A stretch of DNA of 48,347 nucleotides, taken from positions 1 through 48,347 of the IMG/VR virus record IMGVR_UViG_3300045918_000340. One strand, written 5' to 3'. Each line of letters starts with the position of its first letter. Positions within the stretch are counted from its first letter, which is position 1. This document shows, in pieces, positions 1-48,347 of the stretch. The stretch is from a virus. Position numbers and translations under genes: made by a program. The notes below the pieces were generated by a model. The model was not told the origin of the DNA. It ran no database searches and worked only from the letters and a program-made list of their open reading frames with translations.

Positions 1-15
1 TCTCCTCCATCCTAA

Positions 16-23
16 GTAAATAG
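16..23 (+). promoter_or_regulatory. late-promoter-like box GTAAATAG
   Basis: Degenerate form of the late box seen across the window. It lies 78 bases before the first gene, with a TATAAT box between them. Confidence 0.45.
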
Positions 24-46
24 AGCCCGGTGCCAGTGAAGTGCAG

Positions 47-52
47 TATAAT
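47..52 (+). promoter_or_regulatory. sigma70-type -10 box TATAAT
   Basis: Perfect TATAAT about 49 bases upstream of the ATG at 101. No convincing -35 box is visible. Confidence 0.5.
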
Positions 53-100
53 CCGCGACTGGTCACCGATCAGACTCCCTCAACTAACTGGACTACACCT

Positions 101-292
101 ATGACACGCTCACTCCTCGCCGCTCTCGCTCTGACCTTTGCCGCTGCCTCCTTCGCCAACACGCTGCCCGCCGCAGCTTCGGCCCCGGCTCCTGCCGCTT
201 CGAAGGCTCACAAGCACGTCAAGCACCACGCTGCTCACAAGCACGCCAAGGCACACAAGGCTGCTCCGGCCGCCTCTGCTGCCTCGAAGTAA
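101..292 (+). CDS. exported His/Lys/Ala-rich small protein
   Basis: 63 residues. The N-terminus (MTRSLLAALALTFAAASFA) is a clean Sec signal peptide ending near residue 19. The mature part is almost only Ala, Lys, His and Pro with repeated HKHxK clusters, so it is very basic and low in complexity. The ATG at 101 is chosen because an upstream in-frame ATG at 41 would bury the signal peptide. No family is recognised. The composition fits a periplasmic polycation that could bind metal, nucleic acid or lipopolysaccharide, but that is only a guess. The next gene begins 4 bases after the stop. Confidence 0.7.
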   Translation: MTRSLLAALALTFAAASFANTLPAAASAPAPAASKAHKHVKHHAAHKHAKAHKAAPAASAASK

Positions 293-296
293 GATC

Positions 297-1139
297 GTGA
301 TTCGACGGCACAGCGATCTGGTCACGTACGCGACCACGGTCGTGCTGATGACCGTCGCCTTTCTGATCGCTCGATCAGGCCTCTACTCCTGCGATGATCC
401 GATCGCCTACTGGATCGGCGTCGTGGGAGGCTCGTTGATGTTGGTTCTGCTGCTCTATCCGCTGCGCAAGTACGTGCGGTGGCTTTGGGTGCAGCGACTT
501 GGCAAGATGAAGGCATGGCTTCGCATTCACATGATCATCGGCATTCTGGCTCCCACGTTGATTCTGCTTCACTGCACGTTTCGAACTGGGTCCGTCAACG
601 CCGCCATCGCTCTGTGGAGCATGATCATCGTGATGTTCAGCGGCTTCATCGGTCGCTTTCTGTACAGCCACACGAAGAACGGCCTGCGATCAGAGCAGCG
701 CCGACTTGAGACCTTCAAGAAGCTAGCTCGACTAGATGACGAGGTCGATTCAACCCTGTGGTTCTCTCCCTATGGTCGTCGGCTGTTGGACATGTTCGAA
801 GAGCGCGCGCTCGATGCTGAGCACGCTGCACTCCACTGGGCGAAGCTGCTGATGTTCCTACCGGCTGAGAGTTGGATGGTTCGCTTTCAAGCGCAGCACT
901 CCATCAACGAAGAGCTCGAGATCATCGCCAAGCGCCTCCACTGGTCCTATCCAGAGCACAGTGAGCACATCGCTACAGCCAAGCACATTGTGGTAGAATA
1001 CCTCACGTGCATCATGCGAGTGGCGCTGTACCGTGCTTGGGACAAGCTGTTCAGCTACTGGCACGTCGCTCACGTTCCATTCGTGTTCATGCTCGTCTTC
1101 GCCAGCATCACGCACATCATCGCCGTTCACTTCTACTGA
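297..1139 (+). CDS. multi-spanning membrane protein resembling a b-type cytochrome
   Basis: 280 residues from a GTG start; an ATG at 348 is possible but would cut the first membrane helix. About five hydrophobic helices are seen, two near the N-terminus, two around residues 75-125 and one at the C-terminus. Histidines sit at helix positions suited to haem ligation: RIHM and LLHC in the third helix, YSH after the fourth, and HVAH and THIIAVH in the last segment. The pattern LRxHMxxGxLxPxLxLxH followed by a GRFLY motif, with a C-terminal W-H-xx-H-xP, resembles a proteobacterial family of ferric-reductase-like or b-cytochrome-like membrane proteins. A loop of about 120 residues separates the last two helices. 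Haem binding is inferred from the histidines only. It sits between an exported polycation and a coiled-coil protein. Confidence 0.6.
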   Translation: MIRRHSDLVTYATTVVLMTVAFLIARSGLYSCDDPIAYWIGVVGGSLMLVLLLYPLRKYVRWLWVQRLGKMKAWLRIHMIIGILAPTLILLHCTFRTGSVNAAIALWSMIIVMFSGFIGRFLYSHTKNGLRSEQRRLETFKKLARLDDEVDSTLWFSPYGRRLLDMFEERALDAEHAALHWAKLLMFLPAESWMVRFQAQHSINEELEIIAKRLHWSYPEHSEHIATAKHIVVEYLTCIMRVALYRAWDKLFSYWHVAHVPFVFMLVFASITHIIAVHFY

Positions 1140-1141
1140 TC

Positions 1142-1441
1142 ATGATCATCACACCGCGTCCTGTCTACGACGGCATCGTCGAGGGTCTCGAACCCTTTGA
1201 GCATCACACCGACGAGAACATCGAGGAAATTCTGAGCATTCTGTCCGATCGGGCGCACGCTCACGGACATGAGCGCGATGCTCAAGTCAAGGCGGAGGGT
1301 GGGTCTGGTGCGCCGTTCGCCTACCAAGCGACGACGAACTGGAAGGCGGTCGAGATCATTGTGCAGCTCGAGAAGCAAGTTGAAGAGCTTCAGCGAGCGC
1401 TGAACTGCGCTAAGGCTGAGCTCGAGCAAGAGCTCAGCTAA
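1142..1441 (+). CDS. hypothetical protein with C-terminal coiled coil
   Basis: 99 residues, starting 2 bases after the preceding stop and so co-transcribed. The N-terminal half is acidic and histidine-rich. Residues about 65-99 form a regular heptad pattern of Leu, Glu and Gln that should make a coiled coil. The ATG at 1142 is used because codon usage upstream belongs to the membrane-protein gene. No family recognised. Confidence 0.65.
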   Translation: MIITPRPVYDGIVEGLEPFEHHTDENIEEILSILSDRAHAHGHERDAQVKAEGGSGAPFAYQATTNWKAVEIIVQLEKQVEELQRALNCAKAELEQELS

Positions 1442-1445
1442 GAAC

Positions 1446-1454
1446 GATAAATAG
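1446..1454 (+). promoter_or_regulatory. late promoter GATAAATAG
   Basis: Strong late box right after the stop of the coiled-coil gene and 8 bases before tRNA-Ser. Confidence 0.65.
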
Positions 1455-1461
1455 AATCACT

Positions 1462-1553
1462 GGAGCCGTGGCAGAGCGGCCTATCGCATCACCTTGGAAA
1501 GGTGAAGATCGTGGCAACACGGTCCGTGGGTTCGAATCCCACCGGCTCCTCCA
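1462..1553 (+). tRNA. tRNA-Ser (anticodon GGA)
   Basis: Acceptor GGAGCCG pairs with CGGCTCC, the discriminator is T and CCA is encoded. The anticodon loop ttGGAaa is closed by TCACC/GGTGA. A long variable arm is present, as expected for serine, and the T-loop is TTCGAAT. It stands alone, far from the main tRNA array. Confidence 0.93.
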
Positions 1554-1719
1554 GTACAGTAGAGAATCACACGCCGGCCCACCATTGCGACTGCTACGAG
1601 TTCATGACTCCCGCTCTTGCTTAACAACGCGAACATAGTCTTCGGACAGGCTTCGTCACCAGCACCGTCAATCGGCCGAACGACTAAGTGCAATAAGGGC
1701 GCTGTGTCTTCTCTGCCTA

Positions 1720-1733
1720 CGCTGAACCTAAAC
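1720..1733 (+). repeat. 14-base sequence CGCTGAACCTAAAC, one of two inverted copies
   Basis: The exact reverse complement lies at 26699-26712, again in an intergenic region. Shorter forms such as CGAACCTAAAT occur at gene ends near 2480 and 22425. Function unknown. The rest of the 255-base gap 1554-1808 shows only a -10-like TACTAT and the late box. Confidence 0.4.
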
Positions 1734-1770
1734 AATGCCTTACACAAGGTGTGAAGTTGTGGTACTATAC

Positions 1771-1778
1771 GTAAATAG
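1771..1778 (+). promoter_or_regulatory. late-promoter-like box GTAAATAG
   Basis: Lies 30 bases before the PEP-CTERM gene, at the spacing seen for other late boxes. Confidence 0.5.
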
Positions 1779-1808
1779 ACATTACTCCACGTTAACTATA
1801 GGCATCAC

Positions 1809-2486
1809 ATGAACCTTCGCACCCTCATCGCTTCTGCTGCTCTTGCTCTATCGGTCGGTGCGCACGCTGAATCTGGTACGCTTACCTTCAGCGACTTCGT
1901 TCACAACGCTGACTTCAATGCGTCAACGCTCTACCACGGCTTCAGCTTCGGCTCGGCCTGGTTTCCAAACCCAAGCACCGAGATTCGCGACCCGTACCTC
2001 GCGCTGAGCACCAATGGCGGCGCGCGCAGCGTCTTCGTCGAGCGAGCTGACCACACGCCGTTCAACCTCGATAGCTTCAACTACGCTGGTCGCAGTGACA
2101 CTGGCCTCGCCTACCTCGTCATGTACAACGGTGGCACCACGGTGTTCAGCGGCACCACGGACAACAACGGCAAGCTTCAGTTCAAGACCCTCGCTCCGGC
2201 GCCGACTGGCGTTCCTGGCGGTCAGACGTTCAGCGTCGCTGCTACGTCGGGCTACACCGGACAAATCACTGGCTTCAGCTTCGCCTTCAAGGCAGCTGGC
2301 GGTGGCTTCGGCGATGGCAGCGATTCGCTGCAGTTTGCCTTTGACACGATGAAGTACAGCAACGCGACAGCCGCAGCGGCTCTGCCGCCAGTTACGCCGG
2401 CCGTGCCTGAACCGCAGACCTATGCGCTGATTCTCGCTGGTCTTGGCGTCCTCGTCTTCAAGGGACGTCGTCAGCGCCGAACCTAA
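1809..2486 (+). CDS. exported PEP-CTERM protein
   Basis: 225 residues in three parts: a signal peptide (1-20, cut after AHA), a Gly/Ser/Thr-rich beta-type domain, and a C-terminal sorting tail. The tail starts with VPEPQTY, continues as a hydrophobic helix (ALILAGLGVLVF) and ends in the basic cluster KGRRQRR. This is the classical PEP-CTERM arrangement, processed by a membrane exosortase and linked to extracellular polysaccharide in many betaproteobacteria. The ectodomain has the FSFAFK and SDSLQFAFD patterns common in such proteins. No exosortase gene is in the window, so a host enzyme would be needed. The role in infection is unknown. Confidence 0.88.
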   Translation: MNLRTLIASAALALSVGAHAESGTLTFSDFVHNADFNASTLYHGFSFGSAWFPNPSTEIRDPYLALSTNGGARSVFVERADHTPFNLDSFNYAGRSDTGLAYLVMYNGGTTVFSGTTDNNGKLQFKTLAPAPTGVPGGQTFSVAATSGYTGQITGFSFAFKAAGGGFGDGSDSLQFAFDTMKYSNATAAAALPPVTPAVPEPQTYALILAGLGVLVFKGRRQRRT

Positions 2487-2494
2487 ATACGAGT

Positions 2495-2510
2495 GGACCT
2501 GGAAAGGTCC
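2495..2510 (+). terminator. short hairpin with GGAA loop
   Basis: GGACCT-GGAA-AGGTCC is a perfect 6-bp stem just after the PEP-CTERM gene. The following TTCAGGGTT is only weakly U-rich, so termination is possible but not certain. Confidence 0.4.
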
Positions 2511-2527
2511 TTCAGGGTTAGAATCAG

Positions 2528-2536
2528 GATAAATAC
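2528..2536 (+). promoter_or_regulatory. late promoter GATAAATAC
   Basis: Strong late box 57 bases before the vWA gene. Confidence 0.6.
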
Positions 2537-2592
2537 AAACGTCGCAACGGAGCGACACAACTTTATCACTTTCACCTTTGAAGGATTTCCAA

Positions 2593-3654
2593 ATGAAGAA
2601 CTACATTCTTTTCGTCCGCGACCACTCTGCCTCCATGGGCAGCCTCGCTCAAGCCGCCAAGCGCGACTTCAACGAGCAACTGGCGTCAATTCAGGCGTCA
2701 GCAACCTCCCTCGATCAAGAAACCCTTGTCTCCGTCCTGACCATCTGCGTCGGCCGTGATTCCAAGATCGGGCGCGAGGTCGTGAACACCGACGTTCGTC
2801 GCGTTCAATCGATCGCTCACTACGCGACCGAAGGCCACTCCACTCCGATGATCAAGGCCGTCTTCGACGGCATCGAGCTGCTCGAAGCCCTGCCCGACTA
2901 CAACGATCCTGAAGTCTCCTTCCTCGTCGTCACCACGACCGACGGACAAGAGAACTGCGACCGTCATCGTGGTCGTGAGCTCGCCGCCAAGATCCGTACG
3001 CTCGTCGGCACCGATCGCTGGACCTTCGCCTTCCGCGTGCCGAAGCAAGGCGGCGTCAAGGACCTCGCAAGCCTCGGCATTCTGCAAGCGCCGGTCAGCA
3101 TCTTCGAGTGGGACCTGAACTCACGTGGTGTCGAGGTCTCGACGCAAGCCAACGTGCAAGCGTTCGACGCCTACTTCGCCGAGCGTGCAACTGGCAAGCG
3201 CGCCACGTCACGCTTCTACGCGAATGCTGCCGACGTGTCGGTGGACGAAGCTCGCAAGAGCCTCATCGACGTGTCGAGCGAGGTCACCCTGTTCCCGGTC
3301 GCCGCATGCGATGCTGGCACGCTGATCCGTCCGTTCGTCGAAGCCAAGCTGGGCGAGGCGATGGTTCGCGGTGGTGCGTTCTACCAGCTCGTCAAGCTCG
3401 AGCCGAAGGTGCAAGCCAACAAGCGCATCGCCATTCGCGACAAGTCGACCGGCACCGTGTTCGCTGGTGACGCCGCTCGTCAGATGCTGGCGCTGCCAAC
3501 CATCGGCACCGTTCGTCTGGCTCCCGATGACACCGGCGATTGGGACATTTTTATCCAAAGCACTTCGGTCAATCGCAAGCTTGATCCCAACACCCAGTTG
3601 ATGTATTGGAAGGGTGTTGGTAAGGCATTCAAGGAAGGTCCGTCGGCAACCTGA
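2593..3654 (+). CDS. von Willebrand factor A domain protein
   Basis: 353 residues. The MIDAS metal site is clear near the N-terminus: D10-x-S12-x-S14 after the strand YILFVR. Later vWA elements include the threonine region (HSTPMIK) and the hydrophobic strand VSFLVVTTTDG. About 150 residues follow without a recognised domain. The ATG at 2593 follows a GAAGGA ribosome site. vWA domains bind partner proteins through a divalent metal; the partner here is unknown. The last hundred or so bases use AT-richer codons than the rest, next to the homing endonuclease whose gene overlaps this one tail to tail by 26 bases. Confidence 0.82.
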   Translation: MKNYILFVRDHSASMGSLAQAAKRDFNEQLASIQASATSLDQETLVSVLTICVGRDSKIGREVVNTDVRRVQSIAHYATEGHSTPMIKAVFDGIELLEALPDYNDPEVSFLVVTTTDGQENCDRHRGRELAAKIRTLVGTDRWTFAFRVPKQGGVKDLASLGILQAPVSIFEWDLNSRGVEVSTQANVQAFDAYFAERATGKRATSRFYANAADVSVDEARKSLIDVSSEVTLFPVAACDAGTLIRPFVEAKLGEAMVRGGAFYQLVKLEPKVQANKRIAIRDKSTGTVFAGDAARQMLALPTIGTVRLAPDDTGDWDIFIQSTSVNRKLDPNTQLMYWKGVGKAFKEGPSAT

Positions 3655-4348
3655 TCGAACGGCAGCGGTCAAAATGAAATCGAAGCATTGCTGGCTTCCC
3701 GCCACTCGTCTGGCAATGTGGGCAAGTGATCTTCGGTTTCGGAACCTTCTGAGAGTTGATGAAGTCCTCGGAGTGCTTGTATCCAAATGCCGGATGATCC
3801 TCGCCCTTAGCGCCAAGCCAATGGTTGTTTTTATCAAGACGAGCTTGTTGCTTCTCGCTCATCTTGGTTCTTGCTTCATCGGTATGCTTTCGGTTCAACA
3901 TACTTTTAGGACCTGGTTTTCCGAACATTGGATTACGATCGCCGGACATATCTCGAGCGAGTGCTTGCGCCGAAAGGATCGCACGAGTTTCGTCGGTGTG
4001 TTTTCGCCCAAACATTGGATTGCGCTCTCCGTTCTTCTCCATCGTGTAGAACCCGTTGATCGTCGCATACGCCTCATTGATGAACCTCTGATCCTCGACC
4101 GCCTGAAGACGACGCTGAACCCTAAGTTCAGCTTCAGTCGCTTCAATCCGTGTGTCAAAGGTTTCAATGATCAAAGTGTCGAATGCCTCAGGTCTTGTCT
4201 TAAGTTCTTCTCGCCAGATAGCGCCGAACCTCTTAGATTTTACTGTGCCGTGATACCCATCCTGAACCCGTTTCACTGAGGACGATCCAATGTAGCATGG
4301 CGGAAGGCGATCCCCATCATAAAAAGTTACATACACGCAGAACATCAT
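3629..4348 (-). CDS. GIY-YIG homing endonuclease with NUMOD3 repeats
   Basis: 239 residues. The GIY-YIG core is at residues about 4-20 (VYV then CYIG). Two NUMOD3-type DNA-binding motifs follow (GERNPMFGRKHTDE and GDRNPMFGK), with further degenerate repeats (NRKHTDEA, GEDHPAFGYKHSED). A C-terminal CPHCxxSGG...FHFDRC zinc-finger-like element is typical of phage Seg/Mob endonucleases. An AAGGAG site and a minus-facing late box precede two adjacent ATGs (4348 and 4345); the second has better spacing. It is AT-richer than its neighbours, as expected for a mobile gene, and its 3' end intrudes 26 bases into the vWA gene. Confidence 0.9.
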   Translation of the reverse strand: MMFCVYVTFYDGDRLPPCYIGSSSVKRVQDGYHGTVKSKRFGAIWREELKTRPEAFDTLIIETFDTRIEATEAELRVQRRLQAVEDQRFINEAYATINGFYTMEKNGERNPMFGRKHTDETRAILSAQALARDMSGDRNPMFGKPGPKSMLNRKHTDEARTKMSEKQQARLDKNNHWLGAKGEDHPAFGYKHSEDFINSQKVPKPKITCPHCQTSGGKPAMLRFHFDRCRSIRLPTDLP

Positions 4349-4365
4349 CTCTCCTTGTTGATGTT

Positions 4366-4374
4366 CTATTTATC
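4366..4374 (-). promoter_or_regulatory. minus-strand late promoter GATAAATAG
   Basis: Reads GATAAATAG on the minus strand, 17 bases before the homing endonuclease start. The orientation match argues that the box is a real promoter. Confidence 0.7.
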
Positions 4375-4417
4375 TGAACTAGAGGACTGGAAGGTCTTCA
4401 TTTTTAGGAAGAACGAA

Positions 4418-4894
4418 ATGATAGACAAGAATGCACAACGCGCCCGTGTGGCACAGTTCGAGATGGAGCAGCTCGCTCAAGGCAAGACGATGCCGGTTCT
4501 GCCGGCGCTGAAGCCGATGACGCCACCGCCGGCCTTCAAGGTCACGACCGTCACTGTGTCCTCAACGCCGGCCTACAACGGCGCCCTCAACAAGAAGGCC
4601 TCCAACTACGTTCGCAAGGCCAAGGGTCGCCTCGCCGAGCCGTTCACCAACAGCATCGGCCAGGTCATCAACGTTGGTGACAGCGTCGTGGCCATCTCGC
4701 AGGGCTACAACAAGTCCATCAAGGTGCGCGTCGCGACCTACGTCGGCCTCCGCAAGGACAGTCAAGGCCGTGTGACGAGCGTAGCGGTGTCCGGCATGGT
4801 GACTCATGACAAGTACGTCAGCGGCAAGGGCTACGTGAAGGTGACCGAGGTCAAGACGTCGTCCCTCCCGTCCAAGCGCATCTTCAAGAGCTGA
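4418..4894 (+). CDS. hypothetical basic protein
   Basis: 158 residues. The ATG at 4418 follows an AGGAAG ribosome site. The N-terminal 30 residues are helical and rich in Gln and Glu, a proline-rich linker follows (VLPALKPMTPPP), and then a basic beta-rich domain with several short Val-rich strands. No family recognised. The strand pattern could be an SH3-like or KOW-like nucleic-acid-binding fold, but no diagnostic motif is visible. Confidence 0.7.
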   Translation: MIDKNAQRARVAQFEMEQLAQGKTMPVLPALKPMTPPPAFKVTTVTVSSTPAYNGALNKKASNYVRKAKGRLAEPFTNSIGQVINVGDSVVAISQGYNKSIKVRVATYVGLRKDSQGRVTSVAVSGMVTHDKYVSGKGYVKVTEVKTSSLPSKRIFKS

Positions 4895-4907
4895 CCCGTA
4901 GGGCGGT

Positions 4908-4915
4908 GTAAATAC
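4908..4915 (+). promoter_or_regulatory. late-promoter-like box GTAAATAC
   Basis: 23 bases before the secreted nuclease start. Confidence 0.5.
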
Positions 4916-4937
4916 TCGACCAACTACTAGGACCCGT

Positions 4938-5723
4938 ATGCACCGCCTTCTTGCAGCTCTGCTGCTTGCTGTCTCCTTCTTCTCGCAAGCTGCTAGCACC
5001 GTCCCGCTCCCAATGGGGCAGTGTTCATCTCAGCTCCTCTACGGCACGCCGACCTCCGTCAAGAAGTCTGCGCTGCCGATTTGCCGTAGCTCGTACTGGA
5101 CGCTGAACGATACCGCCACTGAGCTTCCACTCGCCGTCACCTACGTCCTCACGCCAGAGCACGCCCTTGGCTGCGAGAAGCGTGACAACGGCTTCGTCGC
5201 CGATGATGCCGTTCCGCCACCACGCGCCACGCCAAAGGATTACGCCAAGTCAGGCTACGACATCGGGCATATTGCCAATGCGGCTGACCTTGAGTATTCA
5301 ACGACGGCCACCACCGAGGCGAAGATACTAACGAACGCTGCGCCGCAATTGGCTGGCTTCAATCGTGGTATTTGGAAGAAGCTCGAGGATACTACGCGCG
5401 GCTGGGCAGTCGCTCGCAATCACCCACTTCAAATTACGGCGGGTGCCATTTACACGCCGAAGACCGATACGACCATCGGCGCCAATCATATTGGCGTGCC
5501 GCACGCCTTCTACAAGATAATCACCGACACCGTCACGGCTGAATCACAGGTATATCTGTTTCAGCACAAGCCGGCAAAGGGTGATTTGAATCAATTCATT
5601 TCCTCGCTCGCTGAAGTTCAGAAACAATCAGGGCTAGTTATTCCAATGCCATCAAAGGTCAAGTACACGAAGACTTGGCCTATCACGCAGAAGAGATCAG
5701 GCAAAACGTGCGCACTCAAATGA
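4938..5723 (+). CDS. secreted DNA/RNA non-specific endonuclease
   Basis: 261 residues with a signal peptide (cut near AAS, residue 20). The NUC/EndoG (Serratia nuclease) family is recognised from YDIGHIANAAD, matching the family's DRGH-xxPAxD block. H111 is the likely general base; the usual Arg of DRGH is Ile here. The block N142-RGIWKKLE150 supplies the metal-binding Asn and Glu. Family members cut single- and double-stranded DNA and RNA without sequence preference. Being exported, it would act in the periplasm or outside the cell, perhaps against competing phage DNA, extracellular DNA or DNA released at lysis. Those roles are inference. Confidence 0.88.
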   Translation: MHRLLAALLLAVSFFSQAASTVPLPMGQCSSQLLYGTPTSVKKSALPICRSSYWTLNDTATELPLAVTYVLTPEHALGCEKRDNGFVADDAVPPPRATPKDYAKSGYDIGHIANAADLEYSTTATTEAKILTNAAPQLAGFNRGIWKKLEDTTRGWAVARNHPLQITAGAIYTPKTDTTIGANHIGVPHAFYKIITDTVTAESQVYLFQHKPAKGDLNQFISSLAEVQKQSGLVIPMPSKVKYTKTWPITQKRSGKTCALK

Positions 5724-5863
5724 CGACCTTTCAGAAATTTCAATGCAGTCGATTTACTCGCTGGCTTTGGTTCTTCTGGCAGAATCAGCTCACAAAGGAA
5801 ATCTCAATTCGACCACGCTGGGCTGACGAATTGGCCTGGCCGTGGAAGCGACTCTACGTGTAA
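5720..5863 (+). CDS. small Trp/Arg-rich protein
   Basis: 47 residues whose ATG overlaps the nuclease stop (ATGA), suggesting translational coupling. It has six tryptophans and many Arg/Lys residues, so it is cationic and amphipathic, like membrane-active peptides. No family recognised. Its stop codon is part of the TGTAAC half-site of the next promoter. A real gene is likely but not certain. Confidence 0.5.
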   Translation: MTTFQKFQCSRFTRWLWFFWQNQLTKEISIRPRWADELAWPWKRLYV

Positions 5864-5918
5864 CGACTGAGGGTTCGTTACAAAGTTTCCCGCACGGGTT
5901 GGAAAAGATGGGTATAAT
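5859..5918 (+). promoter_or_regulatory. TATAAT promoter with TGTAAC/GTTACA operator
   Basis: TGTAAC at 5859-5864 and GTTACA at 5877-5882 form an inverted repeat with a 12-base spacer. TATAAT lies at 5913-5918, 30 bases after the right half-site and 32 bases before the helicase ATG. The same layout recurs upstream of several other genes. Confidence 0.7.
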
Positions 5919-5950
5919 GACTCCATCGCCATCCGATACAGGATTCCAAA

Positions 5951-7483
5951 ATGAGCTCCCTCCGCCTCGCCAAGAAGTTCGTCCCCAGCCCGCAGCAAGC
6001 GACGGTCTTCGACTGGATCACGAACGGCACCGGTAGCTGCGTTCTGGAAGCGGTCGCTGGCTCTGGCAAGACCACGACGCTGGTCAAGGCCCTGAACCTG
6101 ATGAGCGGCTCGATCTTCTTCGGTGCCTACAACAAGAAGATCGCCGTTGAAATCGAATCCCGCGCCCCGAGCAAGGACGGTCTGGTCATCAGCACCATGC
6201 ACGCCGCCGGCTTCAGCGCTTGGCGCAACGCGACTCGCCACCCGCAAGTGAATGGCGACAAGGTCCGCGACATCTTCCGTGACGCTTGTGTCCGCAACAT
6301 TCAGTACGCGACGTTCGAACGTCCTGTTCTGCAGCTCGTCTCGCTTGCCAAGCAAGCTGGCCTTGGTCTGACTGGTCTGCCAAGCTTCAAGAGCCGTGCC
6401 GCTTGGGAGCAGCTGGTCAAGCACTTCGATGTCGAGACGTTCGACGAGAACACCGATACCGACAACACCGAGATCATCATCAAGCTGGCGATCAAGACGC
6501 TCGAAGCCTCGATCGCTCAGAACATGAAGATCGTGGACTTCGACGACATGATCTACGCTCCGCTCTACCACGGTGCTCGTCTTCCGAAGTACGACTGGGT
6601 GCTGCTCGACGAAGCTCAAGACACCAACGCCACTCGTCGCGCTCTGGCTCTCGGCATGCTGGCTGAAGGTGGTCGTCTCATCGCCGTCGGTGACCGTCAC
6701 CAAGCGATCTACGGCTTCACTGGTGCCGACTCTGACGCGCTGGACCTGATCGCTACGGAGACCAACGCCAAGCAGCTTCCGCTGACCATCACGTATCGCT
6801 GCCCGAAGGCGGTGGTTGCCTACGCTCAACAGTGGGTCAACCACATTCAAGCTGCTGAGACGGCTCCCGAAGGTGTGGTCAGCACGCTGAACTCCACCGA
6901 GCTGGCTCTGTCCGCCAAGATTGGCGACGCCATCCTCTGCCGCTTCAACGCTCCGCTCGTCGAGTACGTCTACAAGTTCATCGCTGCTGGTACGCCGGCC
7001 ATGATCGAAGGCCGTGAAATCGGTAAGGGTCTGGTGACTCTGGCTCGTCGTTGGAAGGTCAAGAGCCTTGCCGCTCTGACGACCAAGCTCGAAGCCTGGC
7101 AAGAGCGTGAGACGGCCAAGGCCACCGCCAAGGAGAACGTCAGCAAGGCGACGGCCATCGAAGACCAGGCGAACTGCCTGAAGGTCATCATCGCTCGCGT
7201 CGAGCAGAAGGACCCGACCACGACCAACCCCGTGGCGCTGGTGGTTGCCGAGATCGAATCGATCTTCGCCGACAATCAGGACTCGACCAAGGTCGTGCTG
7301 CTCAGCTCCATTCACAAGAGCAAGGGAAGGGAATGGTCGAAGGTCTATTGGCTTCAAACTGGTCCCAACAAGCGTGCACGTCTGGACTGGCAACAGGCCC
7401 AAGAACGGAATTTGTGTTATGTGGCTGCGACCCGTGCGATGGACGAGCTGATCCTCGTTAACATTGAGAAGAAGATTTCCTGA
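5951..7483 (+). CDS. UvrD/PcrA-like superfamily 1A DNA helicase
   Basis: 510 residues. Motif I is EAVAGSGKTTT (Lys40), the Walker B box is LLDEAQD (Asp220-Glu221), and motif III is AVGDRHQAIYGFTGA. Motif IV-like TYRCP, then HKSKGREW and YVAATRAMDEL near the C-terminus, identify the UvrD family. It should unwind DNA 3' to 5' using ATP during replication, recombination or repair. At 510 residues it is shorter than cellular UvrD (about 700), as in many phage relatives. It is transcribed from the TATAAT/GTTACA promoter, which suggests early or middle expression. The 3' end overlaps a convergent homing endonuclease by 26 bases, and the last codons change in style. Confidence 0.93.
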   Translation: MSSLRLAKKFVPSPQQATVFDWITNGTGSCVLEAVAGSGKTTTLVKALNLMSGSIFFGAYNKKIAVEIESRAPSKDGLVISTMHAAGFSAWRNATRHPQVNGDKVRDIFRDACVRNIQYATFERPVLQLVSLAKQAGLGLTGLPSFKSRAAWEQLVKHFDVETFDENTDTDNTEIIIKLAIKTLEASIAQNMKIVDFDDMIYAPLYHGARLPKYDWVLLDEAQDTNATRRALALGMLAEGGRLIAVGDRHQAIYGFTGADSDALDLIATETNAKQLPLTITYRCPKAVVAYAQQWVNHIQAAETAPEGVVSTLNSTELALSAKIGDAILCRFNAPLVEYVYKFIAAGTPAMIEGREIGKGLVTLARRWKVKSLAALTTKLEAWQERETAKATAKENVSKATAIEDQANCLKVIIARVEQKDPTTTNPVALVVAEIESIFADNQDSTKVVLLSSIHKSKGREWSKVYWLQTGPNKRARLDWQQAQERNLCYVAATRAMDELILVNIEKKIS

Positions 7484-8036
7484 GCCTACCGCGACGAGCC
7501 ATCTCGTCGCGATTTGCCAAGGCGAATGCCCTTTGTTTTTCAGAGGCATTCGCCTTGAACGCTTCAGAACGAACATGCCCTTGGGCATTCTTTTGCCCTC
7601 TCAACTTCAAGTTCGGCACGCCTATCTTGGCTTCGCTGATCGCTTTGTTCTTCGCAGCCTTCGCCTCTGGTGTAAGGTTAGCGTGATACGATTTCATTCT
7701 AGCGCTGTGTGCTGCTATTTGTTCTGGCGTTTTTGTATAACCACTTAGACCGTCACCGCCATCTGTAAGGTTATAGCCATTTGGTGCTTTAGTTTTGTAT
7801 TGAGCAATCAACTGAACTTCTAAAGCACAGAGGTCCTTGCGAGAGAAAGAACTCGCAATCTGTTCAACGGTAAAGGCATCAACACCGTATTTGCGGATCG
7901 CATTATAGAGAGCGATGTTATCATCTGCCTTCTTTGCCGTGTTCAGATGGGCTTTGAACCGACGGTTCAAAGAACCCTTCGTGATCCCGATGTATTGTTT
8001 GCCGTTCATGGTGTTAGTGATCAAGTAAGCAATCAT
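7458..8036 (-). CDS. GIY-YIG homing endonuclease
   Basis: 192 residues. The GIY-YIG core is MIAYLITNTMNGKQYIGIT, followed by the family Arg (SLNRRFKAH) and the Glu/Asn region (EVQLIAQY, GYNLTDGGDG). Basic helical DNA-binding repeats follow (SEAKIGVPN, GHVRSEAFK). A minus-facing late box lies 12 bases upstream. It is convergent with the helicase gene and overlaps its 3' end by 26 bases, exactly as the first endonuclease does with the vWA gene. Likely a selfish element that cuts the helicase region in genomes lacking it. Confidence 0.9.
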   Translation of the reverse strand: MIAYLITNTMNGKQYIGITKGSLNRRFKAHLNTAKKADDNIALYNAIRKYGVDAFTVEQIASSFSRKDLCALEVQLIAQYKTKAPNGYNLTDGGDGLSGYTKTPEQIAAHSARMKSYHANLTPEAKAAKNKAISEAKIGVPNLKLRGQKNAQGHVRSEAFKANASEKQRAFALANRDEMARRGRLRKSSSQC

Positions 8037-8047
8037 AGATCCTCCTC

Positions 8048-8056
8048 GTCTATTTA
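8048..8056 (-). promoter_or_regulatory. minus-strand late promoter GATAAATAG
   Basis: Faces the homing endonuclease at 7458-8036. Identical nine bases to the box at 4366-4374. Confidence 0.7.
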
Positions 8057-8071
8057 TCAGGAAAAGAAGGT

Positions 8072-8134
8072 ATTGTAACTGTCATTTCTTGGTTACACTT
8101 CATCGCTCACAGAACCCAAGATCTGTGGTAGAAT
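8072..8134 (+). promoter_or_regulatory. TAGAAT promoter with TGTAAC/GTTACA operator
   Basis: TGTAAC 8072-8077 and GTTACA 8090-8095 are 12 bases apart. The -10 TAGAAT is at 8129-8134, 33 bases after the right half-site and 26 bases before the ATG at 8161. Confidence 0.65.
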
Positions 8135-8160
8135 AGTGTCACTGAACAAAGGAGCCAACC

Positions 8161-8403
8161 ATGGCCGCCGTCACCAAGCTCGGTCTCGAAACTCACGTCG
8201 AGATCATCATCTACGATCCGTTGCCAACCGTCGTCAAGAAGCGCTTCGACAACTGCACCCGCCCCGCCATCATCGCCGCCATCGAGCGTGAGTATGGCGA
8301 TGACCTGATCGGCATCGCCATCTACGATGTCAGCAAGGTGCAGGTCGATGGCATCGTCTATCGCTCGGACCCCATCAACAAGACTAGCTGGAAGCGGAGC
8401 TGA
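8161..8403 (+). CDS. hypothetical protein
   Basis: 80 residues, first gene of a small operon behind the operator-type promoter. Mixed alpha/beta pattern (HVEIIIYDPLP, IIAAIEREYGDDLIGIAIYDV). The next gene starts 2 bases after the stop. Not recognised. Confidence 0.7.
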   Translation: MAAVTKLGLETHVEIIIYDPLPTVVKKRFDNCTRPAIIAAIEREYGDDLIGIAIYDVSKVQVDGIVYRSDPINKTSWKRS

Positions 8404-8405
8404 GC

Positions 8406-8678
8406 ATGGCTCAACTCAACGCACATCAACTTGGCGAGCTCGACGCTCGCGACTTTCTTGGCGACGACACGTGGCGCCGGTGGAAGCAGCTCTACGACGA
8501 AGCCATGGCCTATCGCAAGACCCTCAAGGGCAAGCCGACCGAGGAGCAGCGCGCTCAGCTCGAGGCGAACGCCGAGTGGGTTGCCTTCTGCGACCACGTG
8601 CTGTGGCACTCGGCTCGCCTTCGTGATCGGTGCTGCTGCCGGTCGTGCACTCAGAAACGTGACAGGATCACATCATGA
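8406..8678 (+). CDS. hypothetical helical protein
   Basis: 90 residues, mostly helical with many charged residues. The C-terminus carries a Cys-rich run (RCCCRSC) that could bind metal. It overlaps the next gene by ATGA. Not recognised. Confidence 0.65.
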   Translation: MAQLNAHQLGELDARDFLGDDTWRRWKQLYDEAMAYRKTLKGKPTEEQRAQLEANAEWVAFCDHVLWHSARLRDRCCCRSCTQKRDRITS

Positions 8679-8938
8679 ACTTCGAATCAGTTAGCGACCT
8701 CACCATGAACCGCATGGTCAGCGTGCCAGACGCCAAGCAGAACATCGTTCGTCTGGACGACGGCGAGCTGCTGCTGGTCTCCATTCAGCTGCCGAATGGG
8801 CAAGAGCGCCTCATCAAGATCTCCAGCATGGGTTGGATGACGCTGGTCGAGGCGCCGCGCGAGAAGACCGAGCTGCTGTTCCGCATGGGACCACCGTCCT
8901 TCGCCGTCAACGAAGTCTGCTTCGATCCTCGAGGATAA
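8675..8938 (+). CDS. hypothetical beta-rich protein
   Basis: 87 residues, overlapping the previous stop. Short strands (NIVRLDDGELLLVSIQL) suggest a small beta fold. The last codons run into a late box. Not recognised. Confidence 0.68.
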   Translation: MNFESVSDLTMNRMVSVPDAKQNIVRLDDGELLLVSIQLPNGQERLIKISSMGWMTLVEAPREKTELLFRMGPPSFAVNEVCFDPRG

Positions 8939-8942
8939 ATAG
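8934..8942 (+). promoter_or_regulatory. late promoter GATAAATAG
   Basis: Overlaps the stop of the preceding gene and lies 34 bases before the 15-codon leader frame. Confidence 0.65.
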
Positions 8943-8975
8943 ATCTCCCACCAACCGCACCTTTAGGAGGATGCT

Positions 8976-9023
8976 ATGACACCGCTAAACGCAATTCCAA
9001 TGGAACACCTCGTCGCTCTGTAA
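8976..9023 (+). CDS. 15-codon leader peptide or decayed gene start
   Basis: MTPLNAIPMEHLVAL behind a perfect AGGAGG site 5 bases upstream. The frame of the next gene (9050) stays open upstream across this stretch and reads like protein but has no start codon. Either this is a translated leader that feeds ribosomes onward, or one base change has separated the original start from its gene. Confidence 0.4.
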   Translation: MTPLNAIPMEHLVAL

Positions 9024-9049
9024 ACGGCATCTCGCCGAAGTTCCGGCGA

Positions 9050-9388
9050 ATGTCGGAGCTGTATCGTCACTTCGGAACGCCCATGGGGCGAACCTTAATC
9101 TTCGATGACGACGCTTTGCTTTCGTTGTATAATCACGAAAGCTATGGAACACCCCTCAGCGAGCGCAATGGGTTCGCCGTTGGCAAGCAGTACCTGAACC
9201 TGACGGTAACCGCTTGGCGTGAGATGATCCTCGAGGGGACGCTCGCTAAGTTCGAGCTGTACGAGGACCCTGCCTACCCGCACTGGTGGTTGGACGGTGT
9301 GCTGAACAATCTCTACAAGGACATGACCTATGAAGATCTCCTCAAGACGTCCCGCGTCGGTGGAAGCCATCGTATCCGACATTCGTGA
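9050..9388 (+). CDS. hypothetical protein, possibly 5'-truncated
   Basis: 112 residues from ATG 9050, which lacks a good ribosome site. Upstream codons in the same frame continue open for about 26 codons. The middle is Trp/Tyr-rich (AYPHWWLDGVLNNLY). The last 59 bases overlap the next gene in another frame. Not recognised. Confidence 0.6.
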   Translation: MSELYRHFGTPMGRTLIFDDDALLSLYNHESYGTPLSERNGFAVGKQYLNLTVTAWREMILEGTLAKFELYEDPAYPHWWLDGVLNNLYKDMTYEDLLKTSRVGGSHRIRHS

Positions 9389-9623
9389 CAAGTGGAGCGC
9401 CGAGGACCTGGCCTTCGTAAAGTCTGGCGCTTTCTCGATGGGCGCCGTTGGGCGTCGCATTCGCAACGAGTACGGGCTGTGGAATCCGTCGTGTCCGCTG
9501 ACCGCACGCTGGCACGCTGACCCTGCCAACCGCTTCATTCGTGACGGCATCGACTTCTCCGTCGACCATCCGGACAGCGTGGCCGAGCGCATCGAGAGCC
9601 TGCTTCGGGAGCAGCTGCAATGA
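9330..9623 (+). CDS. DUF6794-like hypothetical protein
   Basis: 97 residues. The core GAVGRRIRNEYGLWN, followed by a DFSVDHPDSVAE block, resembles a small family of unknown function (DUF6794), in which a GxxIRNxxGLW motif is followed by an HPDD motif. A GTG at 9360 is an alternative start that would remove most of the overlap with the preceding gene. Confidence 0.7.
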   Translation: MKISSRRPASVEAIVSDIRDKWSAEDLAFVKSGAFSMGAVGRRIRNEYGLWNPSCPLTARWHADPANRFIRDGIDFSVDHPDSVAERIESLLREQLQ

Positions 9624-10192
9624 AGATCCTCTTTCTCGATATCGACGGCGTGCTGAACAGCTCACGCTCCGTGCTGGCCCGCAGCGGACAGCACCTGATG
9701 AACATTGGTGCTTACAATGCAGTGCGCATGCTCTGCGCTGGCGAGCTGCCGTACGGCATCAAGCAATCGCTGGAGACGGTCGACCCAGTCGCCGTTGACC
9801 TCGTCAATCGCTTGCTCTCGAAGGATGAGGACCTGCGCATCGTGCTGTCCAGCTCACATCGCTCGTACTTCTCCTCTGTCGCCTATCTGACGCAGTTCGG
9901 CTCTGGCGAGCATCTCGCCGCGCTTCAGACCTACCTCAAGGCGCTTGGGCTGATGGCTGATCGCCTCATCGGCTGCACGCCGCAGCTCCACACCTACCGT
10001 GGCACCGAGTGTCGCAAGTGGTTGGAAGAGCATCGTGAGGTGCGATACGCGTGCGCGCTCGACGATGGCGCCGACTTTCACAAGGGCGACTGCTACCACG
10101 TGCTCGTCAATCCAGCCATTGGCTTCTCAGCGGACGACTACTACCAAGTATGTCGCCACCTCTTCATCGACGAAAGTCCCATTCTGATCTAA
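9620..10192 (+). CDS. HAD-family hydrolase
   Basis: 190 residues. Motif I is FLDIDGVLN, with nucleophile D7 and acid D9. Motif II is IVLSSSH and the late acidic motif is ALDDGADF. This matches the HAD group found alone or fused in phage RNA-repair proteins, where it acts as a phosphatase on nucleotides or RNA ends; the substrate here is unknown. It overlaps the previous gene by 4 bases and is followed by a GGAGG site for the next. Confidence 0.85.
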   Translation: MKILFLDIDGVLNSSRSVLARSGQHLMNIGAYNAVRMLCAGELPYGIKQSLETVDPVAVDLVNRLLSKDEDLRIVLSSSHRSYFSSVAYLTQFGSGEHLAALQTYLKALGLMADRLIGCTPQLHTYRGTECRKWLEEHREVRYACALDDGADFHKGDCYHVLVNPAIGFSADDYYQVCRHLFIDESPILI

Positions 10193-10201
10193 GGAGGCAT
10201 C

Positions 10202-10384
10202 ATGCCTGAATTCAAAGCTGGCGACGTCGTTCGCCTCAAGTCCGGTGGTCCGCGCATGACCTTGTACTTCATCTCTGGTGCGAACGTGACCTGCAAGTAC
10301 TTCAACAAGGTCACTGGGCTGATCGTGCAGGAGACGTTCTTCATGCACATGCTCGAGGTCGCCTTGCCGGGCGAAGGCGAATGA
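10202..10384 (+). CDS. DUF2158 (YodC-like) small protein
   Basis: 60 residues beginning FKAGDVVRLKSGGPRMT, the signature of the DUF2158/YodC family. Function unknown; the fold is small and beta-rich. Overlaps the next gene by ATGA. Confidence 0.82.
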   Translation: MPEFKAGDVVRLKSGGPRMTLYFISGANVTCKYFNKVTGLIVQETFFMHMLEVALPGEGE

Positions 10385-10680
10385 GAAAGCCTACCTACGA
10401 AGAGCTCGAGGGTGGACTCCGCTCGTTCGCCTTTCGCGTGAACTTCCATCGCACGATGTCCATGGACAATCAAGCGGTGCTGAACGACCTCGCTGACCTG
10501 GACGCCTACGTTCAAGCGCACAGCAGCCACAACGGCGAGAACCCGCAGAAGCTCATCGACGCTCGCGTCAACGAAGCCTTCTGGCTGCGCATCGCCAAGA
10601 TGACACCGCCGGCCAGGGTGCCGACCGAGCCGAAGGTTGCCAAGGAGCGCAAGCCGCGCAAGAAGAAGGACGCCGTATGA
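10381..10680 (+). CDS. hypothetical protein with basic tail
   Basis: 99 residues. Helical body, then a C-terminal tail of Lys/Arg/Pro (KERKPRKKKDAV), so nucleic-acid contact is plausible. Overlaps neighbours at both ends by 4 bases. Not recognised. Confidence 0.68.
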   Translation: MRKPTYEELEGGLRSFAFRVNFHRTMSMDNQAVLNDLADLDAYVQAHSSHNGENPQKLIDARVNEAFWLRIAKMTPPARVPTEPKVAKERKPRKKKDAV

Positions 10681-10817
10681 ACAGCATTGAACGAATGCTC
10701 GAGCACATCATCGAGATGCAGCGCTGGGCAGCTCAGGACCCCGTGAAGAACGATGCGCTGCTCAATCACCTGCTGCGCGTTCGTGACGAGCTCGAGCGTC
10801 GGCTGGCGAAATCATGA
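10677..10817 (+). CDS. small helical protein
   Basis: 46 residues (starts MNSIERMLEHIIEMQRW), two short amphipathic helices. Start and stop overlap neighbours as ATGA, which supports translation. Not recognised. Confidence 0.62.
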   Translation: MNSIERMLEHIIEMQRWAAQDPVKNDALLNHLLRVRDELERRLAKS

Positions 10818-10978
10818 GCGTGAAGAACGTTGAGCTGCCCGCTCAGTACTTCGACAAGGCGCGCCTCGAAGCCGATGCGCTGCGCGCCGAGTGGTGGGCG
10901 TACATCGAGAAGAATCAGAAGACTCTGACGTCCATTCCGACGTTTCAAGAATGGTACGCGCAGCGCTCGCCGTCTTGA
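10814..10978 (+). CDS. small hypothetical protein
   Basis: 54 residues, charged and helical with a Trp pair (AEWWAYIEK). It starts in an ATGA overlap; its last 28 bases overlap the signal peptide of the D,D-peptidase in another frame. Not recognised. Confidence 0.6.
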   Translation: MSVKNVELPAQYFDKARLEADALRAEWWAYIEKNQKTLTSIPTFQEWYAQRSPS

Positions 10979-11736
10979 TGCTGTGCTTCAGCTGTCTCGC
11001 TCACGCGGTGACAGCTGAAGCTTACATCGTCATCGACGCTGACCGCGGCGTGCTGCTCGAGAAGAATGCGGACGACGTTCGCTCCATCGCCTCCATCACC
11101 AAGCTGATCACGGCGCGAGCCGCCATCGATCAGGATCAAGAGACGCTCATTCGCATTCTGCCTGAGGATTTGAAGCTCGGGCACATGCGGCGCACTCCAC
11201 TGCGCGCTGGCGGACTCTACTCTCGCCGCGAGCTGATCGAGCTGACGCTCGTCTCCTCGGACAACGTCGCCGCCATTGCGCTTGGGCGCTACGCCACCTC
11301 ACCGGTCTTTCTACCAGAGAACACGCGCTACGTCGAGGCGTCTGGTCTTGATGCGGGCAACGTCTCAACGGCGCGTGAGATTGCTGAGTTCGCTCAGGGG
11401 CTGCTCGCCACGCCGTTGGCTGACATCTCAACGCGCTCGACAGCTTCAATTGGCAATACCGAACGAGGCTCGACGAACCCGCTCATTCTGAACCCAAGGT
11501 GGAATTTTCTACTTTCGAAGACCGGCTTCATCAACCGCTCAGGAGGGTGCGTAGTGACGATCATCGTGACGGGTGGTAGACTATTGACCTTCGTTGTTCT
11601 GGGGTCCAGGAGCATTCCTGATCGTTGGAGGGACCTTCAGGAGCTGCGGCGCATGGTCGATGAGAACGCTCCGCCGGATCAGATTGTAACGCGAGCAAAG
11701 CGTTACAAATCGGTTCGACACAACGCTTCGCGTTGA
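10951..11736 (+). CDS. exported D,D-peptidase, peptidase S11 (PBP7/DacA type)
   Basis: 261 residues with a signal peptide (1-19, AHA). All three catalytic motifs of penicillin-binding S11 peptidases are present in order: SxxK (S48-ITK51), SxN (S103-DN105) and KTG (K190-TG192). It should cut D-Ala-D-Ala ends or D-Ala cross-links of periplasmic peptidoglycan. Members with a C-terminal amphipathic anchor are longer; this one ends early, like PBP7-type endopeptidases. The ATG at 10951 places the signal peptide correctly. It could aid lysis, local wall opening or protection of the wall. The 3' end contains the TGTAAC/GTTACA operator of the next gene. Confidence 0.9.
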   Translation: MVRAALAVLMLCFSCLAHAVTAEAYIVIDADRGVLLEKNADDVRSIASITKLITARAAIDQDQETLIRILPEDLKLGHMRRTPLRAGGLYSRRELIELTLVSSDNVAAIALGRYATSPVFLPENTRYVEASGLDAGNVSTAREIAEFAQGLLATPLADISTRSTASIGNTERGSTNPLILNPRWNFLLSKTGFINRSGGCVVTIIVTGGRLLTFVVLGSRSIPDRWRDLQELRRMVDENAPPDQIVTRAKRYKSVRHNASR

Positions 11737-11745
11737 TGTTATAAT
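11685..11745 (+). promoter_or_regulatory. TATAAT promoter with TGTAAC/GTTACA operator
   Basis: TGTAAC 11685-11690 and GTTACA 11702-11707, spacer 11, both inside the end of the peptidase gene. TATAAT at 11740-11745 is 32 bases further and 26 bases before ATG 11772. Confidence 0.7.
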
Positions 11746-11771
11746 CGAGCCACGATAACTCGGAGCCGCAC

Positions 11772-12182
11772 ATGGCAGACATTCGCACTATCACCCTCAA
11801 GGCCAACTCAATCGTTGCTGTCGAGCGTGACACCCATCAGCTCGGCATCCCCGGCATGTCGTTCGTCCTGTTCAAGCCGTACCTCGCCACGCGACAACTG
11901 GTCGAGACGATCGAAGAAGGTGAGCGCATTCGAGTCGAGCTCAAGGACATCGGCGGCGCGCACACCAGCGACCTGGTCTTCATCTGGGACGGCTTCTTCA
12001 CGGACACTCGAATCAACACGATGGTGATCGAGGTCGGCATCGACGACCTGGTCGATGACGTGGTCGCCGAACCGACGGCCGATGAGGTTCGAGTCATGCA
12101 TGACGGCGAGCTTCGCACCCTCACTGAGGCCTACGCCGAAACCCTCAACGGCAAGCTCAACGCCATCTTCGGCACTCCATAA
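11772..12182 (+). CDS. hypothetical acidic protein
   Basis: 136 residues, acidic, with a beta-rich N-terminal two thirds and a helical C-terminus (LTEAYAETLNGKLNAIF). Expressed from the operator-type promoter. Its stop overlaps the late box in front of tRNA-Arg. Not recognised. Confidence 0.7.
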   Translation: MADIRTITLKANSIVAVERDTHQLGIPGMSFVLFKPYLATRQLVETIEEGERIRVELKDIGGAHTSDLVFIWDGFFTDTRINTMVIEVGIDDLVDDVVAEPTADEVRVMHDGELRTLTEAYAETLNGKLNAIFGTP

Positions 12183-12186
12183 ATAC
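12178..12186 (+). promoter_or_regulatory. late promoter CATAAATAC
   Basis: Overlaps the preceding stop and lies 4 bases before tRNA-Arg(CCT), which would be the first transcribed sequence. Confidence 0.6.
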
Positions 12187-12189
12187 TAC

Positions 12190-12264
12190 ACCGCCATAGT
12201 CCAACGGAGAGGACGGGGACCTCCTAAGTCTCAGACGCTGGTTCGATTCCAGCTGGCGGTACCA
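12190..12264 (+). tRNA. tRNA-Arg (anticodon CCT)
   Basis: Acceptor ACCGCCA/TGGCGGT, discriminator A, encoded CCA. Anticodon loop ctCCTaa closed by GGGAC/GTCTC. T-arm GCTGG-TTCGATT-CCAGC. Confidence 0.92.
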
Positions 12265-12271
12265 ACACCAC

Positions 12272-12805
12272 ATGATCACACAACTTCACGATCCCGATCG
12301 ACCGCTGATTCTGCGCCACCTTCTGGCTCTCAATCGCGAGGATCGCTACCTTCGCTTCTTCGCCTCGCTTGGCGACTACGCCATCACGCACTACGTCAAC
12401 AACGTCCTCGACATGAACGCGGGCCGAGCCTACGGTGCGGTGGTCGACGGCAAGCTCGTTGGCTTCGCGCACATCAGCTCGATCATTCCGGCTGGTGAGC
12501 ACATCATGGCTGAGTTCGCCGTGTCGGTGGATCGTGATCAGCGCGGCGCCGGATTGGCAAGTCAGCTGCTCTTCATCGCCATTCAGTATGCCGAGGAGGA
12601 GGGCATCAACACGCTCTTCATGTCCTGCCTGCGCGAGAACAAGGCCATGCAGCACATCGCTCGCAAGGCCGGGCTGAACGTCGTCGTGAACGCCGACGAG
12701 GCCTACGCCGACCTCACCACCACGCCGAAGTCGGTCATCTCCGTCTACGACAAGGTCGAGATGCTCGACGAGGATCTTTCCAACATTGCACTGGGGCTGA
12801 TATGA
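12272..12805 (+). CDS. GNAT-family N-acetyltransferase
   Basis: 177 residues. The acetyl-CoA-binding motif A is EFAVSVDRDQRGAGLASQLL, preceded by the strand pair AYGAVVDGKLVGFAHIS. The C-terminal ENKAMQHIARKAGL is motif B. It should move an acetyl group to an amine on a small molecule, peptide or protein; the target cannot be read from sequence. It follows tRNA-Arg by 7 bases and overlaps the next gene by ATGA. Confidence 0.88.
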   Translation: MITQLHDPDRPLILRHLLALNREDRYLRFFASLGDYAITHYVNNVLDMNAGRAYGAVVDGKLVGFAHISSIIPAGEHIMAEFAVSVDRDQRGAGLASQLLFIAIQYAEEEGINTLFMSCLRENKAMQHIARKAGLNVVVNADEAYADLTTTPKSVISVYDKVEMLDEDLSNIALGLI

Positions 12806-13050
12806 GCAAGGGTGACGATCAAATCTGGCACGCGAATCGGACCTCGCAGGGTGAGAACGCTGGCATGCACATCAAGCTGCTGTCGTGGCAGCACGTGTTC
12901 AACGGCGACAAGACGCGCTGGATGGGCGGGCGTGAAGAGTGCTCGGTGGTCGCGGACCGTGCCTGCTACTCCTACTACGCGTGGAACGAGCGCATCTACC
13001 GTGTGGACGGCGACACCGACACCGGCCTGACGATCGCCGACGTGTCATGA
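12802..13050 (+). CDS. hypothetical protein
   Basis: 82 residues with several Trp and Tyr residues and a CSVVADRACYSYYAW stretch. Overlaps neighbours at both ends by 4 bases. Not recognised. Confidence 0.65.
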   Translation: MSKGDDQIWHANRTSQGENAGMHIKLLSWQHVFNGDKTRWMGGREECSVVADRACYSYYAWNERIYRVDGDTDTGLTIADVS

Positions 13051-13361
13051 CCGAGCGCATCTACCTCAACGTCCTGCGCGACGGCGAGCCGACCATTCTG
13101 GCCATCTCCAAGTCGACGTATCGACGCATGCTCGACGTGCTGAAGTTCGCACAGCAAGAGCTGGAGCGCGAGCAGCTGCTCAACGGGCCGCGCGTCGCAG
13201 CGGCAAAGTTCAAACGGAGCAAGCTGTGGGTCAACACATCACGCACGAATATCTACACACATCCATGGCTGGTTCCTACTGGGTACAGTGCGAGGTGGTC
13301 CGCGAAACTGAGACCCACTTCGTTATCAAGTACTTGGACCCACTCGTCGACGAGACGATGA
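13047..13361 (+). CDS. hypothetical protein with overprinted tail
   Basis: 104 residues. The first 60 (MTERIYLNVLRDGEPTILAI and a helix with LKFAQQELEREQ) look like a normal gene. The last 40 residues are Ser/Thr/Arg-rich and overlap the next gene in another frame. A frameshift or a lost stop near 13220 is likely. Confidence 0.55.
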   Translation: MTERIYLNVLRDGEPTILAISKSTYRRMLDVLKFAQQELEREQLLNGPRVAAAKFKRSKLWVNTSRTNIYTHPWLVPTGYSARWSAKLRPTSLSSTWTHSSTRR

Positions 13362-13435
13362 CCTGCATGACTCGCAAGTGCTACACTCGTGAGGTTGCCG
13401 AACCTGTTTTGCCCGACGAGCAGGACTGGTTTTGA
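13226..13435 (+). CDS. small hypothetical protein
   Basis: 69 residues from ATG 13226, or 56 from ATG 13265, which would start MAGSYWVQCEVV. It contains two Cys near the middle and a beta-rich pattern (VQCEVVRETETHFVIKYLD). It overlaps the previous gene by up to 136 bases. Not recognised. Confidence 0.58.
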   Translation: MGQHITHEYLHTSMAGSYWVQCEVVRETETHFVIKYLDPLVDETMTCMTRKCYTREVAEPVLPDEQDWF

Positions 13436-13438
13436 AGA

Positions 13439-13444
13439 TAGAAT
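13439..13444 (+). promoter_or_regulatory. -10 box TAGAAT
   Basis: 38 bases before the membrane protein start; no -35 or GTTACA half-site seen. Confidence 0.4.
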
Positions 13445-13481
13445 AGCCTTACCATCAACCTGATTCAAAGGGATTTTCAAA

Positions 13482-14318
13482 ATGCTGTTTCTCGGACTTG
13501 GGCTCATCGAGCTCCTCTTTTGCGCGGTGCTGCTCATCGCGCTCATCATCGCCACGGCCTTCGACCGGCGTGGTCACGAAGCCTACAAGTGGCTCGTGCT
13601 GATCGTCGGCGGTGCCTTTCTGTGGGTTCACTTCGGTGACTCCTTCACGCTGTGGGGCAACGCACACGTCGCCGCCGTCATCGACCCGGTCTCGCAGAAG
13701 GTCACCAAGGAAGCCTACGACCGCGTCGTCCTCTGGGATGCCGTGATGACCGCAGCCTTCTGGCGACCAGCTGGTCTCTACTTCGGTGCTGGTCTCCTCT
13801 ACGTCCTGTTCGAATTCTTCTTCGGCATCTGGCGCGCCAAGAACCAGTACGCTGACCGTTGGGCGAAGTTCCTCAAGACGACCATCAACGGCAAGCTCTT
13901 CATCAGCGGCGAAGAACTGTTCGGCGTCAATGAGCAGCTGGCCTCCAAGGGTCAAGACGAGCTCAAGAGCGGCGACACCTACTCGACGATCTTCCGCTCG
14001 GCATCCGCCAACGGTGACATCGTTCCGCTGGTCGTCTTCGCTCGTGATCGCATCGACGGCAAGTTCGACAAGTCGAACACCAAGGCCGAGTGGATTCACG
14101 TCGAGCGCATCGACGGCACCCTCGAGATCGAGCCGAAGATCGCCAAGTGGAACCTGACACAGTGGGTCACGGCTTGGACGCTGTTCTGGCCAGCCTACGG
14201 TCTGAGCCTGATCTTTGGCGACCTGCTCGCCGAAGCGTGGAAGGCCTTCACTGACTTCCTGGTCTACATCAGCCGCCACATCGTGAAGTTCAGCTTCGCC
14301 GGCATCTTCAAGTTCTAA
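13482..14318 (+). CDS. multi-spanning membrane protein
   Basis: 278 residues. Hydrophobic helices at about 2-25, 35-53 and 93-118, then a soluble domain of about 90 residues (120-215), then one or two C-terminal helices (WVTAWTLFWPAYGLSLIF). The soluble loop carries FISGEELFGVNEQL and several short strands. Not assigned to a family. Confidence 0.72.
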   Translation: MLFLGLGLIELLFCAVLLIALIIATAFDRRGHEAYKWLVLIVGGAFLWVHFGDSFTLWGNAHVAAVIDPVSQKVTKEAYDRVVLWDAVMTAAFWRPAGLYFGAGLLYVLFEFFFGIWRAKNQYADRWAKFLKTTINGKLFISGEELFGVNEQLASKGQDELKSGDTYSTIFRSASANGDIVPLVVFARDRIDGKFDKSNTKAEWIHVERIDGTLEIEPKIAKWNLTQWVTAWTLFWPAYGLSLIFGDLLAEAWKAFTDFLVYISRHIVKFSFAGIFKF

Positions 14319-14333
14319 GGACTTGAGCCAATC

Positions 14334-14355
14334 GGGTGGGACGCAAGTCCCGCCC
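14334..14355 (+). promoter_or_regulatory. 9-bp hairpin with GCAA loop before the phosphatase gene
   Basis: GGGTGGGAC-GCAA-GTCCCGCCC folds as a perfect 9-bp stem (one G-U) capped by a GNRA loop, ending 9 bases before the ATG at 14365. It could end transcription of the membrane-protein gene weakly, or act as a leader structure controlling phosphatase translation. The following CCTTTCGGGG may add a small stem. Confidence 0.55.
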
Positions 14356-14364
14356 TTTCGGGGT

Positions 14365-15267
14365 ATGAAAGCACTGAAAACCTTCGAACCCAATCTGCTT
14401 GGTCGCGATTTCATGATCGGCGACCTACACGGGTCTCTGTCGATGCTTGGCATTCTGCTGGAGGGTATCGGCTTCGACTACGAGCGCGATCGCCTCTTCA
14501 GCGTTGGCGACCTCGTCGATCGTGGTGAGGATCATCTCGCTTGCCTCGCGCTGCTGCGCGAACCCTGGTTTCACGCCGTTCGTGCCAACCACGAGGAGAT
14601 GCTGCTCTCTGGCACGCTGCATTACGACAACGACCTCGCCGGGTCGTGGATGCAGAACGGCGGCATGTGGGCGCTGCAAAGCATCTCGCGTATCATCAAC
14701 AAGCAACCGTTGGAGCCCGAGGACGAAGAGCTGCTCGAGCTGGCGAAGCTCGCCGACGAGCTGCCGTACCTCATCACGGTCAAGCTGAAGAGCGGTGAGC
14801 AAGTGCACCTTGTGCACGCTGAGCTGCCGCCGATCCTTGGCATCACCGACGTTGACCTCGCGTCTGAGGAGTTCGTGCAGCAGATCGCTCGCCACACGGA
14901 GAACAACCCGTACGACCGTGCCTCGACGCGCTCGCACCTGCTCTGGGGTCGTGAGGTCTTTCTAAACTTCTATCGTGCCGACCTGTCCAACCACGCGCAG
15001 ATCGTGCGCACCGCTCGCTACCATCACTTCGGACATCAACCAGAGCTGAGCCGTGTCGTCTCTGGCCACACCATCGTTCAGCGCCCACTGACCATCTTCA
15101 ACTTCACCTGCATCGACACCGCAGCGTACGATGTGAAGCGCAAGGCGTGGGCTGGTCTGACCTGTCTCGAGCTGGACACCTGGACGTTCCGTCGTGCTCG
15201 GCCTGAAGGGGTCACGATCGTTGAGCCGGTTGTTGTAAATAGCTATCCTAACGACGGAGATGAATGA
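14365..15267 (+). CDS. PPP-family metallophosphatase (lambda phosphatase/ApaH-like)
   Basis: 300 residues. The metal-binding blocks are all visible: GDLHG (D20, H22), VGDLVDRG, and ANHEE in place of the usual GNHE. HLVHAELPP and VSGHTIVQ provide the later histidines. Phage relatives remove phosphate from Ser/Thr, Tyr or His residues, or split dinucleoside polyphosphates; the two cannot be told apart here. ATG 14365 is preferred to a TTG at 14323 because the hairpin would otherwise lie inside the gene. It overlaps the next gene by ATGA, and a late-like box lies inside its 3' end. Confidence 0.87.
   Translation: MKALKTFEPNLLGRDFMIGDLHGSLSMLGILLEGIGFDYERDRLFSVGDLVDRGEDHLACLALLREPWFHAVRANHEEMLLSGTLHYDNDLAGSWMQNGGMWALQSISRIINKQPLEPEDEELLELAKLADELPYLITVKLKSGEQVHLVHAELPPILGITDVDLASEEFVQQIARHTENNPYDRASTRSHLLWGREVFLNFYRADLSNHAQIVRTARYHHFGHQPELSRVVSGHTIVQRPLTIFNFTCIDTAAYDVKRKAWAGLTCLELDTWTFRRARPEGVTIVEPVVVNSYPNDGDE
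15235..15242 (+). promoter_or_regulatory. late-promoter-like box GTAAATAG
   Basis: Inside the end of the phosphatase gene, 22 bases before the next ATG. Plausible internal late promoter for the three following small genes. Confidence 0.45.
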
Positions 15268-15479
15268 TGGCTGACACACCGAACCTGCACAAGACCATGG
15301 CCGCTGACGACAAGCTGGCTTCGATCATGACCAAGCTTGAAGCGAACATCGCAGCTCTGAAAAAGGCGGCTGCCGCTGTCGAGAAGCCGACGATGTTTCA
15401 AGTTCGGATGGTTGAGCAAGCGTCGAAGGAGCTCGAGCACCTCGCGACGGACCTTCACTCGCGACAGCGAGTTCGGTGA
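15264..15479 (+). CDS. small helical coiled-coil protein
   Basis: 71 residues, almost wholly helical with Ala/Leu/Lys heptads (LEANIAALKKAAAAVEK). Starts MM within an ATGATG overlap with the phosphatase. Not recognised. Confidence 0.65.
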   Translation: MMADTPNLHKTMAADDKLASIMTKLEANIAALKKAAAAVEKPTMFQVRMVEQASKELEHLATDLHSRQRVR

Positions 15480-15679
15480 TGATTCTCACCATCCCATGCT
15501 CGCCAGAGCAGACTGACGTCATCGCTGATCATCTCATCTACGAGAAGGTGCTTGGCGTTCAGCCTGACGAGCGAGCATGGATGCTGGCGCAAGCGCGCAA
15601 ACAATACCCAACCTGCAAGATTCGAAAGGCGGATCTCGACCTCGAGAACGCCGAGTGGATTTTGACTCTAGACTCATAG
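15476..15679 (+). CDS. small hypothetical protein
   Basis: 67 residues, overlapping the previous stop by 4 bases. Alternating helices and short strands; two Cys. Not recognised. Confidence 0.65.
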   Translation: MMILTIPCSPEQTDVIADHLIYEKVLGVQPDERAWMLAQARKQYPTCKIRKADLDLENAEWILTLDS

Positions 15680-15688
15680 GAATACGCC

Positions 15689-16087
15689 ATGGCTTCAGTT
15701 CAGCAAATGATTGAGACGGACGTCAGCGTTCTGCTTCTGCGCGCGCTCAACAACAAGACGCTCGTTGCCTTTGGCGACGACGGCCTTGGCAAGTATGGTA
15801 CTTGCGACATGCCGCAGTACTATGCCGTCCATGACCTCGACATCTCGGTCGACATCAACGAGGCGGATGACACCGCCGCCGGTGTCGTGTACATCGAGTT
15901 GGCCGGCTATGACGCTGCGCGCTTCGGAGCCATCACCACAGATCGGAACTTTCTGCTTAGCGTTCAGGAGCAGCTCGAAAGCGTTGGAATCGATCGTTCT
16001 GTGTTGACTTACGCCCCAGACGGCAATCATCTGGAGTACGGCGTGCTGATGTCGATCGATATCAAGAAGTTGTTGGATTGGCCATAA
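15689..16087 (+). CDS. hypothetical acidic protein
   Basis: 132 residues. Helix-strand pattern with DLDISVDINEADDTAAG, an acidic stretch that might bind a cation. The stop overlaps a late box. Not recognised. Confidence 0.68.
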   Translation: MASVQQMIETDVSVLLLRALNNKTLVAFGDDGLGKYGTCDMPQYYAVHDLDISVDINEADDTAAGVVYIELAGYDAARFGAITTDRNFLLSVQEQLESVGIDRSVLTYAPDGNHLEYGVLMSIDIKKLLDWP

Positions 16088-16091
16088 ATAA
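16084..16091 (+). promoter_or_regulatory. late promoter CATAAATA
   Basis: Overlaps the preceding stop; 19 bases before the next start with an AAGGAG site between. Confidence 0.6.
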
Positions 16092-16110
16092 AACTTAACA
16101 AGGAGACAAC

Positions 16111-16464
16111 ATGCGCATCGACGAACTTCTCAGCTGCTGTCCAGAAACCCTACTCGAGGACAGCCCAGTTGAACCAATCACAGAGGCCCTGTATCAGGGC
16201 AAAACCGTCGAGCTGAACTCTCCAAAGCGCGGTGGCACGCGCAAGTTCTACGTCTACGTGAAGAATGGTCAGGGCAACATCGTCAAGGTCAGCTTCGGCG
16301 ACCCGAACGCCACGATCAAGAACGACGACCCGAAGGCTGCCGCTTCGTTCCGTGCTCGCCACAAGTGCGCGCAGCAGAAGGACAAGACGTCGGCCGCGTA
16401 CTGGAGTTGCAACGTGGCTCGCTACGCCAAGTCACTCGGGCTCAGCTCGTCTCGCCCATGGTGA
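16111..16464 (+). CDS. T4-like phage late protein with RKFYVYVKN module
   Basis: 117 residues. The C-terminal two thirds (RKFYVYVKNGQGNIVKVSFG, then FRARHKC and the conserved YWSCNVARY) is a module I recognise from late and structural genes of T4-like phages; its role is not known. The N-terminus (MRIDELLSCCPETLLEDSP) contains an LLE-D site like the T4 prohead protease cleavage rule, so the front may be a removable capsid-targeting peptide. It is driven by a late box with an AAGGAG ribosome site. Confidence 0.78.
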   Translation: MRIDELLSCCPETLLEDSPVEPITEALYQGKTVELNSPKRGGTRKFYVYVKNGQGNIVKVSFGDPNATIKNDDPKAAASFRARHKCAQQKDKTSAAYWSCNVARYAKSLGLSSSRPW

Positions 16465-16721
16465 AACCGCTGCCGTTCATGGAGAACGGCTTGACTCGTA
16501 TCTTTTCTGCCTCGGTCGATGAGACCGAGCTGCAGTGGCATTGGGATGAGGAAGATCGCTTGGTCTATCCGAATCACGAAACTAGTTGGCGCATTCAGCT
16601 TGACAATCAGCTGCCAAGAGAGTTGATTGTAGATGACATCATTTTTATTCCCGCTGGTGTTTGGCACCGGCTTCTAAAGGGCAGCGAAGACCTCTCGCTG
16701 CAAGTCATCAAATGCAAGTAA
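16458..16721 (+). CDS. cupin-fold protein
   Basis: 87 residues. LIVDDIIFIPAGVWHRLLKG matches the second half of the cupin barrel (PxGxxH), and WHWDEEDR is found in small phage cupins. With one histidine at the usual metal site, catalysis is unclear. ATG 16458 overlaps the previous stop. Confidence 0.75.
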   Translation: MVKPLPFMENGLTRIFSASVDETELQWHWDEEDRLVYPNHETSWRIQLDNQLPRELIVDDIIFIPAGVWHRLLKGSEDLSLQVIKCK

Positions 16722-17074
16722 GTCAAGCCATCGTCGACGAGGCCTTTGAGTGGCACATCGACTCACGGACGCCAATCAGTCAGAACATTTTTCGTTTTGG
16801 GTCAGACGCTTGGGCCGCGCTCGTGCGCCTCGCTCGTGAGCACTATCAGCTAGGTCGCATTGACGACCTTGATGAGGACGACTTCTATCTGCTCGAATCA
16901 GATGCCGGCGAGCTGGCAATGTTCGAGGGGCGTGAGGTGATGCTTGACACACCGTCGCCAATCTTCACGACCGAGGCTGGCTTTGAAGTCTTCGTTCGCT
17001 CAGGGCTCGGCGTCAAGCGCGTTGAAGTCTTTGGGCCGATGCCGGACTACGGCAAAATTCTGGAGACAGCATGA
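16712..17074 (+). CDS. hypothetical protein
   Basis: 120 residues, acidic and rich in aromatics (DDFYLLESDAGELAMFEG). The start overlaps the cupin gene by 10 bases and the end overlaps the next gene by ATGA. Not recognised. Confidence 0.67.
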   Translation: MQVSQAIVDEAFEWHIDSRTPISQNIFRFGSDAWAALVRLAREHYQLGRIDDLDEDDFYLLESDAGELAMFEGREVMLDTPSPIFTTEAGFEVFVRSGLGVKRVEVFGPMPDYGKILETA

Positions 17075-17325
17075 TTGCTGCTGGCTACTCGCTCGACCTG
17101 TACTGCGACAACTACTCAGCATCGCGCAAGTTCGACCATCTGATCGACGAGCTCGGTCACCGTTGGGGTATGTTCCCAGTTCAGTACACCGGTGAGCTTG
17201 GTGCCGAGTGCCGTAAGCGAGCTCGCAAGGCTGGTTGGTTGCTGAATTTTCAAACTGGGCGGGCGCTCTGCCCGCACTGTAACAAAGCTGGCGTTACACT
17301 TAAAAACCTACACAAGGTTGCCTGA
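17071..17325 (+). CDS. small protein with CPHC zinc knuckle
   Basis: 84 residues. CPHC at the C-terminus and two earlier cysteines (YCDN, AECRKRARK) could make one zinc site. The basic segment RKRARKAGW suggests nucleic-acid binding. The last part carries the operator of the cca promoter. Confidence 0.66.
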   Translation: MIAAGYSLDLYCDNYSASRKFDHLIDELGHRWGMFPVQYTGELGAECRKRARKAGWLLNFQTGRALCPHCNKAGVTLKNLHKVA

Positions 17326-17336
17326 CGTGGTATAAT
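17278..17336 (+). promoter_or_regulatory. TATAAT promoter with TGTAAC/GTTACA operator
   Basis: TGTAAC 17278-17283, GTTACA 17293-17298 (spacer 9), TATAAT 17331-17336, 32 bases after the right half-site. The ATG of cca is 21 bases downstream, preceded by AAGGAG. Confidence 0.72.
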
Positions 17337-17357
17337 CTCCTCAAGGAGAATCCACAC

Positions 17358-18476
17358 ATGAAGGTCTATCTGGTTGGCGGCGCCGTCCGCGACATGCTGT
17401 TGAACCGTACGCCCAAGGATCGCGACTACGTGGTCGTTGGCGCTACCGAGCAGGAGCTGCTCGACGACGGGTTCGAGCGCGTTGGCAAGGACTTCCCAGT
17501 CTTTCTGCACCCCGTCACGAAGGACGAGTGGGCGCTGGCACGAACCGAGCGCAAGGTCGGGCGTGGCTACGGTGGCTTCGAGGTCGAGACGGATGACGTC
17601 ACGATCGAGCAGGACTTGGAGCGCCGTGATCTGACGATCAACTCCATCGCCTACGACGCTGAAGAAGATCTGTACGTCGACCCACATGGCGGTGTCTACG
17701 ATCTGCAACGCCACATGCTGCGCCACACGTCCGATGCCTTTCGCGAGGACCCGCTGCGCGTCGTTCGACTGGCTCGCTTCTACGCGCGCTACGCTCAACA
17801 CGGCTTCACGGTCGCCGCTGGAACGATGACGCTGGCCGCCGAAGTGGTTGACAGCGGCGAGCTGGACGAGCTGCCGGATGAACGCTTCTGGGCCGAGCTG
17901 GAGAAGGTCTTCACCGACGATGGTCAGCCAGCCAAGTTCTTCGAGCTGCTGTACGAGGTTGGCGCGCTGAACGACGTTCGCTTCTTCCGTGAGCTGTTCG
18001 GTCCGAACGTCACGTCGCACTCGCTGGATCGCATCATGAGAATGGCGCGGTCAGTCTTCAACGTGATTGAACCAGCTGCTCGCGTCGACTTCTTCGCAGC
18101 TGGGACGATGCCGTTGGGTGTGCTGCCGATGACGTTCTCGACCACGCGGTGCATGAAGCTGTACGCTGCGCAGCGCGACATTCGCCTGATCCACACGCAG
18201 AACCCGGCGACGCTGGTCGAGTTTCTGACGCGCATCAGCGCTTGGAACTCGCGCACCACCGCCGACGATCTGGTCGCACTGTTGGACGTCGTCGAGGACG
18301 CCGGCTACAACTCGCTGTACCCGTTCGAGTCGACGGAGCTGGCCGAGATCATTCAAGCTGGCCGGAGCGTCGTGTCTGGGCCGTTCCAACACCTGGTTGG
18401 CAGGGCAATCGGTCAGGCCATGATGTCCGAACGGATCGTTCGCGTCAACGACGCGCTGAACCGTATCAGCTCTTGA
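17358..18476 (+). CDS. cca: CCA-adding tRNA nucleotidyltransferase
   Basis: 372 residues. The class II nucleotidyltransferase head is complete: VGGAVRD (7-12), the metal pair DRD (D21, D23), ARTERK, and the template motif LERRDLTINSIAYD followed by DPHGGVYDL. The helical body carries the EDPLRVVRLARFYAR block. It adds or repairs the 3' CCA end of tRNA. At least two tRNAs in this window lack an encoded CCA, giving it substrates made by the phage itself; it may also repair ends damaged by host nucleases. Expression is from the operator-type promoter. The length is near that of short bacterial enzymes without an HD domain. Confidence 0.95.
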   Translation: MKVYLVGGAVRDMLLNRTPKDRDYVVVGATEQELLDDGFERVGKDFPVFLHPVTKDEWALARTERKVGRGYGGFEVETDDVTIEQDLERRDLTINSIAYDAEEDLYVDPHGGVYDLQRHMLRHTSDAFREDPLRVVRLARFYARYAQHGFTVAAGTMTLAAEVVDSGELDELPDERFWAELEKVFTDDGQPAKFFELLYEVGALNDVRFFRELFGPNVTSHSLDRIMRMARSVFNVIEPAARVDFFAAGTMPLGVLPMTFSTTRCMKLYAAQRDIRLIHTQNPATLVEFLTRISAWNSRTTADDLVALLDVVEDAGYNSLYPFESTELAEIIQAGRSVVSGPFQHLVGRAIGQAMMSERIVRVNDALNRISS

Positions 18477-18493
18477 ACCTGCTTCAAGGTTAG

Positions 18494-18519
18494 CCACGCA
18501 CCTCAAAGCGTGGTACAAT
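18494..18519 (+). promoter_or_regulatory. TACAAT promoter with adjoining inverted repeat
   Basis: CCACGC (18494-18499) and GCGTGG (18508-18513) form an inverted repeat touching the -10 TACAAT at 18514-18519. The ATG at 18549 follows an AAGGA site. Confidence 0.5.
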
Positions 18520-18548
18520 GATTCTATCACCTCAACAAAAGGACTTTG

Positions 18549-18737
18549 ATGTCACGCAACAGCAAGAACGCTCGCAACCTCGCCAAGGCTCGCGAGATTT
18601 CGTCCCTCCACAAGAACGGTGGCAAGGGCCCGGCCCGCACCGGCACCTCCACCAAGGTCAAGGCCTGGTGGAAGCTGGGCAGCTACTCGACCTTCGCCAG
18701 CGGTGGCAAGAAGAAGCCGGCTCAGTCGGACCTCTGA
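18549..18737 (+). CDS. small basic protein
   Basis: 62 residues, very rich in Lys, Arg, Ser, Asn and Gly (MSRNSKNARNLAKARE) and lacking hydrophobic core segments. Probably a nucleic-acid-binding peptide; not recognised. Confidence 0.65.
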   Translation: MSRNSKNARNLAKAREISSLHKNGGKGPARTGTSTKVKAWWKLGSYSTFASGGKKKPAQSDL

Positions 18738-18738
18738 C

Positions 18739-18912
18739 GTGATCTGGGGCATCGTTGCTATCCTCTGGATCGTCACGATGATCCTCGCTGGTCTGTATCC
18801 ACTTGCCCGCGATGACAAGTCAGGTGGCGACGTGATTCAACTCTGCGCCCTGTCCTGCGCGCTGGCCATCATCGTCAGCGCCGTTGCCGTCTTCACTTGG
18901 AAGGTCGTATGA
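18739..18912 (+). CDS. two-helix membrane protein, first of a tandem pair
   Basis: 57 residues from GTG 18739. Two transmembrane helices (IWGIVAILWIVTMILAGL and ALSCALAIIVSAVAVF) with a short charged loop. The next gene starts with a similar peptide, suggesting duplication. Confidence 0.65.
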   Translation: MIWGIVAILWIVTMILAGLYPLARDDKSGGDVIQLCALSCALAIIVSAVAVFTWKVV

Positions 18913-19076
18913 TCTGGATCACCGCCATTCTCTGGGTCCTCACGATCCTCTTCTTCTTTCTGATCGGGACGAGCGGACCGCAGACCAAGGACAACGCGTT
19001 CTGGTGGTTCGTCATCTTCGGCGTGTTGGCGCTGCTCTTCACGATCGTCACCGTCTCCGTCTGGAATCGCCTGTGA
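18909..19076 (+). CDS. two-helix membrane protein, second of a tandem pair
   Basis: 55 residues. First helix IWITAILWVLTILFFFL resembles the same segment of the preceding protein; second helix FVIFGVLALLFTIVTVSVW. Overlaps both neighbours by 4 bases. Could be a small holin, antiholin or exclusion factor; none of these is shown. Confidence 0.65.
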   Translation: MIWITAILWVLTILFFFLIGTSGPQTKDNAFWWFVIFGVLALLFTIVTVSVWNRL

Positions 19077-19588
19077 CCACACCTACTCCCGCGCTCATCA
19101 ACGTCTACATCGACAGCGATGGGCCAGTCGCCGACTTCGACAAGGCTCTCAAGGCCAGTGGTCTGCACGCCGACAACTTCAAACATCTGCCCGGCATCTA
19201 CCTCTGGCTGGACGTCACGCCCGGCGCAGCCGCTGGCATTGCACGCCTCAAGGCCTTCGACGACGCTGGCCTGATTCGCGTGTGGATCGCCACGAAGACG
19301 CCGAGTGGCTCACCGTACGCCTACACCGAGAAGGTGCTGTGGTATCGCCGTCTCTTTCCGTGGCTCGAAGACCGAGTCATTCTCACGCACGACAAGTCGC
19401 TGCTCGGCACCGAGCACGATTGGCTGCTCGACGATCGGCCACACAAGGCCAACGCCAGCAAGTTCCGTGGTGCCTTCTTTCTCTTCCGACCTGAGCGAGC
19501 TGAGCTCGACTGGGCGGACTTCACCCGGTCGGTTCTTGGACCGCTCACGACAATCACAACGATACCACCATTGATAGGAGAACCATGA
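19073..19588 (+). CDS. 5'-nucleotidase, NT5C-like HAD family
   Basis: 171 residues from GTG 19073. Motif I is YIDSDGPVADFD (D14 nucleophile, D16), close to the DxDGVxxDF block of 5'(3')-deoxyribonucleotidases. WIATKTPSG provides motif II and DWLLDDRP motif IV; TEKVLWYRRLFP matches the family's cap region. It should remove phosphate from (deoxy)nucleoside monophosphates in the nucleotide salvage pool. Confidence 0.86.
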   Translation: MTTPTPALINVYIDSDGPVADFDKALKASGLHADNFKHLPGIYLWLDVTPGAAAGIARLKAFDDAGLIRVWIATKTPSGSPYAYTEKVLWYRRLFPWLEDRVILTHDKSLLGTEHDWLLDDRPHKANASKFRGAFFLFRPERAELDWADFTRSVLGPLTTITTIPPLIGEP

Positions 19589-20340
19589 AGCTTGCTGCAC
19601 TCACTCTCGCCCTTTTCGCAGGCCTCGCCTGCGCTGCACCGCCGGCTCCAACGCTGTCGCTGACCACTGTCAACAAGGTGCAGTCGGCCGCTGCCGTTTC
19701 TGCGTACTCACTTGGTGCTGGCTCATCGTTGTCAACCGCCACCGGCTTTCACACCGCGACGTCGTTCGTGGCTGGTGAGGGCTCGCTGAGCGCCACTCGC
19801 AACGTCGGCTACGACATCTCGCTCGCCGATTGCGCTCCGACCACTTGGGTCAACGGCACGATGATCAACGGCAACCTCGGCGTCAATGGCCTCACCTCGG
19901 TGACCGGCTACTCCGATGCCAGCAACGTGTCGACTGGTGCTGGCACCGGCGGTGCCGAATCAACTGGCCTCGCAACTGCCGCTGTGACTGGCAGCGCAGC
20001 GCTGGCCTACAAGTCGTTCGACATGAAGGTCGATGGCAACGCCTTCTCTGGCGCGCTGACTCGCGCTACTGCTGCCCTCAACGGCTCTGACGCTTCGTCT
20101 GGCCACACGTCCTCGTCGTTTGCCAGCAAGACAGACGGCCAGCTCTTCAAGTTCGCCACGGCCACCGGCTTCGGCGACGTCAAGATCGTCAACGTCGATC
20201 TCAAGGCTCGCGCTGGCGATCTGACGTGCACCTCTGGCTGCGGCAGCACCTCCACCGACACAGCATCGTTCGTCAACGCCACCATCGAGGCCGGCGCCGG
20301 CGGTACCGCAACAACCACCATCATCGTCACCAAGCCATGA
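19585..20340 (+). CDS. exported Gly/Ser/Thr/Ala-rich protein
   Basis: 251 residues with a signal peptide (1-18, cut after ACA). The mature region is low in charge, with Ala/Ser/Thr/Gly-rich beta repeats (SVTGYSDASN, FASKTDGQLFKFATATG) and few cysteines. It looks like a surface or fibre-type beta protein. Head gene of a run of four exported or membrane proteins linked by ATGA overlaps. Not recognised. Confidence 0.72.
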   Translation: MKLAALTLALFAGLACAAPPAPTLSLTTVNKVQSAAAVSAYSLGAGSSLSTATGFHTATSFVAGEGSLSATRNVGYDISLADCAPTTWVNGTMINGNLGVNGLTSVTGYSDASNVSTGAGTGGAESTGLATAAVTGSAALAYKSFDMKVDGNAFSGALTRATAALNGSDASSGHTSSSFASKTDGQLFKFATATGFGDVKIVNVDLKARAGDLTCTSGCGSTSTDTASFVNATIEAGAGGTATTTIIVTKP

Positions 20341-20828
20341 AGCACCTTCTCGTTCTCGCGAGCTTGACGCTCGCCGTCTCAGCCTTCGCGCAGAACACCG
20401 TCGAGGGCACCGTCAACGGTCAAGCGCAGGCTGACAACGCTGGCAACACTCAAGCCATCACCTTCTCCAGCCCAGCTGACGCGAAGTCAACGATCAAGAG
20501 CGCACCACCGGTAAGTGGGCCACCGCTTGTGTCTTCCAACGACACCTGCATGGGCTCGCTCTCGGGTGGTGTCAGCGTGGTTGGCGTTGGCCTCAGCGGT
20601 GGCACGACCTACGAGAGCGAGAGCTGCGTGGCCCTGAAGGAAGGGCGCGAGCTGTGGAACTGGGGTCTGCGCGATGCCGCCATTGCTCGCCTCTGCATGC
20701 AGGACAAGATTCGACAGTCGATGGAGCTGGCTGGTCGCGATGACTGCCCACAGACTCGACTGGCTCGCAAGACGGCCGCAGCGCCGTCAATGGGTCCGGT
20801 CGCAACGTCGCCGCGAGGCAACAGATGA
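20337..20828 (+). CDS. exported protein with CMGS...LW.WGLRDAA motif
   Basis: 163 residues with a signal peptide (1-19, AFA). The block TCMGSLSGGVSVVGVGLSGG, then CVALKEGRELWNWGLRDAAI and ARLCMQDKI, recalls small exported proteins of tailed phages and prophages that have the CMGS and DAAxxxLC elements. Function unknown. Overlaps neighbours by 4 bases. Confidence 0.72.
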   Translation: MKHLLVLASLTLAVSAFAQNTVEGTVNGQAQADNAGNTQAITFSSPADAKSTIKSAPPVSGPPLVSSNDTCMGSLSGGVSVVGVGLSGGTTYESESCVALKEGRELWNWGLRDAAIARLCMQDKIRQSMELAGRDDCPQTRLARKTAAAPSMGPVATSPRGNR

Positions 20829-21391
20829 GAGCGCTAGCGCTGCTGTTGATCTCAACGGTGGTCTCGGCGCAGCCGATCACCGAGGTGCTTGTTCAACGCA
20901 ATCTGTTCGGTAGCGGCGTGCAAGACGGGCCCGTTGAGGGCTACGTCAACGCGCTGCCAACGGCGGATGCTGGCGTCTTTCAGGTGCCGTCGTATCTCGC
21001 CGGCAATCCAACTGCCGGGACGATCTACCCGCGAGTGGTGACGGTGCAGTGTGAGCAAGAAGGTTCACGAGCAATCTGCGACGGCTACGCTTGGCGGCCA
21101 GAGCTTGGGCGTGGCGAGTACCTGTTCATTCGACCGGTGCCAAAGCCGAAGCCACCACCTCCACCCCCTCCTCCGCCTGCACCAGAGCCGACGATCGTCT
21201 ACGTGCCAGTCGAGGTCTCAGTGCCGGTGCAACCTGAATTGCCGCCGCTTGACATTGAGCCAGGCAGCGGAAAGCAAGTTATAGTGGTACCAGCCCCGCT
21301 ACCAAAGCCGCGCTGGATCAAGGCTCCAACCTGCACACCAGACGGCACAATTCGCTGGATCAAAGTCCCAGCAAAGAAAGCAAAGAAATGA
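20825..21391 (+). CDS. exported proline-rich protein
   Basis: 188 residues. Short signal peptide (1-15). A globular N-terminal part with two cysteines is followed by an extended Pro-rich segment (KPKPPPPPPPPPAPEP, about residues 107-125) and a basic C-terminus (RWIKVPAKKAKK). The Pro-rich segment could span the periplasm, as in TonB-like or spanin-like proteins, though no lipobox or TM anchor is present. Confidence 0.7.
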   Translation: MRALALLLISTVVSAQPITEVLVQRNLFGSGVQDGPVEGYVNALPTADAGVFQVPSYLAGNPTAGTIYPRVVTVQCEQEGSRAICDGYAWRPELGRGEYLFIRPVPKPKPPPPPPPPPAPEPTIVYVPVEVSVPVQPELPPLDIEPGSGKQVIVVPAPLPKPRWIKAPTCTPDGTIRWIKVPAKKAKK

Positions 21392-21555
21392 TCGGTCTCA
21401 TCAGCCTCATCGGCCTCATCATCTACTTTCTGCCGAGCATCATCGCCGCACTCAACCATCATCGGTCGATGCGTGGCATCTTCCTCGTGAACCTGCTGCT
21501 CGGCTGGTCTGGCCTCGGCTGGCTCATCGTGCTGATCATTGCGATGCTCGGCTGA
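21388..21555 (+). CDS. superinfection-immunity (Imm-like) membrane protein
   Basis: 55 residues. Two helices flank a short basic loop. The pattern FLPSIIAALNHHRSMRG followed by FLVNLLLGWSGLGWLIVLI matches the superinfection immunity family (PF14373), to which T4 Imm belongs. T4 Imm blocks DNA entry of a second infecting phage at the inner membrane. It starts in an ATGA overlap with the preceding gene. Confidence 0.85.
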   Translation: MIGLISLIGLIIYFLPSIIAALNHHRSMRGIFLVNLLLGWSGLGWLIVLIIAMLG

Positions 21556-21556
21556 T

Positions 21557-21961
21557 ATGGGCATCGTCTACTCGCCGACAAAGTCGGGCAAGACCAAGCG
21601 CAAGCCTGGCTGGCAGAAGGTCGAGCAAGAGCACGCGGCCTGGTTGGCAAGCGTCTCATCGCAAACCTTCTCTGGTCGCTCACTTCGGCCAGGCACGAAG
21701 CGGGTCAATCCCGTAGTGCACGCTCCAGTGCTGCGCGAGGTCTCGCTGCCGGCAAGTCGCAGCACGCCTGGCGGCAATGGCACGACGAGCGTTCATCGCC
21801 CTGAGATTCTCTATCGTGACAACGAGGAGCTGCTCGCTCGTGAGCTCGCCGCACGGCAGCGCAAGTTCAACGTGGCGCCAGCCTACAACAAGGGTGCCGA
21901 TCAGCTCGTGACCGAGGAAGAGCTGGTCAATCTGCTCTCGTCGAACAAGCGTCGGTCATGA
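21557..21961 (+). CDS. hypothetical phage protein
   Basis: 134 residues, basic N-terminus (GKTKRKPGWQKVEQEH), proline-containing middle, acidic helical C-terminus (VTEEELVNLLSS). It resembles a widespread small phage/plasmid family whose C-terminus reads KG..xVxxEE; function unknown. ATG is 1 base after the Imm-like stop. Confidence 0.68.
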   Translation: MGIVYSPTKSGKTKRKPGWQKVEQEHAAWLASVSSQTFSGRSLRPGTKRVNPVVHAPVLREVSLPASRSTPGGNGTTSVHRPEILYRDNEELLARELAARQRKFNVAPAYNKGADQLVTEEELVNLLSSNKRRS

Positions 21962-22158
21962 AGATCAAACGAACCAGCCTGCTGTCAGGCATCACGCGCG
22001 AGCGTGAGATCAACATCACCGAGCAGCAGCTCGATCAGCTCAAGCGCATTCGAAACGTCAAGTGGCTGTGTCCGCAGCTGTCCGACGTCGATCGCGACTT
22101 TCTACTCACCGGCAATCTCCCAGAGGACTGGGAAGCCGAGCAACGGAGAACACAATGA
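21958..22158 (+). CDS. conserved small phage protein
   Basis: 66 residues. The layout SLLSGITREREINITEQQLD followed by LSDVDRDFLLTGNLPEDW is a common small phage family of unknown function, in which an ITGxTRxxxIxIT opening is followed by a DRxFLLTGxxPxEW end. Overlaps neighbours by 4 bases. Confidence 0.76.
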   Translation: MKIKRTSLLSGITREREINITEQQLDQLKRIRNVKWLCPQLSDVDRDFLLTGNLPEDWEAEQRRTQ

Positions 22159-22433
22159 CCATTCAAACCGCCAGCGTCTCGCCAGAGTTCATCGCGAAGT
22201 CAATCACCAACGCCATCAAGGCCGAGCTTGAAGAGCTCATTCGCAAGCGCCTTCACGCCGAGGTCGATTCGATCGTCTCCGAGCTGGCGCGCGAGATCGC
22301 CGCCACCACGATGGTCAACGCGACTGGTTACCTCGAGCAGGTCAGCAAGAGCAACTTCGGTGGGCCGGCCGTGATCATTCAGCTGTCGTTCAACAACGAG
22401 TCCGTCACCTACACGCCCGAACCTAAATCTTGA
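22155..22433 (+). CDS. hypothetical helical protein
   Basis: 92 residues, mainly one long amphipathic helix (residues 10-55), then a short beta-rich end. Not recognised. Confidence 0.66.
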   Translation: MTIQTASVSPEFIAKSITNAIKAELEELIRKRLHAEVDSIVSELAREIAATTMVNATGYLEQVSKSNFGGPAVIIQLSFNNESVTYTPEPKS

Positions 22434-22445
22434 TTTGCGCAGGGC

Positions 22446-22454
22446 GATAAATAG
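22446..22454 (+). promoter_or_regulatory. late promoter GATAAATAG
   Basis: Strong late box 91 bases before the hsp20 gene. The transcript would begin with a hairpin (TGACGCA...TGCGTCA) and a second GAAA-capped stem (GAGG..CC-GAAA-GG..CCTC). Confidence 0.68.
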
Positions 22455-22544
22455 AGGTGACGCAAGCCTTCGGGGTGCGTCAGTTCGCGAGGTGCCGAAA
22501 GGGCCTCACATCAACCAACTTGCTTCTTTGAAGGAGTACCTCTC

Positions 22545-23048
22545 ATGAATCCATCATTCCGCCCAATCGTCCACTCGTTCCTCGGCTTCGACAATCTGTT
22601 CGATCAGCTCGAGAGCGCCATGATCGCCGCTGCCGATCGCACCGCGCAGTCGAGCAACTTCCCGCCGTACAACGTCTACAAGGTTGGTGATGGCTACATC
22701 ATCGAAGTTGCTGTCGCTGGCTACAAGCGCGAGGACATCGAGATCAAGCACGACAAGAAGAAGTCGCTGCTCATCATCACAGGCGACAACGGCATCAAGC
22801 AGACCGCACCGCCTGTGCAGGACGACAACGCCGTGCTCAACGCGCCTGGCGCCGAGGTCACCACGCCGACCGCACCAACTCGCGAGGTCATTCGCACTGG
22901 CATCGCTCGCCGCAGCTTCACGCGCTCCTTCAATCTCGCCGATGACCTCGAAGTCTCGAGCGCTGGTCTGCAAGACGGCATGCTGACCGTCACGCTGATG
23001 AAGGTCGAGAACGAAGCCGACAAGCCGTTGCTGATCACGATCGGCTAA
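22545..23048 (+). CDS. small heat-shock protein (Hsp20/IbpA-like)
   Basis: 167 residues. The alpha-crystallin domain runs from about residue 43 (PPYNVYKVGDGYIIEVAVAG) to the C-terminus, with the typical A-GYKREDIEI strand, a dimerisation loop and SFNLADDLEVSSAGLQDGML. It holds unfolding proteins; T4-like cyanophages carry similar genes, expressed late, possibly to help capsid folding. The long structured leader behind a late box suggests post-transcriptional control. Confidence 0.93.
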   Translation: MNPSFRPIVHSFLGFDNLFDQLESAMIAAADRTAQSSNFPPYNVYKVGDGYIIEVAVAGYKREDIEIKHDKKKSLLIITGDNGIKQTAPPVQDDNAVLNAPGAEVTTPTAPTREVIRTGIARRSFTRSFNLADDLEVSSAGLQDGMLTVTLMKVENEADKPLLITIG

Positions 23049-23050
23049 GC

Positions 23051-23260
23051 GTGTCGCTCACCCTCAAGGACATCGCCGTCAAGCTGATGCGCGGCGAGCT
23101 TCCGCCAATGGCACCTGAAGAGCTTGGTGGTGAGCGACTTAAAGTGTGCGAGAGCTGCGAGTACATGACTCGCTACTCTCGCCAGTGCAAGTTGTGCAGC
23201 TGCTTTCTTGACCTCAAGGTCAAGCTTCTCGAATCAACCTGTCCAATCAACCACTGGTAA
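23051..23260 (+). CDS. small zinc-ribbon protein
   Basis: 69 residues from GTG 23051, 2 bases after the hsp20 stop. Four to five cysteines in C-x2-C...C-x2-C-x-C order (CESC, CKLCSC, STCP). This matches small zinc proteins common in T4-like genomes (CxxCxxx..CxxCGCFxxxK). Likely a structural zinc module; function unknown. Confidence 0.78.
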   Translation: MSLTLKDIAVKLMRGELPPMAPEELGGERLKVCESCEYMTRYSRQCKLCSCFLDLKVKLLESTCPINHW

Positions 23261-23263
23261 CAC

Positions 23264-23980
23264 ATGGCAATCAACTCTACGTCTATCGAAACTGTCTCAG
23301 GCAGTTACGTCGATTTCGCTGACCCACAGCCCGACACCATCTTCATCGACGACATCGCTTGGGGTCTGAGCCGAGAGGCTCGCTTTGGCGGTCACACCAA
23401 CACGCCCAATCCGTACAGCGTCGCGCAGCACTCGTCCGTCGTCTTCAACCTCATCGTCAAGGCCTTCGAGGAAGGTCCGATTCAAGATTCGCTGCTGGAC
23501 TATCTGAAGGACAGCGGCATCGGCTCGACGTGCTTTCACATCGCGTCTCTTGACCCAGATGGACGGCGCCTTGCTGCGCTGCACGGTCTGCTGCACGACG
23601 CGTCCGAAGCCTATCTGCGCGACATTCCGAATCCGGCCAAGCAGCTGCCCGAGCTGAAGACCGGCTACATGATTCTCGAAGGCCGGCTGATGAACGTCAT
23701 TCTGCGAAAGTTCATGGGCGATGAGTTCATTGCCGACAAGAACCTTAGCACCGGCCTCGTTCACGTGACCTCGCCAATCGTCGGCTGGGCTGATCGCTAC
23801 GCGCTCACCGTCGAGGCCTATCACATGCTGCCAAGTCGTGGTCAGCACTGGACTGGCACTCTCAAGCTGCCACGTGATGCACTGCAAAATTTTGTCTGGC
23901 CTATGCACTCCACGTTCGCCAACGATGAGTTCATGGAGAACTTCAAGTGGGCCATGTGCCTCGCTGATTGGAAGAAGTAA
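23264..23980 (+). CDS. HD-domain phosphohydrolase (YfbR-like)
   Basis: 238 residues. Metal ligands fit the HD superfamily: VAQHSS gives the first His, LLHDASEAYLRDIP the HD pair, and later acidic residues complete the site. Related phage enzymes act on deoxynucleoside monophosphates or signalling nucleotides. With the nucleotidase, MazG-like and Nudix genes it suggests control of the nucleotide pool. A strong terminator follows. Confidence 0.85.
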   Translation: MAINSTSIETVSGSYVDFADPQPDTIFIDDIAWGLSREARFGGHTNTPNPYSVAQHSSVVFNLIVKAFEEGPIQDSLLDYLKDSGIGSTCFHIASLDPDGRRLAALHGLLHDASEAYLRDIPNPAKQLPELKTGYMILEGRLMNVILRKFMGDEFIADKNLSTGLVHVTSPIVGWADRYALTVEAYHMLPSRGQHWTGTLKLPRDALQNFVWPMHSTFANDEFMENFKWAMCLADWKK

Positions 23981-24026
23981 CACCACTCAGCGCATTCTAA
24001 TAGCATTAGTTGCCAAATAAGGAATC

Positions 24027-24058
24027 GAAGAGGACCGCAAGGTCCTCTTCGGGTTTCT
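24027..24058 (+). terminator. rho-independent terminator with GCAA loop
   Basis: GAAGAGGACC-GCAA-GGTCCTCTTC is a perfect 10-bp stem followed by GGGTTTCT. It separates the HD gene from the next late operon. Confidence 0.85.
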
Positions 24059-24065
24059 GCCTGAC

Positions 24066-24074
24066 GATAAATAC
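24066..24074 (+). promoter_or_regulatory. late promoter GATAAATAC
   Basis: Directly after a terminator and 29 bases before the next start, the clearest terminator-promoter junction in the window. Confidence 0.75.
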
Positions 24075-24102
24075 TCCATCACTTCCGTACTGGAGCATTC
24101 AC

Positions 24103-24687
24103 ATGAATTTCAATCGTCTTCAATCCCTGGCGGGCAAGGGTCTCACTGAAGCCAAGAGCGCAACCTCTGACTTCGACGGCATTCGCGGCATCGTTGACGA
24201 CGCGCTCGGCGACCTGAGCGACAAGCTCGGCAAGGGCGGTTCGCTCTCGACCCTGATGAAGAGCTCTGGCGCTGCCAAGCTCGACACTGTCAAGGACGCC
24301 GACGGCAAGAACATCGAGAAGCAGATCGTCGCGCTGACCACCGAGTATAAGAAGGCCATCACCAAGCTGCTGATGGAAGCCGAGCTGCTCGTTTCTCAGG
24401 TTCACGAGGCTCAAGGTTCGGGCTCAGGTTCGGTTCTGCTGGAAGCCAAGGGCGACTACAGCGACAGCGGCGAGTTCACCGACGAGTTCTTCGGTCTGTT
24501 CGACCACCTCAACAAGATGAAGGCCGTCATCAAGGCTCCGCGCTGGTTGGAGTACATGAAGATGACCGACACCAACTTCGGTACTTCGACGGTAGAATCA
24601 GCATTGTCAACCATCTCAGCTCTCAACTCGCTTGACGCTGCGCTGCACGACATCGACGCCGAGTTCGACAAGGCCAACGGACACTAA
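24103..24687 (+). CDS. late protein, probable internal virion protein
   Basis: 194 residues, mostly helical, rich in Lys, Asp, Ser and Ala. The N-terminus MNFNRLQSLAGKGLTEAKS contains LTE-A, an [L/I]xE-type site as used by the T4 prohead protease. It is the first gene after a terminator and late promoter and is linked to another late gene. A head-core or internal protein is plausible but no family is recognised. Confidence 0.72.
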   Translation: MNFNRLQSLAGKGLTEAKSATSDFDGIRGIVDDALGDLSDKLGKGGSLSTLMKSSGAAKLDTVKDADGKNIEKQIVALTTEYKKAITKLLMEAELLVSQVHEAQGSGSGSVLLEAKGDYSDSGEFTDEFFGLFDHLNKMKAVIKAPRWLEYMKMTDTNFGTSTVESALSTISALNSLDAALHDIDAEFDKANGH

Positions 24688-24689
24688 TC

Positions 24690-25439
24690 ATGCGTCTAAG
24701 CGAGATCAAGGTCCTTCGTGAAGACAGCACTCCAGCTACTGACGCCGCAAACAGCTTCAAGGGTCATTGGGACGCTGGCTGGAGCGATGTAAAGAAAGCC
24801 GATGACAAGGCCGGCGCGAAGGATGCGACGGTCGATGAATCAATGGAGCCGATCATCGCGCAGATTGTTGGCGGCTATCCAGCGACATCGACTCTTGATC
24901 ATGCGAAGCTCACGAAGATGATGCCTGACGATGAAGCACGAGCCACCGTCAAAAAGAACATGGATGCTATCCCGGCCATCATCATTGGGATGGCAGACAA
25001 GTACATGGCCAACCTCCGTGGTCTCGCCGATCACGGACTTCGAGCTCGCGTTCAAGCTGCCAGAGGTGGTAAGCCCGTTGAAGATTGGCTTAAGGAGCTA
25101 AGACTTGACTTGCTCGCTCAGCTTGATAGGCGATCAGCGGTCTTCACAACAGACCACGAGAAGCTGAAGCGTCTCTCCGTCGTCTTTGCCGATCAACAGT
25201 ATCGCAAGATGATGTCAGCAGCTTTGATGTCCTCCAAGGGCGCAACTGACATCGCTGACAAGGCCTCCATCAAGATCGAACCAGCCATTCGCAAGCCACT
25301 TGGGTCTAAGAACGCAGTAGATGAAGCTGACCGCACCATCAACACTCTTGAGGCCTTCATTGGATATTGCCGAGCGCTGCTTGAAAATCAAAACGCCACG
25401 GCTCGACAGATTGGCCCGTTCTTGGATCAGAAGTCATAA
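24690..25439 (+). CDS. late protein, probable internal virion protein
   Basis: 249 residues, helical and highly charged. N-terminus MRLSEIKVLREDSTP contains LRE-D, again an LxE-type site. It starts 2 bases after the previous stop and overlaps the next gene by TAATG. Not recognised. Confidence 0.7.
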   Translation: MRLSEIKVLREDSTPATDAANSFKGHWDAGWSDVKKADDKAGAKDATVDESMEPIIAQIVGGYPATSTLDHAKLTKMMPDDEARATVKKNMDAIPAIIIGMADKYMANLRGLADHGLRARVQAARGGKPVEDWLKELRLDLLAQLDRRSAVFTTDHEKLKRLSVVFADQQYRKMMSAALMSSKGATDIADKASIKIEPAIRKPLGSKNAVDEADRTINTLEAFIGYCRALLENQNATARQIGPFLDQKS

Positions 25440-25573
25440 TGCTGGCTTCATACTACATTTTTGGCGTTGCGTATCTTTCGGTCGCTTGGCTCTTCAGCCT
25501 CGCCTACCCAGCCCCAACGCTGCCAGATGAAGCGCCTAAAGTGGAACAAGCTGCATCAGCACCTAAAGTGTAA
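25439..25573 (+). CDS. small one-helix membrane protein
   Basis: 44 residues. N-terminal hydrophobic helix (MLASYYIFGVAYLSVAWLF), then a Pro/Ala/Glu-rich tail. TAATG overlap with the previous gene. Not recognised. Confidence 0.58.
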   Translation: MLASYYIFGVAYLSVAWLFSLAYPAPTLPDEAPKVEQAASAPKV

Positions 25574-25600
25574 CGCCGCTCCAGATTCCCAGGTTCGTGG

Positions 25601-25606
25601 TATAAT
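25601..25606 (+). promoter_or_regulatory. -10 box TATAAT
   Basis: Perfect TATAAT with TG extension, 25 bases before the next ATG. One TGTAAC half-site lies 26 bases upstream, at a different spacing from the other operators. Confidence 0.6.
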
Positions 25607-25631
25607 GGTCCTACCGAATCAAGGACACACC

Positions 25632-25934
25632 ATGGAAAATCTCTCTCGCGCCATCGCTGAAATCGCCTATGACAACGGCGCCATCAATCGTCTCAAGGAC
25701 GAAGCGAGTGTGATGAAGCGCGTGTTCGTCGCGCTGTACAACGAGTTCACGATGGACACGCTCAGGGTCGTCGAGAATCGCCTGTCCGAGCTGTCTGACA
25801 CGCAGCTCATCGTGCTGTGCACCGGTGAGGAGACCGAAGCCAAGGCGATCTACCTCAACAACGACTTCCCGTTCTCGATCCCTGACATCGCTGCGATCGA
25901 AGCCGTGCTCAACTTCATCTTCGAGACTATTTAA
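25632..25934 (+). CDS. hypothetical helical protein
   Basis: 100 residues, acidic, helical. Behind a TATAAT promoter with AAGGA before the ATG. The stop is converged upon by the minus-strand lipoprotein gene (4-base overlap). Not recognised. Confidence 0.7.
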   Translation: MENLSRAIAEIAYDNGAINRLKDEASVMKRVFVALYNEFTMDTLRVVENRLSELSDTQLIVLCTGEETEAKAIYLNNDFPFSIPDIAAIEAVLNFIFETI

Positions 25935-26689
25935 GGAATCGCAGCCGGTGGTGCCTCGTAGATAAGCTTCAGCTCGCGACGCTCTGGGACCGTCAGCGAG
26001 CTGACGGCTTTCTGCATGATGTTGCCAAGTCGCGCATTCGTCGGTTGATAACCAAACGAGAGCGCGTACGGGAATTCAATTGGGGCGGTCTTGAAGTGCC
26101 GATGGTACATCGCCTCAAAGTAATATGCCGAGCCGAGATTGGTGACGACACCATCGACCGTACCGGCCATCATAGCTCGAAATGCAGCATGGTCATTCTC
26201 AAGCGCTAGAATGGTCACTTGCTTTCGCAGATTGTTCAATCGGTCCTGTCCAAAGTAGTTTGGGGCATACCCAACGCGCAGCGGGAAATTGATTGGCAGG
26301 CTATTCAGCAGCATCACTGTTGAGAGCAGCGCGTATGGTTCAGTGAGACCCATGATGGCGAGCTGCTCCGGCGAAGGATTGACAGCCGCCAATATGTCTA
26401 GTCTGCCAGAGTAGAAATCAAGCATCATTTCGGCGCGGTCATTGTAGTGCAGCACATTGAACCGAAGTCCAGTTCGGCTTGAAACCTTCTTCAGCACATC
26501 AATCGACAGACCAACGGTTTCGCCGGTTGAGGACACCGACGTGTAAGGTTGAAAGTTTGCGTCAGCACCAACGGTGATAATCTTCCCCGCCGCGTAGACT
26601 AGCTCTTCCTCGGTCAGCTTTGACTCGTTGATGATCGGTTTGCAGCTCGCGAGGAGCAGAAGGAGGATGATTATTAGCTTTCTCAGCAT
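25931..26689 (-). CDS. periplasmic solute-binding lipoprotein (SBP family 3-like)
   Basis: 252 residues. Lipoprotein signal with lipobox LLASC (Cys16). The body fits the type 3 solute-binding fold: VGADANFQPYTSVSSTGETVGLSIDVLKK near the N-terminus in shortened form, LDILAAVNPSPEQ in the middle, and the late block DGVVTNLGSAYYF. Family members bind amino acids for ABC uptake or form the sensor half of MltF. Here it stands alone on the opposite strand with its own late box, so it may bind a ligand or mask a host transporter. Its base composition is less GC-rich than its neighbours, which hints at recent gain. Confidence 0.8.
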   Translation of the reverse strand: MLRKLIIILLLLLASCKPIINESKLTEEELVYAAGKIITVGADANFQPYTSVSSTGETVGLSIDVLKKVSSRTGLRFNVLHYNDRAEMMLDFYSGRLDILAAVNPSPEQLAIMGLTEPYALLSTVMLLNSLPINFPLRVGYAPNYFGQDRLNNLRKQVTILALENDHAAFRAMMAGTVDGVVTNLGSAYYFEAMYHRHFKTAPIEFPYALSFGYQPTNARLGNIMQKAVSSLTVPERRELKLIYEAPPAAIP

Positions 26690-26698
26690 GATGACAAT

Positions 26699-26712
26699 GT
26701 TTAGGTTCAGCG
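26699..26712 (-). repeat. second copy of CGCTGAACCTAAAC, inverted
   Basis: Exact reverse complement of 1720-1733, lying in the leader of the minus-strand lipoprotein gene. Confidence 0.4.
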
Positions 26713-26714
26713 TA

Positions 26715-26722
26715 GTATTTAG
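26715..26722 (-). promoter_or_regulatory. minus-strand late-promoter-like box CTAAATAC
   Basis: Faces the lipoprotein gene, 26 bases from its start codon. Confidence 0.55.
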
Positions 26723-26744
26723 TTGCAGAAGTCCTTTCGCAGGG

Positions 26745-26750
26745 TATAAT
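26745..26750 (+). promoter_or_regulatory. -10 box TATAAT
   Basis: Perfect TATAAT 76 bases before the ATG at 26827; divergent from the lipoprotein promoter. Confidence 0.55.
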
Positions 26751-26826
26751 TACAGCACTGGCTCAGCAGACTTTAATCATCAACCCCTTAGTCTGTGGGG
26801 TTCCGAGAAGCCCAGTGGAGAAATCA

Positions 26827-27711
26827 ATGATGTATGCAAACAAGTTCGCGGCCGCCCTCAAAGTCAATGGGCGCGTCCTTCGTGAAGTCGAGGATTCGGT
26901 CTTCATTCCCTTTGGCGCCGAGTACGCCATCACCCTCAAGAACCTGAACGTCCGCAAGGCGCTCGTCAACATCGAGATCGATGGCAAGGACGTCACTGGC
27001 GGAGGTCTCGTCATCGAAGCTGGTCGCACCATCGACCTCGAACGGTTCATCGAGAACGGCAACCTCTCCGCTGGTCAGCGCTTCAAGTTCATCGAGCGCA
27101 CCGCCAAGATCGAGAATGGTCCACGTGGCATCAAGGTCGAGGACGGCACCATTCGCGTGCGCTTCGCCTTCGACAACTCGCCGATCTACTATCAGCGTCA
27201 GGCGCGCCTTGGCACGCTGTACAGCAAGGGCGGGAGCGATCCGTTCCGTGGTGGTCAGACCTATGACAGCTACAACATTGGCGGTGAGCTGAACAGCACG
27301 CGCAGCTTCTCGTCCAACTCTGGCCTGCTCGGCGACGCCGCAAAGGGCAGCGCCGAGTACTTCAACTCGGCTTCAGCCGGTGGCGGCACGCTCTCGGCTG
27401 CTCCGACCAAGGCCTCACACCGTCTCACCTCTTCGTCGGCAGCCATGGCTCAAGCCGCTTCGATCCCGAAGAACGACGTCGGCATCACCGTCGGCGGCTC
27501 GCTGAGCAGCCAGTCGTTCGTCGAGGTCGCCGAGTTCAGCACTGGGCCGGAAGAAGTCCTGGTGTTCCGTGTCTTCGGCGACGTGAATGGCGAGCCGGTG
27601 GCAGCACCGATGACGGTCAAGACCCTCATGCAGTGCCCGACCTGCGGTACGTCGAATGCCTTCGGCACGAAGTTCTGCGGCGAGTGCGGCACTGGTCTGC
27701 TGACCGTCTAA
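26827..27711 (+). CDS. zinc-ribbon phage protein, probable structural
   Basis: 294 residues. The first 120 residues are a beta-sandwich-like domain that I recognise from large phage genomes (NKFAAALKVNGRVLREVEDS, VFIPFGAEY). A Gly/Ser-rich linker follows, then a second small domain, and the C-terminus is a zinc ribbon (CPTCG...CGECG). Such ribbons usually anchor protein partners. GGAG precedes ATG 26827; a second ATG follows immediately. Function unproven. Confidence 0.76.
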   Translation: MMYANKFAAALKVNGRVLREVEDSVFIPFGAEYAITLKNLNVRKALVNIEIDGKDVTGGGLVIEAGRTIDLERFIENGNLSAGQRFKFIERTAKIENGPRGIKVEDGTIRVRFAFDNSPIYYQRQARLGTLYSKGGSDPFRGGQTYDSYNIGGELNSTRSFSSNSGLLGDAAKGSAEYFNSASAGGGTLSAAPTKASHRLTSSSAAMAQAASIPKNDVGITVGGSLSSQSFVEVAEFSTGPEEVLVFRVFGDVNGEPVAAPMTVKTLMQCPTCGTSNAFGTKFCGECGTGLLTV

Positions 27712-27745
27712 CCTGCATTGAGGTCGCCGGTGGTGTGGTACAGGA

Positions 27746-27751
27746 TACAAT
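27746..27751 (+). promoter_or_regulatory. -10 box TACAAT
   Basis: 25 bases before the U32-family gene start; GGAG lies between. Confidence 0.5.
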
Positions 27752-27775
27752 GTACCATCACCACTAGGAGACCAC

Positions 27776-28948
27776 ATGCAGATGACATCGTACAAGCTTG
27801 GCTGCAACTTTAACCCAGAGCTGATTGGGAAGGTCGCAGCCCTCAACGCGAAGTATCGCGATCAAGGCGTGCAGGTCGACGAGTTCTACGGCTCGGATCG
27901 GACTCACGCCTTTCTTGCTGCCCGCCCAGACTTTCGCCTGCCGGACATCGACCGGGACTTCCTCGAGCAGTACGTGAAGGACTCGCTCGCCGCCGGCATT
28001 CGCTTCAACTACACGATGAACTCCATCAACCCTGGCTCGAAGACCGAGCTGACGGCGTTGAAGGACGAGATTCAAGACTTCGTGCTGTGGCTTGAGCAGA
28101 TTGGCGTGTATCGGATCACCATCGCGAATCTGCTCATCGCTGAGCTGATTCGTGAGGTCTCAACGACCATCAAGCTCGAGCTGAGCACCATCGCGCACGT
28201 CGACACCATCTCGCAGCTCAAGTACCTGCAAGAGACCTTCGGCATCGACAAGGTCTGCGGCAACCTCGCCAAGAACCGGAACAAGCGCTTTCTCAAGCAA
28301 GCTGCTCAGTACTGCGCTGACAACGGCATGAGCTACGAGATCATGCTCAACGAGTTCTGCGGCGTCGGCACACCAGACGGCAGCACCACGCACTGCACGT
28401 TCCGTGACAGCTGCTACATCGCTCACGCCTCGGACAAGACGCAGGCCGACGCCATGCAGTTCGACACCTACCCGATGAAGTACTGCATCACCGCTCGCAA
28501 GATGGACGTCTCGTCCTGGCTCAAGCTGCGCTGGGTTCGTCCCGAGGACATCTACCGCTACGAAGCGCTGGGCATTCGCAACTTCAAGATCACTGGCCGC
28601 ACCGGCACCACCGAGTACATCGTCGCGATGGCCGAAGCGTACCTCTCACGCTCGTGGGAAGGGAACCTGCTTCAACTGTGGAAGCCGCTCGAGACAATCT
28701 ACAATCACAAGAGCGAGCTCGACCAAGAGCACAACGTCAACATTCCGAACAAGAGCCTCGACAAGTTCGTCGGCAAGTGGTTCAGCGGCGAGGGCTTCCG
28801 CTGCGAAGAAGAGCTGTGCGGCACGACGTGCCGGTACTGTCACGACTACTTCGAGAAGAAGTTCAGTGACCACGAGCTCGAGGGCGAGGACGCTCACAAG
28901 CTCGGCCTGCGCGAAGGCGTCAAGATGATTCCGATTGTCGCAGCATGA
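27776..28948 (+). CDS. U32 peptidase/collagenase-like family protein
   Basis: 390 residues. The U32 pattern is seen in LSTIAHVDTISQLKYLQE, IDKVCGNLAKNRN, and the core YEIMLNEFCGVG followed by HCTFRDSCY and YPMKYCI, which supplies the conserved cysteines thought to hold a 4Fe-4S cluster. The TIM-barrel ends with ITGRTGTTEYIV. A C-terminal extension holds a C-x5-C-x3-C-x2-C cluster (CEEELCGTTCRYC). Despite the name, bacterial members act in RNA or quinone hydroxylation (RlhA, TrhP, UbiU/V). In a genome rich in tRNA genes, an RNA-modifying role is attractive but unproven. Start ATG 27776 follows AGGAG. Confidence 0.87.
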   Translation: MQMTSYKLGCNFNPELIGKVAALNAKYRDQGVQVDEFYGSDRTHAFLAARPDFRLPDIDRDFLEQYVKDSLAAGIRFNYTMNSINPGSKTELTALKDEIQDFVLWLEQIGVYRITIANLLIAELIREVSTTIKLELSTIAHVDTISQLKYLQETFGIDKVCGNLAKNRNKRFLKQAAQYCADNGMSYEIMLNEFCGVGTPDGSTTHCTFRDSCYIAHASDKTQADAMQFDTYPMKYCITARKMDVSSWLKLRWVRPEDIYRYEALGIRNFKITGRTGTTEYIVAMAEAYLSRSWEGNLLQLWKPLETIYNHKSELDQEHNVNIPNKSLDKFVGKWFSGEGFRCEEELCGTTCRYCHDYFEKKFSDHELEGEDAHKLGLREGVKMIPIVAA

Positions 28949-29697
28949 AGCGCCTCCTCACTCTCGCGCTGCTCAGCGCCTCGCTGGCTCACGCCAATCC
29001 CTACTACGTGAGCGCCACCGGCTCGACCGAGCGGCTGCGCTACGACGTCGATGGTTGGTTGACGCGCAAGCTCGCCGTCGACAATCGCGCTGACTACCTT
29101 CGCCTCTTCGAGCTGGCTGGTGGCACGATGGAGACGCAGACCAAGCTGACGAACTTCTCGTACAAGGCCACGCTCGGCTATCAAGCCAGCGAGCACCTCG
29201 CCTACGAGCTGTCCGCACGCCGCTATCAACGGCACACCATCAGTGCCACGCTCAGGGCAAGCGGTGAGCTGCTCGACATCTCAACGACGCTTGGTGGTCA
29301 CTCGGCCAGCTTGACGGCCAACGCCAGCGGGACCGCAAAGGCCGCTGCTGAGCTGACAGCAACATCGCTCAGCGCTGCAGCCGTCTATCGCGTGCACGGT
29401 CCGGTGTTCGTTCGTGGTGGGCTCGAGTACGCCTACGCGGCCGTGACGCAGACCACGTCTGATTCGCTGTCGTACTCCTACACGGCGACGGTTGACGGCG
29501 TCACGCGAACGAGCAGCAAGACGATTCCGACGACCGTCGTGGAGAAGCAATCGTACCGTGTGGCGCTGCCGCTGCTCGGCATTGGCATTGACTATCCGTT
29601 GAGCAAGCAACTCTCGCTGCGCACCGAGTTCGAGCACGTAGGTCTGCTTCGTCAGGGCTTCGACTTCGCCTCGACGACGCTGCTCTATCGCTTCTGA
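28945..29697 (+). CDS. outer-membrane beta-barrel protein
   Basis: 250 residues with a signal peptide (1-17, cut after AHA). The mature region alternates polar and hydrophobic residues over about eight strands (YELSARRYQRHTISATL, FVRGGLEYAYAAVTQ, SYRVALPLLGIGIDY) and ends with a terminal Phe (TLLYRF), the C-terminal signature read by the Bam machinery. It resembles OmpA-like or OmpW-like eight-stranded barrels. A phage-made barrel could change receptor access or envelope permeability. ATGA overlap with the U32-family gene. Confidence 0.82.
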   Translation: MKRLLTLALLSASLAHANPYYVSATGSTERLRYDVDGWLTRKLAVDNRADYLRLFELAGGTMETQTKLTNFSYKATLGYQASEHLAYELSARRYQRHTISATLRASGELLDISTTLGGHSASLTANASGTAKAAAELTATSLSAAAVYRVHGPVFVRGGLEYAYAAVTQTTSDSLSYSYTATVDGVTRTSSKTIPTTVVEKQSYRVALPLLGIGIDYPLSKQLSLRTEFEHVGLLRQGFDFASTTLLYRF

Positions 29698-29766
29698 TGT
29701 AATCTGCCACTTAGAGCGTTACGTTTAGGTCGAGCGCGATTTGTCTCCTTTTCGTCACAACAGGTG

Positions 29767-29772
29767 TATAAT
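29767..29772 (+). promoter_or_regulatory. -10 box TATAAT
   Basis: Perfect TATAAT 29 bases before the sedolisin gene with AAGGAG between; a GTTACG element lies 43 bases upstream. Confidence 0.6.
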
Positions 29773-29801
29773 CACCTTGTGTTCAACCAAGGAGTCTCAT
29801 C

Positions 29802-32369
29802 ATGAAGCGCTCGCGAATCTCTCTCGCAGTCGGCCTTCTGACCCTCCTGACAGCCTGCGGTGGTGGTAGCGTCGAGTCCGACGTCCCCTCAGCACAGACC
29901 GCCAGTGGCCAGCTTCCCACAGCCGAAGTCCACCCAACCTTTCACATGTCGGCAGTCCTTCCGGACGAGCCGAGCGATGTCGATGCCAGCGGTGGCAGCG
30001 TCTCGGCCTTCATGCCACCGGCCTCCAAGCCCGTGCCGGTCGAGCTGCAAGGCCTCTCCACCAAGCAGCTCACTCTGCAAGCTTTGACCGACGCCAGGGG
30101 CAAGACTCACGCGCTTGCCGCTGGCTCGGTCAAGCCGATGGTGTCGGTGTCCTACACCCCAGCTCAGATTCGCGCAGCCTACGGTCTGCCGGCGGTCGCA
30201 GCCTCCACACCCGTTCAGCTCGGCGCTGGCCAGACGATCTACATTCTGGATGCGTACGACAACCCGACCGCGCTGGCTGACCTCAACGCCTTCTCGACGA
30301 AGTTCGGCCTCCCGCTCTGCACCAACGTCGCAGTCACGGCGGCCAACGCCTTCCCCCTCGCTGCCCCGTCCAGTGGCTGCGACTTCTCGGTCATCTACAC
30401 CGACTCCACCGGCAACATCGTCCCGACGGCGCCGACCTACGACTCTGGTTGGGCTGGTGAGATCGCTCTCGACGTTCAATGGGCTCACGCCATCGCTCCG
30501 CTCGCCCGCATCGTGCTGGTCGAAGCGCAGAACTCCTACATCGACCGCCTCTACTACGCCACGAAGACCATCAACAAGATGGGCCCGGGCCCGGTGTCCA
30601 TGTCGTTCGGTGCTCCGGAATATCCTGGCTACACCGACACCACTCGCGACGCCTTCCTCGCGCCTGGCTACACCTACCTCGCAGCGACTGGCGACAATGG
30701 CTACCAAGCCATGTGGCCCGCCGTGATGGGTGAAGTGGTTGCCGTCGGCGGCACCTCGCTGAACTGGTCTGGCACTGGTACTCGCACCGAGACCGCTTGG
30801 TCTGGCGCTGGTGGTGCTGTCAGTCAGTACGTGCCGCTCCCGTCGTATCAAGTCAATCTCAAGCTCGCCGATGGCTCAACGCCGACGATGCGCGCAGTGG
30901 CTGACGTCTCGATGAACGCTGACCCGTCCACTGGCCAGTACGTCGCGATGACGTACAACGGTACGGTCAACTGGTTCACGTTCGGTGGGACCAGCATGTC
31001 GACACCGATGTGGGCAGGCTTCGTCGCTCTTGGCAACGCTCAACGTGCTGCCGCTAGCCAACCTGTCATCGGTCGCATTCACAGCGCGATCTACGCCGCT
31101 GGTCAAGCTGCAACGACCTACGCGCAAGTCTTCCTCGACGTGACGACTGGCGCCAACGGAACCTGCAAGTACTGCGCCGCCACGACGAAGTACGACATCC
31201 CGACCGGCTTCGGCACTCCCAACGGTTTCGAGATGGTGGCGAACCTCGCCAGGTACGCCACGTCGACGCCCACTCCGACCCCGACGCCCACACCGCCGGC
31301 TCCGACCCCGCCGACTTCGATCTCGGTTCCTGGTGGCAACATCCCTGGCCGCGCTGGTGCTCCGCTCAGCTACACCCTTGGCATTCAAGCCCTGCCCAGT
31401 GGCTCGTACACCTACGCAGTGTCTGGTGTGTCTGGTGTCACGGTCAGCACGATGGGTGTCCTCACCTGGGCGAAGCCTGTCCTTGGCACGTGGAACGCTA
31501 CGGTGACGGTCAAGTCGACGACTGGCCAATCAGCCAGCGGTGTCTACAAGTTCGTCATCGGTGCTGCCAACAAGGCTCCGCTGGTGCAGAACATCGCGCT
31601 CTCACTGACGACCGCTCAGACTGTCTCGACCACGCCGATGTCCTCAGACCCCGATGGTGATGCGCTGACCTTCAAGCTCGGCTCAGTCGCTCCGGCCGGC
31701 CTGGCGCTGACAACCGCTGGTGGCCTCACCTTCGCGCCTACCACCAAGGGTGTCTACACGATCCGTGTCATCGCCACCGATACGTATGGTGCCAGCTCGA
31801 CCAGCACCGCAACGTTCACGGTCACGACCGCACCGTCCACCCCGGTCATCGAGATCGCCACGGACTTCATCGAAGTGCCAGCCGGTCTGCCCGTCAGCCT
31901 GCAAGCGGTGATCACGAACGCTGATGGTCTGAGGCCTGTGACTCGGCTGATCAACGCTCCGGCCGGAATGACGCTCAGCTCCACTGGTCTCATCACTTGG
32001 CCGAAGGCTGTGGTTGGAACCTACACGGTGACGCTCGAAGCCAAGGACCCGAGTGGCCTGACCAGTACGCACTCCTTCACCGTGCAGGCCAACGCTCCCA
32101 CACCGCCGACCCTCATCGAGCTGACCCTCGCCGTCAAGCCGAACCAAGTCTTCGCGATGCAGATCCCGGCCTCGACGACGAACGGTACCTCACTGAGCTA
32201 TGTCCTCTACTCTGTCAACCCGACGCCCACTCCGGTAGGTCTGACGGTTAGCTCGACTGGCATGCTTCGCTGGACCAAGACCGTGAAGGGAACCTACTTC
32301 GTCACGATCATGGTGACAGATGCCCTCGGTCTGAAGTCCTCAGGCGTCATCTCTTTGCAAGTGATGTAA
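29802..32369 (+). CDS. sedolisin (peptidase S53) lipoprotein with Ig-like repeats
   Basis: 855 residues, the largest gene here. Lipobox LLTAC (Cys19) follows a signal peptide. Residues about 110-490 are an S53 protease: the Glu-x3-Asp pair E220/D224 (GWAGEIALDVQW), the oxyanion Asp in ATGDNG (D298), and nucleophile Ser398 in FGGTSMSTP. The substrate strand EVVAVGGTSL also fits. A Pro/Thr linker (PTPTPTPTPPAPTPP) follows, then three to four cadherin/Ig-like repeats of about 85 residues, each ending in a GTxxVTVxAxD-type strand. S53 enzymes are acid-active proteases, usually secreted by bacteria or fungi. On a phage it could act at the host surface. Base composition matches its neighbours. Confidence 0.9.
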   Translation: MKRSRISLAVGLLTLLTACGGGSVESDVPSAQTASGQLPTAEVHPTFHMSAVLPDEPSDVDASGGSVSAFMPPASKPVPVELQGLSTKQLTLQALTDARGKTHALAAGSVKPMVSVSYTPAQIRAAYGLPAVAASTPVQLGAGQTIYILDAYDNPTALADLNAFSTKFGLPLCTNVAVTAANAFPLAAPSSGCDFSVIYTDSTGNIVPTAPTYDSGWAGEIALDVQWAHAIAPLARIVLVEAQNSYIDRLYYATKTINKMGPGPVSMSFGAPEYPGYTDTTRDAFLAPGYTYLAATGDNGYQAMWPAVMGEVVAVGGTSLNWSGTGTRTETAWSGAGGAVSQYVPLPSYQVNLKLADGSTPTMRAVADVSMNADPSTGQYVAMTYNGTVNWFTFGGTSMSTPMWAGFVALGNAQRAAASQPVIGRIHSAIYAAGQAATTYAQVFLDVTTGANGTCKYCAATTKYDIPTGFGTPNGFEMVANLARYATSTPTPTPTPTPPAPTPPTSISVPGGNIPGRAGAPLSYTLGIQALPSGSYTYAVSGVSGVTVSTMGVLTWAKPVLGTWNATVTVKSTTGQSASGVYKFVIGAANKAPLVQNIALSLTTAQTVSTTPMSSDPDGDALTFKLGSVAPAGLALTTAGGLTFAPTTKGVYTIRVIATDTYGASSTSTATFTVTTAPSTPVIEIATDFIEVPAGLPVSLQAVITNADGLRPVTRLINAPAGMTLSSTGLITWPKAVVGTYTVTLEAKDPSGLTSTHSFTVQANAPTPPTLIELTLAVKPNQVFAMQIPASTTNGTSLSYVLYSVNPTPTPVGLTVSSTGMLRWTKTVKGTYFVTIMVTDALGLKSSGVISLQVM

Positions 32370-32383
32370 TCACTCAGCCTCCG

Positions 32384-32418
32384 AAACGGAAGGGCCCTAG
32401 GGCCCTTCCTGCGTTTCT
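32384..32418 (+). terminator. bidirectional terminator with 22-base palindrome
   Basis: The perfect palindrome at 32388-32409 (GGAAGGGCCC-TA-GGGCCCTTCC) is flanked by AAAC on the left and GCGTTTCT on the right. It closes the sedolisin unit. Confidence 0.85.
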
Positions 32419-32427
32419 GATAAATAC
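32419..32427 (+). promoter_or_regulatory. late promoter GATAAATAC
   Basis: Directly after a terminator, the same arrangement as at 24027-24074, and 25 bases before the next ATG. Confidence 0.75.
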
Positions 32428-32451
32428 TCCTGCACTCAAGGAGATATTGCC

Positions 32452-32616
32452 ATGATGGAAATTCTGAAGAAGCACGGCGCCCCAGCCGGTATTGCCACGC
32501 TCCTCGTGCTGGCAATTACGTTCGTCCCAATCTATTACCAGTACAAGACGACGGTCAATCAAAACGCTCGCATCGCTCAGCTCGAGGCGAAAGTGGAAAA
32601 GCTCTCCGCCAAGTAA
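32452..32616 (+). CDS. small one-helix membrane protein with coiled-coil tail
   Basis: 54 residues. One N-terminal transmembrane helix (GIATLLVLAITFVPIYY), then a short coiled coil (IAQLEAKVEKL). AAGGAG precedes ATG 32452; a second ATG follows at 32455. Late expression and topology resemble small phage lysis or envelope proteins, but no family is recognised. Confidence 0.7.
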   Translation: MMEILKKHGAPAGIATLLVLAITFVPIYYQYKTTVNQNARIAQLEAKVEKLSAK

Positions 32617-32637
32617 GCGTTACGCTTTAGCTAGGTT

Positions 32638-32681
32638 GTTACACTTCAACTAGTGTTCAATCGGTCAGGTTGGTGTATAAT
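32638..32681 (+). promoter_or_regulatory. TATAAT promoter with GTTACA half-site
   Basis: GTTACA 32638-32643 and TATAAT 32676-32681, spacing 32. No left TGTAAC; instead a GTTACG lies about 19 bases upstream. The -10 ends 7 bases before the ATG at 32689, so the transcript would be nearly leaderless. Confidence 0.68.
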
Positions 32682-32688
32682 GGCATCT

Positions 32689-32907
32689 ATGAAAACCCGT
32701 GACCAACTCCTCAAAGCCTTCTGTGTTGCCGTTGACCGTGATGCCATGGCCAAGCTGGTGAATGAAGCCCTCGACTCGCTTCAGTTCGCAGAGCTTCAAC
32801 AGGCTCTGGCCGAAGCGCGTCTCAAGAAGGCTGGTGAGCAGATTGCTCGTCAAGCCAAGATGATTGACGAGCTCAATCAAGCTCTGGCTGGTCCCAAACG
32901 AAAGTAA
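32689..32907 (+). CDS. small helical protein from a leaderless transcript
   Basis: 72 residues, helical with Leu/Ala/Glu/Lys (LQQALAEARLKKAGEQIARQ), so probably coiled coil. ATG 32689 is chosen because earlier ATGs overlap the -10 box. The predicted start of transcription falls at the start codon. Not recognised. Confidence 0.68.
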   Translation: MKTRDQLLKAFCVAVDRDAMAKLVNEALDSLQFAELQQALAEARLKKAGEQIARQAKMIDELNQALAGPKRK

Positions 32908-32910
32908 GTC

Positions 32911-33966
32911 ATGTCCAAGCTCCTCACTCGTGAAGCCTTTCGTGAAGGCGTCTTCGCCCGCGACGGCCACAAGTGCGTGGTCTGCGGCAAGACCGCTGAG
33001 CAAACCCCTGAGGGCAAGCTCGACGCGCATCACATCATCGAACGTCGGCTCTGGTCCGACGGCGGCTACTACCTCGACAACGGAGCAACGGTCTGTGAAG
33101 AACATCACCTGGAGTGCGAGCGAACTATCCGCAGCGTCGAAGAAGTTCGAGCTCAATGTGGTATTACCACGATTGTCGTCCCCGACCAATTTTACCCCGA
33201 GCAGCCAATCACCAAGTGGGGCGACTATGTCCTCGATAACGGCTACCGCACAAAGGGTGAGCTGTTCTTTGACGTCAGCGTACAGAAGGTCCTGCGGGAC
33301 GCCGGAGTCCTAGACCTCTACGTTCCGTACGTCAAGTACGGTCGGACGTTCCATCTGCCGTTCTCGCCTGGGATGCACGACGATGACAAGGCGCTGAAGG
33401 ACTGCGAGCAGTTCGAAGGCAAGGACGTCGTCATCTCCATCAAGTTCGACGGTGAGAACACCTCGGGCTACAGCGATGGCCACGTTCACGCTCGCTCCAT
33501 CGACAGCCGTGGTGGCGAGGAGCGCGCCTGGGTCAAGCGATTCCTGGCCGAGAACGTGTGCTACAACCTACCCGAAGGGTGGCGCGTCTGTGGCGAGAAC
33601 GTTTGGGCCGAGCACAGCATCAAGTACACCGACCTGCCCTCCTACTTCCTCGGCTTCAGCATCTGGAACGAGAAGAACGAATGTCTGTCGTGGGACGACA
33701 CGCTCGAGTGGTTCGAGCTGCTGGACATCACGCCGGTCAAGGTTCTCTACCGTGGTCCGTTCAACGGCGACGTGCTGAAGTACGCGACCGAGTTCGTTGC
33801 TCCACTGTGGGAGACCACTGAGGGCTACGTCGTTCGCGTTGCCGATAGCTTCAAGTACGGCGACTTCAAGAAGAGCGTTGCGAAGTACGTTCGCAAGGGC
33901 CACGTTCAAACCCAGAAGCACTGGCGTGCCGGTGCTCACTTCAAACCAAACGGACTCGCAAAGTGA
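32911..33966 (+). CDS. HNH endonuclease-RNA ligase fusion
   Basis: 351 residues with two domains. Residues 15-70 are an HNH zinc nuclease: C22-VVC25, then DAHHIIERR (H40/H41), N57 in LDNG, and CEEHH (C62, H65/H66). Residues about 95-350 are a nucleotidyltransferase of the RNA ligase family: motif I ISIKFDGEN with Lys178 as the adenylated lysine, a motif IV-like EGYVVRV, and motif V KSVAKYVRKGH. RNA ligases reseal broken tRNA during phage infection. A nuclease fused to a ligase could cut and rejoin, or the HNH part may only hold RNA ends. The HNH residues look intact. Confidence 0.88.
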   Translation: MSKLLTREAFREGVFARDGHKCVVCGKTAEQTPEGKLDAHHIIERRLWSDGGYYLDNGATVCEEHHLECERTIRSVEEVRAQCGITTIVVPDQFYPEQPITKWGDYVLDNGYRTKGELFFDVSVQKVLRDAGVLDLYVPYVKYGRTFHLPFSPGMHDDDKALKDCEQFEGKDVVISIKFDGENTSGYSDGHVHARSIDSRGGEERAWVKRFLAENVCYNLPEGWRVCGENVWAEHSIKYTDLPSYFLGFSIWNEKNECLSWDDTLEWFELLDITPVKVLYRGPFNGDVLKYATEFVAPLWETTEGYVVRVADSFKYGDFKKSVAKYVRKGHVQTQKHWRAGAHFKPNGLAK

Positions 33967-34346
33967 TCATCAAATCCATTCAGAGCATCGACTGTCAAGA
34001 TCTCGACGAGCTCATCGTCGAAACGTACGGTCGGCCATTCAACTTTCAACAGCAAGACGGCTGCAAGTCGCGTGGCGTCGATCACATCACCGTGCCAGTG
34101 TCGGACCCGTACGACTACGAGAACGACACGATTCCTGAAGAGGTCAATGGCGACGAGATGGGCGTGTCGTTTGCCGCGTGGCTGGCTCGAGACCCGAAGC
34201 AAAAGCTGTCAAGCAACGACTACGAGTGGTCACTTGACCTGTTCTGGTCTCGCAACTTCTACCCGAACCTCGACATGGTCGTCAACGACCTTCACGCCCG
34301 TGGTCTGCTGCCCGCCGGCGAGTACCAGATCGTGATCGACTGGTAA
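33963..34346 (+). CDS. hypothetical acidic protein
   Basis: 127 residues from GTG 33963, overlapping the ligase stop. Asp/Glu/Tyr-rich with YGRPFNFQQQDGCKSRG and a C-terminal GLLPAGEYQIVIDW. Resembles small T4-like phage proteins of unknown role. Confidence 0.7.
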   Translation: MIIKSIQSIDCQDLDELIVETYGRPFNFQQQDGCKSRGVDHITVPVSDPYDYENDTIPEEVNGDEMGVSFAAWLARDPKQKLSSNDYEWSLDLFWSRNFYPNLDMVVNDLHARGLLPAGEYQIVIDW

Positions 34347-34367
34347 GACTTCAACAAGGACACCATC

Positions 34368-34604
34368 GTGAAAACCTACACCCCTGCTCAGTACGCTCGT
34401 CGTCAGAAGGTCCGTGACTGGATCGTCGCCTCGATGCCCGTCATCCTCCTGATTGCGTTCTTCAGCGCCGCCATCGCCTATCCCCTCGCTGGTCCCACGG
34501 CAGCGATTCTGGCGCCCGTCGTCATCATCGCGACGTTCAACCTCATCGAGTGGTCGCTCATTCCGCGGGATCGGCTGTACCACGCTCAACGGTCACATTA
34601 CTAA
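34368..34604 (+). CDS. two-helix membrane protein
   Basis: 78 residues from GTG 34368 behind AAGGA. Helices at about 20-40 and 43-62 with Arg-rich ends. First of three small membrane proteins in a row. Not recognised. Confidence 0.68.
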   Translation: MKTYTPAQYARRQKVRDWIVASMPVILLIAFFSAAIAYPLAGPTAAILAPVVIIATFNLIEWSLIPRDRLYHAQRSHY

Positions 34605-34614
34605 GGACATCATC

Positions 34615-34815
34615 ATGGCACGAAGCAGCAACAACGGTCCCATTGCCTCCGGTCCGGAGCGCGCCCTTGGCTACGTCCCACCGGTGCGTGGAACGCTCGA
34701 GCTCGTCTGCATTGGCGCCATCATCGGCTCCATCTGCAATCATCCATCCATCGGCATCGCCGTCGGCCTGCTCGTCGCCTTCATTGGCTACCGGGTCATT
34801 GGGCGCCTGAAGTAG
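34615..34815 (+). CDS. small membrane protein
   Basis: 66 residues. Polar N-terminus (SSNNGPIASGPERALG), then two hydrophobic stretches (LELVCIGAIIGSIC and GIAVGLLVAFIGYRVIG). AAGGA precedes ATG 34615. Not recognised. Confidence 0.67.
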   Translation: MARSSNNGPIASGPERALGYVPPVRGTLELVCIGAIIGSICNHPSIGIAVGLLVAFIGYRVIGRLK

Positions 34816-34816
34816 C

Positions 34817-34966
34817 ATGGCCCACTCGATCTCGTACCTCTCGCTGCTCGTCTTCGGCGGCATCGCTGGAGCGCTGGTCGGTGCTGAGGTCGATGGCGAC
34901 TCACTTGCCTACGCCGCTGCCGCAATCTCCATTCTCATCGGGCTTGGCCCATTCATCATCGAGTAA
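34817..34966 (+). CDS. small membrane protein
   Basis: 49 residues, two hydrophobic stretches rich in Gly and Ala (LSLLVFGGIAGALVGA and AAAAISILIGLGPFII). Starts 1 base after the previous stop. Not recognised. Confidence 0.62.
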   Translation: MAHSISYLSLLVFGGIAGALVGAEVDGDSLAYAAAAISILIGLGPFIIE

Positions 34967-34970
34967 TCAC

Positions 34971-35315
34971 ATGCCCTATCTCACTGCTCTTGCCGACGAA
35001 TGCGTTCGCGGCGCTGGCCTCGGTCGCGAGGACTTCAAGGACCCAGGCGCCATGGGTCTCAAGCTGATGGAGGAGGTCGGCGAGTTTGCCGAGGCCATCA
35101 ACTTCGCCCTTGGCAATCTGCCACACAAGAAGGTCAAGGAATCGCCCTTCGGCGAGGCCGCTGACGTCGTTCAGTGCGTCATCGCGCTGCTCGTCAAGAC
35201 CTATCCGCAGATGGACAACGAGCGCATCATCGAGGAGCTGTACAAGCAGATGGTGGTGAAGAACGACAAGTACGAGAAGAAAGTGATTGAGCCGCTGCGA
35301 AAAGCGGCGAAGTAA
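34971..35315 (+). CDS. MazG-like nucleotide pyrophosphohydrolase
   Basis: 114 residues. Metal-binding signature LMEEVGEFAEAIN and the downstream EAADVVQCVIALL fit the all-alpha NTP pyrophosphatase family. It would hydrolyse (d)NTPs to monophosphates; phage MazG proteins are thought to clean the pool or lower alarmones. Fits with the HD, Nudix and nucleotidase genes. Confidence 0.88.
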   Translation: MPYLTALADECVRGAGLGREDFKDPGAMGLKLMEEVGEFAEAINFALGNLPHKKVKESPFGEAADVVQCVIALLVKTYPQMDNERIIEELYKQMVVKNDKYEKKVIEPLRKAAK

Positions 35316-35328
35316 ATCACCCGTCGCT

Positions 35329-35337
35329 GATAAATAG
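35329..35337 (+). promoter_or_regulatory. late promoter GATAAATAG
   Basis: 54 bases before the operon of late proteins at 35391-38682. Confidence 0.72.
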
Positions 35338-35390
35338 GTCCATGCGAGAGCGTGGGCCTATTTGCGCTTCTACAATCAAAAGGGTTAGAA

Positions 35391-36425
35391 ATGAAAGTCA
35401 CTGAACTGTTCGAAGGCACTTCAAAGTCTGCAATCAAGAAGCTCGAAGACGCCATCTTCAACAACTGGCTCGAGCTCTCAACGAAGCAGATCGCCAAGCG
35501 AGTCAAGGGCTGGCCAGAGTTCAAGGACATGCCTGCCGCTGAGCTCGAGACCATCGTCGGCGATGCGCACTATCTGGTGCACAATCAAGTCGATGAAGGT
35601 CTGACCGAAGGCGAGGTCATTCAGGCGAAGTTCGGTGAGCCAGTCAAGACCGGCGTCGTGAAGATGCGAGTTCGCAAGCACCCGCTCGGCGCGTACTCTC
35701 CAACCGGCACCTTCAAGGTCCATGAGTTCACTGAGAATCAAGGTGGTCGCAAGGACTCGATGTTCGTCTCGTACAAGAATTCCGATGGTGGCGTTGACGG
35801 CTGGCCGTTCGACCGCAAGAGCCCGCCAGAGTTCATCACGTTCATGGTCGGCAATGAAAAGGTCACGCTCTCACAGGCGCTCGCCGCCTGGCGCCAGCAA
35901 CAGAAGTCCGTCAAGGAAGGTCTAATGACCGAAGGCGCCTTCGTCATCAAGAACACCGCCGGTGTTGAGAAGCGCTTCAAGGACGCCAACAGCGAAGCCG
36001 CCAAGCTTTGGAAGGCATCTGGCTCCAAGGCTTCGAAGCCGTCCGCCGTGCCGACGGAGAAGTACTCACAAGCGTGGTGGCAGTATCAAGAGGACAAGGA
36101 CAAGAACTACGAGAAGACCATGCCGTGGACGAAGATCGACAAGCACGACCTTGACTCGGCTGCGCTGAAGGCTGCGTTCTCCTCCGCTGGCTGGAATGAG
36201 AACAACGTTGACGACTGGTCAGTCGTTGGTGGCAGCGGAAACGTCAAGGTCAAGGGTGTGAACTGCGCGGCTCTCACACTGCGCGTCGTGTACATGTTCA
36301 CGAAGGACGATGACATTGGCGTCGAGGGCGATGATCCAGTCTCAGACTCCGAGTACATCACGATCGCTCGCTCGCCAACGGACCCGAAGAAGTATGTCTT
36401 CGTTCGTCATGGTCAGCTGCGTTAA
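35391..36425 (+). CDS. late protein with MKVTELFE N-terminus
   Basis: 344 residues. N-terminus MKVTELFEGTSK holds LFE-G, an LxE-type processing site like T4 capsid-targeting peptides. A basic beta-rich middle (VRKHPLGAYSPTGTFKVHEF) and a Lys-rich linker (ASGSKASKPSAVP) follow. The C-terminal domain has a DDDIGVEGDDP acidic loop. Probable internal or head protein; not recognised. First gene of a four- or five-gene late operon. Confidence 0.74.
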   Translation: MKVTELFEGTSKSAIKKLEDAIFNNWLELSTKQIAKRVKGWPEFKDMPAAELETIVGDAHYLVHNQVDEGLTEGEVIQAKFGEPVKTGVVKMRVRKHPLGAYSPTGTFKVHEFTENQGGRKDSMFVSYKNSDGGVDGWPFDRKSPPEFITFMVGNEKVTLSQALAAWRQQQKSVKEGLMTEGAFVIKNTAGVEKRFKDANSEAAKLWKASGSKASKPSAVPTEKYSQAWWQYQEDKDKNYEKTMPWTKIDKHDLDSAALKAAFSSAGWNENNVDDWSVVGGSGNVKVKGVNCAALTLRVVYMFTKDDDIGVEGDDPVSDSEYITIARSPTDPKKYVFVRHGQLR

Positions 36426-36444
36426 TCGCGCCTAAGGATCGACA

Positions 36445-37203
36445 ATGGCCATCACTCTCAAAGAATTCCTAGTCCTGCTCGAGGACCGTACCGATCAGGC
36501 CATCAAGGACTTTGGTGCGAAGGTTGGCACCGCGCTCTCAGATGACTCGAGCCCGAACAAGCCGAAGGACGCCGAGGGCGCCATTCGCGAGCTGGCCAAG
36601 ATCAGCCCAACGAACATCATGTGGCTGAGCCGCATGTACGCTGCCAAGCAGTTCAAGCTCGAAGATGCAAGCCGCGTCAAGAAGACAATCGAGACGTTCG
36701 ACAAGGTCAAGAAGAAGTTGGAGGTCAGAGACCTCAACAACTACAAGACGCTTGGCGCTCTGTACGACGCCATCGAGCCGCACGATGGCGCTGCCGACGA
36801 GCTGTCGAAGAAGCAAGCTGCGAGACAGATCAAGACCAATGAGACCGAAGTCTTTCTGAAGGAGCCTGACCTGCTTGTGCTCATTCCAAAGTCTGAAGCC
36901 GCTGCGTGCAAGTACGGCGCTGGCACCAAGTGGTGTACCGCTGCTGACTCTGACAACATGTTCAGCCACTACGATGCTCAGGGCAAGCTCTACATCGTCA
37001 TCGCGCCGACGCTGCCGAAGAAGGGCGACTATGAGCGCAAGTTCCAGCTGCACTATCAGACCGACTCGTTCATGGACGAGCGTGACGAGCCAGTTGGCAA
37101 GGCTGACATCAGCGCGCTGAGCAAGCTGCCGGGCTACACGAAGTTCCTCAACAAGCTCATCAAACTTCACTACGGTCCGCACATCGACGCCCTGGAGGCG
37201 TAA
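36445..37203 (+). CDS. late protein with KYGAGTKWCTA motif
   Basis: 252 residues. N-terminus MAITLKEFLVLLEDRTDQ contains LLE-D. The C-terminal half contains ACKYGAGTKWCTAADSDNMF followed by LYIVIAP, a motif widely seen in proteins of T4-like and jumbo phages (YGSxTKWCTA...NMF..Y), function unknown. The invariant Trp-Cys and Asn suggest an active site. TAATG overlap with the next gene. Confidence 0.78.
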   Translation: MAITLKEFLVLLEDRTDQAIKDFGAKVGTALSDDSSPNKPKDAEGAIRELAKISPTNIMWLSRMYAAKQFKLEDASRVKKTIETFDKVKKKLEVRDLNNYKTLGALYDAIEPHDGAADELSKKQAARQIKTNETEVFLKEPDLLVLIPKSEAAACKYGAGTKWCTAADSDNMFSHYDAQGKLYIVIAPTLPKKGDYERKFQLHYQTDSFMDERDEPVGKADISALSKLPGYTKFLNKLIKLHYGPHIDALEA

Positions 37204-37709
37204 TGGACCTCTACAAGTTTCACGACAAGCCGGAGACGCTTGACCATCACGACAAGGCTCAAGAGGTTGTGACCGAGCTTGTCTGGGACAAGTACAAGAA
37301 TCAACCTCAAGAGCTTAAGAAGCGCGAGCACATTATTGCGAAAGATGCAGACACCGCCCTTCACTATGCCCTTCACATTCTCAAGGGCCCCTTCAAGGAA
37401 GCCGAGCCAGTCATCGCAAAGGTGCCGAAGATCGCCCTTCAGTACGCCATTCACATTCTCAAGGGTCCCTTCAAGGAAGCCGAACCAGCCATCGCAAAGA
37501 ATTCACACGCCGCTTTCGGATACGCCGTACACGTTCTACATGGCCCATTCAAAGCCGGTGAAACCGCCATTGCTTCGAGCTCATACTGCTCGTTCAGGTA
37601 CGCCGCGGACGTGCTAAAGAGCCGATTCAAACCTGGCGAAGAAGCCATCAAGAAGACGCATGAATGGGGCGTCTACAAACATCTCTTCTCAATGAAGGAC
37701 GACGAGTGA
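37203..37709 (+). CDS. repeat protein with FKxxExxIAK units, first of three
   Basis: 168 residues. After MDLYKFHDKPETLDHHDKAQ come four tandem units of about 26 residues (HYALHILKGPFKEAEPVIAK type). Such YAxxVLKGPFxxGExxIA repeats are seen in jumbo-phage proteins and resemble DUF4116-type helical repeats. DNA repeats underlie them (LKGPFK segments near 37378 and 37456 differ at few bases). Confidence 0.8.
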   Translation: MDLYKFHDKPETLDHHDKAQEVVTELVWDKYKNQPQELKKREHIIAKDADTALHYALHILKGPFKEAEPVIAKVPKIALQYAIHILKGPFKEAEPAIAKNSHAAFGYAVHVLHGPFKAGETAIASSSYCSFRYAADVLKSRFKPGEEAIKKTHEWGVYKHLFSMKDDE

Positions 37710-38233
37710 ACCTCTACAAGCTTCACGACAGTCCGAAAGCGTTGTCGCATCATGACATCGCACACCTCCACGTGCCGATCGTGCTGAAGGACAAGATTCT
37801 TCATGACCTCAAGATGGGTCATCGCTCGCGCTACACCGCCTACACCGACGCTGAGCTGAAGCTTCTGGTCAAGGACCCAGCGACGGCCTACTGGCTGGCG
37901 AATCTGGACTCGATGAATACCGTGTCGCTCATTCCAAAGAGCATGGTGCCGGCGCTTGAGCGCACCATTGCCGCGCACTCAGACTACGCGTACTACTACG
38001 CTGAGAATCTGCACGGCGTTCCATGGCCGAAGATCACCGATGACAAGGCGACCGTCGAGCTGGCCGAGAAGAACATAGCCTCCAACGCCAACACGGCGTT
38101 CTACTACTCCACCGCAGTGCTCAAGGCGCCGTGGCCGCCAGGCGAGAAGGCCATCATGGCCTCTGGGCATGCTGAGGACTACGAGCTGTTCCTGGCTGGC
38201 GAGACCGATCACCTCTGGACGGCAGACTCATGA
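37706..38233 (+). CDS. repeat protein of the same family, second copy
   Basis: 175 residues from GTG 37706 (overlapping the previous stop). It keeps the N-terminal NLYKLHDSPKALSHHDIAH block, while the repeats have diverged (AYYYAENLHGVPWPK and AFYYSTAVLKAPWPPGEKAI). The shared head suggests a common partner or targeting function. Confidence 0.76.
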   Translation: MNLYKLHDSPKALSHHDIAHLHVPIVLKDKILHDLKMGHRSRYTAYTDAELKLLVKDPATAYWLANLDSMNTVSLIPKSMVPALERTIAAHSDYAYYYAENLHGVPWPKITDDKATVELAEKNIASNANTAFYYSTAVLKAPWPPGEKAIMASGHAEDYELFLAGETDHLWTADS

Positions 38234-38682
38234 ACCTCTACAAACTTCACAAAGACCCAAAGTCGCTTGACCATCACGACAAGGCGCACGAGGCTGTGCC
38301 GTCAATCGTGCGCTCGCGGCTGACCACTACGTGGGCTGACTATCCGTCGGTCGATGCCTGGGCTGATGAGGTGCGCAAGTACCGTAAGGTCTTCGCTCAC
38401 ACCGCAGAGGATGCCACGTGGTTTGCTAGCGTGATGCAAGAACCATTTCCAGAAGCAGAGACGGTCATAGCCACCAGCGCCGGCAATTCGTATGAGTACG
38501 CTCGACAAGTGCTTAAGGGACCCTTCAAGGCCGGTGAGCCAGCCATCGCAAAGGTGCCGGTGGTCGCCTTTGAGTACGCCACCAATGTTCTCAAGGGTCC
38601 CTTCAAGGCTGGTGAGAAGGGGATGCAGGATGATTGGAAGCTTTGGACCAAGTACTTAAAGTTTCTGGACACCCTTAAATAG
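38230..38682 (+). CDS. repeat protein of the same family, third copy
   Basis: 150 residues. N-terminus MNLYKLHKDPKSLDHHDKAH is nearly the same as the first copy. Two well-kept repeats follow (YARQVLKGPFKAGEPAIAK and YATNVLKGPFKAGEK). ATGA overlap with the second copy. Its stop lies beside the next late box. Confidence 0.78.
   Translation: MNLYKLHKDPKSLDHHDKAHEAVPSIVRSRLTTTWADYPSVDAWADEVRKYRKVFAHTAEDATWFASVMQEPFPEAETVIATSAGNSYEYARQVLKGPFKAGEPAIAKVPVVAFEYATNVLKGPFKAGEKGMQDDWKLWTKYLKFLDTLK
38675..38682 (+). promoter_or_regulatory. late-promoter-like box TTAAATAG
   Basis: Overlaps the preceding stop; 27 bases before ATG 38710. Confidence 0.45.
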
Positions 38683-38697
38683 ACCTCGAACCTGGAG

Positions 38698-38703
38698 TAT
38701 AAT
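38698..38703 (+). promoter_or_regulatory. -10 box TATAAT with near-leaderless start
   Basis: The -10 ends 6 bases before ATG 38710, so transcription from it would begin at the start codon. Confidence 0.6.
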
Positions 38704-38709
38704 AGCACC

Positions 38710-38922
38710 ATGAACAAACTAGCTCAACTTGGCAAAGCCCTGCTTGCCGAAAGTGGAAAACCCTACAACGCCTTCAACGGGTTTCTGGGTCCGTTCCGCG
38801 TCGACCACGCCTACGTCAATGACGCCCGTGGCAACACCGTCGTCAACTGTGAGGGCAATCAGGCGACCGCCAAGGTCATCTGCGCTCTGCTCAACAAGAC
38901 CTACCCGCCGAAGGCAAAGTGA
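38710..38922 (+). CDS. small late protein with LLAE N-terminus
   Basis: 70 residues. N-terminus MNKLAQLGKALLAESGKP contains LAE-S, an LxE-type site. The rest is a small alpha/beta unit with NTVVNCEGNQATAKVIC. Overlaps the Nudix gene by GTGA. Not recognised. Confidence 0.68.
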   Translation: MNKLAQLGKALLAESGKPYNAFNGFLGPFRVDHAYVNDARGNTVVNCEGNQATAKVICALLNKTYPPKAK

Positions 38923-39383
38923 AGGTCGCTGAGCTGTTCGAAGCCGTTGGCAAGGCTGGCAAAGCCGGCTTCATGCCGTACGTGCTCGAGGGCGACGTGC
39001 CGATCTATCTGTTCATGGTCTCCTCAGCGTCGCAGTACGGTGGCGCTGACCCACAGATCTCGAAGGGCCACATCGACGCCGGTGAGGACGCCAAGACCGC
39101 CGGAGTTCGTGAGGCAGAGGAGGAGCTCGGACTGCGCAAGTCTAACCTCATCTCCACCATCGAGGGTTGGAGCGGCACGCAGACCGGGCTCGACGCAACC
39201 TACAAGATGACCATCTTCGCCGGTCAAGTGAAGTCCAAGTCTGCCTTCGACAAGCCGCACTACGAGACGAAGGAGACCGTTTGGCTCTCCGCCGCGGACT
39301 TCGCCACGAAGGGTCGCAAGGCGCAGAACTCCATCGTCGCAGCCGTTGACAAGTCAGTTCGAGCTTCGTTACAATCAACCTAG
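38919..39383 (+). CDS. Nudix hydrolase with MKVAELFE N-terminus
   Basis: 154 residues from GTG 38919. The Nudix box is complete (G50HIDAGE...REAEEELGL72), so it should hydrolyse a nucleoside diphosphate linked to another group. The first residues MKVAELFEAV match the LxE-type N-termini of neighbouring late proteins, which suggests the enzyme may be packaged in the head or simply shares a leader module. Substrate unknown. Confidence 0.9.
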   Translation: MKVAELFEAVGKAGKAGFMPYVLEGDVPIYLFMVSSASQYGGADPQISKGHIDAGEDAKTAGVREAEEELGLRKSNLISTIEGWSGTQTGLDATYKMTIFAGQVKSKSAFDKPHYETKETVWLSAADFATKGRKAQNSIVAAVDKSVRASLQST

Positions 39384-39387
39384 GACT

Positions 39388-39430
39388 GTTACACTTAAAA
39401 GTGTGCAGACCGCCAAAACCGTGTTATAGT
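39388..39430 (+). promoter_or_regulatory. TATAGT promoter with GTTACA half-site
   Basis: GTTACA 39388-39393 and -10 TATAGT 39425-39430 (spacing 31). Another GTTACA lies at 39368-39373. First of two similar tandem promoters before the tRNA array; the transcript begins near a GCAA-capped hairpin (39445-39462). Confidence 0.65.
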
Positions 39431-39527
39431 ACATCTATCGACACGAACACAGCAATGTGTTCAGGTTGAGACGAGAACGGTCTCCGCCGAACCTGAAAAT
39501 TGTCTTGTACGAAGCTCAGGAACGTGT

Positions 39528-39533
39528 TATAGT
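39528..39533 (+). promoter_or_regulatory. second TATAGT box of the tandem pair
   Basis: The context CGTGTTATAGTTCA mirrors CGTGTTATAGTACA of the first promoter, 103 bases upstream. Confidence 0.5.
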
Positions 39534-39607
39534 TCAACTCTGGTGATGCGACAAGTGCGCTGATCGCTGATCCTTGAAACAACCTTCCGCGAAATCTTCG
39601 GAAATCG

Positions 39608-39615
39608 CTAAATAG
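39608..39615 (+). promoter_or_regulatory. late-promoter-like box CTAAATAG
   Basis: 43 bases before the GTG at 39658; could also drive the tRNA array late. Confidence 0.5.
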
Positions 39616-39657
39616 AAACATCGCCGCAAGGCACTGGAACCAACTTAGGAAACCATC

Positions 39658-39792
39658 GTGAACTTCACTCGCAACACTTTCAAAACAACGGAGATGCATT
39701 GGCAGCAACGCCAACACGTCACCGTGCGCTTTGAGATTAAGCGAGACGAGAATGATACGACCCTCCCAGGTCAGGAGAAGCTAGCAGCGTAA
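39658..39792 (+). CDS. possible small basic protein
   Basis: 44 residues from GTG 39658 behind TTAGGAAAC (starts MNFTRNTFKTTEMHWQQRQ). Mixed charge, one plausible helix, C-terminus GQEKLAA. Supported only by a late box and a weak ribosome site. The region may instead be leader RNA. Confidence 0.45.
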   Translation: MNFTRNTFKTTEMHWQQRQHVTVRFEIKRDENDTTLPGQEKLAA

Positions 39793-40093
39793 GCAGCAAG
39801 CCTTCACCAAACTCCAAGACCTGGGACCTTAGCGCAAGCAAGGTCCCAGGTTCGTCTTAGAAAGAACCTCGCGTCAGGATTCGCGAGCAACAAATAACGC
39901 CAGACCGCTGTGATACTAGCCGGAGAACCTACGTGAGGCTAGAGGAGTGCGAGATAGGATGAATATGGCTTGATCCGGACTTCGGTCCGGATCTATTTCA
40001 AACACGCTGACCGAATCGCAATCGAAGGTTATCCTTTCACGATCTCCCCTTCAACCGCACTTAACTTGTCGGCATGTTTGAAATAGATTCAAT
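39793..40093 (+). ncRNA. structured non-coding region before the tRNA array
   Basis: No gene is seen in 301 bases. Several strong hairpins follow each other: 39820-39850 (11-bp stem CCTGGGACCTT/AAGGTCCCAGG), 39867-39890 (CTCGCG/CGCGAG), about 39918-39950 (CTAGCC/GGCTAG), and 39972-39993 (GATCCGGAC-TTCG-GTCCGGATC). A long-range stem joins 39992-40005 to 40075-40088. It could hold stable RNAs cut from the tRNA transcript, as with RNA C and D of T4, or terminators. Confidence 0.6.
39992..40088 (+). ncRNA. candidate structured RNA, copy A
   Basis: Outer stem ATCTATTTCAAACA/TGTTTGAAATAGAT (14 bp) continues after one mismatch as GCTGAC/GTCGGC. An inner hairpin GAAGG/CCTTC encloses TTATCCTTTCACGATCTC. 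Copy B at 41807-41870 shares GTTATCCT-T-A-GAT-CCCC within a different closing stem. Confidence 0.55.
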
Positions 40094-40170
40094 TGGTCGT
40101 TAGCTCAATCAGGCAGAGCACTCGCCTCCAAAGCGATAGGTTGTGGGTTCGATTCCTACACGGCCAGCCA
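40094..40170 (+). tRNA. tRNA-Trp (anticodon CCA)
   Basis: Acceptor TGGTCGT/ACGGCCA, discriminator G, encoded CCA. Loop ctCCAaa. First gene of the array; a second tRNA-Trp is at 47467. Confidence 0.9.
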
Positions 40171-40179
40171 AATTTGAAT

Positions 40180-40254
40180 GCCTTCATAGCTCAGTGGTAG
40201 AGCACCGTCTTGATAAGGCGTAGGTCCTTGGTTCGATCCCAAGTGAAGGCACCA
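40180..40254 (+). tRNA. tRNA-Ile (anticodon GAT)
   Basis: Acceptor GCCTTCA/TGAAGGC, discriminator A, encoded CCA. Loop ttGATaa. Confidence 0.92.
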
Positions 40255-40265
40255 AGTTATTCAAT

Positions 40266-40340
40266 GCCGAGTTGGACTTTTGGTGAGGTCCTCTGCCCTT
40301 CAAGCAGAAGAGACGGGTTCGATTCCCGTACTCGGTACCA
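40266..40340 (+). tRNA. tRNA-Glu (anticodon TTC), copy 1
   Basis: Acceptor GCCGAGT/ACTCGGT, discriminator A, encoded CCA. Loop ccTTCaa has C rather than U at position 33. Identical to the gene at 41959-42033 except for the first base. Confidence 0.9.
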
Positions 40341-40350
40341 ACAATTCTGT

Positions 40351-40422
40351 TGGGGTCTGGTGTTCTGGTGAACACAGTCGGCTTTGACCCGACCGAGGTG
40401 GGTTCGATCCCCACGTCCCCTG
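40351..40422 (+). tRNA. tRNA-Gln (anticodon TTG) without encoded CCA
   Basis: Anticodon arm GTCGG-ctTTGac-CCGAC and T-arm GTGGG/CCCAC are clear. The acceptor TGGGGTC pairs imperfectly with GTCCCCT and the 3' end reads T-G-C-A, so CCA must be added by Cca. Confidence 0.85.
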
Positions 40423-40428
40423 CATCCC

Positions 40429-40477
40429 GCATCGCAGTTCAGCACACATCTTTTTGTGTTACAATGAACTGCGATGC
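40429..40477 (+). promoter_or_regulatory. 13-bp hairpin enclosing the start of a homing endonuclease gene
   Basis: GCATCGCAGTTCA (40429-40441) pairs perfectly with TGAACTGCGATGC (40465-40477), with an inner ACACA/TGTGT stem. The start codon at 40474 lies in the right arm. Read-through RNA from the tRNAs would hide the start. Confidence 0.75.
40460..40465 (+). promoter_or_regulatory. -10 box TACAAT inside the hairpin loop
   Basis: The TGTGTTACAAT context gives a transcript beginning near 40472, lacking the left arm of the hairpin and nearly leaderless. Confidence 0.5.
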
Positions 40478-41109
40478 AAAAGCCACCTAAGACTTACCAC
40501 TACCTTTATCGAACAACCTGTCTTGTGACAGGCAAGTTCTATGTTGGTATGCACTCAACAGACGACCTCAACGACGGTTATCTTGGGAGCGGAAAGATTT
40601 TAGGTCGCTCTCGCAAAAAGCATGGTGACGAAAAACATGTGAAAGAAATTCTTGAACACTGTGCCTCTCGTGAAGCGCTGAAACTTCGTGAGAAGGAAAT
40701 AGTCTCAGCAGAGATGCTCGCCAACCCGTTGAACATCAATTTGAAGATTGGCGGCGAAGGCGGTTGGGATCATATACCGCAGGAGGTAGTTCTATCGAAC
40801 CTCTCAAAAAGAAATGTTGGTTGGGCGACCTACAACAGATCAGAAAAGGGAAGGCTCAAAGCCTCTGAAAACATTCGCAAGATAAATGTTGTTGGTCGAA
40901 AGTCTTCTTATGGTTTTCGTGGCAAACAACATACCGATGAAACTAAACAAATTCAAAGCCAGCACCATCAAGGTGCTGGCAACTCTCAATACGGAACTTG
41001 TTGGGTAACCAAAGACAACAAGTCATCCAAAATCAAAAAGACTGACCTTGACGAATACCTCGCTAATGGTTTCTCGAAAGGCAGAGTAATTTCTAAAATG
41101 GTGATGTAG
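40474..41109 (+). CDS. GIY-YIG homing endonuclease in the tRNA array
   Basis: 211 residues. GIY-YIG core YHYLYRTTCLVTGKFYVGMHS, conserved Arg in LGRSRKKHG, and the Glu/Gly-rich INLKIGGEGGWDH block. The C-terminal QYGTCWVTK followed by KKTDLDEYLANGFSKGR is a DNA-binding module shared with the second array endonuclease. AT-richer than the surrounding genome. It lies between tRNA-Gln and a distorted tRNA gene and its stop TAG is formed by bases 8-10 of that tRNA. Start codon is held in a hairpin. Confidence 0.92.
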   Translation: MQKPPKTYHYLYRTTCLVTGKFYVGMHSTDDLNDGYLGSGKILGRSRKKHGDEKHVKEILEHCASREALKLREKEIVSAEMLANPLNINLKIGGEGGWDHIPQEVVLSNLSKRNVGWATYNRSEKGRLKASENIRKINVVGRKSSYGFRGKQHTDETKQIQSQHHQGAGNSQYGTCWVTKDNKSSKIKKTDLDEYLANGFSKGRVISKMVM

Positions 41110-41225
41110 TGTAGTGGCAGCACAGAAAACATCGTTCGCGCTTTTTGTTGCGCAAGTAACCGCTTGTGAATGGTTATCTTTATCATCCAAAGCTAGGGTT
41201 GGTTCGAATCCAGCCATCACCACCA
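41100..41225 (+). tRNA. tRNA-like gene with an insertion of about 50 bases
   Basis: Both ends are typical: acceptor GGTGATG/CATCACC, discriminator A, encoded CCA, T-arm GTTGG-TTCGAAT-CCAGC, and a D-arm TAGTGTAGTGGCAGCA identical to that of tRNA-His at 42208. The middle is about 50 bases too long. A possible anticodon arm is TAACCG-cttGTGaa-TGGTTA (His), with an extra hairpin before it (TTCGCGC...GCGCAAG) and a CTTT/AAAG variable-arm stem after it. It could be a pseudogene, an intron-bearing tRNA or a tRNA-like RNA. Confidence 0.6.
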
Positions 41226-41233
41226 AAATCAAT

Positions 41234-41309
41234 TCCGTCTTAGTATTCTCGGCGAGTACCTCCGGCTGTTAACCGGATGAGTCTGGTTCGAATCCAGAAG
41301 ACGGAGCCA
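41234..41309 (+). tRNA. tRNA-Asn (anticodon GTT), copy 1
   Basis: Acceptor TCCGTCT/AGACGGA, discriminator G, CCA encoded. TCCGG-ctGTTaa-CCGGA. Confidence 0.93.
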
Positions 41310-41317
41310 AGATCTGA

Positions 41318-41390
41318 TGGGGAGCGTCAAGGTTTGACCGACTCGGCTCTGACCCGAGTTGCTTAGGTTCGAGTCCTAACTCCCTTGCCA
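41318..41390 (+). tRNA. tRNA-Gln (anticodon CTG)
   Basis: CTCGG-ctCTGac-CCGAG anticodon arm. Acceptor TGGGGAG/CTCCCTT has a U-U first pair, CCA encoded. Confidence 0.9.
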
Positions 41391-41398
41391 AATTCTAT

Positions 41399-41474
41399 GC
41401 GTCGTTATCCGATGTGGTCATGGAAGCTCCCTGAAGAGGAGATAAACCGGGTTCGATTCCTGGACGACGCACCA
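41399..41474 (+). tRNA. tRNA-Phe (anticodon GAA)
   Basis: Acceptor GCGTCGT/ACGACGC, A, CCA. Loop ctGAAga. Confidence 0.92.
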
Positions 41475-41482
41475 ATTATAAT

Positions 41483-41557
41483 ACTCGCTTGGTTCAGTGG
41501 TGGAACGCTTCCTTGACATGGAAGAGGTCGCAGGTCCGATTCCTGCAGCGAGTACCA
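41483..41557 (+). tRNA. tRNA-Val (anticodon GAC)
   Basis: Acceptor ACTCGCT/AGCGAGT, A, CCA. CTTCC-ttGACat-GGAAG. Confidence 0.93.
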
Positions 41558-41565
41558 AATTACAT

Positions 41566-41640
41566 GGGGTGCAAACTTTGACGGTGAAGCTCTGGCTCTT
41601 AACCAGATGGAAGACAGTTCGAATCTGTCGCGCCCCACCA
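41566..41640 (+). tRNA. tRNA-Lys (anticodon CTT), copy 1
   Basis: Acceptor GGGGTGC/GCGCCCC, A, CCA. TCTGG-ctCTTaa-CCAGA. Confidence 0.92.
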
Positions 41641-41648
41641 AACACAAT

Positions 41649-41716
41649 ACCCGGTCCAATGGATTGGCTGCGGTCCTACGAAGGCTGCGTGATCGGTTCG
41701 ACTCCGATACTGGGTT
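41649..41716 (+). tRNA. tRNA-Arg (anticodon ACG), short, no encoded CCA
   Basis: Acceptor ACCCGGT/ACTGGGT, discriminator T followed by CAT instead of CCA. Loop ctACGaa. The D-arm CCAA-TGGA-TTGG has only a four-base loop, making the tRNA about five bases short. The same D-arm occurs in tRNA-Arg(CCG) at 46844. Confidence 0.82.
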
Positions 41717-41725
41717 CATGATAAT

Positions 41726-41800
41726 GGGTTCGTAGCTCAGAGGCAGAGCAGGCGGCTCTTAACCGTCAGGCCGAGATTTCGAAATTCTCCGGACCCACCA
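41726..41800 (+). tRNA. tRNA-Lys (anticodon CTT), copy 2
   Basis: Acceptor GGGTTCG/CGGACCC, A, CCA. GGCGG-ctCTTaa-CCGTC. Differs widely from copy 1, so not a recent duplicate. Confidence 0.88.
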
Positions 41801-41806
41801 AGATAC

Positions 41807-41870
41807 AGACAACCGTACGACTCAGCGTTATCCTGTTAAGATTCCCCGCTTTGTCACTCCTTTGTTGTCT
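41807..41870 (+). ncRNA. candidate structured RNA, copy B
   Basis: AGACAAC (41807-41813) pairs with GTTGTCT (41864-41870). Inner stem AGCG/CGCT encloses TTATCCTGTTAAGATTCC. The loop resembles that of copy A while the closing pairs differ, a covariation pattern. Confidence 0.5.
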
Positions 41871-41874
41871 CAAT

Positions 41875-41950
41875 ATCCCGTTCGTCTAGCGGCCAAGGAC
41901 ACTGCCCCCTCAAGGCGGGAACTCCGGTTCAAATCCGGAACGGGATTCCA
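41875..41950 (+). tRNA. tRNA-Glu (anticodon CTC)
   Basis: Acceptor ATCCCGT/ACGGGAT, T, CCA. Loop ccCTCaa, again C at position 33 as in the other Glu tRNAs. Confidence 0.88.
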
Positions 41951-41958
41951 AATACAAT

Positions 41959-42033
41959 ACCGAGTTGGACTTTTGGTGAGGTCCTCTGCCCTTCAAGCAG
42001 AAGAGACGGGTTCGATTCCCGTACTCGGTACCA
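41959..42033 (+). tRNA. tRNA-Glu (anticodon TTC), copy 2
   Basis: 74 of 75 bases identical to 40266-40340; the first base is A here, which restores the A-U end pair of the acceptor stem. Confidence 0.92.
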
Positions 42034-42040
42034 GCATAAT

Positions 42041-42115
42041 GGATCGGTAGCCTAACGGTCAGGCACCTCTCTGTCTAAGAGGTTCAAGCGGGTTCGACTC
42101 CCGTCCGGTCCGCCA
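42041..42115 (+). tRNA. tRNA-Asp (anticodon GTC)
   Basis: Acceptor GGATCGG/CCGGTCC, G, CCA. CCTCT-ctGTCta-AGAGG. Confidence 0.93.
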
Positions 42116-42121
42116 GCATGT

Positions 42122-42197
42122 AGGCTTTAGAGTGATTGGAAATCCTATCCCTTTCATGAGGGGATGTTGCGAGGTTTGAATCCTCGATAGCCCGCCA
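42122..42197 (+). tRNA. tRNA with anticodon CAT (Met or Ile2), copy 1
   Basis: TCCCT-ttCATga-GGGGA anticodon arm; T-arm CGAGG/CCTCG; discriminator G, CCA encoded. The first acceptor pair is an A-C mismatch. The three G-C pairs typical of initiator tRNA are absent, so elongator Met or Ile2 is likely. Confidence 0.85.
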
Positions 42198-42207
42198 GAT
42201 ATTCAAT

Positions 42208-42281
42208 GGTGGTTCTAGTGTAGTGGCAGCAAGACGGTCTGTGAAACCGTAAGGCAGGGTTCGATTCCCGGTCCCACCCCA
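42208..42281 (+). tRNA. tRNA-His (anticodon GTG), copy 1
   Basis: ACGGT-ctGTGaa-ACCGT. The acceptor GGTGGTT pairs with TCCCACC at five positions; discriminator C, CCA encoded. D-arm shared with the distorted tRNA at 41100. Confidence 0.85.
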
Positions 42282-42290
42282 CCTGATTCA

Positions 42291-42299
42291 GATAAATAG
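42291..42299 (+). promoter_or_regulatory. late box GATAAATAG abutting a start codon
   Basis: Perfect box, but the ATG at 42303 is only 3 bases after it, so a transcript from it would start at or after the ATG. Confidence 0.5.
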
Positions 42300-42302
42300 A
42301 AG

Positions 42303-42947
42303 ATGAACAAACATCATCTAGTTTATCGCACGACGAACCTTCTGAACGGAAGGTATTACATCGGCATCCATTCAACGTCGAACATCGACGATGGGTATCT
42401 TGGTAGCGGTCGTAGGATCAAGGCGGAAATCAAGAAGTACGGTCAAGAGAATTTCAAGCGTGAGATCCTTGAGTCATACCCAACAAGGCAAGAAGTCTTG
42501 AAACGCGAAGCCGAATTGGTCACTGAAGAACTTCGTCAAGATTCGCTCTGTCTGAATCTTAAGAATGGCGGCGAAGGCGGTTGGGAACATCTGAATGACA
42601 ACTCTGAGGTCCAACGCGCAAAAGGACGTAAAGGAAATGCCAGCATCAAGATCTTGGCAAATGATCCTATTTGGGCCGCATCAAGAAGCGCAGCAATCAG
42701 CAATGGTCTTCGCGGAAAGTCTGCTGGGTGGAGTGAACAAGCAACAATGGCTTCGCACACCGATGAAGTAAATCAAAAGCGAAGTCGCACAATGAAAGAC
42801 TTGGCAAGGCAATCAGGCCAAGCAAATTCCCAGTTCGGAACCTGTTGGGTGACCAACGGGTTTCCAATAAAGATCAAGAAACAAGATCTCGATTCGTATC
42901 TGACAAATGGATATGTTCGAGGAAGAACAAAACAATGGTGCACGTAG
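42303..42947 (+). CDS. second GIY-YIG homing endonuclease in the tRNA array
   Basis: 214 residues. Core HHLVYRTTNLLNGRYYIGIHS, catalytic Arg region (GSGRRIKAEIKK), LNLKNGGEGGWEH, and the C-terminal QFGTCWVTN followed by KKQDLDSYLTNGYVRGR. It is a clear paralogue of the endonuclease at 40474. It lies between two tRNA-His genes; its stop TAG is bases 8-10 of the second. AGATGA/TCATCT around the start forms a small hairpin holding the ATG. AT-rich compared with neighbours. Confidence 0.92.
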   Translation: MNKHHLVYRTTNLLNGRYYIGIHSTSNIDDGYLGSGRRIKAEIKKYGQENFKREILESYPTRQEVLKREAELVTEELRQDSLCLNLKNGGEGGWEHLNDNSEVQRAKGRKGNASIKILANDPIWAASRSAAISNGLRGKSAGWSEQATMASHTDEVNQKRSRTMKDLARQSGQANSQFGTCWVTNGFPIKIKKQDLDSYLTNGYVRGRTKQWCT

Positions 42948-43013
42948 ATCAATTGGTAGATCCCGGGATTGTGATTCCCGTCGTTGTGGGTTCGAGTCCC
43001 ATCGTGCACCCCA
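42937..43013 (+). tRNA. tRNA-His (anticodon GTG), copy 2
   Basis: Acceptor GTGCACG/CGTGCAC with the extra G at -1 facing discriminator C, as expected for histidine. CGGGA-ttGTGat-TCCCG, CCA encoded. Confidence 0.94.
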
Positions 43014-43023
43014 GTATTTCAAT

Positions 43024-43097
43024 GCCCTCGTAGCACATTGGTCGTGCGCACCTTTGGTATGGGTGAGAACAGAGTTCGATTCTCTGCTTGGGCACCA
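43024..43097 (+). tRNA. tRNA-Thr (anticodon GGT)
   Basis: CACCT-ttGGTat-GGGTG. Acceptor GCCCTCG/CTTGGGC has two mismatches, A, CCA. Confidence 0.88.
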
Positions 43098-43105
43098 ACT
43101 ATAAC

Positions 43106-43181
43106 GCCCGCGAAGTATTACCTGGTGGTACGCGTCTTTCGTACGGATGAGGACTCAGTTCGAGGCTGAGCGTGGGCTCCA
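43106..43181 (+). tRNA. tRNA-Thr (anticodon CGT)
   Basis: Acceptor GCCCGCG/CGTGGGC, T, CCA. Loop ttCGTac closed by CGTCT/GGATG. Confidence 0.88.
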
Positions 43182-43188
43182 GTACAAT

Positions 43189-43266
43189 TGTGGTCGAGCA
43201 AGCAAGGTGTATGCACCGCACTGTTAATGCGGACAGAGCCGGGTTCGATTCCTGGGACCACAGCCA
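43189..43266 (+). tRNA. tRNA-Asn (anticodon GTT), copy 2
   Basis: Acceptor TGTGGTC/GACCACA, G, CCA. CCGCA-ctGTTaa-TGCGG. Confidence 0.93.
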
Positions 43267-43275
43267 GATCAAAGT

Positions 43276-43350
43276 GTCTCCGTAGTTCAACGGAGAGAAT
43301 AGGACGCTACGAACGTTCAGACGGGGGTTCGATTCCCTCCGGAGGCACCA
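43276..43350 (+). tRNA. tRNA-Arg (anticodon ACG), normal length
   Basis: Acceptor GTCTCCG/CGGAGGC, A, CCA. GGACG-ctACGaa-CGTTC. Same anticodon as the short gene at 41649. Confidence 0.9.
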
Positions 43351-43351
43351 C

Positions 43352-43359
43352 TATAAATA
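43352..43359 (+). promoter_or_regulatory. late promoter TATAAATA
   Basis: Exact T4 late consensus, 28 bases before the gene at 43388. Confidence 0.8.
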
Positions 43360-43387
43360 AGTCATCGCAACTCAACCGGATAAGCGT

Positions 43388-43633
43388 ATGACACTCCTTC
43401 AAGAACTCCTTGACCTGCCAAACAAAGCGCCAAAGGCCTTCAAGGCCGGCGACAAGTTTGACATCACCAACAATGGCCTTCACTTCACCATCGAGGTGGT
43501 CGCCGCCGACAAGGGTCCGTCTGAACTTCAGATCGAGACCGTGCGCGATGGCAAGGCTCGCAAGAGCTACACCGATGCGCTTGAGCTCAGCGCTCGCCTT
43601 CGCGACTGCGAGAAGTTCAAGAAGGTCAAGTAA
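43388..43633 (+). CDS. small late protein within the tRNA array
   Basis: 81 residues. N-terminus MTLLQELLDLP contains LQE-L. The body is a small alpha/beta unit with several Lys residues (AFKAGDKFDITNNGLHFTIE). GC-rich codon use like the phage body, unlike the endonucleases. Perfect late promoter upstream. Not recognised. Confidence 0.75.
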   Translation: MTLLQELLDLPNKAPKAFKAGDKFDITNNGLHFTIEVVAADKGPSELQIETVRDGKARKSYTDALELSARLRDCEKFKKVK

Positions 43634-43641
43634 CAATCAAT

Positions 43642-43716
43642 GGTGCTGAAGCTGAATGGTTAAGCAGCGGTCTCATAAGCCGTGCGTCGTGGGTTCGATT
43701 CCCACCAGCACCACCA
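43642..43716 (+). tRNA. tRNA with anticodon CAT (Met or Ile2), copy 2
   Basis: Acceptor GGTGCTG/CAGCACC, A, CCA. GCGGT-ctCATaa-GCCGT. Confidence 0.92.
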
Positions 43717-43779
43717 ATTACAAGAGGTCGATGCCGGCACCTACGAGGCCGTTGTCGTACGAGTCTAACAACTTGAAAG

Positions 43780-43819
43780 GACGCATCATGCGTACAGTGT
43801 CATCGACGCTTGATGCGTC
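43780..43819 (+). promoter_or_regulatory. 9-bp inverted repeat around a small start codon
   Basis: GACGCATCA (43780-43788) and TGATGCGTC (43811-43819) are perfectly complementary and enclose the start of the 19-codon frame. Confidence 0.5.
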
Positions 43820-43847
43820 TCGAAAACGAACCCCTTTGGGGGCGTAG
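43788..43847 (+). CDS. possible 19-codon peptide
   Basis: MRTVSSTLDASRKRTPLGA behind AAAGGACGCATC, the same leader as the collagen-like gene. The stop TAG is bases 8-10 of tRNA-Lys. Weak evidence; may be a remnant. Confidence 0.3.
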   Translation: MRTVSSTLDASRKRTPLGA

Positions 43848-43911
43848 TTAAGTGGTATAACATGCGGCTTTTACCCGTTCGTCCTGAGTTCGATTCTCAG
43901 TGCCCCTACCA
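43838..43911 (+). tRNA. tRNA-Lys (anticodon TTT)
   Basis: Acceptor GGGGGCG/TGCCCCT, A, CCA. Loop ctTTTac. Confidence 0.9.
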
Positions 43912-44094
43912 TTATTGAACCAGCCAGTTCATCCTTATGTTACCTAGAGGTAACTCTCGCTATGTTACCTAGGTAACATAACCACACTGTGAAATCGACA
44001 TTCCCCGTATATAGATTATGAACCGCCTTATGTGCAGTACTGCACTTAGTGTTCTGTACTGTACAGACTTTCCGCTGTGCTTTGTTCGGGGGCG
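43912..44094 (+). other. palindrome-rich non-coding region
   Basis: No gene. It contains the 20-base perfect palindrome TATGTTACCTAGGTAACATA (43963-43982), an imperfect copy 29 bases upstream (ATGTTACCTAG-A-GGTAAC), GTGCAGTACTGCAC (44031-44044), and CTGTAC-T-GTACAG (44055-44067). The middle is AT-rich. It could be an operator cluster, a replication origin or a recombination site. Confidence 0.6.
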
Positions 44095-44102
44095 TATAAA
44101 TA
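44095..44102 (+). promoter_or_regulatory. late promoter TATAAATA
   Basis: Exact T4 late consensus followed by C. No gene follows directly; the transcript would run into hairpins at 44147-44163 and 44165-44190. Confidence 0.8.
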
Positions 44103-44146
44103 CATTCAACGAGCAGCAAGACTCGTCGAGGTAGCGCAGACCAAAT

Positions 44147-44163
44147 CAGGCCATTGGCCTTTT
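44147..44163 (+). terminator. small hairpin with T run
   Basis: AGGCC-ATT-GGCCT followed by TTTA. Short but terminator-like. Confidence 0.5.
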
Positions 44164-44164
44164 A

Positions 44165-44196
44165 GGCGACGAACCACAAGGTTCGTCGCCCTCTTT
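44165..44196 (+). terminator. 11-bp terminator hairpin
   Basis: GGCGACGAACC-ACAA-GGTTCGTCGCC then CTCTTT. It ends directly at tRNA-Arg(TCT). Confidence 0.75.
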
Positions 44197-44268
44197 ACCC
44201 CTGCCGAAGGAGCGGTGGCCGGCCTTCTAAGCTGGCATATGTGAGTTCGAGTCTCACCAGGGGTTCCA
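44197..44268 (+). tRNA. tRNA-Arg (anticodon TCT)
   Basis: Acceptor ACCCCTG/CAGGGGT, T, CCA. CCGGC-ctTCTaa-GCTGG. Last gene of the dense array. Confidence 0.92.
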
Positions 44269-44505
44269 GATTGATGTAGATCAATTAAACCGCAATGACT
44301 GAAACCTTTTCTAGGTTCGGGTCAGTTTATGTGTTTATTGACTGGTGTTTCTAAAGTGATTCGTGTAAATACATCTGTCCAGTACAGAACATAACAGTCC
44401 CAAAGAGGACTGCAAGAATTGTGGGAACCAACCCATGACGGTAACGGCGACGCACACCGCTAGTCTTTGCTCACGCAATGTGAGCCGAGCATTAAGGAGC
44501 GGTCA
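44269..44505 (+). other. leader of the fibre-gene operon
   Basis: No gene in 237 bases. It holds a hairpin built from ACTGA..AACC/GGTT..TCAGT (about 44298-44325), a late-like box, and a GC-rich stretch before the AAGGAG site of the next gene. Confidence 0.5.
44365..44372 (+). promoter_or_regulatory. late-promoter-like box GTAAATAC
   Basis: 134 bases before the gene at 44506, giving a long leader. Confidence 0.5.
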
Positions 44506-45444
44506 ATGCCAACAGCAACCACAAATGAGACGGTACCTCCGAAGATGATCGACGCAGTCGTCGGTCTTGACGGTCTGCCTCTCAATATTGCGGTGGCCAT
44601 CGAAGCAACCCGCAACGTTGACAACAACAGCGCCACAGCCACAATTCAACAGGCTAGTGTCGCAACCAAAGGGGAAACTACTATGGCAGACATCGTTACC
44701 GGCACCACCACGGGCCAACTCGACACCACCGCGCTCATGCAGGACCACGCCGACATCCGTCGTGAAAATGCACAAAGCGAAGCACAGGTTCGTCGTGACA
44801 TTCAATCAACCAGCGGCGATTCTCGTCGCGAAGCAGCCGAGATCGGCGCCGCAAGCGCCTATCAGAACGCTACTCAACACGCCGGCATCGTCGACCAGGT
44901 GAAGTCTGCTGGTTGGGCCAACTCGGACCGCACCGGCACCGAAGCTGACCGCGTCGTCGGTCAGGGCACCGCCTACTTCATCGCTGAGCAGCAGTACGCT
45001 TTCAACAACGCTACCGCCGTAGCTGCGCTGAAGGCCGGCACTGACATGCAGTTCGCGAACACTCTCAGCGCCATCAATTCCGCAGCCCAAATGGGTCAGG
45101 CAGCGACGGCTCTTGAAGGTGCGAAGTCGGCTGCAGCTGCAGCTCTCGGCCAAGCCCTCATCGGCCAGCAAATCGTTGCTGACGGCAACAACACCCGCGC
45201 GCTCATCAACGAGCTCAAGATGGAGCAGCTCAACCGCGAACTCATCGAGCGCAACGCTGCTCTCGTCGAGGCACGTGGTGACTGCCGCTACTGGCAGGGT
45301 GGCTACAACCAGTCGCAGTTCGCCGCTGTGACCTCCCAGCTTCAGGCCTTTCAGAGCCAGCTCTCTGAGACCCGCCAAGGCATGGTGAACTTCGGTACTC
45401 AATCCGGAGTTGGTCAGACCGCGACCACGAACTCCGTTCGTTAA
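44506..45444 (+). CDS. probable virion fibre-associated protein
   Basis: 312 residues, AAGGAG before ATG 44506. An N-terminal Thr/Val-rich 60 residues is followed by a long Ala/Gln/Asn-rich helical region (AEQQYAFNNATAVAALKAGT, INSAAQMGQAATALEGAKSA) and a Gln-rich C-terminus. A second start at MADIVTG (44683) with AAGG is possible. It precedes the collagen-like gene; together they suggest a surface fibre and its partner. No family is named with confidence. Confidence 0.7.
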   Translation: MPTATTNETVPPKMIDAVVGLDGLPLNIAVAIEATRNVDNNSATATIQQASVATKGETTMADIVTGTTTGQLDTTALMQDHADIRRENAQSEAQVRRDIQSTSGDSRREAAEIGAASAYQNATQHAGIVDQVKSAGWANSDRTGTEADRVVGQGTAYFIAEQQYAFNNATAVAALKAGTDMQFANTLSAINSAAQMGQAATALEGAKSAAAAALGQALIGQQIVADGNNTRALINELKMEQLNRELIERNAALVEARGDCRYWQGGYNQSQFAAVTSQLQAFQSQLSETRQGMVNFGTQSGVGQTATTNSVR

Positions 45445-45452
45445 TTGGATGA

Positions 45453-45472
45453 GGGTGGAGCTAGCTCCACCC
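45453..45472 (+). terminator. 20-base perfect palindrome between fibre genes
   Basis: GGGTGGAGCTAGCTCCACCC can fold as an 8-bp hairpin. No T run follows, so it may cap mRNA or attenuate rather than terminate. Confidence 0.5.
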
Positions 45473-45489
45473 ACCTTCAAGGACGCATC

Positions 45490-46323
45490 ATGGCAGTACT
45501 TGGACCACTAGAGCGCGAGTTGATTGAACTCAACTCTGCGATTTCAAACCTCCGCAGCCGCGCTGAAGGGGTGGTCTTTCACTCACAAACTGGAACGGAC
45601 GCTCAAGTGCAAACAATCATCCCATCAGTCTCTGGCGGTGCCGGCAACGACATCATCAACGTTGAGGTGAATGAATCATGCGTTTGTCCACCTGGTCCTC
45701 CGGGTCCAGAGGGGCCACCAGGCCCGGTTGGTCCGCAGGGTCCGACAGGTCCTCAAGGCCCATTTGGTCCTCAAGGCCCATTTGGTCCTCAAGGCTCGCA
45801 GGGTTCACAAGGCTCTGTTGGTCCAGCCGGACCTCAAGGCGATCCAGGGCCAGTGGGTTCACCAGGACCCGTTGGCCCACAAGGCGATCCAGGCCAGACA
45901 GGCCCGATTGGTCCTCCAGGTCCTATTGGCCCAGTGGGTTCGACAGGTCCTTCGGGGCCTCAAGGTCCGATTGGTCCCGCCGGTCCGCAAGGTCCAATAG
46001 GCCCCGTTGGTCCGCAAGGGCCACCAGGCAAGTGTGAGTGTGACCGAGCCACGCAGCTCATCTCGGCAGACTACGAAGCACAGATCACAGACTTTTATAT
46101 CGGGGTCTCAGCGAAGGGTCCTGTAAAGATCCTCCTACCACAAAAAGCGCCAGATGGCACGTGGCTCATAGTGAAGCTTGAGATGGGAGCGCCGATCGGA
46201 ACACGAAAGGTCACGCTGGATGGGAATGGGGCAACAATCGATGATGCCGCCACTATCACCATGACCAAAGCCTACGAGATCGTTTGGTTGATCAGCCGTG
46301 GCGGGTCCTGGTTCGTGGTGTAA
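45490..46323 (+). CDS. collagen-like fibre protein
   Basis: 277 residues. A head of about 65 residues is followed by roughly 130 residues of uninterrupted Gly-x-y triplets ([19 protein letters not shown] style), bounded by cysteines (CVCPPG and GKCECD). A globular C-terminal domain of about 75 residues ends [12 protein letters not shown]. Collagen triplets form a triple helix, and the cysteines at both ends could lock the trimer. Phage examples are tail or head fibres or decoration. The DNA repeats are expected from the protein. Confidence 0.9.
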
Positions 46324-46357
46324 TTTCATTGACAAACGTGCGAAAGGGAACAACAGC

Positions 46358-46582
46358 ATGTACTACAACAACTATCCATACTACAACAACTATTTTCGGA
46401 GACCATATGGGTATGGTCACGGTGGGGGCTACTGCCCAACCTGTGGTCACGCTCACTCTTGGTCTCATCCGGCTTTGATTGGAAGCCAGTTGTCGTCGAT
46501 CAACCAATCGCTGCTGAACTACGGCGTGCAAACGAACGTGCTTCAACAGGCAATCGCAAATCAGGCCTTGGGTTACTACTAA
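46358..46582 (+). CDS. Tyr/Asn-rich small protein with zinc knuckle
   Basis: 74 residues. Starts MYYNNYPYYNNYFRRPYGYG, then CPTCGHAHSW, which could bind zinc, then a helical Gln/Asn/Leu C-terminus. Aromatic low-complexity segments of this kind occur in adhesive or surface proteins. Follows the collagen-like gene and is probably part of the same virion cluster. Not recognised. Confidence 0.68.
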   Translation: MYYNNYPYYNNYFRRPYGYGHGGGYCPTCGHAHSWSHPALIGSQLSSINQSLLNYGVQTNVLQQAIANQALGYY

Positions 46583-46591
46583 GGCTATGAG

Positions 46592-46840
46592 GTGTTATCC
46601 GTTCAAGACCTGCTTCGTAAAGCCAACTGGCTACTAAGCGCTCGCGAAGAGTGGGAGCCGCCAGTCGGCTTCTTCATGCGCCCGTGCGACACCATCGCAC
46701 GTGAGCTGCTTGACCTGAGCGATGACAAGACGCAGGCGATAGGCCGACTGGATGACTACATCAATATCACTAGAGCAGCCTTAGACGATGACGACCTGAA
46801 TCGCCTAGAGCGAGCCAGGAAAATCATCAACGATAAATAG
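46592..46840 (+). CDS. hypothetical helical acidic protein
   Basis: 82 residues from GTG 46592. Helical with many Asp/Arg residues. Last codons overlap the next late box. Not recognised. Confidence 0.65.
   Translation: MLSVQDLLRKANWLLSAREEWEPPVGFFMRPCDTIARELLDLSDDKTQAIGRLDDYINITRAALDDDDLNRLERARKIINDK
46832..46840 (+). promoter_or_regulatory. late promoter GATAAATAG
   Basis: Overlaps the preceding stop and sits 3 bases before tRNA-Arg(CCG). Confidence 0.62.
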
Positions 46841-46843
46841 AGC

Positions 46844-46914
46844 ATCGCCACCAATGGATTGGCATCAGGCCTCCGAAGCCAGATTGGCGGGTTCGAATCC
46901 CGCTGGCGGTTCCA
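46844..46914 (+). tRNA. tRNA-Arg (anticodon CCG), short D-arm
   Basis: Acceptor ATCGCCA/TGGCGGT, T, CCA encoded. Loop ctCCGaa. D-arm CCAA-TGGA-TTGG is identical to that in tRNA-Arg(ACG) at 41649. The convergent gene ends on the next base. Confidence 0.86.
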
Positions 46915-47424
46915 TCACTTGACCGTGTACCCCACGAGGTACTTCGCCGGAACCTTTGCGTTCACGCGCAGCTCTGCGAGCTGATAGAACTGCTGGTCAT
47001 TGCTATCGAACTTGTCGTATTCATCCTTGTTGAGCAGCCGCTTCAGATGAAGTGGGTCGTTGCCACGCAGGTCAGGGTCACGGTGCGCCGTCACCCAAGC
47101 GCGCGGTAGGTCGAACACGAGCGTGATGCGCTCGTTCTCATGAATGGTTTGCGCCTTCGCACCAGCCTTGCGAAACTCTGCCTCACCACCCATTGATGCA
47201 AACGCTCTTGCCGTGTATGGTTCAAGCGCGAAGGAGATCATGCCGGTGCCAGCGTCGAGGCGATCAAGGCCAGTCTTGGCGATCGACTCAAGATGCTTGA
47301 GCTGGGTGCCGTGATAGACGCGCAGCGGATTCTTGTCCTCCCACCAGCCGATGGTTGGATTCTTTTCCCACGGCAGCTTCGGCACCTCTCGTGCTTCGGC
47401 GATGAATTGTTTGAAGGTCAGCAT
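46915..47424 (-). CDS. ADP-ribosyltransferase-like protein with capsid-targeting N-terminus
   Basis: 169 residues. N-terminus MLTFKQFIAEAREVPK closely resembles the T4 capsid-targeting peptide (MKTYQEFIAEA type), with IAE-A as the prohead protease site. The body has RVYHGTQLKHLESIAKTGL (a YHGT loop) and SFALEPYTARAFA, as in the ADP-ribosyltransferase/Tpt1 fold, where His and Tyr hold NAD. A late Glu (QFYQLAELRV) could be catalytic. By analogy with T4 Alt, it may be injected with DNA and modify host RNA polymerase or other proteins. Transcribed from its own minus-facing late box. Confidence 0.8.
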   Translation of the reverse strand: MLTFKQFIAEAREVPKLPWEKNPTIGWWEDKNPLRVYHGTQLKHLESIAKTGLDRLDAGTGMISFALEPYTARAFASMGGEAEFRKAGAKAQTIHENERITLVFDLPRAWVTAHRDPDLRGNDPLHLKRLLNKDEYDKFDSNDQQFYQLAELRVNAKVPAKYLVGYTVK

Positions 47425-47445
47425 TGGAAATCCTGTGTTGGTCTT

Positions 47446-47453
47446 CTATTTAG
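47446..47453 (-). promoter_or_regulatory. minus-strand late-promoter-like box CTAAATAG
   Basis: 22 bases upstream of the ADP-ribosyltransferase-like gene; overlaps a plus-facing box by one base. Confidence 0.6.
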
Positions 47454-47461
47454 ATAAATAC
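47453..47461 (+). promoter_or_regulatory. late promoter GATAAATAC
   Basis: Six bases before tRNA-Trp, back to back with the minus-facing box. Confidence 0.65.
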
Positions 47462-47466
47462 AGCAC

Positions 47467-47542
47467 GGGTCAGTAGCTCAATTGGCAGAGTTCTGGTCTC
47501 CAAAACCAGCGGTTCGGGGTTCGAGTCCCTGCTGGCCCGCCA
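47467..47542 (+). tRNA. tRNA-Trp (anticodon CCA), copy 2
   Basis: Acceptor GGGTCAG/CTGGCCC, G, CCA. CTGGT-ctCCAaa-ACCAG. Confidence 0.93.
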
Positions 47543-47583
47543 CGCAACCTGAGAATCGTTCAACACAATTTCGGTGCGCGTGA

Positions 47584-47589
47584 TACAAT
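47584..47589 (+). promoter_or_regulatory. -10 box TACAAT
   Basis: 26 bases before ATG 47615. TG-extended form is absent; moderate support. Confidence 0.45.
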
Positions 47590-47614
47590 AGAGCATCAAC
47601 AACAGGCATCCATC

Positions 47615-48241
47615 ATGCAAAGACGCCGTGTCTACATCATCGCTGCCTTACTGATTGCATTCTCTGCTCTTGGGCTAGGCGTTCTACTTTACAAGTCATC
47701 AGGTTCATCCTCGCCGTCGGCTCCAGCAGGCGGCAGCGGTTCATCAGGCGCCGTCGGGCAACCCGTGCTGATGGTTGCCACAGTGGCAGCCGCCGCACCT
47801 CGGGTTGAGGCTCGTTCTGAGCGCCCAACCACACGAGCACGCCCGCTCTCAACTCGAACCAGCGAACCAGCACCAACCGTTCAGGCGGCTGCGCAAGAGC
47901 CAGCGCTGCCTGACGAACCCACGGGCGCCGGCCCAATGTCAATCGACGAGCAGCCTACGTTTGCTGGTTCAGGTGGTGGTTGGGGTTCAGGCACGCCGAC
48001 CAGCGCACCGGTTGAGGGTGGTGGCGGTGCGCCGATGGCTAGCGCTCTCTCCTTTCAGACGTTCGGTGGTGGTGGCAGCGTCATCAGCTCGCCATCACCT
48101 GCGCCGACCATTGACACGCGCAACGGCATTCCACGCACATCGGTTCAGGTTCCGACCTCGCCGGTTGATGAGCCGAATCTGGTGTGGTTGATGCTCGCAG
48201 GTCTTGGAGCGCTGTCCTTCAAAGCTCGTCGGAACAAGTGA
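47615..48241 (+). CDS. exported Pro/Ser/Gly-rich protein with PEP-CTERM-like tail
   Basis: 208 residues. N-terminal signal anchor (RRRVYIIAALLIAFSALGLG), then a disordered Pro/Ser/Ala/Gly-rich stretch, and a C-terminal tail with VDEPN, a hydrophobic helix (LVWLMLAGLGALSF) and KARRNK. The tail matches the PEP-CTERM plan except that the first Pro of PEP is Asp. The tail LAGLGALSFKARR is close to LAGLGVLVFKGRR of the protein at 1809, suggesting shared processing or descent. Confidence 0.75.
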   Translation: MQRRRVYIIAALLIAFSALGLGVLLYKSSGSSSPSAPAGGSGSSGAVGQPVLMVATVAAAAPRVEARSERPTTRARPLSTRTSEPAPTVQAAAQEPALPDEPTGAGPMSIDEQPTFAGSGGGWGSGTPTSAPVEGGGGAPMASALSFQTFGGGGSVISSPSPAPTIDTRNGIPRTSVQVPTSPVDEPNLVWLMLAGLGALSFKARRNK

Positions 48242-48347
48242 GTGAAGCAGCTCACACCAGTAGCGCTTGCCGTGGCGCTACTTCACAGCACAGCACAGGC
48301 TGAACCAGTCGCCCTACGCGCTGTCAACAGCACGGTTGACCAGACAA
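48242..48347 (+). CDS. exported protein, cut by the window end
   Basis: From GTG 48242, starting just after the previous stop. 35 codons visible: MKQLTPVALAVALLHSTAQA is a signal peptide cleaved after AQA; mature part begins EPVALRAVN. Product unknown. Confidence 0.6.
   Translation, partial: MKQLTPVALAVALLHSTAQAEPVALRAVNSTVDQT

Follow-up and report, generated by a model that had tools for sequence, protein, structure and literature searches.

A gene in the window, the whole 48,347-base IMG/VR virus record analysed here and possibly a fragment, encodes an HNH module and an Rnl2-type RNA ligase domain on one chain and is an ordinary member of a known fusion family. Judged from the sequences, both active sites of the family are strongly constrained. 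The fusion is carried mostly by tRNA-rich phages and giant plasmids, which points to a role in tRNA upkeep or repair. The gene and the parts of its product are as follows.

32911..33966, + strand: HNH-Rnl2-type RNA ligase fusion gene; ORF with an ATG start, 351 aa; PF09414 and phrog_24030
32911..33165, + strand: HNH core, aa 1-85; conserved site, AlphaFold2 model pLDDT 95, structural matches to HNH nucleases
32974, 32983, 33094 and 33103: HNH-core zinc ligands C22, C25, C62 and H65
33028-33033, 33079 and 33106: HNH-core catalytic or metal residues H40-H41, N57 and H66
33166..33330, + strand: conserved linker, aa 86-140, with KWG at 102-104 and SVQK at 123-126; part of the HNH module
33331..33963, + strand: Rnl2-type adenylyltransferase (ligase) domain, aa 141-351; PF09414, T4 Rnl2 fold
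33442: nucleotidyl lysine K178 in KFDG, followed by ligase motif III (GEN, 228-230), motif IV (EGYVVR, 304-309) and motif V (K325)

The ORF and all the residues named in the initial annotation (C22/C25, H40/H41, N57, C62, H65/H66 and K178) are present, and its placing of both domains on one chain is borne out by PF09414, HNH PHROGs and a full-length phrog_24030 match. The ligase half matches Pfam PF09414 (RNA_ligase) over residues 172-327 (E 2e-24), phrog_24030 ('RNA ligase') covers residues 3-343 (E 2.4e-130), and several HNH endonuclease PHROGs match residues about 9-77 (best E 1.4e-9). Pfam HNH PF01844 falls narrowly below the cut-off (20.5 vs. 21.4 bits, with the first 140 aa scanned alone), and a weak NCBIfam match is to IscB. 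Full-length homologues in other viruses share 45-69% identity, and together with the low dN/dS given below they put the finding well outside what chance would produce. By its end-to-end sequence alignment the protein belongs to the PHROG_24030 or HNH-Rnl2 fusion family. A PDB sequence search with the protein gave no match, and PADLOC returned no defence-system match for it.

The AlphaFold2 model of the protein, built from a 13-sequence alignment, has a mean pLDDT of 88. Superposed on T4 RNA ligase 2 (2hvr_A), residues 138-331 give a Z of 14.9 and 2.7 Å over 177 aa at 16% identity, showing the same adenylyltransferase fold and motifs, and the motif residues K178-D180-G181, E229, E304 and K325 are conserved. 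T4 RNA ligase 2 differs in having a C-terminal domain and no HNH. The window chain extends only about 25 residues past motif V; because the C-terminal domain is missing, the ligase is classed as minimal Rnl2-like rather than as a full T4-type Rnl2. Residues 1-140 modelled alone reach a pLDDT of 95, and the top Foldseek/VIA matches of this model are HNH nucleases, reaching a Z of 6.5 over about 82 aa (Cap5 8fmf, Z 6.5; McrA 6ghc, Z 6.5; IscB 9liq, 2.3 Å over 70 residues). Since these structural Z values are modest, the HNH assignment rests on the site residues, which fit a zinc CxxC...C..[H/C] pattern together with an H-H / N / H catalytic set. The general base is presumably H41, with H40, N57 and H66 at the metal; H41 is thus a better knock-out target than H40. 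The linker (aa 86-140) showed no match to a separate fold of its own, which has no bearing on novelty.

Searches for the same fusion elsewhere, as the initial annotation had proposed, showed that it is widespread. In total, phages, one archaeal virus, bacterial genome records and megaplasmids yielded 97 distinct HNH-Rnl2 fusions (71 viral including the window, 20 from bacterial records and 6 further megaplasmid fusions), and the idea that the fusion is unique to the window assembly was rejected. The viral set comes from two IMG/VR scans followed by ORF-based classification. A tblastn search of 50,697 phage records recovered full-length fusions from nine records of Caulobacter jumbo phages, from uncultured huge phages and from Salicola SCTP-2, Acinetobacter ME3 and the archaeal virus HGTV-1. 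The 20 bacterial-record fusions, all full-length, come from a GTDB scan, and some of them lie in chromosomal surroundings; the Burkholderiaceae PBA fusion, for example, is on a 1 Mb contig. A search of plasmid records added megaplasmid fusions, and the sequences of six of these were analysed. HNH-Rnl2 fusions in jumbo phages were already described by Iyer et al. (2021, Viruses 13:63; PMC7824862), citing earlier work, so the architecture is neither new nor unique; no functional study of such fusions was found in the literature searched. The fusions Caulobacter CcrSC gp219, Acinetobacter ME3 gp200 and Halogranum HGTV-1 gp136 have the same full-length architecture at 28-55% identity, with no essential difference from the window protein. 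Two candidate split genes (L151 and L045) were read as frameshifted fusions and were therefore left off the split-gene list. In another record (L039, IMGVR_UViG_3300022916_000010, 604-3124), a split-intein-like insertion interrupts the HNH-ligase gene immediately past motif I, with borders KMDGEN|CLDQETEL... and ...GILVHN|CSMY, and a separate DUF7487/DUF559 endonuclease-like ORF lies between the gene halves.

Comparisons of the 71 distinct viral fusions showed that C22, C25, H40, H41, N57, C62 and H66 of the HNH and K178, D180 and G181 of the ligase are invariant, as are R45, L47, G52, Y53, E70, K102 and W103. The full HNH site is present in all 71 viral fusions, in 19/20 of those from bacterial records and in 4/6 of those on plasmids, giving 94/97; the six megaplasmid fusions were scored by eye from their sequences. 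Each of the eight stand-alone HNH proteins examined also has the full catalytic set. Between Caulobacter phage copies, dN/dS is lowest in the HNH core (0.02-0.12), higher in the ligase (0.14-0.27) and highest in the linker (0.30-0.47), after pairs with CcrSC had been discarded for a one-residue offset in the ungapped comparison. The conserved site suggests that the HNH of almost all members is an active metal nuclease. The three exceptions are all on Pseudomonas megaplasmids. The Pseudomonas serbica plasmid fusion (L126) has substitutions at H40, R45, H66 and K102, and those of pMPPla107 (L202) and pBASL58 (L203) have lost H40 and H66 and kept H41, N57 and the zinc cysteines. The three form a lineage of natural catalytic-dead HNH variants with retained zinc ligands and a normal ligase. 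The retention of the HNH despite the loss of H40 and H66 indicates that cutting is not always needed. A general role of the HNH as just a zinc finger is rejected by the conserved catalytic set and would apply at most to this one lineage. The counter-case named in the initial annotation, a structural zinc finger only in a fusion unique to the window, is thus contradicted in both halves, with the site complete in 94/97 fusions and the fusion widespread.

The HNH module and the ligase also tend to stay together when they are encoded separately. Separate HNH and ligase genes usually adjoin in either order. The HNH gene lies first at 0.66 kb from the ligase gene in L095/L096 and at 0.43 kb in L100; the distances are 2.2 kb and 1.0 kb in two other loci (L013 and L014), and in LR756501 the genes are far apart. 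In the permuted locus of LR745206.1 (L027, 5130-6087), the stand-alone ligase comes first and has an 8-nt overlap with the downstream stand-alone HNH gene. The stand-alone HNH protein of L100 (144 aa) includes the whole linker, which places the module border near residue 140, and those of L061 and L095 end near KWG. With a short stand-alone HNH as the query, 18 of the 50,697 phage records gave matches, and the ligase was also found in 17 of these 18, the exception being LR756511. This near-strict association is hard to reconcile with a roaming homing endonuclease and suggests that the two share a task. By these sequence comparisons, the HNH and the ligase are shown to be closely tied in evolution.

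The window holds 25 tRNAs. Its fusion gene and the other features named in the initial annotation lie in the following surroundings.

9620..10192, + strand: HAD_SAK_2 phosphatase-like protein, PF18143 (E 6e-20)
17358..18476, + strand: CCA-adding enzyme, PF01743 (E 2.6e-19)
32653..32907, + strand: upstream ORF, 84 aa, no family over the cut-off
33963..34346, + strand: downstream ORF, 127 aa, 4-nt overlap with the ligase stop; phrog_27943, without an assigned function
40094..43911, + strand: main tRNA array with 22 of the 25 window tRNAs, interrupted by two homing-endonuclease-like ORFs

The tRNAs, the Cca enzyme and the HAD protein named in the initial annotation are real, and the two homing-endonuclease-like ORFs (phrog_314) lie at 40474-41109 and 42303-42947. 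The proposed joint system with the HAD protein is not supported, as HAD_SAK_2 is encoded in only 10/25 fusion-bearing records and is 23 kb away in the window. The proposal of a candidate new RNA-repair system fits the context as far as RNA or tRNA repair is concerned and fails on novelty, given the description by Iyer et al. (2021; PMC7824862). Nothing points to the RNA editing that had also been suggested.

Other carriers of the fusion are mostly tRNA-rich. Large viral fusion contigs encode 34-69 tRNAs in 17/18 cases and 0 in the remaining contig (L009). Eight published fusion phages have 4-33 tRNAs, with 4 in ME3, and six fusion megaplasmids have 52, 44, 24, 37, 55 and 3 (24-55 on 5/6). D. 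radiodurans pMP1, which carries a stand-alone ligase, has 0. Seven hand-picked jumbo phages have 7, 26, 17, 8, 0, 31 and 3 tRNAs; hand-picked jumbo phages without a fusion match reach 26-31 (GAP32 and KVP40). The tRNA excess relative to other phages is thus suggestive rather than proven, since the hand-picked jumbo phages reach 31. In Variovorax sp. JS1663 (L125, NZ_LYMK01000001.1, 3112-7167 of a 406 kb contig), the 17th and the 18th gene of a 25-tRNA array flank the fusion. A constant position beside tRNA arrays was rejected, as most phages have arrays elsewhere in the genome.

The neighbours of the fusion vary, and those that recur belong to RNA repair or tRNA metabolism: Pnkp (HAD_PNKP and kinase), Pth2, NADAR, the CCA enzyme and Thg1, the last immediately downstream of the fusion in L098/L099; the Miltoncostaea fusion neighbourhood holds thrS and two peptidyl-tRNA hydrolases. 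Pnkp is encoded in at least 8 of 43 fusion phage records, and 6 of the 8 strong matches are within 5 kb of the fusion. The chance of this proximity is estimated at 6e-4 (contigs >100 kb, the query's own contig excluded), a value that is biased by the choice of Pnkp after it had been seen nearby. Clustering of the neighbours in 84 loci rejected a conserved operon, with no other gene common to more than 6. A role around tRNA is supported by these associations.

Tentatively, we read the fusion as a tRNA or RNA repair enzyme of large tRNA-carrying elements in which the HNH and the ligase act jointly. HNH enzymes leave 5'-P/3'-OH ends, and Rnl2-type ligases seal 5'-P/3'-OH ends. The ends left by the HNH would be those that the ligase class needs, making cut-then-join the likeliest mechanism. 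According to its fold and motifs, the ligase half would adenylylate itself on K178 and seal 5'-phosphate/3'-hydroxyl breaks. The HNH module, with its complete site, would act as a metal nuclease in nearly all members and would open the break that the ligase afterwards closes. A broken tRNA-like RNA, a candidate substrate only, might in this way be freed of a damaged segment or end. The HNH-linker module may also substitute for the missing substrate-binding C-terminal ligase domain. There is some chance, a rather small one, that a single polypeptide cuts and rejoins tRNA (or tRNA-like RNA) within a portable translation-maintenance kit common to jumbo phages, megaplasmids, an archaeal virus and the chromosomes of some bacteria. 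If the ligase seals the breaks that the HNH makes, the fusion would be a one-chain RNA excision-and-repair enzyme with an unusual RNA-acting HNH; to our knowledge, hardly any RNA-cutting HNH has been described. Even if it does not, the preference for tRNA-rich phages and megaplasmids raises the testable question of whether tRNA arrays supply replacements and a repair reserve when host defences cut tRNAs.

Several observations stand against joint repair. The nearest HNH folds cut DNA, a dead HNH is kept in the Pseudomonas megaplasmids and the neighbours are mostly unconserved; GAP32 and KVP40 are tRNA-rich, whereas ME3 has 4 and L009 has 0 tRNAs. In addition, the best-studied stand-alone relative, DRB0100, adenylylates on its lysine and showed no DNA or RNA joining in vitro (PMC1997131), so that ligase-family activity is not to be assumed. 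DRB0100 and the other stand-alone ligases have the same minimal ligase domain, and the ligase part of the P. serbica plasmid fusion is about 48% identical to DRB0100.

The DNA-cutting relatives of the HNH would be accounted for if the chain had two separate jobs, as proposed by Iyer et al. (2021; PMC7824862), with the HNH attacking foreign or host DNA (of a superinfecting phage or a competitor) and the ligase repairing RNA. The structurally closest HNH proteins (Cap5, McrA, IscB and the Cas9 HNH) are all DNA nucleases, in line with the weak NCBIfam match to IscB, and the HNH domains of IscB, McrA and Cap5 share the fold and site of the fusion's HNH. However, these DNA-acting domains reside within quite different proteins. 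Two separate jobs would leave unexplained why the HNH subfamily almost never occurs without the ligase and adjoins it when split, and the fusion is also found as a lone gene in bacterial chromosomal settings, such as amid the flagellar genes of Devosia YR412 (L119). We regard this division of labour as possible and somewhat doubtful.

Alternatively, the HNH module would be a non-cutting substrate-recognition domain that replaces the absent Rnl2 C-terminal domain. Such a role would agree with the short extension after motif V and with the three Pseudomonas megaplasmid fusions that lack H40 and H66 and keep N57 and the zinc ligands. It is made unlikely by the full catalytic set in nearly all fusions and in every stand-alone HNH protein examined, and by the slower evolution of the HNH core compared with the ligase.

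Stand-alone ligases lack the HNH and have HD-Pnk as a partner, plus a PARG macrodomain in D. radiodurans, where the cassette DRB0100-DRB0099-DRB0098 encodes the ligase, the PARG macrodomain and HD-Pnk and has been proposed to be an RNA and/or DNA repair operon (PMC11833690). The bacterial stand-alone ligase adjoins an HD-Pnk (or Pnk-HD) gene in 52/59 loci, compared with 0/21 of the HNH-linked loci (Fisher p about 1e-13, relatedness ignored), and a tblastn search of the window for HD-Pnk and Pnkp gave no credible match, leaving the window ligase without an adjacent HD-Pnk gene. This difference might mean that the HNH replaces HD-Pnk by providing ligatable ends, so that the ligase would need no end-healing partner. 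However, HD-Pnk is encoded elsewhere on the same replicon in 5/6 fusion megaplasmids, some with an intact HNH, and that of the Bosea megaplasmid lies beside a second ligase, showing that the fusion works alongside end-healing enzymes in at least some carriers. Together with the Pnkp genes of the fusion phages, this renders the replacement quite improbable. A FastTree phylogeny hinted that the ligase had changed partners independently more than once, which is not claimed because an AU test does not reject a single clade of HD-Pnk ligases (p 0.56).

The chance insertion of a mobile homing-endonuclease HNH gene at the ligase, as the homing-type endonucleases in the window's tRNA array might suggest, is very improbable: nearly 100 diverse fusions agree in domain order and border, the site is invariant and the association with the ligase is near-strict.

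Other genes were observed near the fusions. In two Anaerolineae genome bins (L110 and L111), a similar gene, methyltransferase-like in L110, lies upstream of the fusion, and an 879-aa protein without a family match overlaps the end of the fusion in L110. In the window, positions 29802-32369 encode an 855-aa lipoprotein-like subtilase/sedolisin-type protein with Ig-like repeats, an unusual phage cargo, and a 252-aa ORF at 36445-37203 has a weak match to the large phage proteins phrog_28193/phrog_17056.

Follow-up and report, generated by a model that had tools for sequence, protein, structure and literature searches.

Ro60 and the Y RNAs that bind it form a pair known from medicine, and what they basically do is still under debate. 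In the portions of the literature available here, the lower stem of Y RNAs is described as having a bulged C with a 3-nt bulge opposite (PMC4726728), and a UUAUC loop motif is described together with the bulged C in Y and stem-bulge RNAs (PMC4726728, PMC4450293). Prokaryotic Y RNAs are stated there to be non-homologous with the vertebrate ones (PMC4726728). Among bacterial representatives, YrlA (RF02553; structure 6CU1) is a circularly permuted tRNA (PMC11472068), and the Deinococcus Y RNA belongs to an Rsr/Y RNA/PNPase machine in which the RNA head tethers the nuclease (PMC7790460, PMC12282133). Putative phage Y RNAs are cited from mycobacteriophages, and proposed for the Listeria phage CKA15, in the available text of PMC12282133.

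The window analyzed here is the whole of a 48,347-nucleotide viral DNA record (IMGVR_UViG_3300045918_000340). Two RNAs associated with its tRNA array, copies A and B, are almost certainly phage Y RNAs, the partner RNAs of Ro60 (Table 1). A preliminary description had reported two copies of a possible new structured RNA, each with an outer stem, an inner stem and a loop, and this architecture was reproduced by folding. Copy A folds at -34.8 kcal/mol (z -5.45), a value equalled by none of 200 shuffles, and copy B folds at -13.9 kcal/mol (z -2.15), equalled by 3 of 200. Both copies have the bulged C and opposite 3-nt bulge of the Y RNA lower stem, and CCG on one side with (C/U)UU(G) on the other is found in both and in nearly all of the 30 members of the family. 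The motif GTTATCCTNTNANGAT occurs exactly twice in the 48-kb window, at 40028 and 41827; with up to two mismatches it has four matches in the window, against 0.31 expected. The upper stems read GAAG/CTTC in copy A and GACTCAGC/GCTTTGTC in copy B. A spacing of 3 nt separates the end of copy A from tRNA-Trp (40094), and copy B is flanked by tRNA-Lys 5 nt away on its 5' side and by tRNA-Glu 3 nt away on its 3' side.

Table 1. Positions of the Y RNA-related elements and associated genes in the window.
Feature	Position	Strand	Remark
tRNA nucleotidyltransferase (CCA-adding type)	17358..18476	+	
RNA ligase	32911..33966	+	66% identity over 348 aa with a protein of record G019
NUDIX protein	38919..39383	+	homologues in G030 and G011 sit between tRNA array and Ro60 gene
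Copy A, Y RNA with extended lower stem	39989..40090	+	fold, covariance model
Copy A, extended lower (outer) stem	39989-40004 pairs with 40075-40090	+	
Copy A, core; Ro60-type stem	40004-40075; 40004-40011/40068-40075	+	
Copy A, CG; CUU	40012-40013; 40065-40067	+	
Copy A, upper stem	40024-40027/40049-40052	+	
Copy A, GUUAUC; 7-nt loop CUUUCAC; GAU	40028-40033; 40034-40040; 40041-40043	+	
tRNA array holding the RNAs	40094..43911	+	
RNA C, tRNA-Y chimera	41100..41225	+	missed by default ARAGORN
RNA C, acceptor	41100-41106/41215-41221	+	
RNA C, D arm; T arm	41109-41123; 41198-41214	+	
RNA C, upper Y stem	about 41131-41140/41165-41174	+	
RNA C, Ro60-type stem; GCAA cap; CG	41147-41151/41156-41160; 41152-41155; 41161-41162	+	
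RNA C, GGUUAUC	41172-41178	+	
Copy B, Y RNA	41806..41871	+	fold, covariance model
Copy B, Ro60-type stem (then CG); UUU	41806-41813/41864-41871; 41861-41863	+	
Copy B, upper stem	41819-41826/41848-41855	+	
Copy B, GUUAUC; loop CUGUUAA; GAU	41827-41832; 41833-41839; 41840-41842	+	

Dozens of other phage records share this fold, and its stems covary strongly. In a MAFFT alignment of 20 relatives, limited to rows of equal linker length (10 of 30 rows were left out of the model), 113 paired cells were altered on both sides with pairing kept, against 39 in shuffles and 20-40 when the partners were slid. Covariation was present in both the lower and the upper stems, which substantiates the earlier claim that the stem sequences diverge while their pairing persists. 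Members of the family are marked by CCG and (C/U)UUG in the lower stem, by an upper stem and by a loop of the form GUUAUC...GAU...CCCC, the GUUAUC motif having itself been used to gather the relatives; copies A and B and RNA C all have UUAUC, as GUUAUC, at the loop's 5' end. In the window, the 20-sequence model, which includes copies A and B themselves, matched exactly these two RNAs, at 63.3 and 56.7 bits, with the next best match at 14.4 bits. Structured RNAs with covarying stems were correctly recognized, but the family is new only in part, being a variant of Y RNAs already known to bind Ro60. The suggestion that these RNAs are equivalents of the T4 stable RNAs C and D was not supported. 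The T4 RNAs are also small, stable non-tRNA species in a similar place, a phage tRNA cluster with a GIY-YIG endonuclease gene, but with filters off the model scored no higher than 13.1 bits anywhere in the tRNA region of T4 and matched neither annotated rnaC nor rnaD, whose predicted folds differ. Ro60 homologues occur in 343 phage records, which fall under ten host genera, none of which is Escherichia. Given no relation in sequence or structure to rnaC or rnaD, an equivalence with no tie to Ro60 was rejected as exceedingly improbable.

Ro60 (TROVE) is encoded in 23 of the 31 virus records with the RNA and in none of 38 control records, which hold a chance motif match only (Fisher p 7e-12). 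In 15 of the 23 TROVE records the RNA and the TROVE gene are on one strand and no more than 1 kb apart, and the TROVE protein of a relative is a true Ro60 (PDB 2nvo, E 1.4e-98; frog 1yvp, E 2.9e-95). Mycobacterium phage Sparky and Streptomyces phage Blueeyedbeauty each have Ro60 together with a candidate RNA. The two strong loci in bacterial genomes, one in a Planctomycetota MAG and one in Ca. Brocadia, are directly upstream of a TROVE gene. The genome scan comprised 95 stretches, 80 of which were searched with model R1 (control: 17 of the 38 control records); E was below 1e-3 in three (L192, L217 and L215), and TROVE was not found in the genome of L215 nor in the genomes of two weak matches. 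No TROVE match was found in the window record, a 48-kb fragment, and eight of the 31 records with the RNA are also without one, as would be expected of orphan Y RNAs that keep the shape but have lost their function with Ro60 in the present phage, or that use a host Ro60. Every one of those eight records is shorter than 70 kb, however, TROVE is present in all 13 RNA-bearing records of at least 70 kb, and the Ro-stem signature is intact. In the relatives G030 and G011 the Ro60 gene follows the RNA of the tRNA array at a distance of 10-14 kb; past copies A and B, 6.5-8.3 kb of the window are left, and at the spacing of the relatives the Ro60 of the window phage would fall past the window end. Orphan Y RNAs are accordingly considered unlikely. 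Under the favored assignment as Ro60 partners, the phage's own Ro60 is assumed from its relatives, and copies A and B would, judging from their sequences, bind it and function with it.

Rfam gave chance hits only for copies A and B, with no Y RNA model matching even at E 10, and both copies score below the RF00019 and RF01656 thresholds. Bacterial YrlA likewise combines a Ro60-type stem with a tRNA-like head; two sister RNAs, L147:241-368 and L007:2100-2185, match the Rfam YrlA model (E 4e-7 and 1.5e-6) and have its permuted tRNA-like head module ending at the Ro stem, whereas copies A and B carry only a small anticodon-like hairpin with a 7-nt loop. The Rfam YrlA consensus as printed is without GUUAUC. 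The nematode stem-bulge RNA model matched 10 of 31 records and 0 of 17 controls, with one sister RNA above the RF01656 gathering score, and a sister RNA matched the vertebrate Y_RNA model (E 3.5e-6). Copies A and B share with stem-bulge RNA (RF01656) and vertebrate Y RNA (RF00019) the bulged-C lower stem, the upper stem, the 5' UUAUC in the loop and the C-rich 3' side, but they are sub-threshold and phage-borne, have a shorter loop, and lack the upper-stem UG-CA motif given in the available text of PMC4450293. The family resembles the putative phage Y RNAs in being phage-encoded and in occurring, in 23 of its 31 records, together with a Ro60 homologue, although neither an anticodon-like head nor a tRNA-Y chimera is described in the available portions of PMC12282133.

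The tip of the family is 7 nt long and is usually an anticodon-like loop; in the window it has the form Y32 U33 NNN A37, presenting UUC in copy A and GUU in copy B. In a loop-blind test the pattern Y-U-NNN-R fitted 19 of 23 framed RNAs and 1 of 38 unframed ones, the loops being related sequences and not independent trials. This tip appears to be a new feature of phage Y RNAs. The head could instead tether a host nuclease such as PNPase for RNA decay, a mechanism described for a bacterial Y RNA (PMC7790460, PMC12282133), with the anticodon likeness reflecting only a common U-turn loop. The loops that violate the anticodon rule (CATTTAA, CAATTAA, CTTTTTA and CTGCTTT) are consistent with such a tether, but Y32, U33 and R37 are kept while positions 34-36 vary, and sister RNAs have other pieces of tRNA as their heads: a T arm, a permuted tRNA or a whole tRNA body. 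A nuclease tether of this kind is therefore rated as somewhat unlikely, though a serious contender to tRNA mimicry.

Between copies A and B lies a third related RNA, RNA C, which the preliminary description missed. RNA C looks like a tRNA body in which a capped stem of the Ro60-binding type takes the place of the anticodon arm, and its 3' end has a discriminator A and an encoded CCA. It would represent a new feature and the reciprocal circular permutation of YrlA: the tRNA body is present in the opposite permutation, with the tRNA ends kept and the Ro stem capped. Such chimeras number at least 15, each with 7 of 7 acceptor pairs. Model R2 also matches tandem ordinary Y RNAs and plain T arms, and an R2 match alone was not counted as a chimera; 10 of the 29 R2 loci inspected had 7 of 7 acceptor pairs, including one near-duplicate pair. 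The Ro-stem fold of RNA C and a rival fold are about equal (-32.6 and -32.8 kcal/mol), and the rival fold is better by 0.9 to 4.7 in L005, L012, L075 and one of four L033 chimeras. An origin as decayed tRNA genes, or as spacer hairpins serving tRNA processing alone, might account for the acceptor, D and T arms of RNA C and for the 13 of 30 RNAs that are at most 20 nt from a tRNA gene. The other 17 are not beside tRNAs, many being near TROVE, and the covarying stems, the fixed loop motif and the complete acceptors of the chimeras make this origin highly improbable.

The RNA ligase of the window resembles a protein of a record in which both the RNA and Ro60 are present (G019). A search with 20 kb of window DNA found no named close relatives, and a related-loci search was likewise empty. 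Of two window proteins searched, one had no match and the other matched 218 records, all below 60% identity, with T4-like phages at about 50% among the matches listed. The best explanation as a whole, and a very probable one, is that copies A and B are phage Y RNAs that dock on a phage Ro60 and present a variable head, with RNA C offering the same handle. We infer that the RNAs are transcribed, processed and bound by Ro60, and that the heads have a role of their own. Copies A and B, flush between tRNA genes, would probably be excised by tRNA processing, which would free their ends. The lower stem, with the CCG bulge side and (C/U)UUG opposite, would dock on the ring of phage-encoded Ro60 (TROVE) and present the variable head, and RNA C would have the same Ro60 handle fused to a tRNA body where the anticodon arm would be. 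Phage Ro60 loaded with tRNA mimics could gate other entrants to the ring, and the mimics could inhibit, divert or tether enzymes that act on tRNA, such as nucleases and those of tRNA repair or decay; translation would meanwhile be sustained by the phage tRNAs, RNA ligase and CCA enzyme. This tether or decoy role is plausible, at slightly less than even chances. More speculatively, large phages may carry modular Ro60-docked tRNA mimics (anticodon-loop Y RNAs, permuted-tRNA heads and tRNA bodies with a Ro60 handle) that protect or repair the phage's supply of tRNAs, for instance by serving as decoys for host anticodon nucleases, and the Y RNAs of bacteria and phages may be linked to those of metazoans by the GUUAUC...CCCC head that they share.

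The presence of animal Y RNA hallmarks in phages and bacteria (the UUAUC motif and the matches to Rfam stem-bulge and Y RNA models) questions the non-homology of prokaryotic and vertebrate Y RNAs stated in the available text of PMC4726728. The chimeras suggest a route, circular permutation, to tRNA mimicry of the YrlA type. The many phage Y RNA variants that lie beside tRNA genes and bear tRNA-part heads would offer a natural series from which the head's role could be deduced, and laboratory phages would allow it to be tested.

The fold given to copies A and B in the preliminary description, an outer stem, an inner stem and a shared loop, was borne out. An IMG/VR search with the shared loop returned 20 stretches, 19 of which carried both stems and the signature; relaxing the loop middle returned 43, part of them by chance. 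The member set comprised 30 RNAs, 28 from virus loci plus copies A and B. Their frame consists of lower stem, CG, spacer, upper stem, GUUAUC, 7 nt and GAU, followed on the 3' side by a short spacer with CC, upper stem, spacer, (C/U)UU and lower stem. In a MAFFT alignment of 20 members, 88.7% of cells were paired, compared with 63% in shuffled and 28-42% in slid alignments, and changes on both sides were observed in 16 of 19 pairs. The 3-bp tip was invariant because it belonged to the search pattern.

Judged by sequence, the RNA is very probably a Y RNA. Its layout is that of Y RNAs and nematode stem-bulge RNAs, in which, according to PMC4726728 and PMC4450293, the lower stem carries a bulged C facing a 3-nt bulge, an upper stem follows, and UUAUC opens the loop. 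Against Rfam, the window copies matched nothing relevant even at E 10, and sister RNAs matched YrlA at 4e-7 and 1.5e-6, under its gathering score. The nematode stem-bulge model RF01656 matched 10 of 31 RNA-bearing records, none of 17 controls (records with only a chance motif match) and none of 14 named control genomes; one match reached 39.0 bits, above the 38-bit cut-off, and the same phage RNA (record G016) also matched the bacterial YrlA model. The vertebrate Y_RNA model matched one of 27 records (3.5e-6, below cut-off) and none of 16 controls.

A gene for Ro60 (TROVE family) was present in 23 of the 31 RNA-bearing records, versus 0 of 38 motif-only records; the 31 include four pairs with identical RNA, and near-duplicates occur among the controls too. 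With these pairs removed, the count was 21 of 27 (p 5e-12). All eight TROVE-negative records were shorter than 70 kb; at 70 kb or more, TROVE was found in 13/13 records with the RNA and 0/4 controls. The nearest RNA lay less than 1 kb from the TROVE match, on the same strand, in 15 of the 23 positive records. A covariance model of 20 members (R1) recovered the RNA in 31/31 records (by construction), and extra copies brought the total to 62 matches at E <= 0.1; among controls it matched 1 of 17, at E 0.097, the motif itself. Strong R1 loci in bacteria numbered two, in a Planctomycetota MAG and Ca. Brocadia, both directly before TROVE.

The window record has no TROVE match. Two relatives share proteins with it: G030 has a counterpart of the 46915-47424 product (66%), and G011 has one of the 44467-45444 product (68%). 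Both carry an R1 RNA flush inside a tRNA array, with TROVE approximately 10 kb and 14 kb downstream, respectively; G019, with the same RNA as G030, encodes an RNA ligase 66% identical to that of the window. The same spacing from copies A and B would place the gene past the window end at 48347. Along its length, the G030 TROVE protein matched both the Rsr protein of Deinococcus (2nvo, E 1.4e-98) and the Ro60 of frog (1yvp, E 2.9e-95), and as a query it found homologues in 343 phage-collection records, mainly actinobacterial phages. R1 gave candidate Y RNAs in four of seven named Ro60 phages searched: Phosso (9e-8), A3Wally (4e-4), Blueeyedbeauty (1.3e-3; ~2,200 bases upstream of the Ro60 gene) and Sparky (2.4e-3; ~170 bases upstream).

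Features of the window and of related loci
Feature	Location	Description
Copy A	39989-40090 (+)	
Copy B	41806-41871 (+)	
RNA C	41100-41225 (+)	tRNA-like gene; acceptor, D and T arms, encoded CCA; missed by default ARAGORN
Cloverleaf fold	41648-41715	between two tRNA-Lys genes; ACG-like anticodon; uncalled by default ARAGORN
Related ORFs	40474-41109, 42303-42947	within tRNA array; homologues in many other Y RNA arrays; 42303-42947 matches GIY-YIG/SegE endonuclease models
UUCG-capped hairpin	39971-39993	strong; immediately before copy A, overlapping the extended stem of that copy; possible processing site or terminator
ORF after array	45445-46323	collagen-like Gly-Pro-Gln repeats
Chimeras with 7/7 acceptor pairs	window, L005, L012, L013, L024, L033 (four), L075, L192 (two), L217, G015, G028	
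Four consecutive chimeras	L033:1663-2274	7/7 acceptor stem in each
Tandem Y RNAs	L147 (G024 94900-95950)	about seven, differing heads, directly before TROVE gene
RNA matching RF01656 and YrlA	L262:1501-1639	record G016
T4 rnaC	L279:1409-1547	T-arm-like GGGTTCGAATCCC hairpin at end (by eye); therefore carries a tRNA part as well

The anticodon arm of the window's RNA C reads as an upper Y stem, then UUU-GUUGC-GCAA-GUAAC-CG, then GGUUAUC; on sequence grounds it is the lower stem of a Y RNA turned inside out and capped. Other such tRNA-Y chimeras were sought with a finder requiring an acceptor stem and D and T arms together with a Ro hairpin. Across 0.68 Mb of loci taken from records with a Y RNA or Ro60, 10 hits contained GTTATC, versus 1 across 1.32 Mb of others; L303, among the 10, seems false, and the outside hit, L306, resembles tandem ordinary Y RNAs; hits without GTTATC, counted without inspection, added 7 versus 1. 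In all, at least 15 chimeras had 7/7 acceptor pairs. The chimera extends beyond phages; Y RNAs and chimeras lie near TROVE in both L192 (Planctomycetota) and L217 (Ca. Brocadia).

The Ro stem of the chimeras covaried, with 46 both-side cells versus 15 when shuffled (two helices counted). At E <= 1e-6 the chimera model R2, which also matches tandem Y RNAs and T arms, hit 22 of 31 records (training rows came from seven of these), none of 17 controls and three of seven named Ro60 phages; T4 had none, its best being 3.3e-4. The whole Ro stem appeared in the predicted best fold of 7/12 chimeras and was within 0.2 kcal/mol of it in the window chimera, and four others favoured a different fold by 0.9 to 4.7 kcal/mol, so that predicted folding is no proof of this stem. 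The structure of YrlA is a circularly permuted tRNA (PMC11472068). Unlike YrlA, RNA C keeps the tRNA's own ends and is therefore its reciprocal permutation; a search of openly available literature found no prior description of this tRNA-Y permutation.

The heads of the Y RNAs were examined in an unbiased 7-nt loop test using two free-loop scans, the frame being scored separately from the loop. The anticodon-loop rule Y-U-NNN-R held in 19 of 23 distinct framed RNAs versus 1 of 38 unframed matches, the sequences being related; CATTTAA, CAATTAA, CTTTTTA and CTGCTTT broke it. The middle triplet of the rule-fitting loops always began with U or G. In further copies from the same genomes the head position was taken by a T arm or by a permuted tRNA. 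A tRNA gene lay within 20 nt of 13 of 30 members.

The Ro60 protein is ring-shaped, with Y RNAs bound on its outer face and single-stranded RNA in its interior (PMC4726728). In Salmonella, according to PMC7790460, Y RNAs share one operon with RNA repair enzymes, which is induced by tRNAs cleaved at their anticodon loop; the authors of that paper propose that a tRNA-like head could compete with the anticodon nuclease. The window phage combines an array of tRNA genes with genes for an RNA ligase and a CCA enzyme; together with putative Ro60 ligands resembling anticodon arms and tRNA bodies, this would fit the competition idea, in which such tRNA-like ligands may compete with anticodon nucleases. 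In the main rival explanation, the Y RNA head would tether a nuclease such as PNPase.

What the first reader, a model, noticed from the sequence alone, without database searches (positions are those of the whole stretch)
46915..47424. Alt-like injected ADP-ribosyltransferase candidate
It joins a near-perfect T4-style capsid-targeting peptide to an ADP-ribosyltransferase-like YHGT fold, with its own late promoter on the minus strand. Only about 170 residues long, it is much smaller than T4 Alt (about 680), so it would be a minimal injected effector.
Basis: partly seen in the sequence, partly recalled or inferred. Interest (0 to 1): 0.72.

Follow-up and report, generated by a model that had tools for sequence, protein, structure and literature searches.

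The report
Predicted head-packaged phage ADP-ribosyltransferase
A giant-phage relative of T4 carries a small enzyme-like protein that folds like an ADP-ribosyltransferase and whose first ten residues look like the T4 tag that loads proteins into the virus head, so it is probably injected into the bacterium with the DNA to modify a host molecule; it is not a member of the T4 Alt family.

Summary
The ORF at 46915-47424(-) is a real 169-aa gene: 45 Vibrio phages and ten further loci carry homologues (38-55% identity). AlphaFold2 (pLDDT 85, pTM 0.80) gives an ADP-ribosyltransferase (ART) fold; the best solved matches are the NAD-binding lobe of Tpt1/KptA (Z 9.5), then TreX, PARP and DarT. Residues 1-10, MLTFKQFIAE, match T4 IPIII (MKTYQEFIAE) at all four positions shown in T4 to matter (4, 7, 8, 10). 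Background for that pattern: 0 of about 8,900 starts in two relatives' genomes outside one tagged-gene cluster. Seven of eight non-Vibrio homologues keep it. A related 350-kb phage puts the same leader on seven proteins of other families. T4-type prohead protease and capsid genes occur in the large related genomes. Two other phages hold the gene inside T4-like head operons. Late-promoter-like sites precede seven of eight non-Vibrio copies and none of three Vibrio ones. 'Alt-like' is wrong as kinship: the signature is His...Ser...Glu-x-Arg, not Arg-Ser-Glu-x-Glu, and sequence does not connect it to Alt, ModA or ModB. Activity, target and virion presence are untested. I rate it a new, unnamed family of a known kind: the virion-borne ART.

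The parts
46915..47424 (-). 169-aa CDS (stop codon included)
   Evidence: homologues
47395..47424 (-). codons 1-10, MLTFKQFIAE: predicted capsid-targeting propeptide; predicted gp21-type cut (I-x-E|A) after codon 10
   Evidence: match to T4 IPII/IPIII; pattern background; critical positions 4, 7, 8, 10 from PMC9026906; disordered in the model (residues 1-11 pLDDT <50)
47341..47376 (-). codons 17-28 (LPWEKNPTIGWW): N-terminal segment conserved in the family, GW invariant
   Evidence: alignment A4
46924..47325 (-). codons 34-167: ADP-ribosyltransferase-fold domain
47305..47316 (-). motif I, Y37-H38-G39-T40 (candidate NAD-binding His38)
   Evidence: invariant in 9/9; aligned with the Tpt1/KptA 'HGT'
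47233..47235 (-). motif II position, Ser64 (invariant), aligned with the second His of KptA
46966..46974 (-). motif III, E151-L-R153 (candidate catalytic Glu151 at the start of a strand)
   Evidence: invariant E and R in 9/9; strand 151-154
47431..47434 (-). AGGA ribosome-binding-site-like sequence
   Evidence: sequence
47447..47454 (-). TCTAAATA, T4-late-promoter-like, one mismatch, 22 nt before the ATG
47453..47460 (+). GATAAATA late-promoter-like site of the opposite strand (towards tRNA-Trp), overlapping the previous one by two bases
47467..47542 (+). tRNA-Trp (cca), flanking gene on the other strand
46841..46912 (+). degenerate tRNA-like element (good T arm and acceptor stem), preceded by GATAAATA at 46832-46839; lies directly against the 3' end of the ART gene
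   Evidence: sequence; missed by ARAGORN and below the Rfam tRNA threshold

Best explanation
A compact, single-domain ADP-ribosyltransferase that is made late, drawn into the prohead core by an IPIII-type capsid-targeting propeptide, cut after Glu10 by the phage's gp21-type prohead protease, and kept in the mature head. It is then ejected with the DNA, where the 159-residue enzyme transfers ADP-ribose from NAD+ to a host molecule at the start of the next infection. Supported by computation here: the gene, the ART fold, the leader and its conservation, the leader shared with proteins of other families, the presence of gp21 and gp23 in related genomes, and head-operon context in other phages. 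Inferred: cleavage, packaging, injection, catalytic activity (candidate residues His38, Ser64, Glu151) and the target, which is unknown; a protein is somewhat likelier than RNA or DNA.
For: Fold: AlphaFold2 pLDDT 85, pTM 0.80. Foldseek's best PDB hits are Tpt1/KptA (E 8.5e-5); VIA-align Z 9.5, 90 residues at 2.6-2.7 A, then TreX, PARP13, DarT and diphtheria toxin. The BFVD model of the Kuja homologue, made independently, fits at TM 0.86/0.91, rmsd 1.5 A. Conserved YHGT, S64, GGE, R99, GN, E151-x-R153 in 9 of 9. Leader: 7/11 identical to T4 IPIII; kept in 7 of 8 non-Vibrio homologues as MITFKQYLRE, MLRLKDFITE, MKRFTKYVAE, MKSFSQFLAE, MLTFKQFLLE, MLRFSQFITE besides the window's own; background 0 of about 8,900 starts. 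The related 350-kb phage (many window ORFs 40-70% identical) has seven more proteins beginning M[IK]TFK[QKE][FY][LI]xE, of other families. gp21 protease (PF03420) in all five large related genomes tested and gp23 in four of four. Head-operon context: L023, ART between the Ad2-type (gp13-like) and Hc2-type (gp14-like) genes; L024-L026, ART between the tail-sheath stabilizer (gp15-like) and small terminase (gp16-like), then large terminase. Late-promoter-like site within 25 nt of the start in 7 of 8 non-Vibrio copies, expected 0.004-0.06 each; 0 of 3 in Vibrio phages, which lack the leader. Precedent: IPIII CTS and its key positions, gp21 motif L/I-x-E (PMC9026906); ARTs proposed to be widely head-packaged in myoviruses (PMC9503650).
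Against: No protein or activity data. The window is a 48-kb fragment without gp21 or gp23, so the cognate protease is inferred from relatives. The 45 Vibrio phages carry the domain without any leader (sequences read for four), so packaging is not essential to the family. The gene's own promoter-like site has a mismatch at a well-kept position, and several homologues have the site only 4-5 nt before the ATG, too close for a usual leader mRNA. No Pfam, NCBIfam or PHROG model reaches its cut-off for this protein. The motif II residue is Ser, not the Tyr or His of the nearest structural classes, so activity cannot be taken for granted.
Confidence: 0.66

Rival explanations
1. The ART is made late but acts in the cell that makes it, for example against a superinfecting phage or a late host defence, and the N-terminal peptide is an accidental or relict likeness to the T4 tag.
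For: The Vibrio homologues have no leader and sit away from head genes; L007 has only a degenerate leader, MRHFELREARE.
Against: Leader kept at the four critical positions in 7 of 8 homologues and shared by seven proteins of other families in a related genome; background rate below 1 in 8,000 starts.
Confidence: 0.15
2. It acts on RNA or tRNA like Tpt1/KptA (RNA 2'-phosphotransferase or tRNA repair), in keeping with the 25 tRNA genes, tRNA nucleotidyltransferase and RNA ligase of the window.
For: Best structural and weak sequence matches are to Tpt1/KptA; tRNA-rich surroundings; CCA-adding enzyme and RNA ligase families in the window.
Against: Only the C-terminal NAD lobe of KptA is matched (from its residue 86 on); the N-terminal RNA lobe is absent. 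The second motif His is Ser64. A head-targeting leader is not expected on a housekeeping RNA-repair enzyme. Homologues elsewhere lie in head operons, not beside tRNAs.
Confidence: 0.07
3. The fold is an ART but catalytically dead or NAD-binding only, packaged as a sensor or decoy that ties up NAD+ or ADP-ribose signals of host defence.
For: Motif II Tyr/His replaced by Ser; no classical triad could be confirmed with these tools.
Against: His38, Ser64, Glu151 and Arg153 are invariant in all nine diverse members, which is unusual for a dead enzyme; Ser at motif II is normal in the R-S-E class (named in PMC9503650).
Confidence: 0.1
4. A true member of the Alt/VIP2 family (R-S-E ART), reduced to its catalytic core, ADP-ribosylating host RNA polymerase alpha.
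For: Same presumed delivery route; weak likeness in register to T4 ModB around motifs I-II (hhalign probability 0.5%).
Against: His instead of Arg at motif I, E-x-R instead of E-x-E at motif III; hhalign probability 0.1% with Alt; leader of IPIII type, not Alt type.
Confidence: 0.02

Closest known systems
T4 Alt (RNA polymerase ADP-ribosylase, Alt/VIP2 family, R-S-E clade)
   Same: ART domain; predicted to be carried in the head, processed by the prohead protease and injected.
   Different: 169 aa against 682; His/Glu-x-Arg signature instead of Arg/Glu-x-Glu; no detectable sequence kinship; IPIII-type instead of Alt-type propeptide.
T4 internal proteins IPII and IPIII (capsid-targeting sequence)
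   Same: Ten-residue leader with the same critical positions and the I-x-E cut site.
   Different: The cargo is an ART domain, not a small basic internal protein.
Tpt1/KptA RNA 2'-phosphotransferases
   Same: Closest solved structures for the ART domain; YHGT...G motif.
   Different: N-terminal RNA-binding lobe missing; second motif His replaced by Ser; Glu present at motif III; below family cut-offs.
H-Y-[EDQ] clade ARTs and other compact ARTs (PARP, diphtheria toxin, TreX, DarT)
   Same: Comparable fold (Z 6-7); motif I His and motif III Glu as in the H-Y-E class.
   Different: Ser instead of Tyr at motif II; no family model reached.
Hypothetical proteins of Vibrio Ackermannviridae phages (e.g. 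Kuja_0200; VPHK469_0041)
   Same: Homologous domain, about 50% identity over 153 residues, same predicted fold.
   Different: No capsid-targeting leader and no late-promoter-like site; annotated 'hypothetical protein'.
Head-packaged phage ARTs surveyed by Iyer et al. 2022 (PMC9503650)
   Same: General idea: ARTs of myoviruses carried in the head and encoded near head genes.
   Different: They inferred packaging from MuF/portal fusions, head-gene vicinity and T4-like alt context. An ART tagged with a T4 IP-type leader is not described in the sections read; their supplementary family lists were not checked.

Membership tests
ART superfamily | ART fold with NAD-binding split beta-sheet | tested here: met
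   pLDDT 85; matches to Tpt1/KptA, TreX, PARP, DarT, diphtheria toxin; independent BFVD model of Kuja homologue
ART superfamily | conserved active-site residues in three motifs | tested here: met
   H38, S64, E151 invariant in 9/9; geometry of the site not measured
ART superfamily | NAD-dependent ADP-ribosyl transfer | not testable with these tools
   needs purified protein
T4 Alt (Alt/VIP2, R-S-E clade) | motif I arginine | tested here: not met
   His38 in 9/9
T4 Alt (Alt/VIP2, R-S-E clade) | motif III Glu-x-Glu | tested here: not met
   E151-x-R153 in 9/9; Alt has E-M-E at 574-576 by the script's count
T4 Alt (Alt/VIP2, R-S-E clade) | detectable profile similarity to Alt | tested here: not met
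   hhalign probability 0.1%, 16 columns; single T4 sequence on one side, so sensitivity is limited
T4 Alt (Alt/VIP2, R-S-E clade) | carried in the virion | not testable with these tools
   needs virion mass spectrometry
T4 internal-protein-type (CTS) cargo | leader with aromatic/hydrophobic residue 4, aromatic 7, I/L 8, E 10 and gp21 motif L/I-x-E | tested here: met
   MLTFKQFIAE (rule from PMC9026906)
T4 internal-protein-type (CTS) cargo | leader is a module shared by proteins of different families in one genome | tested here: met
   met in the related phage G001: seven further leader-bearing proteins; the window's own genome is only a fragment
T4 internal-protein-type (CTS) cargo | gp21-type prohead protease in the same genome | tested here: inconclusive
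   none in the 48-kb fragment; present in all five large related genomes searched
Tpt1/KptA | N-terminal RNA lobe plus C-terminal NAD lobe | tested here: not met
   only residues 86-180 of KptA are matched; the protein has 33 residues before the ART domain
Tpt1/KptA | family score cut-off (PF01885 26 bits; NF002013 231 bits) | tested here: not met
   16.3 and 15.4 bits
H-Y-[EDQ] clade | motif I His and motif III Glu | tested here: met
   H38, E151; assignment of E151 by its position at the start of a strand is inference
H-Y-[EDQ] clade | motif II Tyr | tested here: not met
   Ser64 aligns with the KptA second His and is invariant; alignment from a weak match, so moderately sure

The most novel reading that the evidence does not exclude
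A previously undescribed family of miniature virion-borne ARTs with a mixed His-Ser-Glu active site. T4-like and jumbo phages would load them through a portable ten-residue head-entry tag, and the gene would move between head-operon, tRNA-cluster and other sites, sometimes gaining or losing the tag. The enzyme would strike a host target other than RNA polymerase alpha at the first moment of infection.
Probability: 0.45. Interest if true: 0.68.

Novelty: new variant of a known kind. Interest (0 to 1): 0.52.

Why it matters
If true, T4 Alt is not the only way a T4-type phage brings a ready-made ART into the cell: a second ART family, with a different signature, uses the internal-protein tag. The tag can be searched for by sequence, so the injected cargo of T4-like and jumbo phages becomes listable: one relative alone yields eight tagged proteins, this ART included. 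A 159-residue ART with an unusual active-site signature would be a simple enzyme to assay and a candidate first-strike effector or counter-defence.

Tried and rejected
Single-protein scans: the search for related loci with the window protein alone found nothing; alignment queries and the L017 sequence were needed. phmmer against the PDB with the window protein found nothing; the family profile gave weak Tpt1/KptA hits. No plasmid homologue. PADLOC: no match for the window protein, only a weak DarT hit for L007 (E 0.046). Alt, ModA and ModB by hhalign: no significant kinship. Pectobacterium phage hit (E 0.7) dismissed as chance. A partner antitoxin or immunity gene: none apparent beside the window gene, which lies alone between two tRNA-type elements. 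Alt-type ARTs are not in the displayed pdb_via list, but VIA-align only re-scores Foldseek's candidates, so this is not used as evidence. A literature search for the Tpt1 catalytic residues found nothing, so the KptA argument rests on the missing lobe and the motif II residue.

Full report
What was checked. The ORF at 46915-47424 on the minus strand is real and complete. Its open frame begins seven codons before the ATG and has no other start codon there, and AGGA stands six bases upstream of the ATG. tblastn finds 45 Vibrio phage records at about 50% identity over 153 residues (a 46th hit, in a Pectobacterium phage at E 0.7, I take as chance). Scans of viral contigs and one of genome contigs add ten other loci: L006, L007, L017, L021-L026 and the IMG copy of Kuja, L008. 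The Vibrio relatives are annotated as hypothetical proteins.

Where the window comes from. It is a 48-kb viral fragment, 57% G+C, with 25 tRNA genes, a tRNA nucleotidyltransferase and an RNA ligase. Many of its ORFs are 40-70% identical to, and largely in the same order as, those of a 349,660-bp viral contig, G001, the source of L006. T4-late-promoter-like octamers are strongly over-represented in the window (21 against 3.0 expected, reached by none of 100 shuffles), most of them as GATAAATA. G001 carries gp21-type protease and gp23. The window therefore most likely belongs to a jumbo phage of the T4 kind.

The ART half. No family model reaches its cut-off for the protein; the hints are PTS_2-RNA (16.3 bits) and, for other members, PARP and ART-PolyVal. 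A nine-member alignment shows invariant YHGT (37-40), G52, S64, P69, T71, A72, GGE (79-81), R99, GN (121-122), Y147, E151-x-R153 and G165. AlphaFold2 on that alignment gives pLDDT 85 and pTM 0.80, with residues 1-11 of low confidence. Foldseek against the PDB lists Tpt1/KptA first, at E from 8.5e-5. VIA-align gives Z 9.5 over 90 residues at 2.6-2.7 A to Tpt1 residues 86-177, then TreX, PARP13, DarT, diphtheria toxin and others at Z 6-7. The independent BFVD model of the Kuja homologue fits at 1.5 A. The ART fold is thus secure as a prediction. The protein matches only the NAD lobe of Tpt1/KptA and lacks the RNA lobe, so it is not an RNA 2'-phosphotransferase by anatomy. In a weak HMMER alignment Ser64 sits on the second His of KptA, which suggests a His-Ser-Glu site; this is inference.

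The targeting half. T4 IPII and IPIII begin MKTYQEFIAEA and IPI begins MKTFKEF. In IPIII residues 4 and 7 matter most for targeting and residues 8 and 10 for cutting, and gp21 cuts after L/I-x-E (PMC9026906). MLTFKQFIAE|A agrees at all four. A pattern built on these positions matches once among 1,099 possible starts in the window, at this gene, and never among 7,098 starts in the 320-kb body of G001 or 1,797 in G002 (sums mine). In the two end regions of G001 it matches seven times: MITFKQYLRE, MITFKQFLSE, MITFKQFLGE, MITFKKFLSE, MKTFKQFILE, MITFKEFLLE, MITFKQFLDE. These proteins belong to other families (phrog_12810, phrog_11975/15932, one with a zeta-toxin-like P-loop kinase). The ART homologue of the same genome begins MITFKQYLRE. 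The leader is therefore a shared module in that phage. Among the ART homologues it is kept in the window protein, L006, L017, L021, L022, L023 and L024-L026 (which carry one identical protein), is degenerate in L007, and is absent from the Vibrio phages read.

Promoters and context. Within 60 nt upstream, a NNTAAATA site lies 4-22 nt from the start in the window, L006, L007, L017, L021, L022 and L023, against 0.004-0.06 expected each. L024 and three Vibrio phages have none. L024 is explained by context: in L024-L026 the gene sits inside a T4-like head operon, after head-closure Hc2 (gp14-like) and tail-sheath-stabilizer (gp15-like) genes and before small and large terminase. In L023 it sits between Ad2-type (gp13-like) and Hc2-type (gp14-like) genes, next to a homing endonuclease. 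In the window it lies between tRNA-Trp and a degenerate tRNA-like element, both on the other strand with their own GATAAATA sites.

Is it Alt? By mode of action, plausibly alike; by family, no. T4 Alt has Glu-Met-Glu at motif III and belongs to the R-S-E clade (PMC9503650). This family has His at motif I and Glu-x-Arg. hhalign against Alt, ModA and ModB gives 0.1, 0.3 and 0.5%. Its leader is that of the internal proteins, not Alt's MELITELFDEDTT.

How it most likely works. Late synthesis, entry into the prohead core by the tag, cutting after Glu10, retention in the head, ejection with DNA, NAD-dependent modification of a host target. The first three steps rest on sequence, conservation and T4 precedent; ejection, activity and target are inference. 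Iyer et al. already argued that many myovirus ARTs are head-packaged, so the kind is known. What is new is a compact ART family carrying the internal-protein tag, with a signature that fits neither Alt, Tpt1 nor the classical H-Y-E class exactly. Their supplementary lists could not be checked for this family.

Overall. Observation confirmed; interpretation right on fold, tag and likely delivery, wrong on Alt kinship. Confidence in 'packaged, injected, active ART' is 0.66; in the ART fold about 0.95; in the leader being a functional head-targeting sequence about 0.85.

Noticed in passing
L029 (G001) 5222-10870 and L046 (G001) 1790-3303: A cluster of seven proteins sharing the leader M[IK]TFK[QKE][FY][LI]xE, from phrog_12810, phrog_11975/15932 and a zeta-toxin-like P-loop kinase: predicted further head-packaged cargo of this jumbo phage. 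The two groups lie at the two ends of the contig, so they may be one cluster if the genome is circular.
   Followed up: partly
window, whole: GATAAATA/TATAAATA octamers are strongly enriched (21 against 3) and stand right before tRNA genes, e.g. 1446 (tRNA-Ser), 12178 (tRNA-Arg), 47453 (tRNA-Trp), as if tRNAs are transcribed from late promoters.
   Followed up: partly
window 46841-46912 (+): Degenerate tRNA-like element with a good T arm and acceptor stem, possible anticodon CCG, preceded by GATAAATA; missed by ARAGORN and below the Rfam tRNA threshold.
   Followed up: partly
window 47615-48241 (+): 208-aa protein with an N-terminal hydrophobic stretch, low-complexity middle and a C-terminus with a sub-threshold PEP-CTERM-like match (13.1 bits, E 0.11), odd for a phage.
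   Followed up: no
window 29802-32369 (+): 855-aa protein with a weak subtilase-like region (below cut-off) and Ig-like repeats; possible virion surface protease.
   Followed up: no
window 45445-46323 (+): Collagen-like protein related to phage tail fibres.
   Followed up: no
window 40474-41109 and 42303-42947 (+): Two related ORFs inside the tRNA array that hit the same place in G002 and in L004, where the L004 match overlaps a gene annotated with a nuclease-associated modular domain; likely homing endonucleases.
   Followed up: no
L004 5950-6378 (Vibrio phage 1.244.A): Copy of the ART gene that has lost the YHGT motif region at its N-terminus, probably inactive.
   Followed up: partly
L017 (contig PAVT01000078.1, filed under a Verrucomicrobia MAG): The contig carries a leader-bearing ART homologue with TATAAATA upstream and looks like a phage contig binned with a bacterium.
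   Followed up: no
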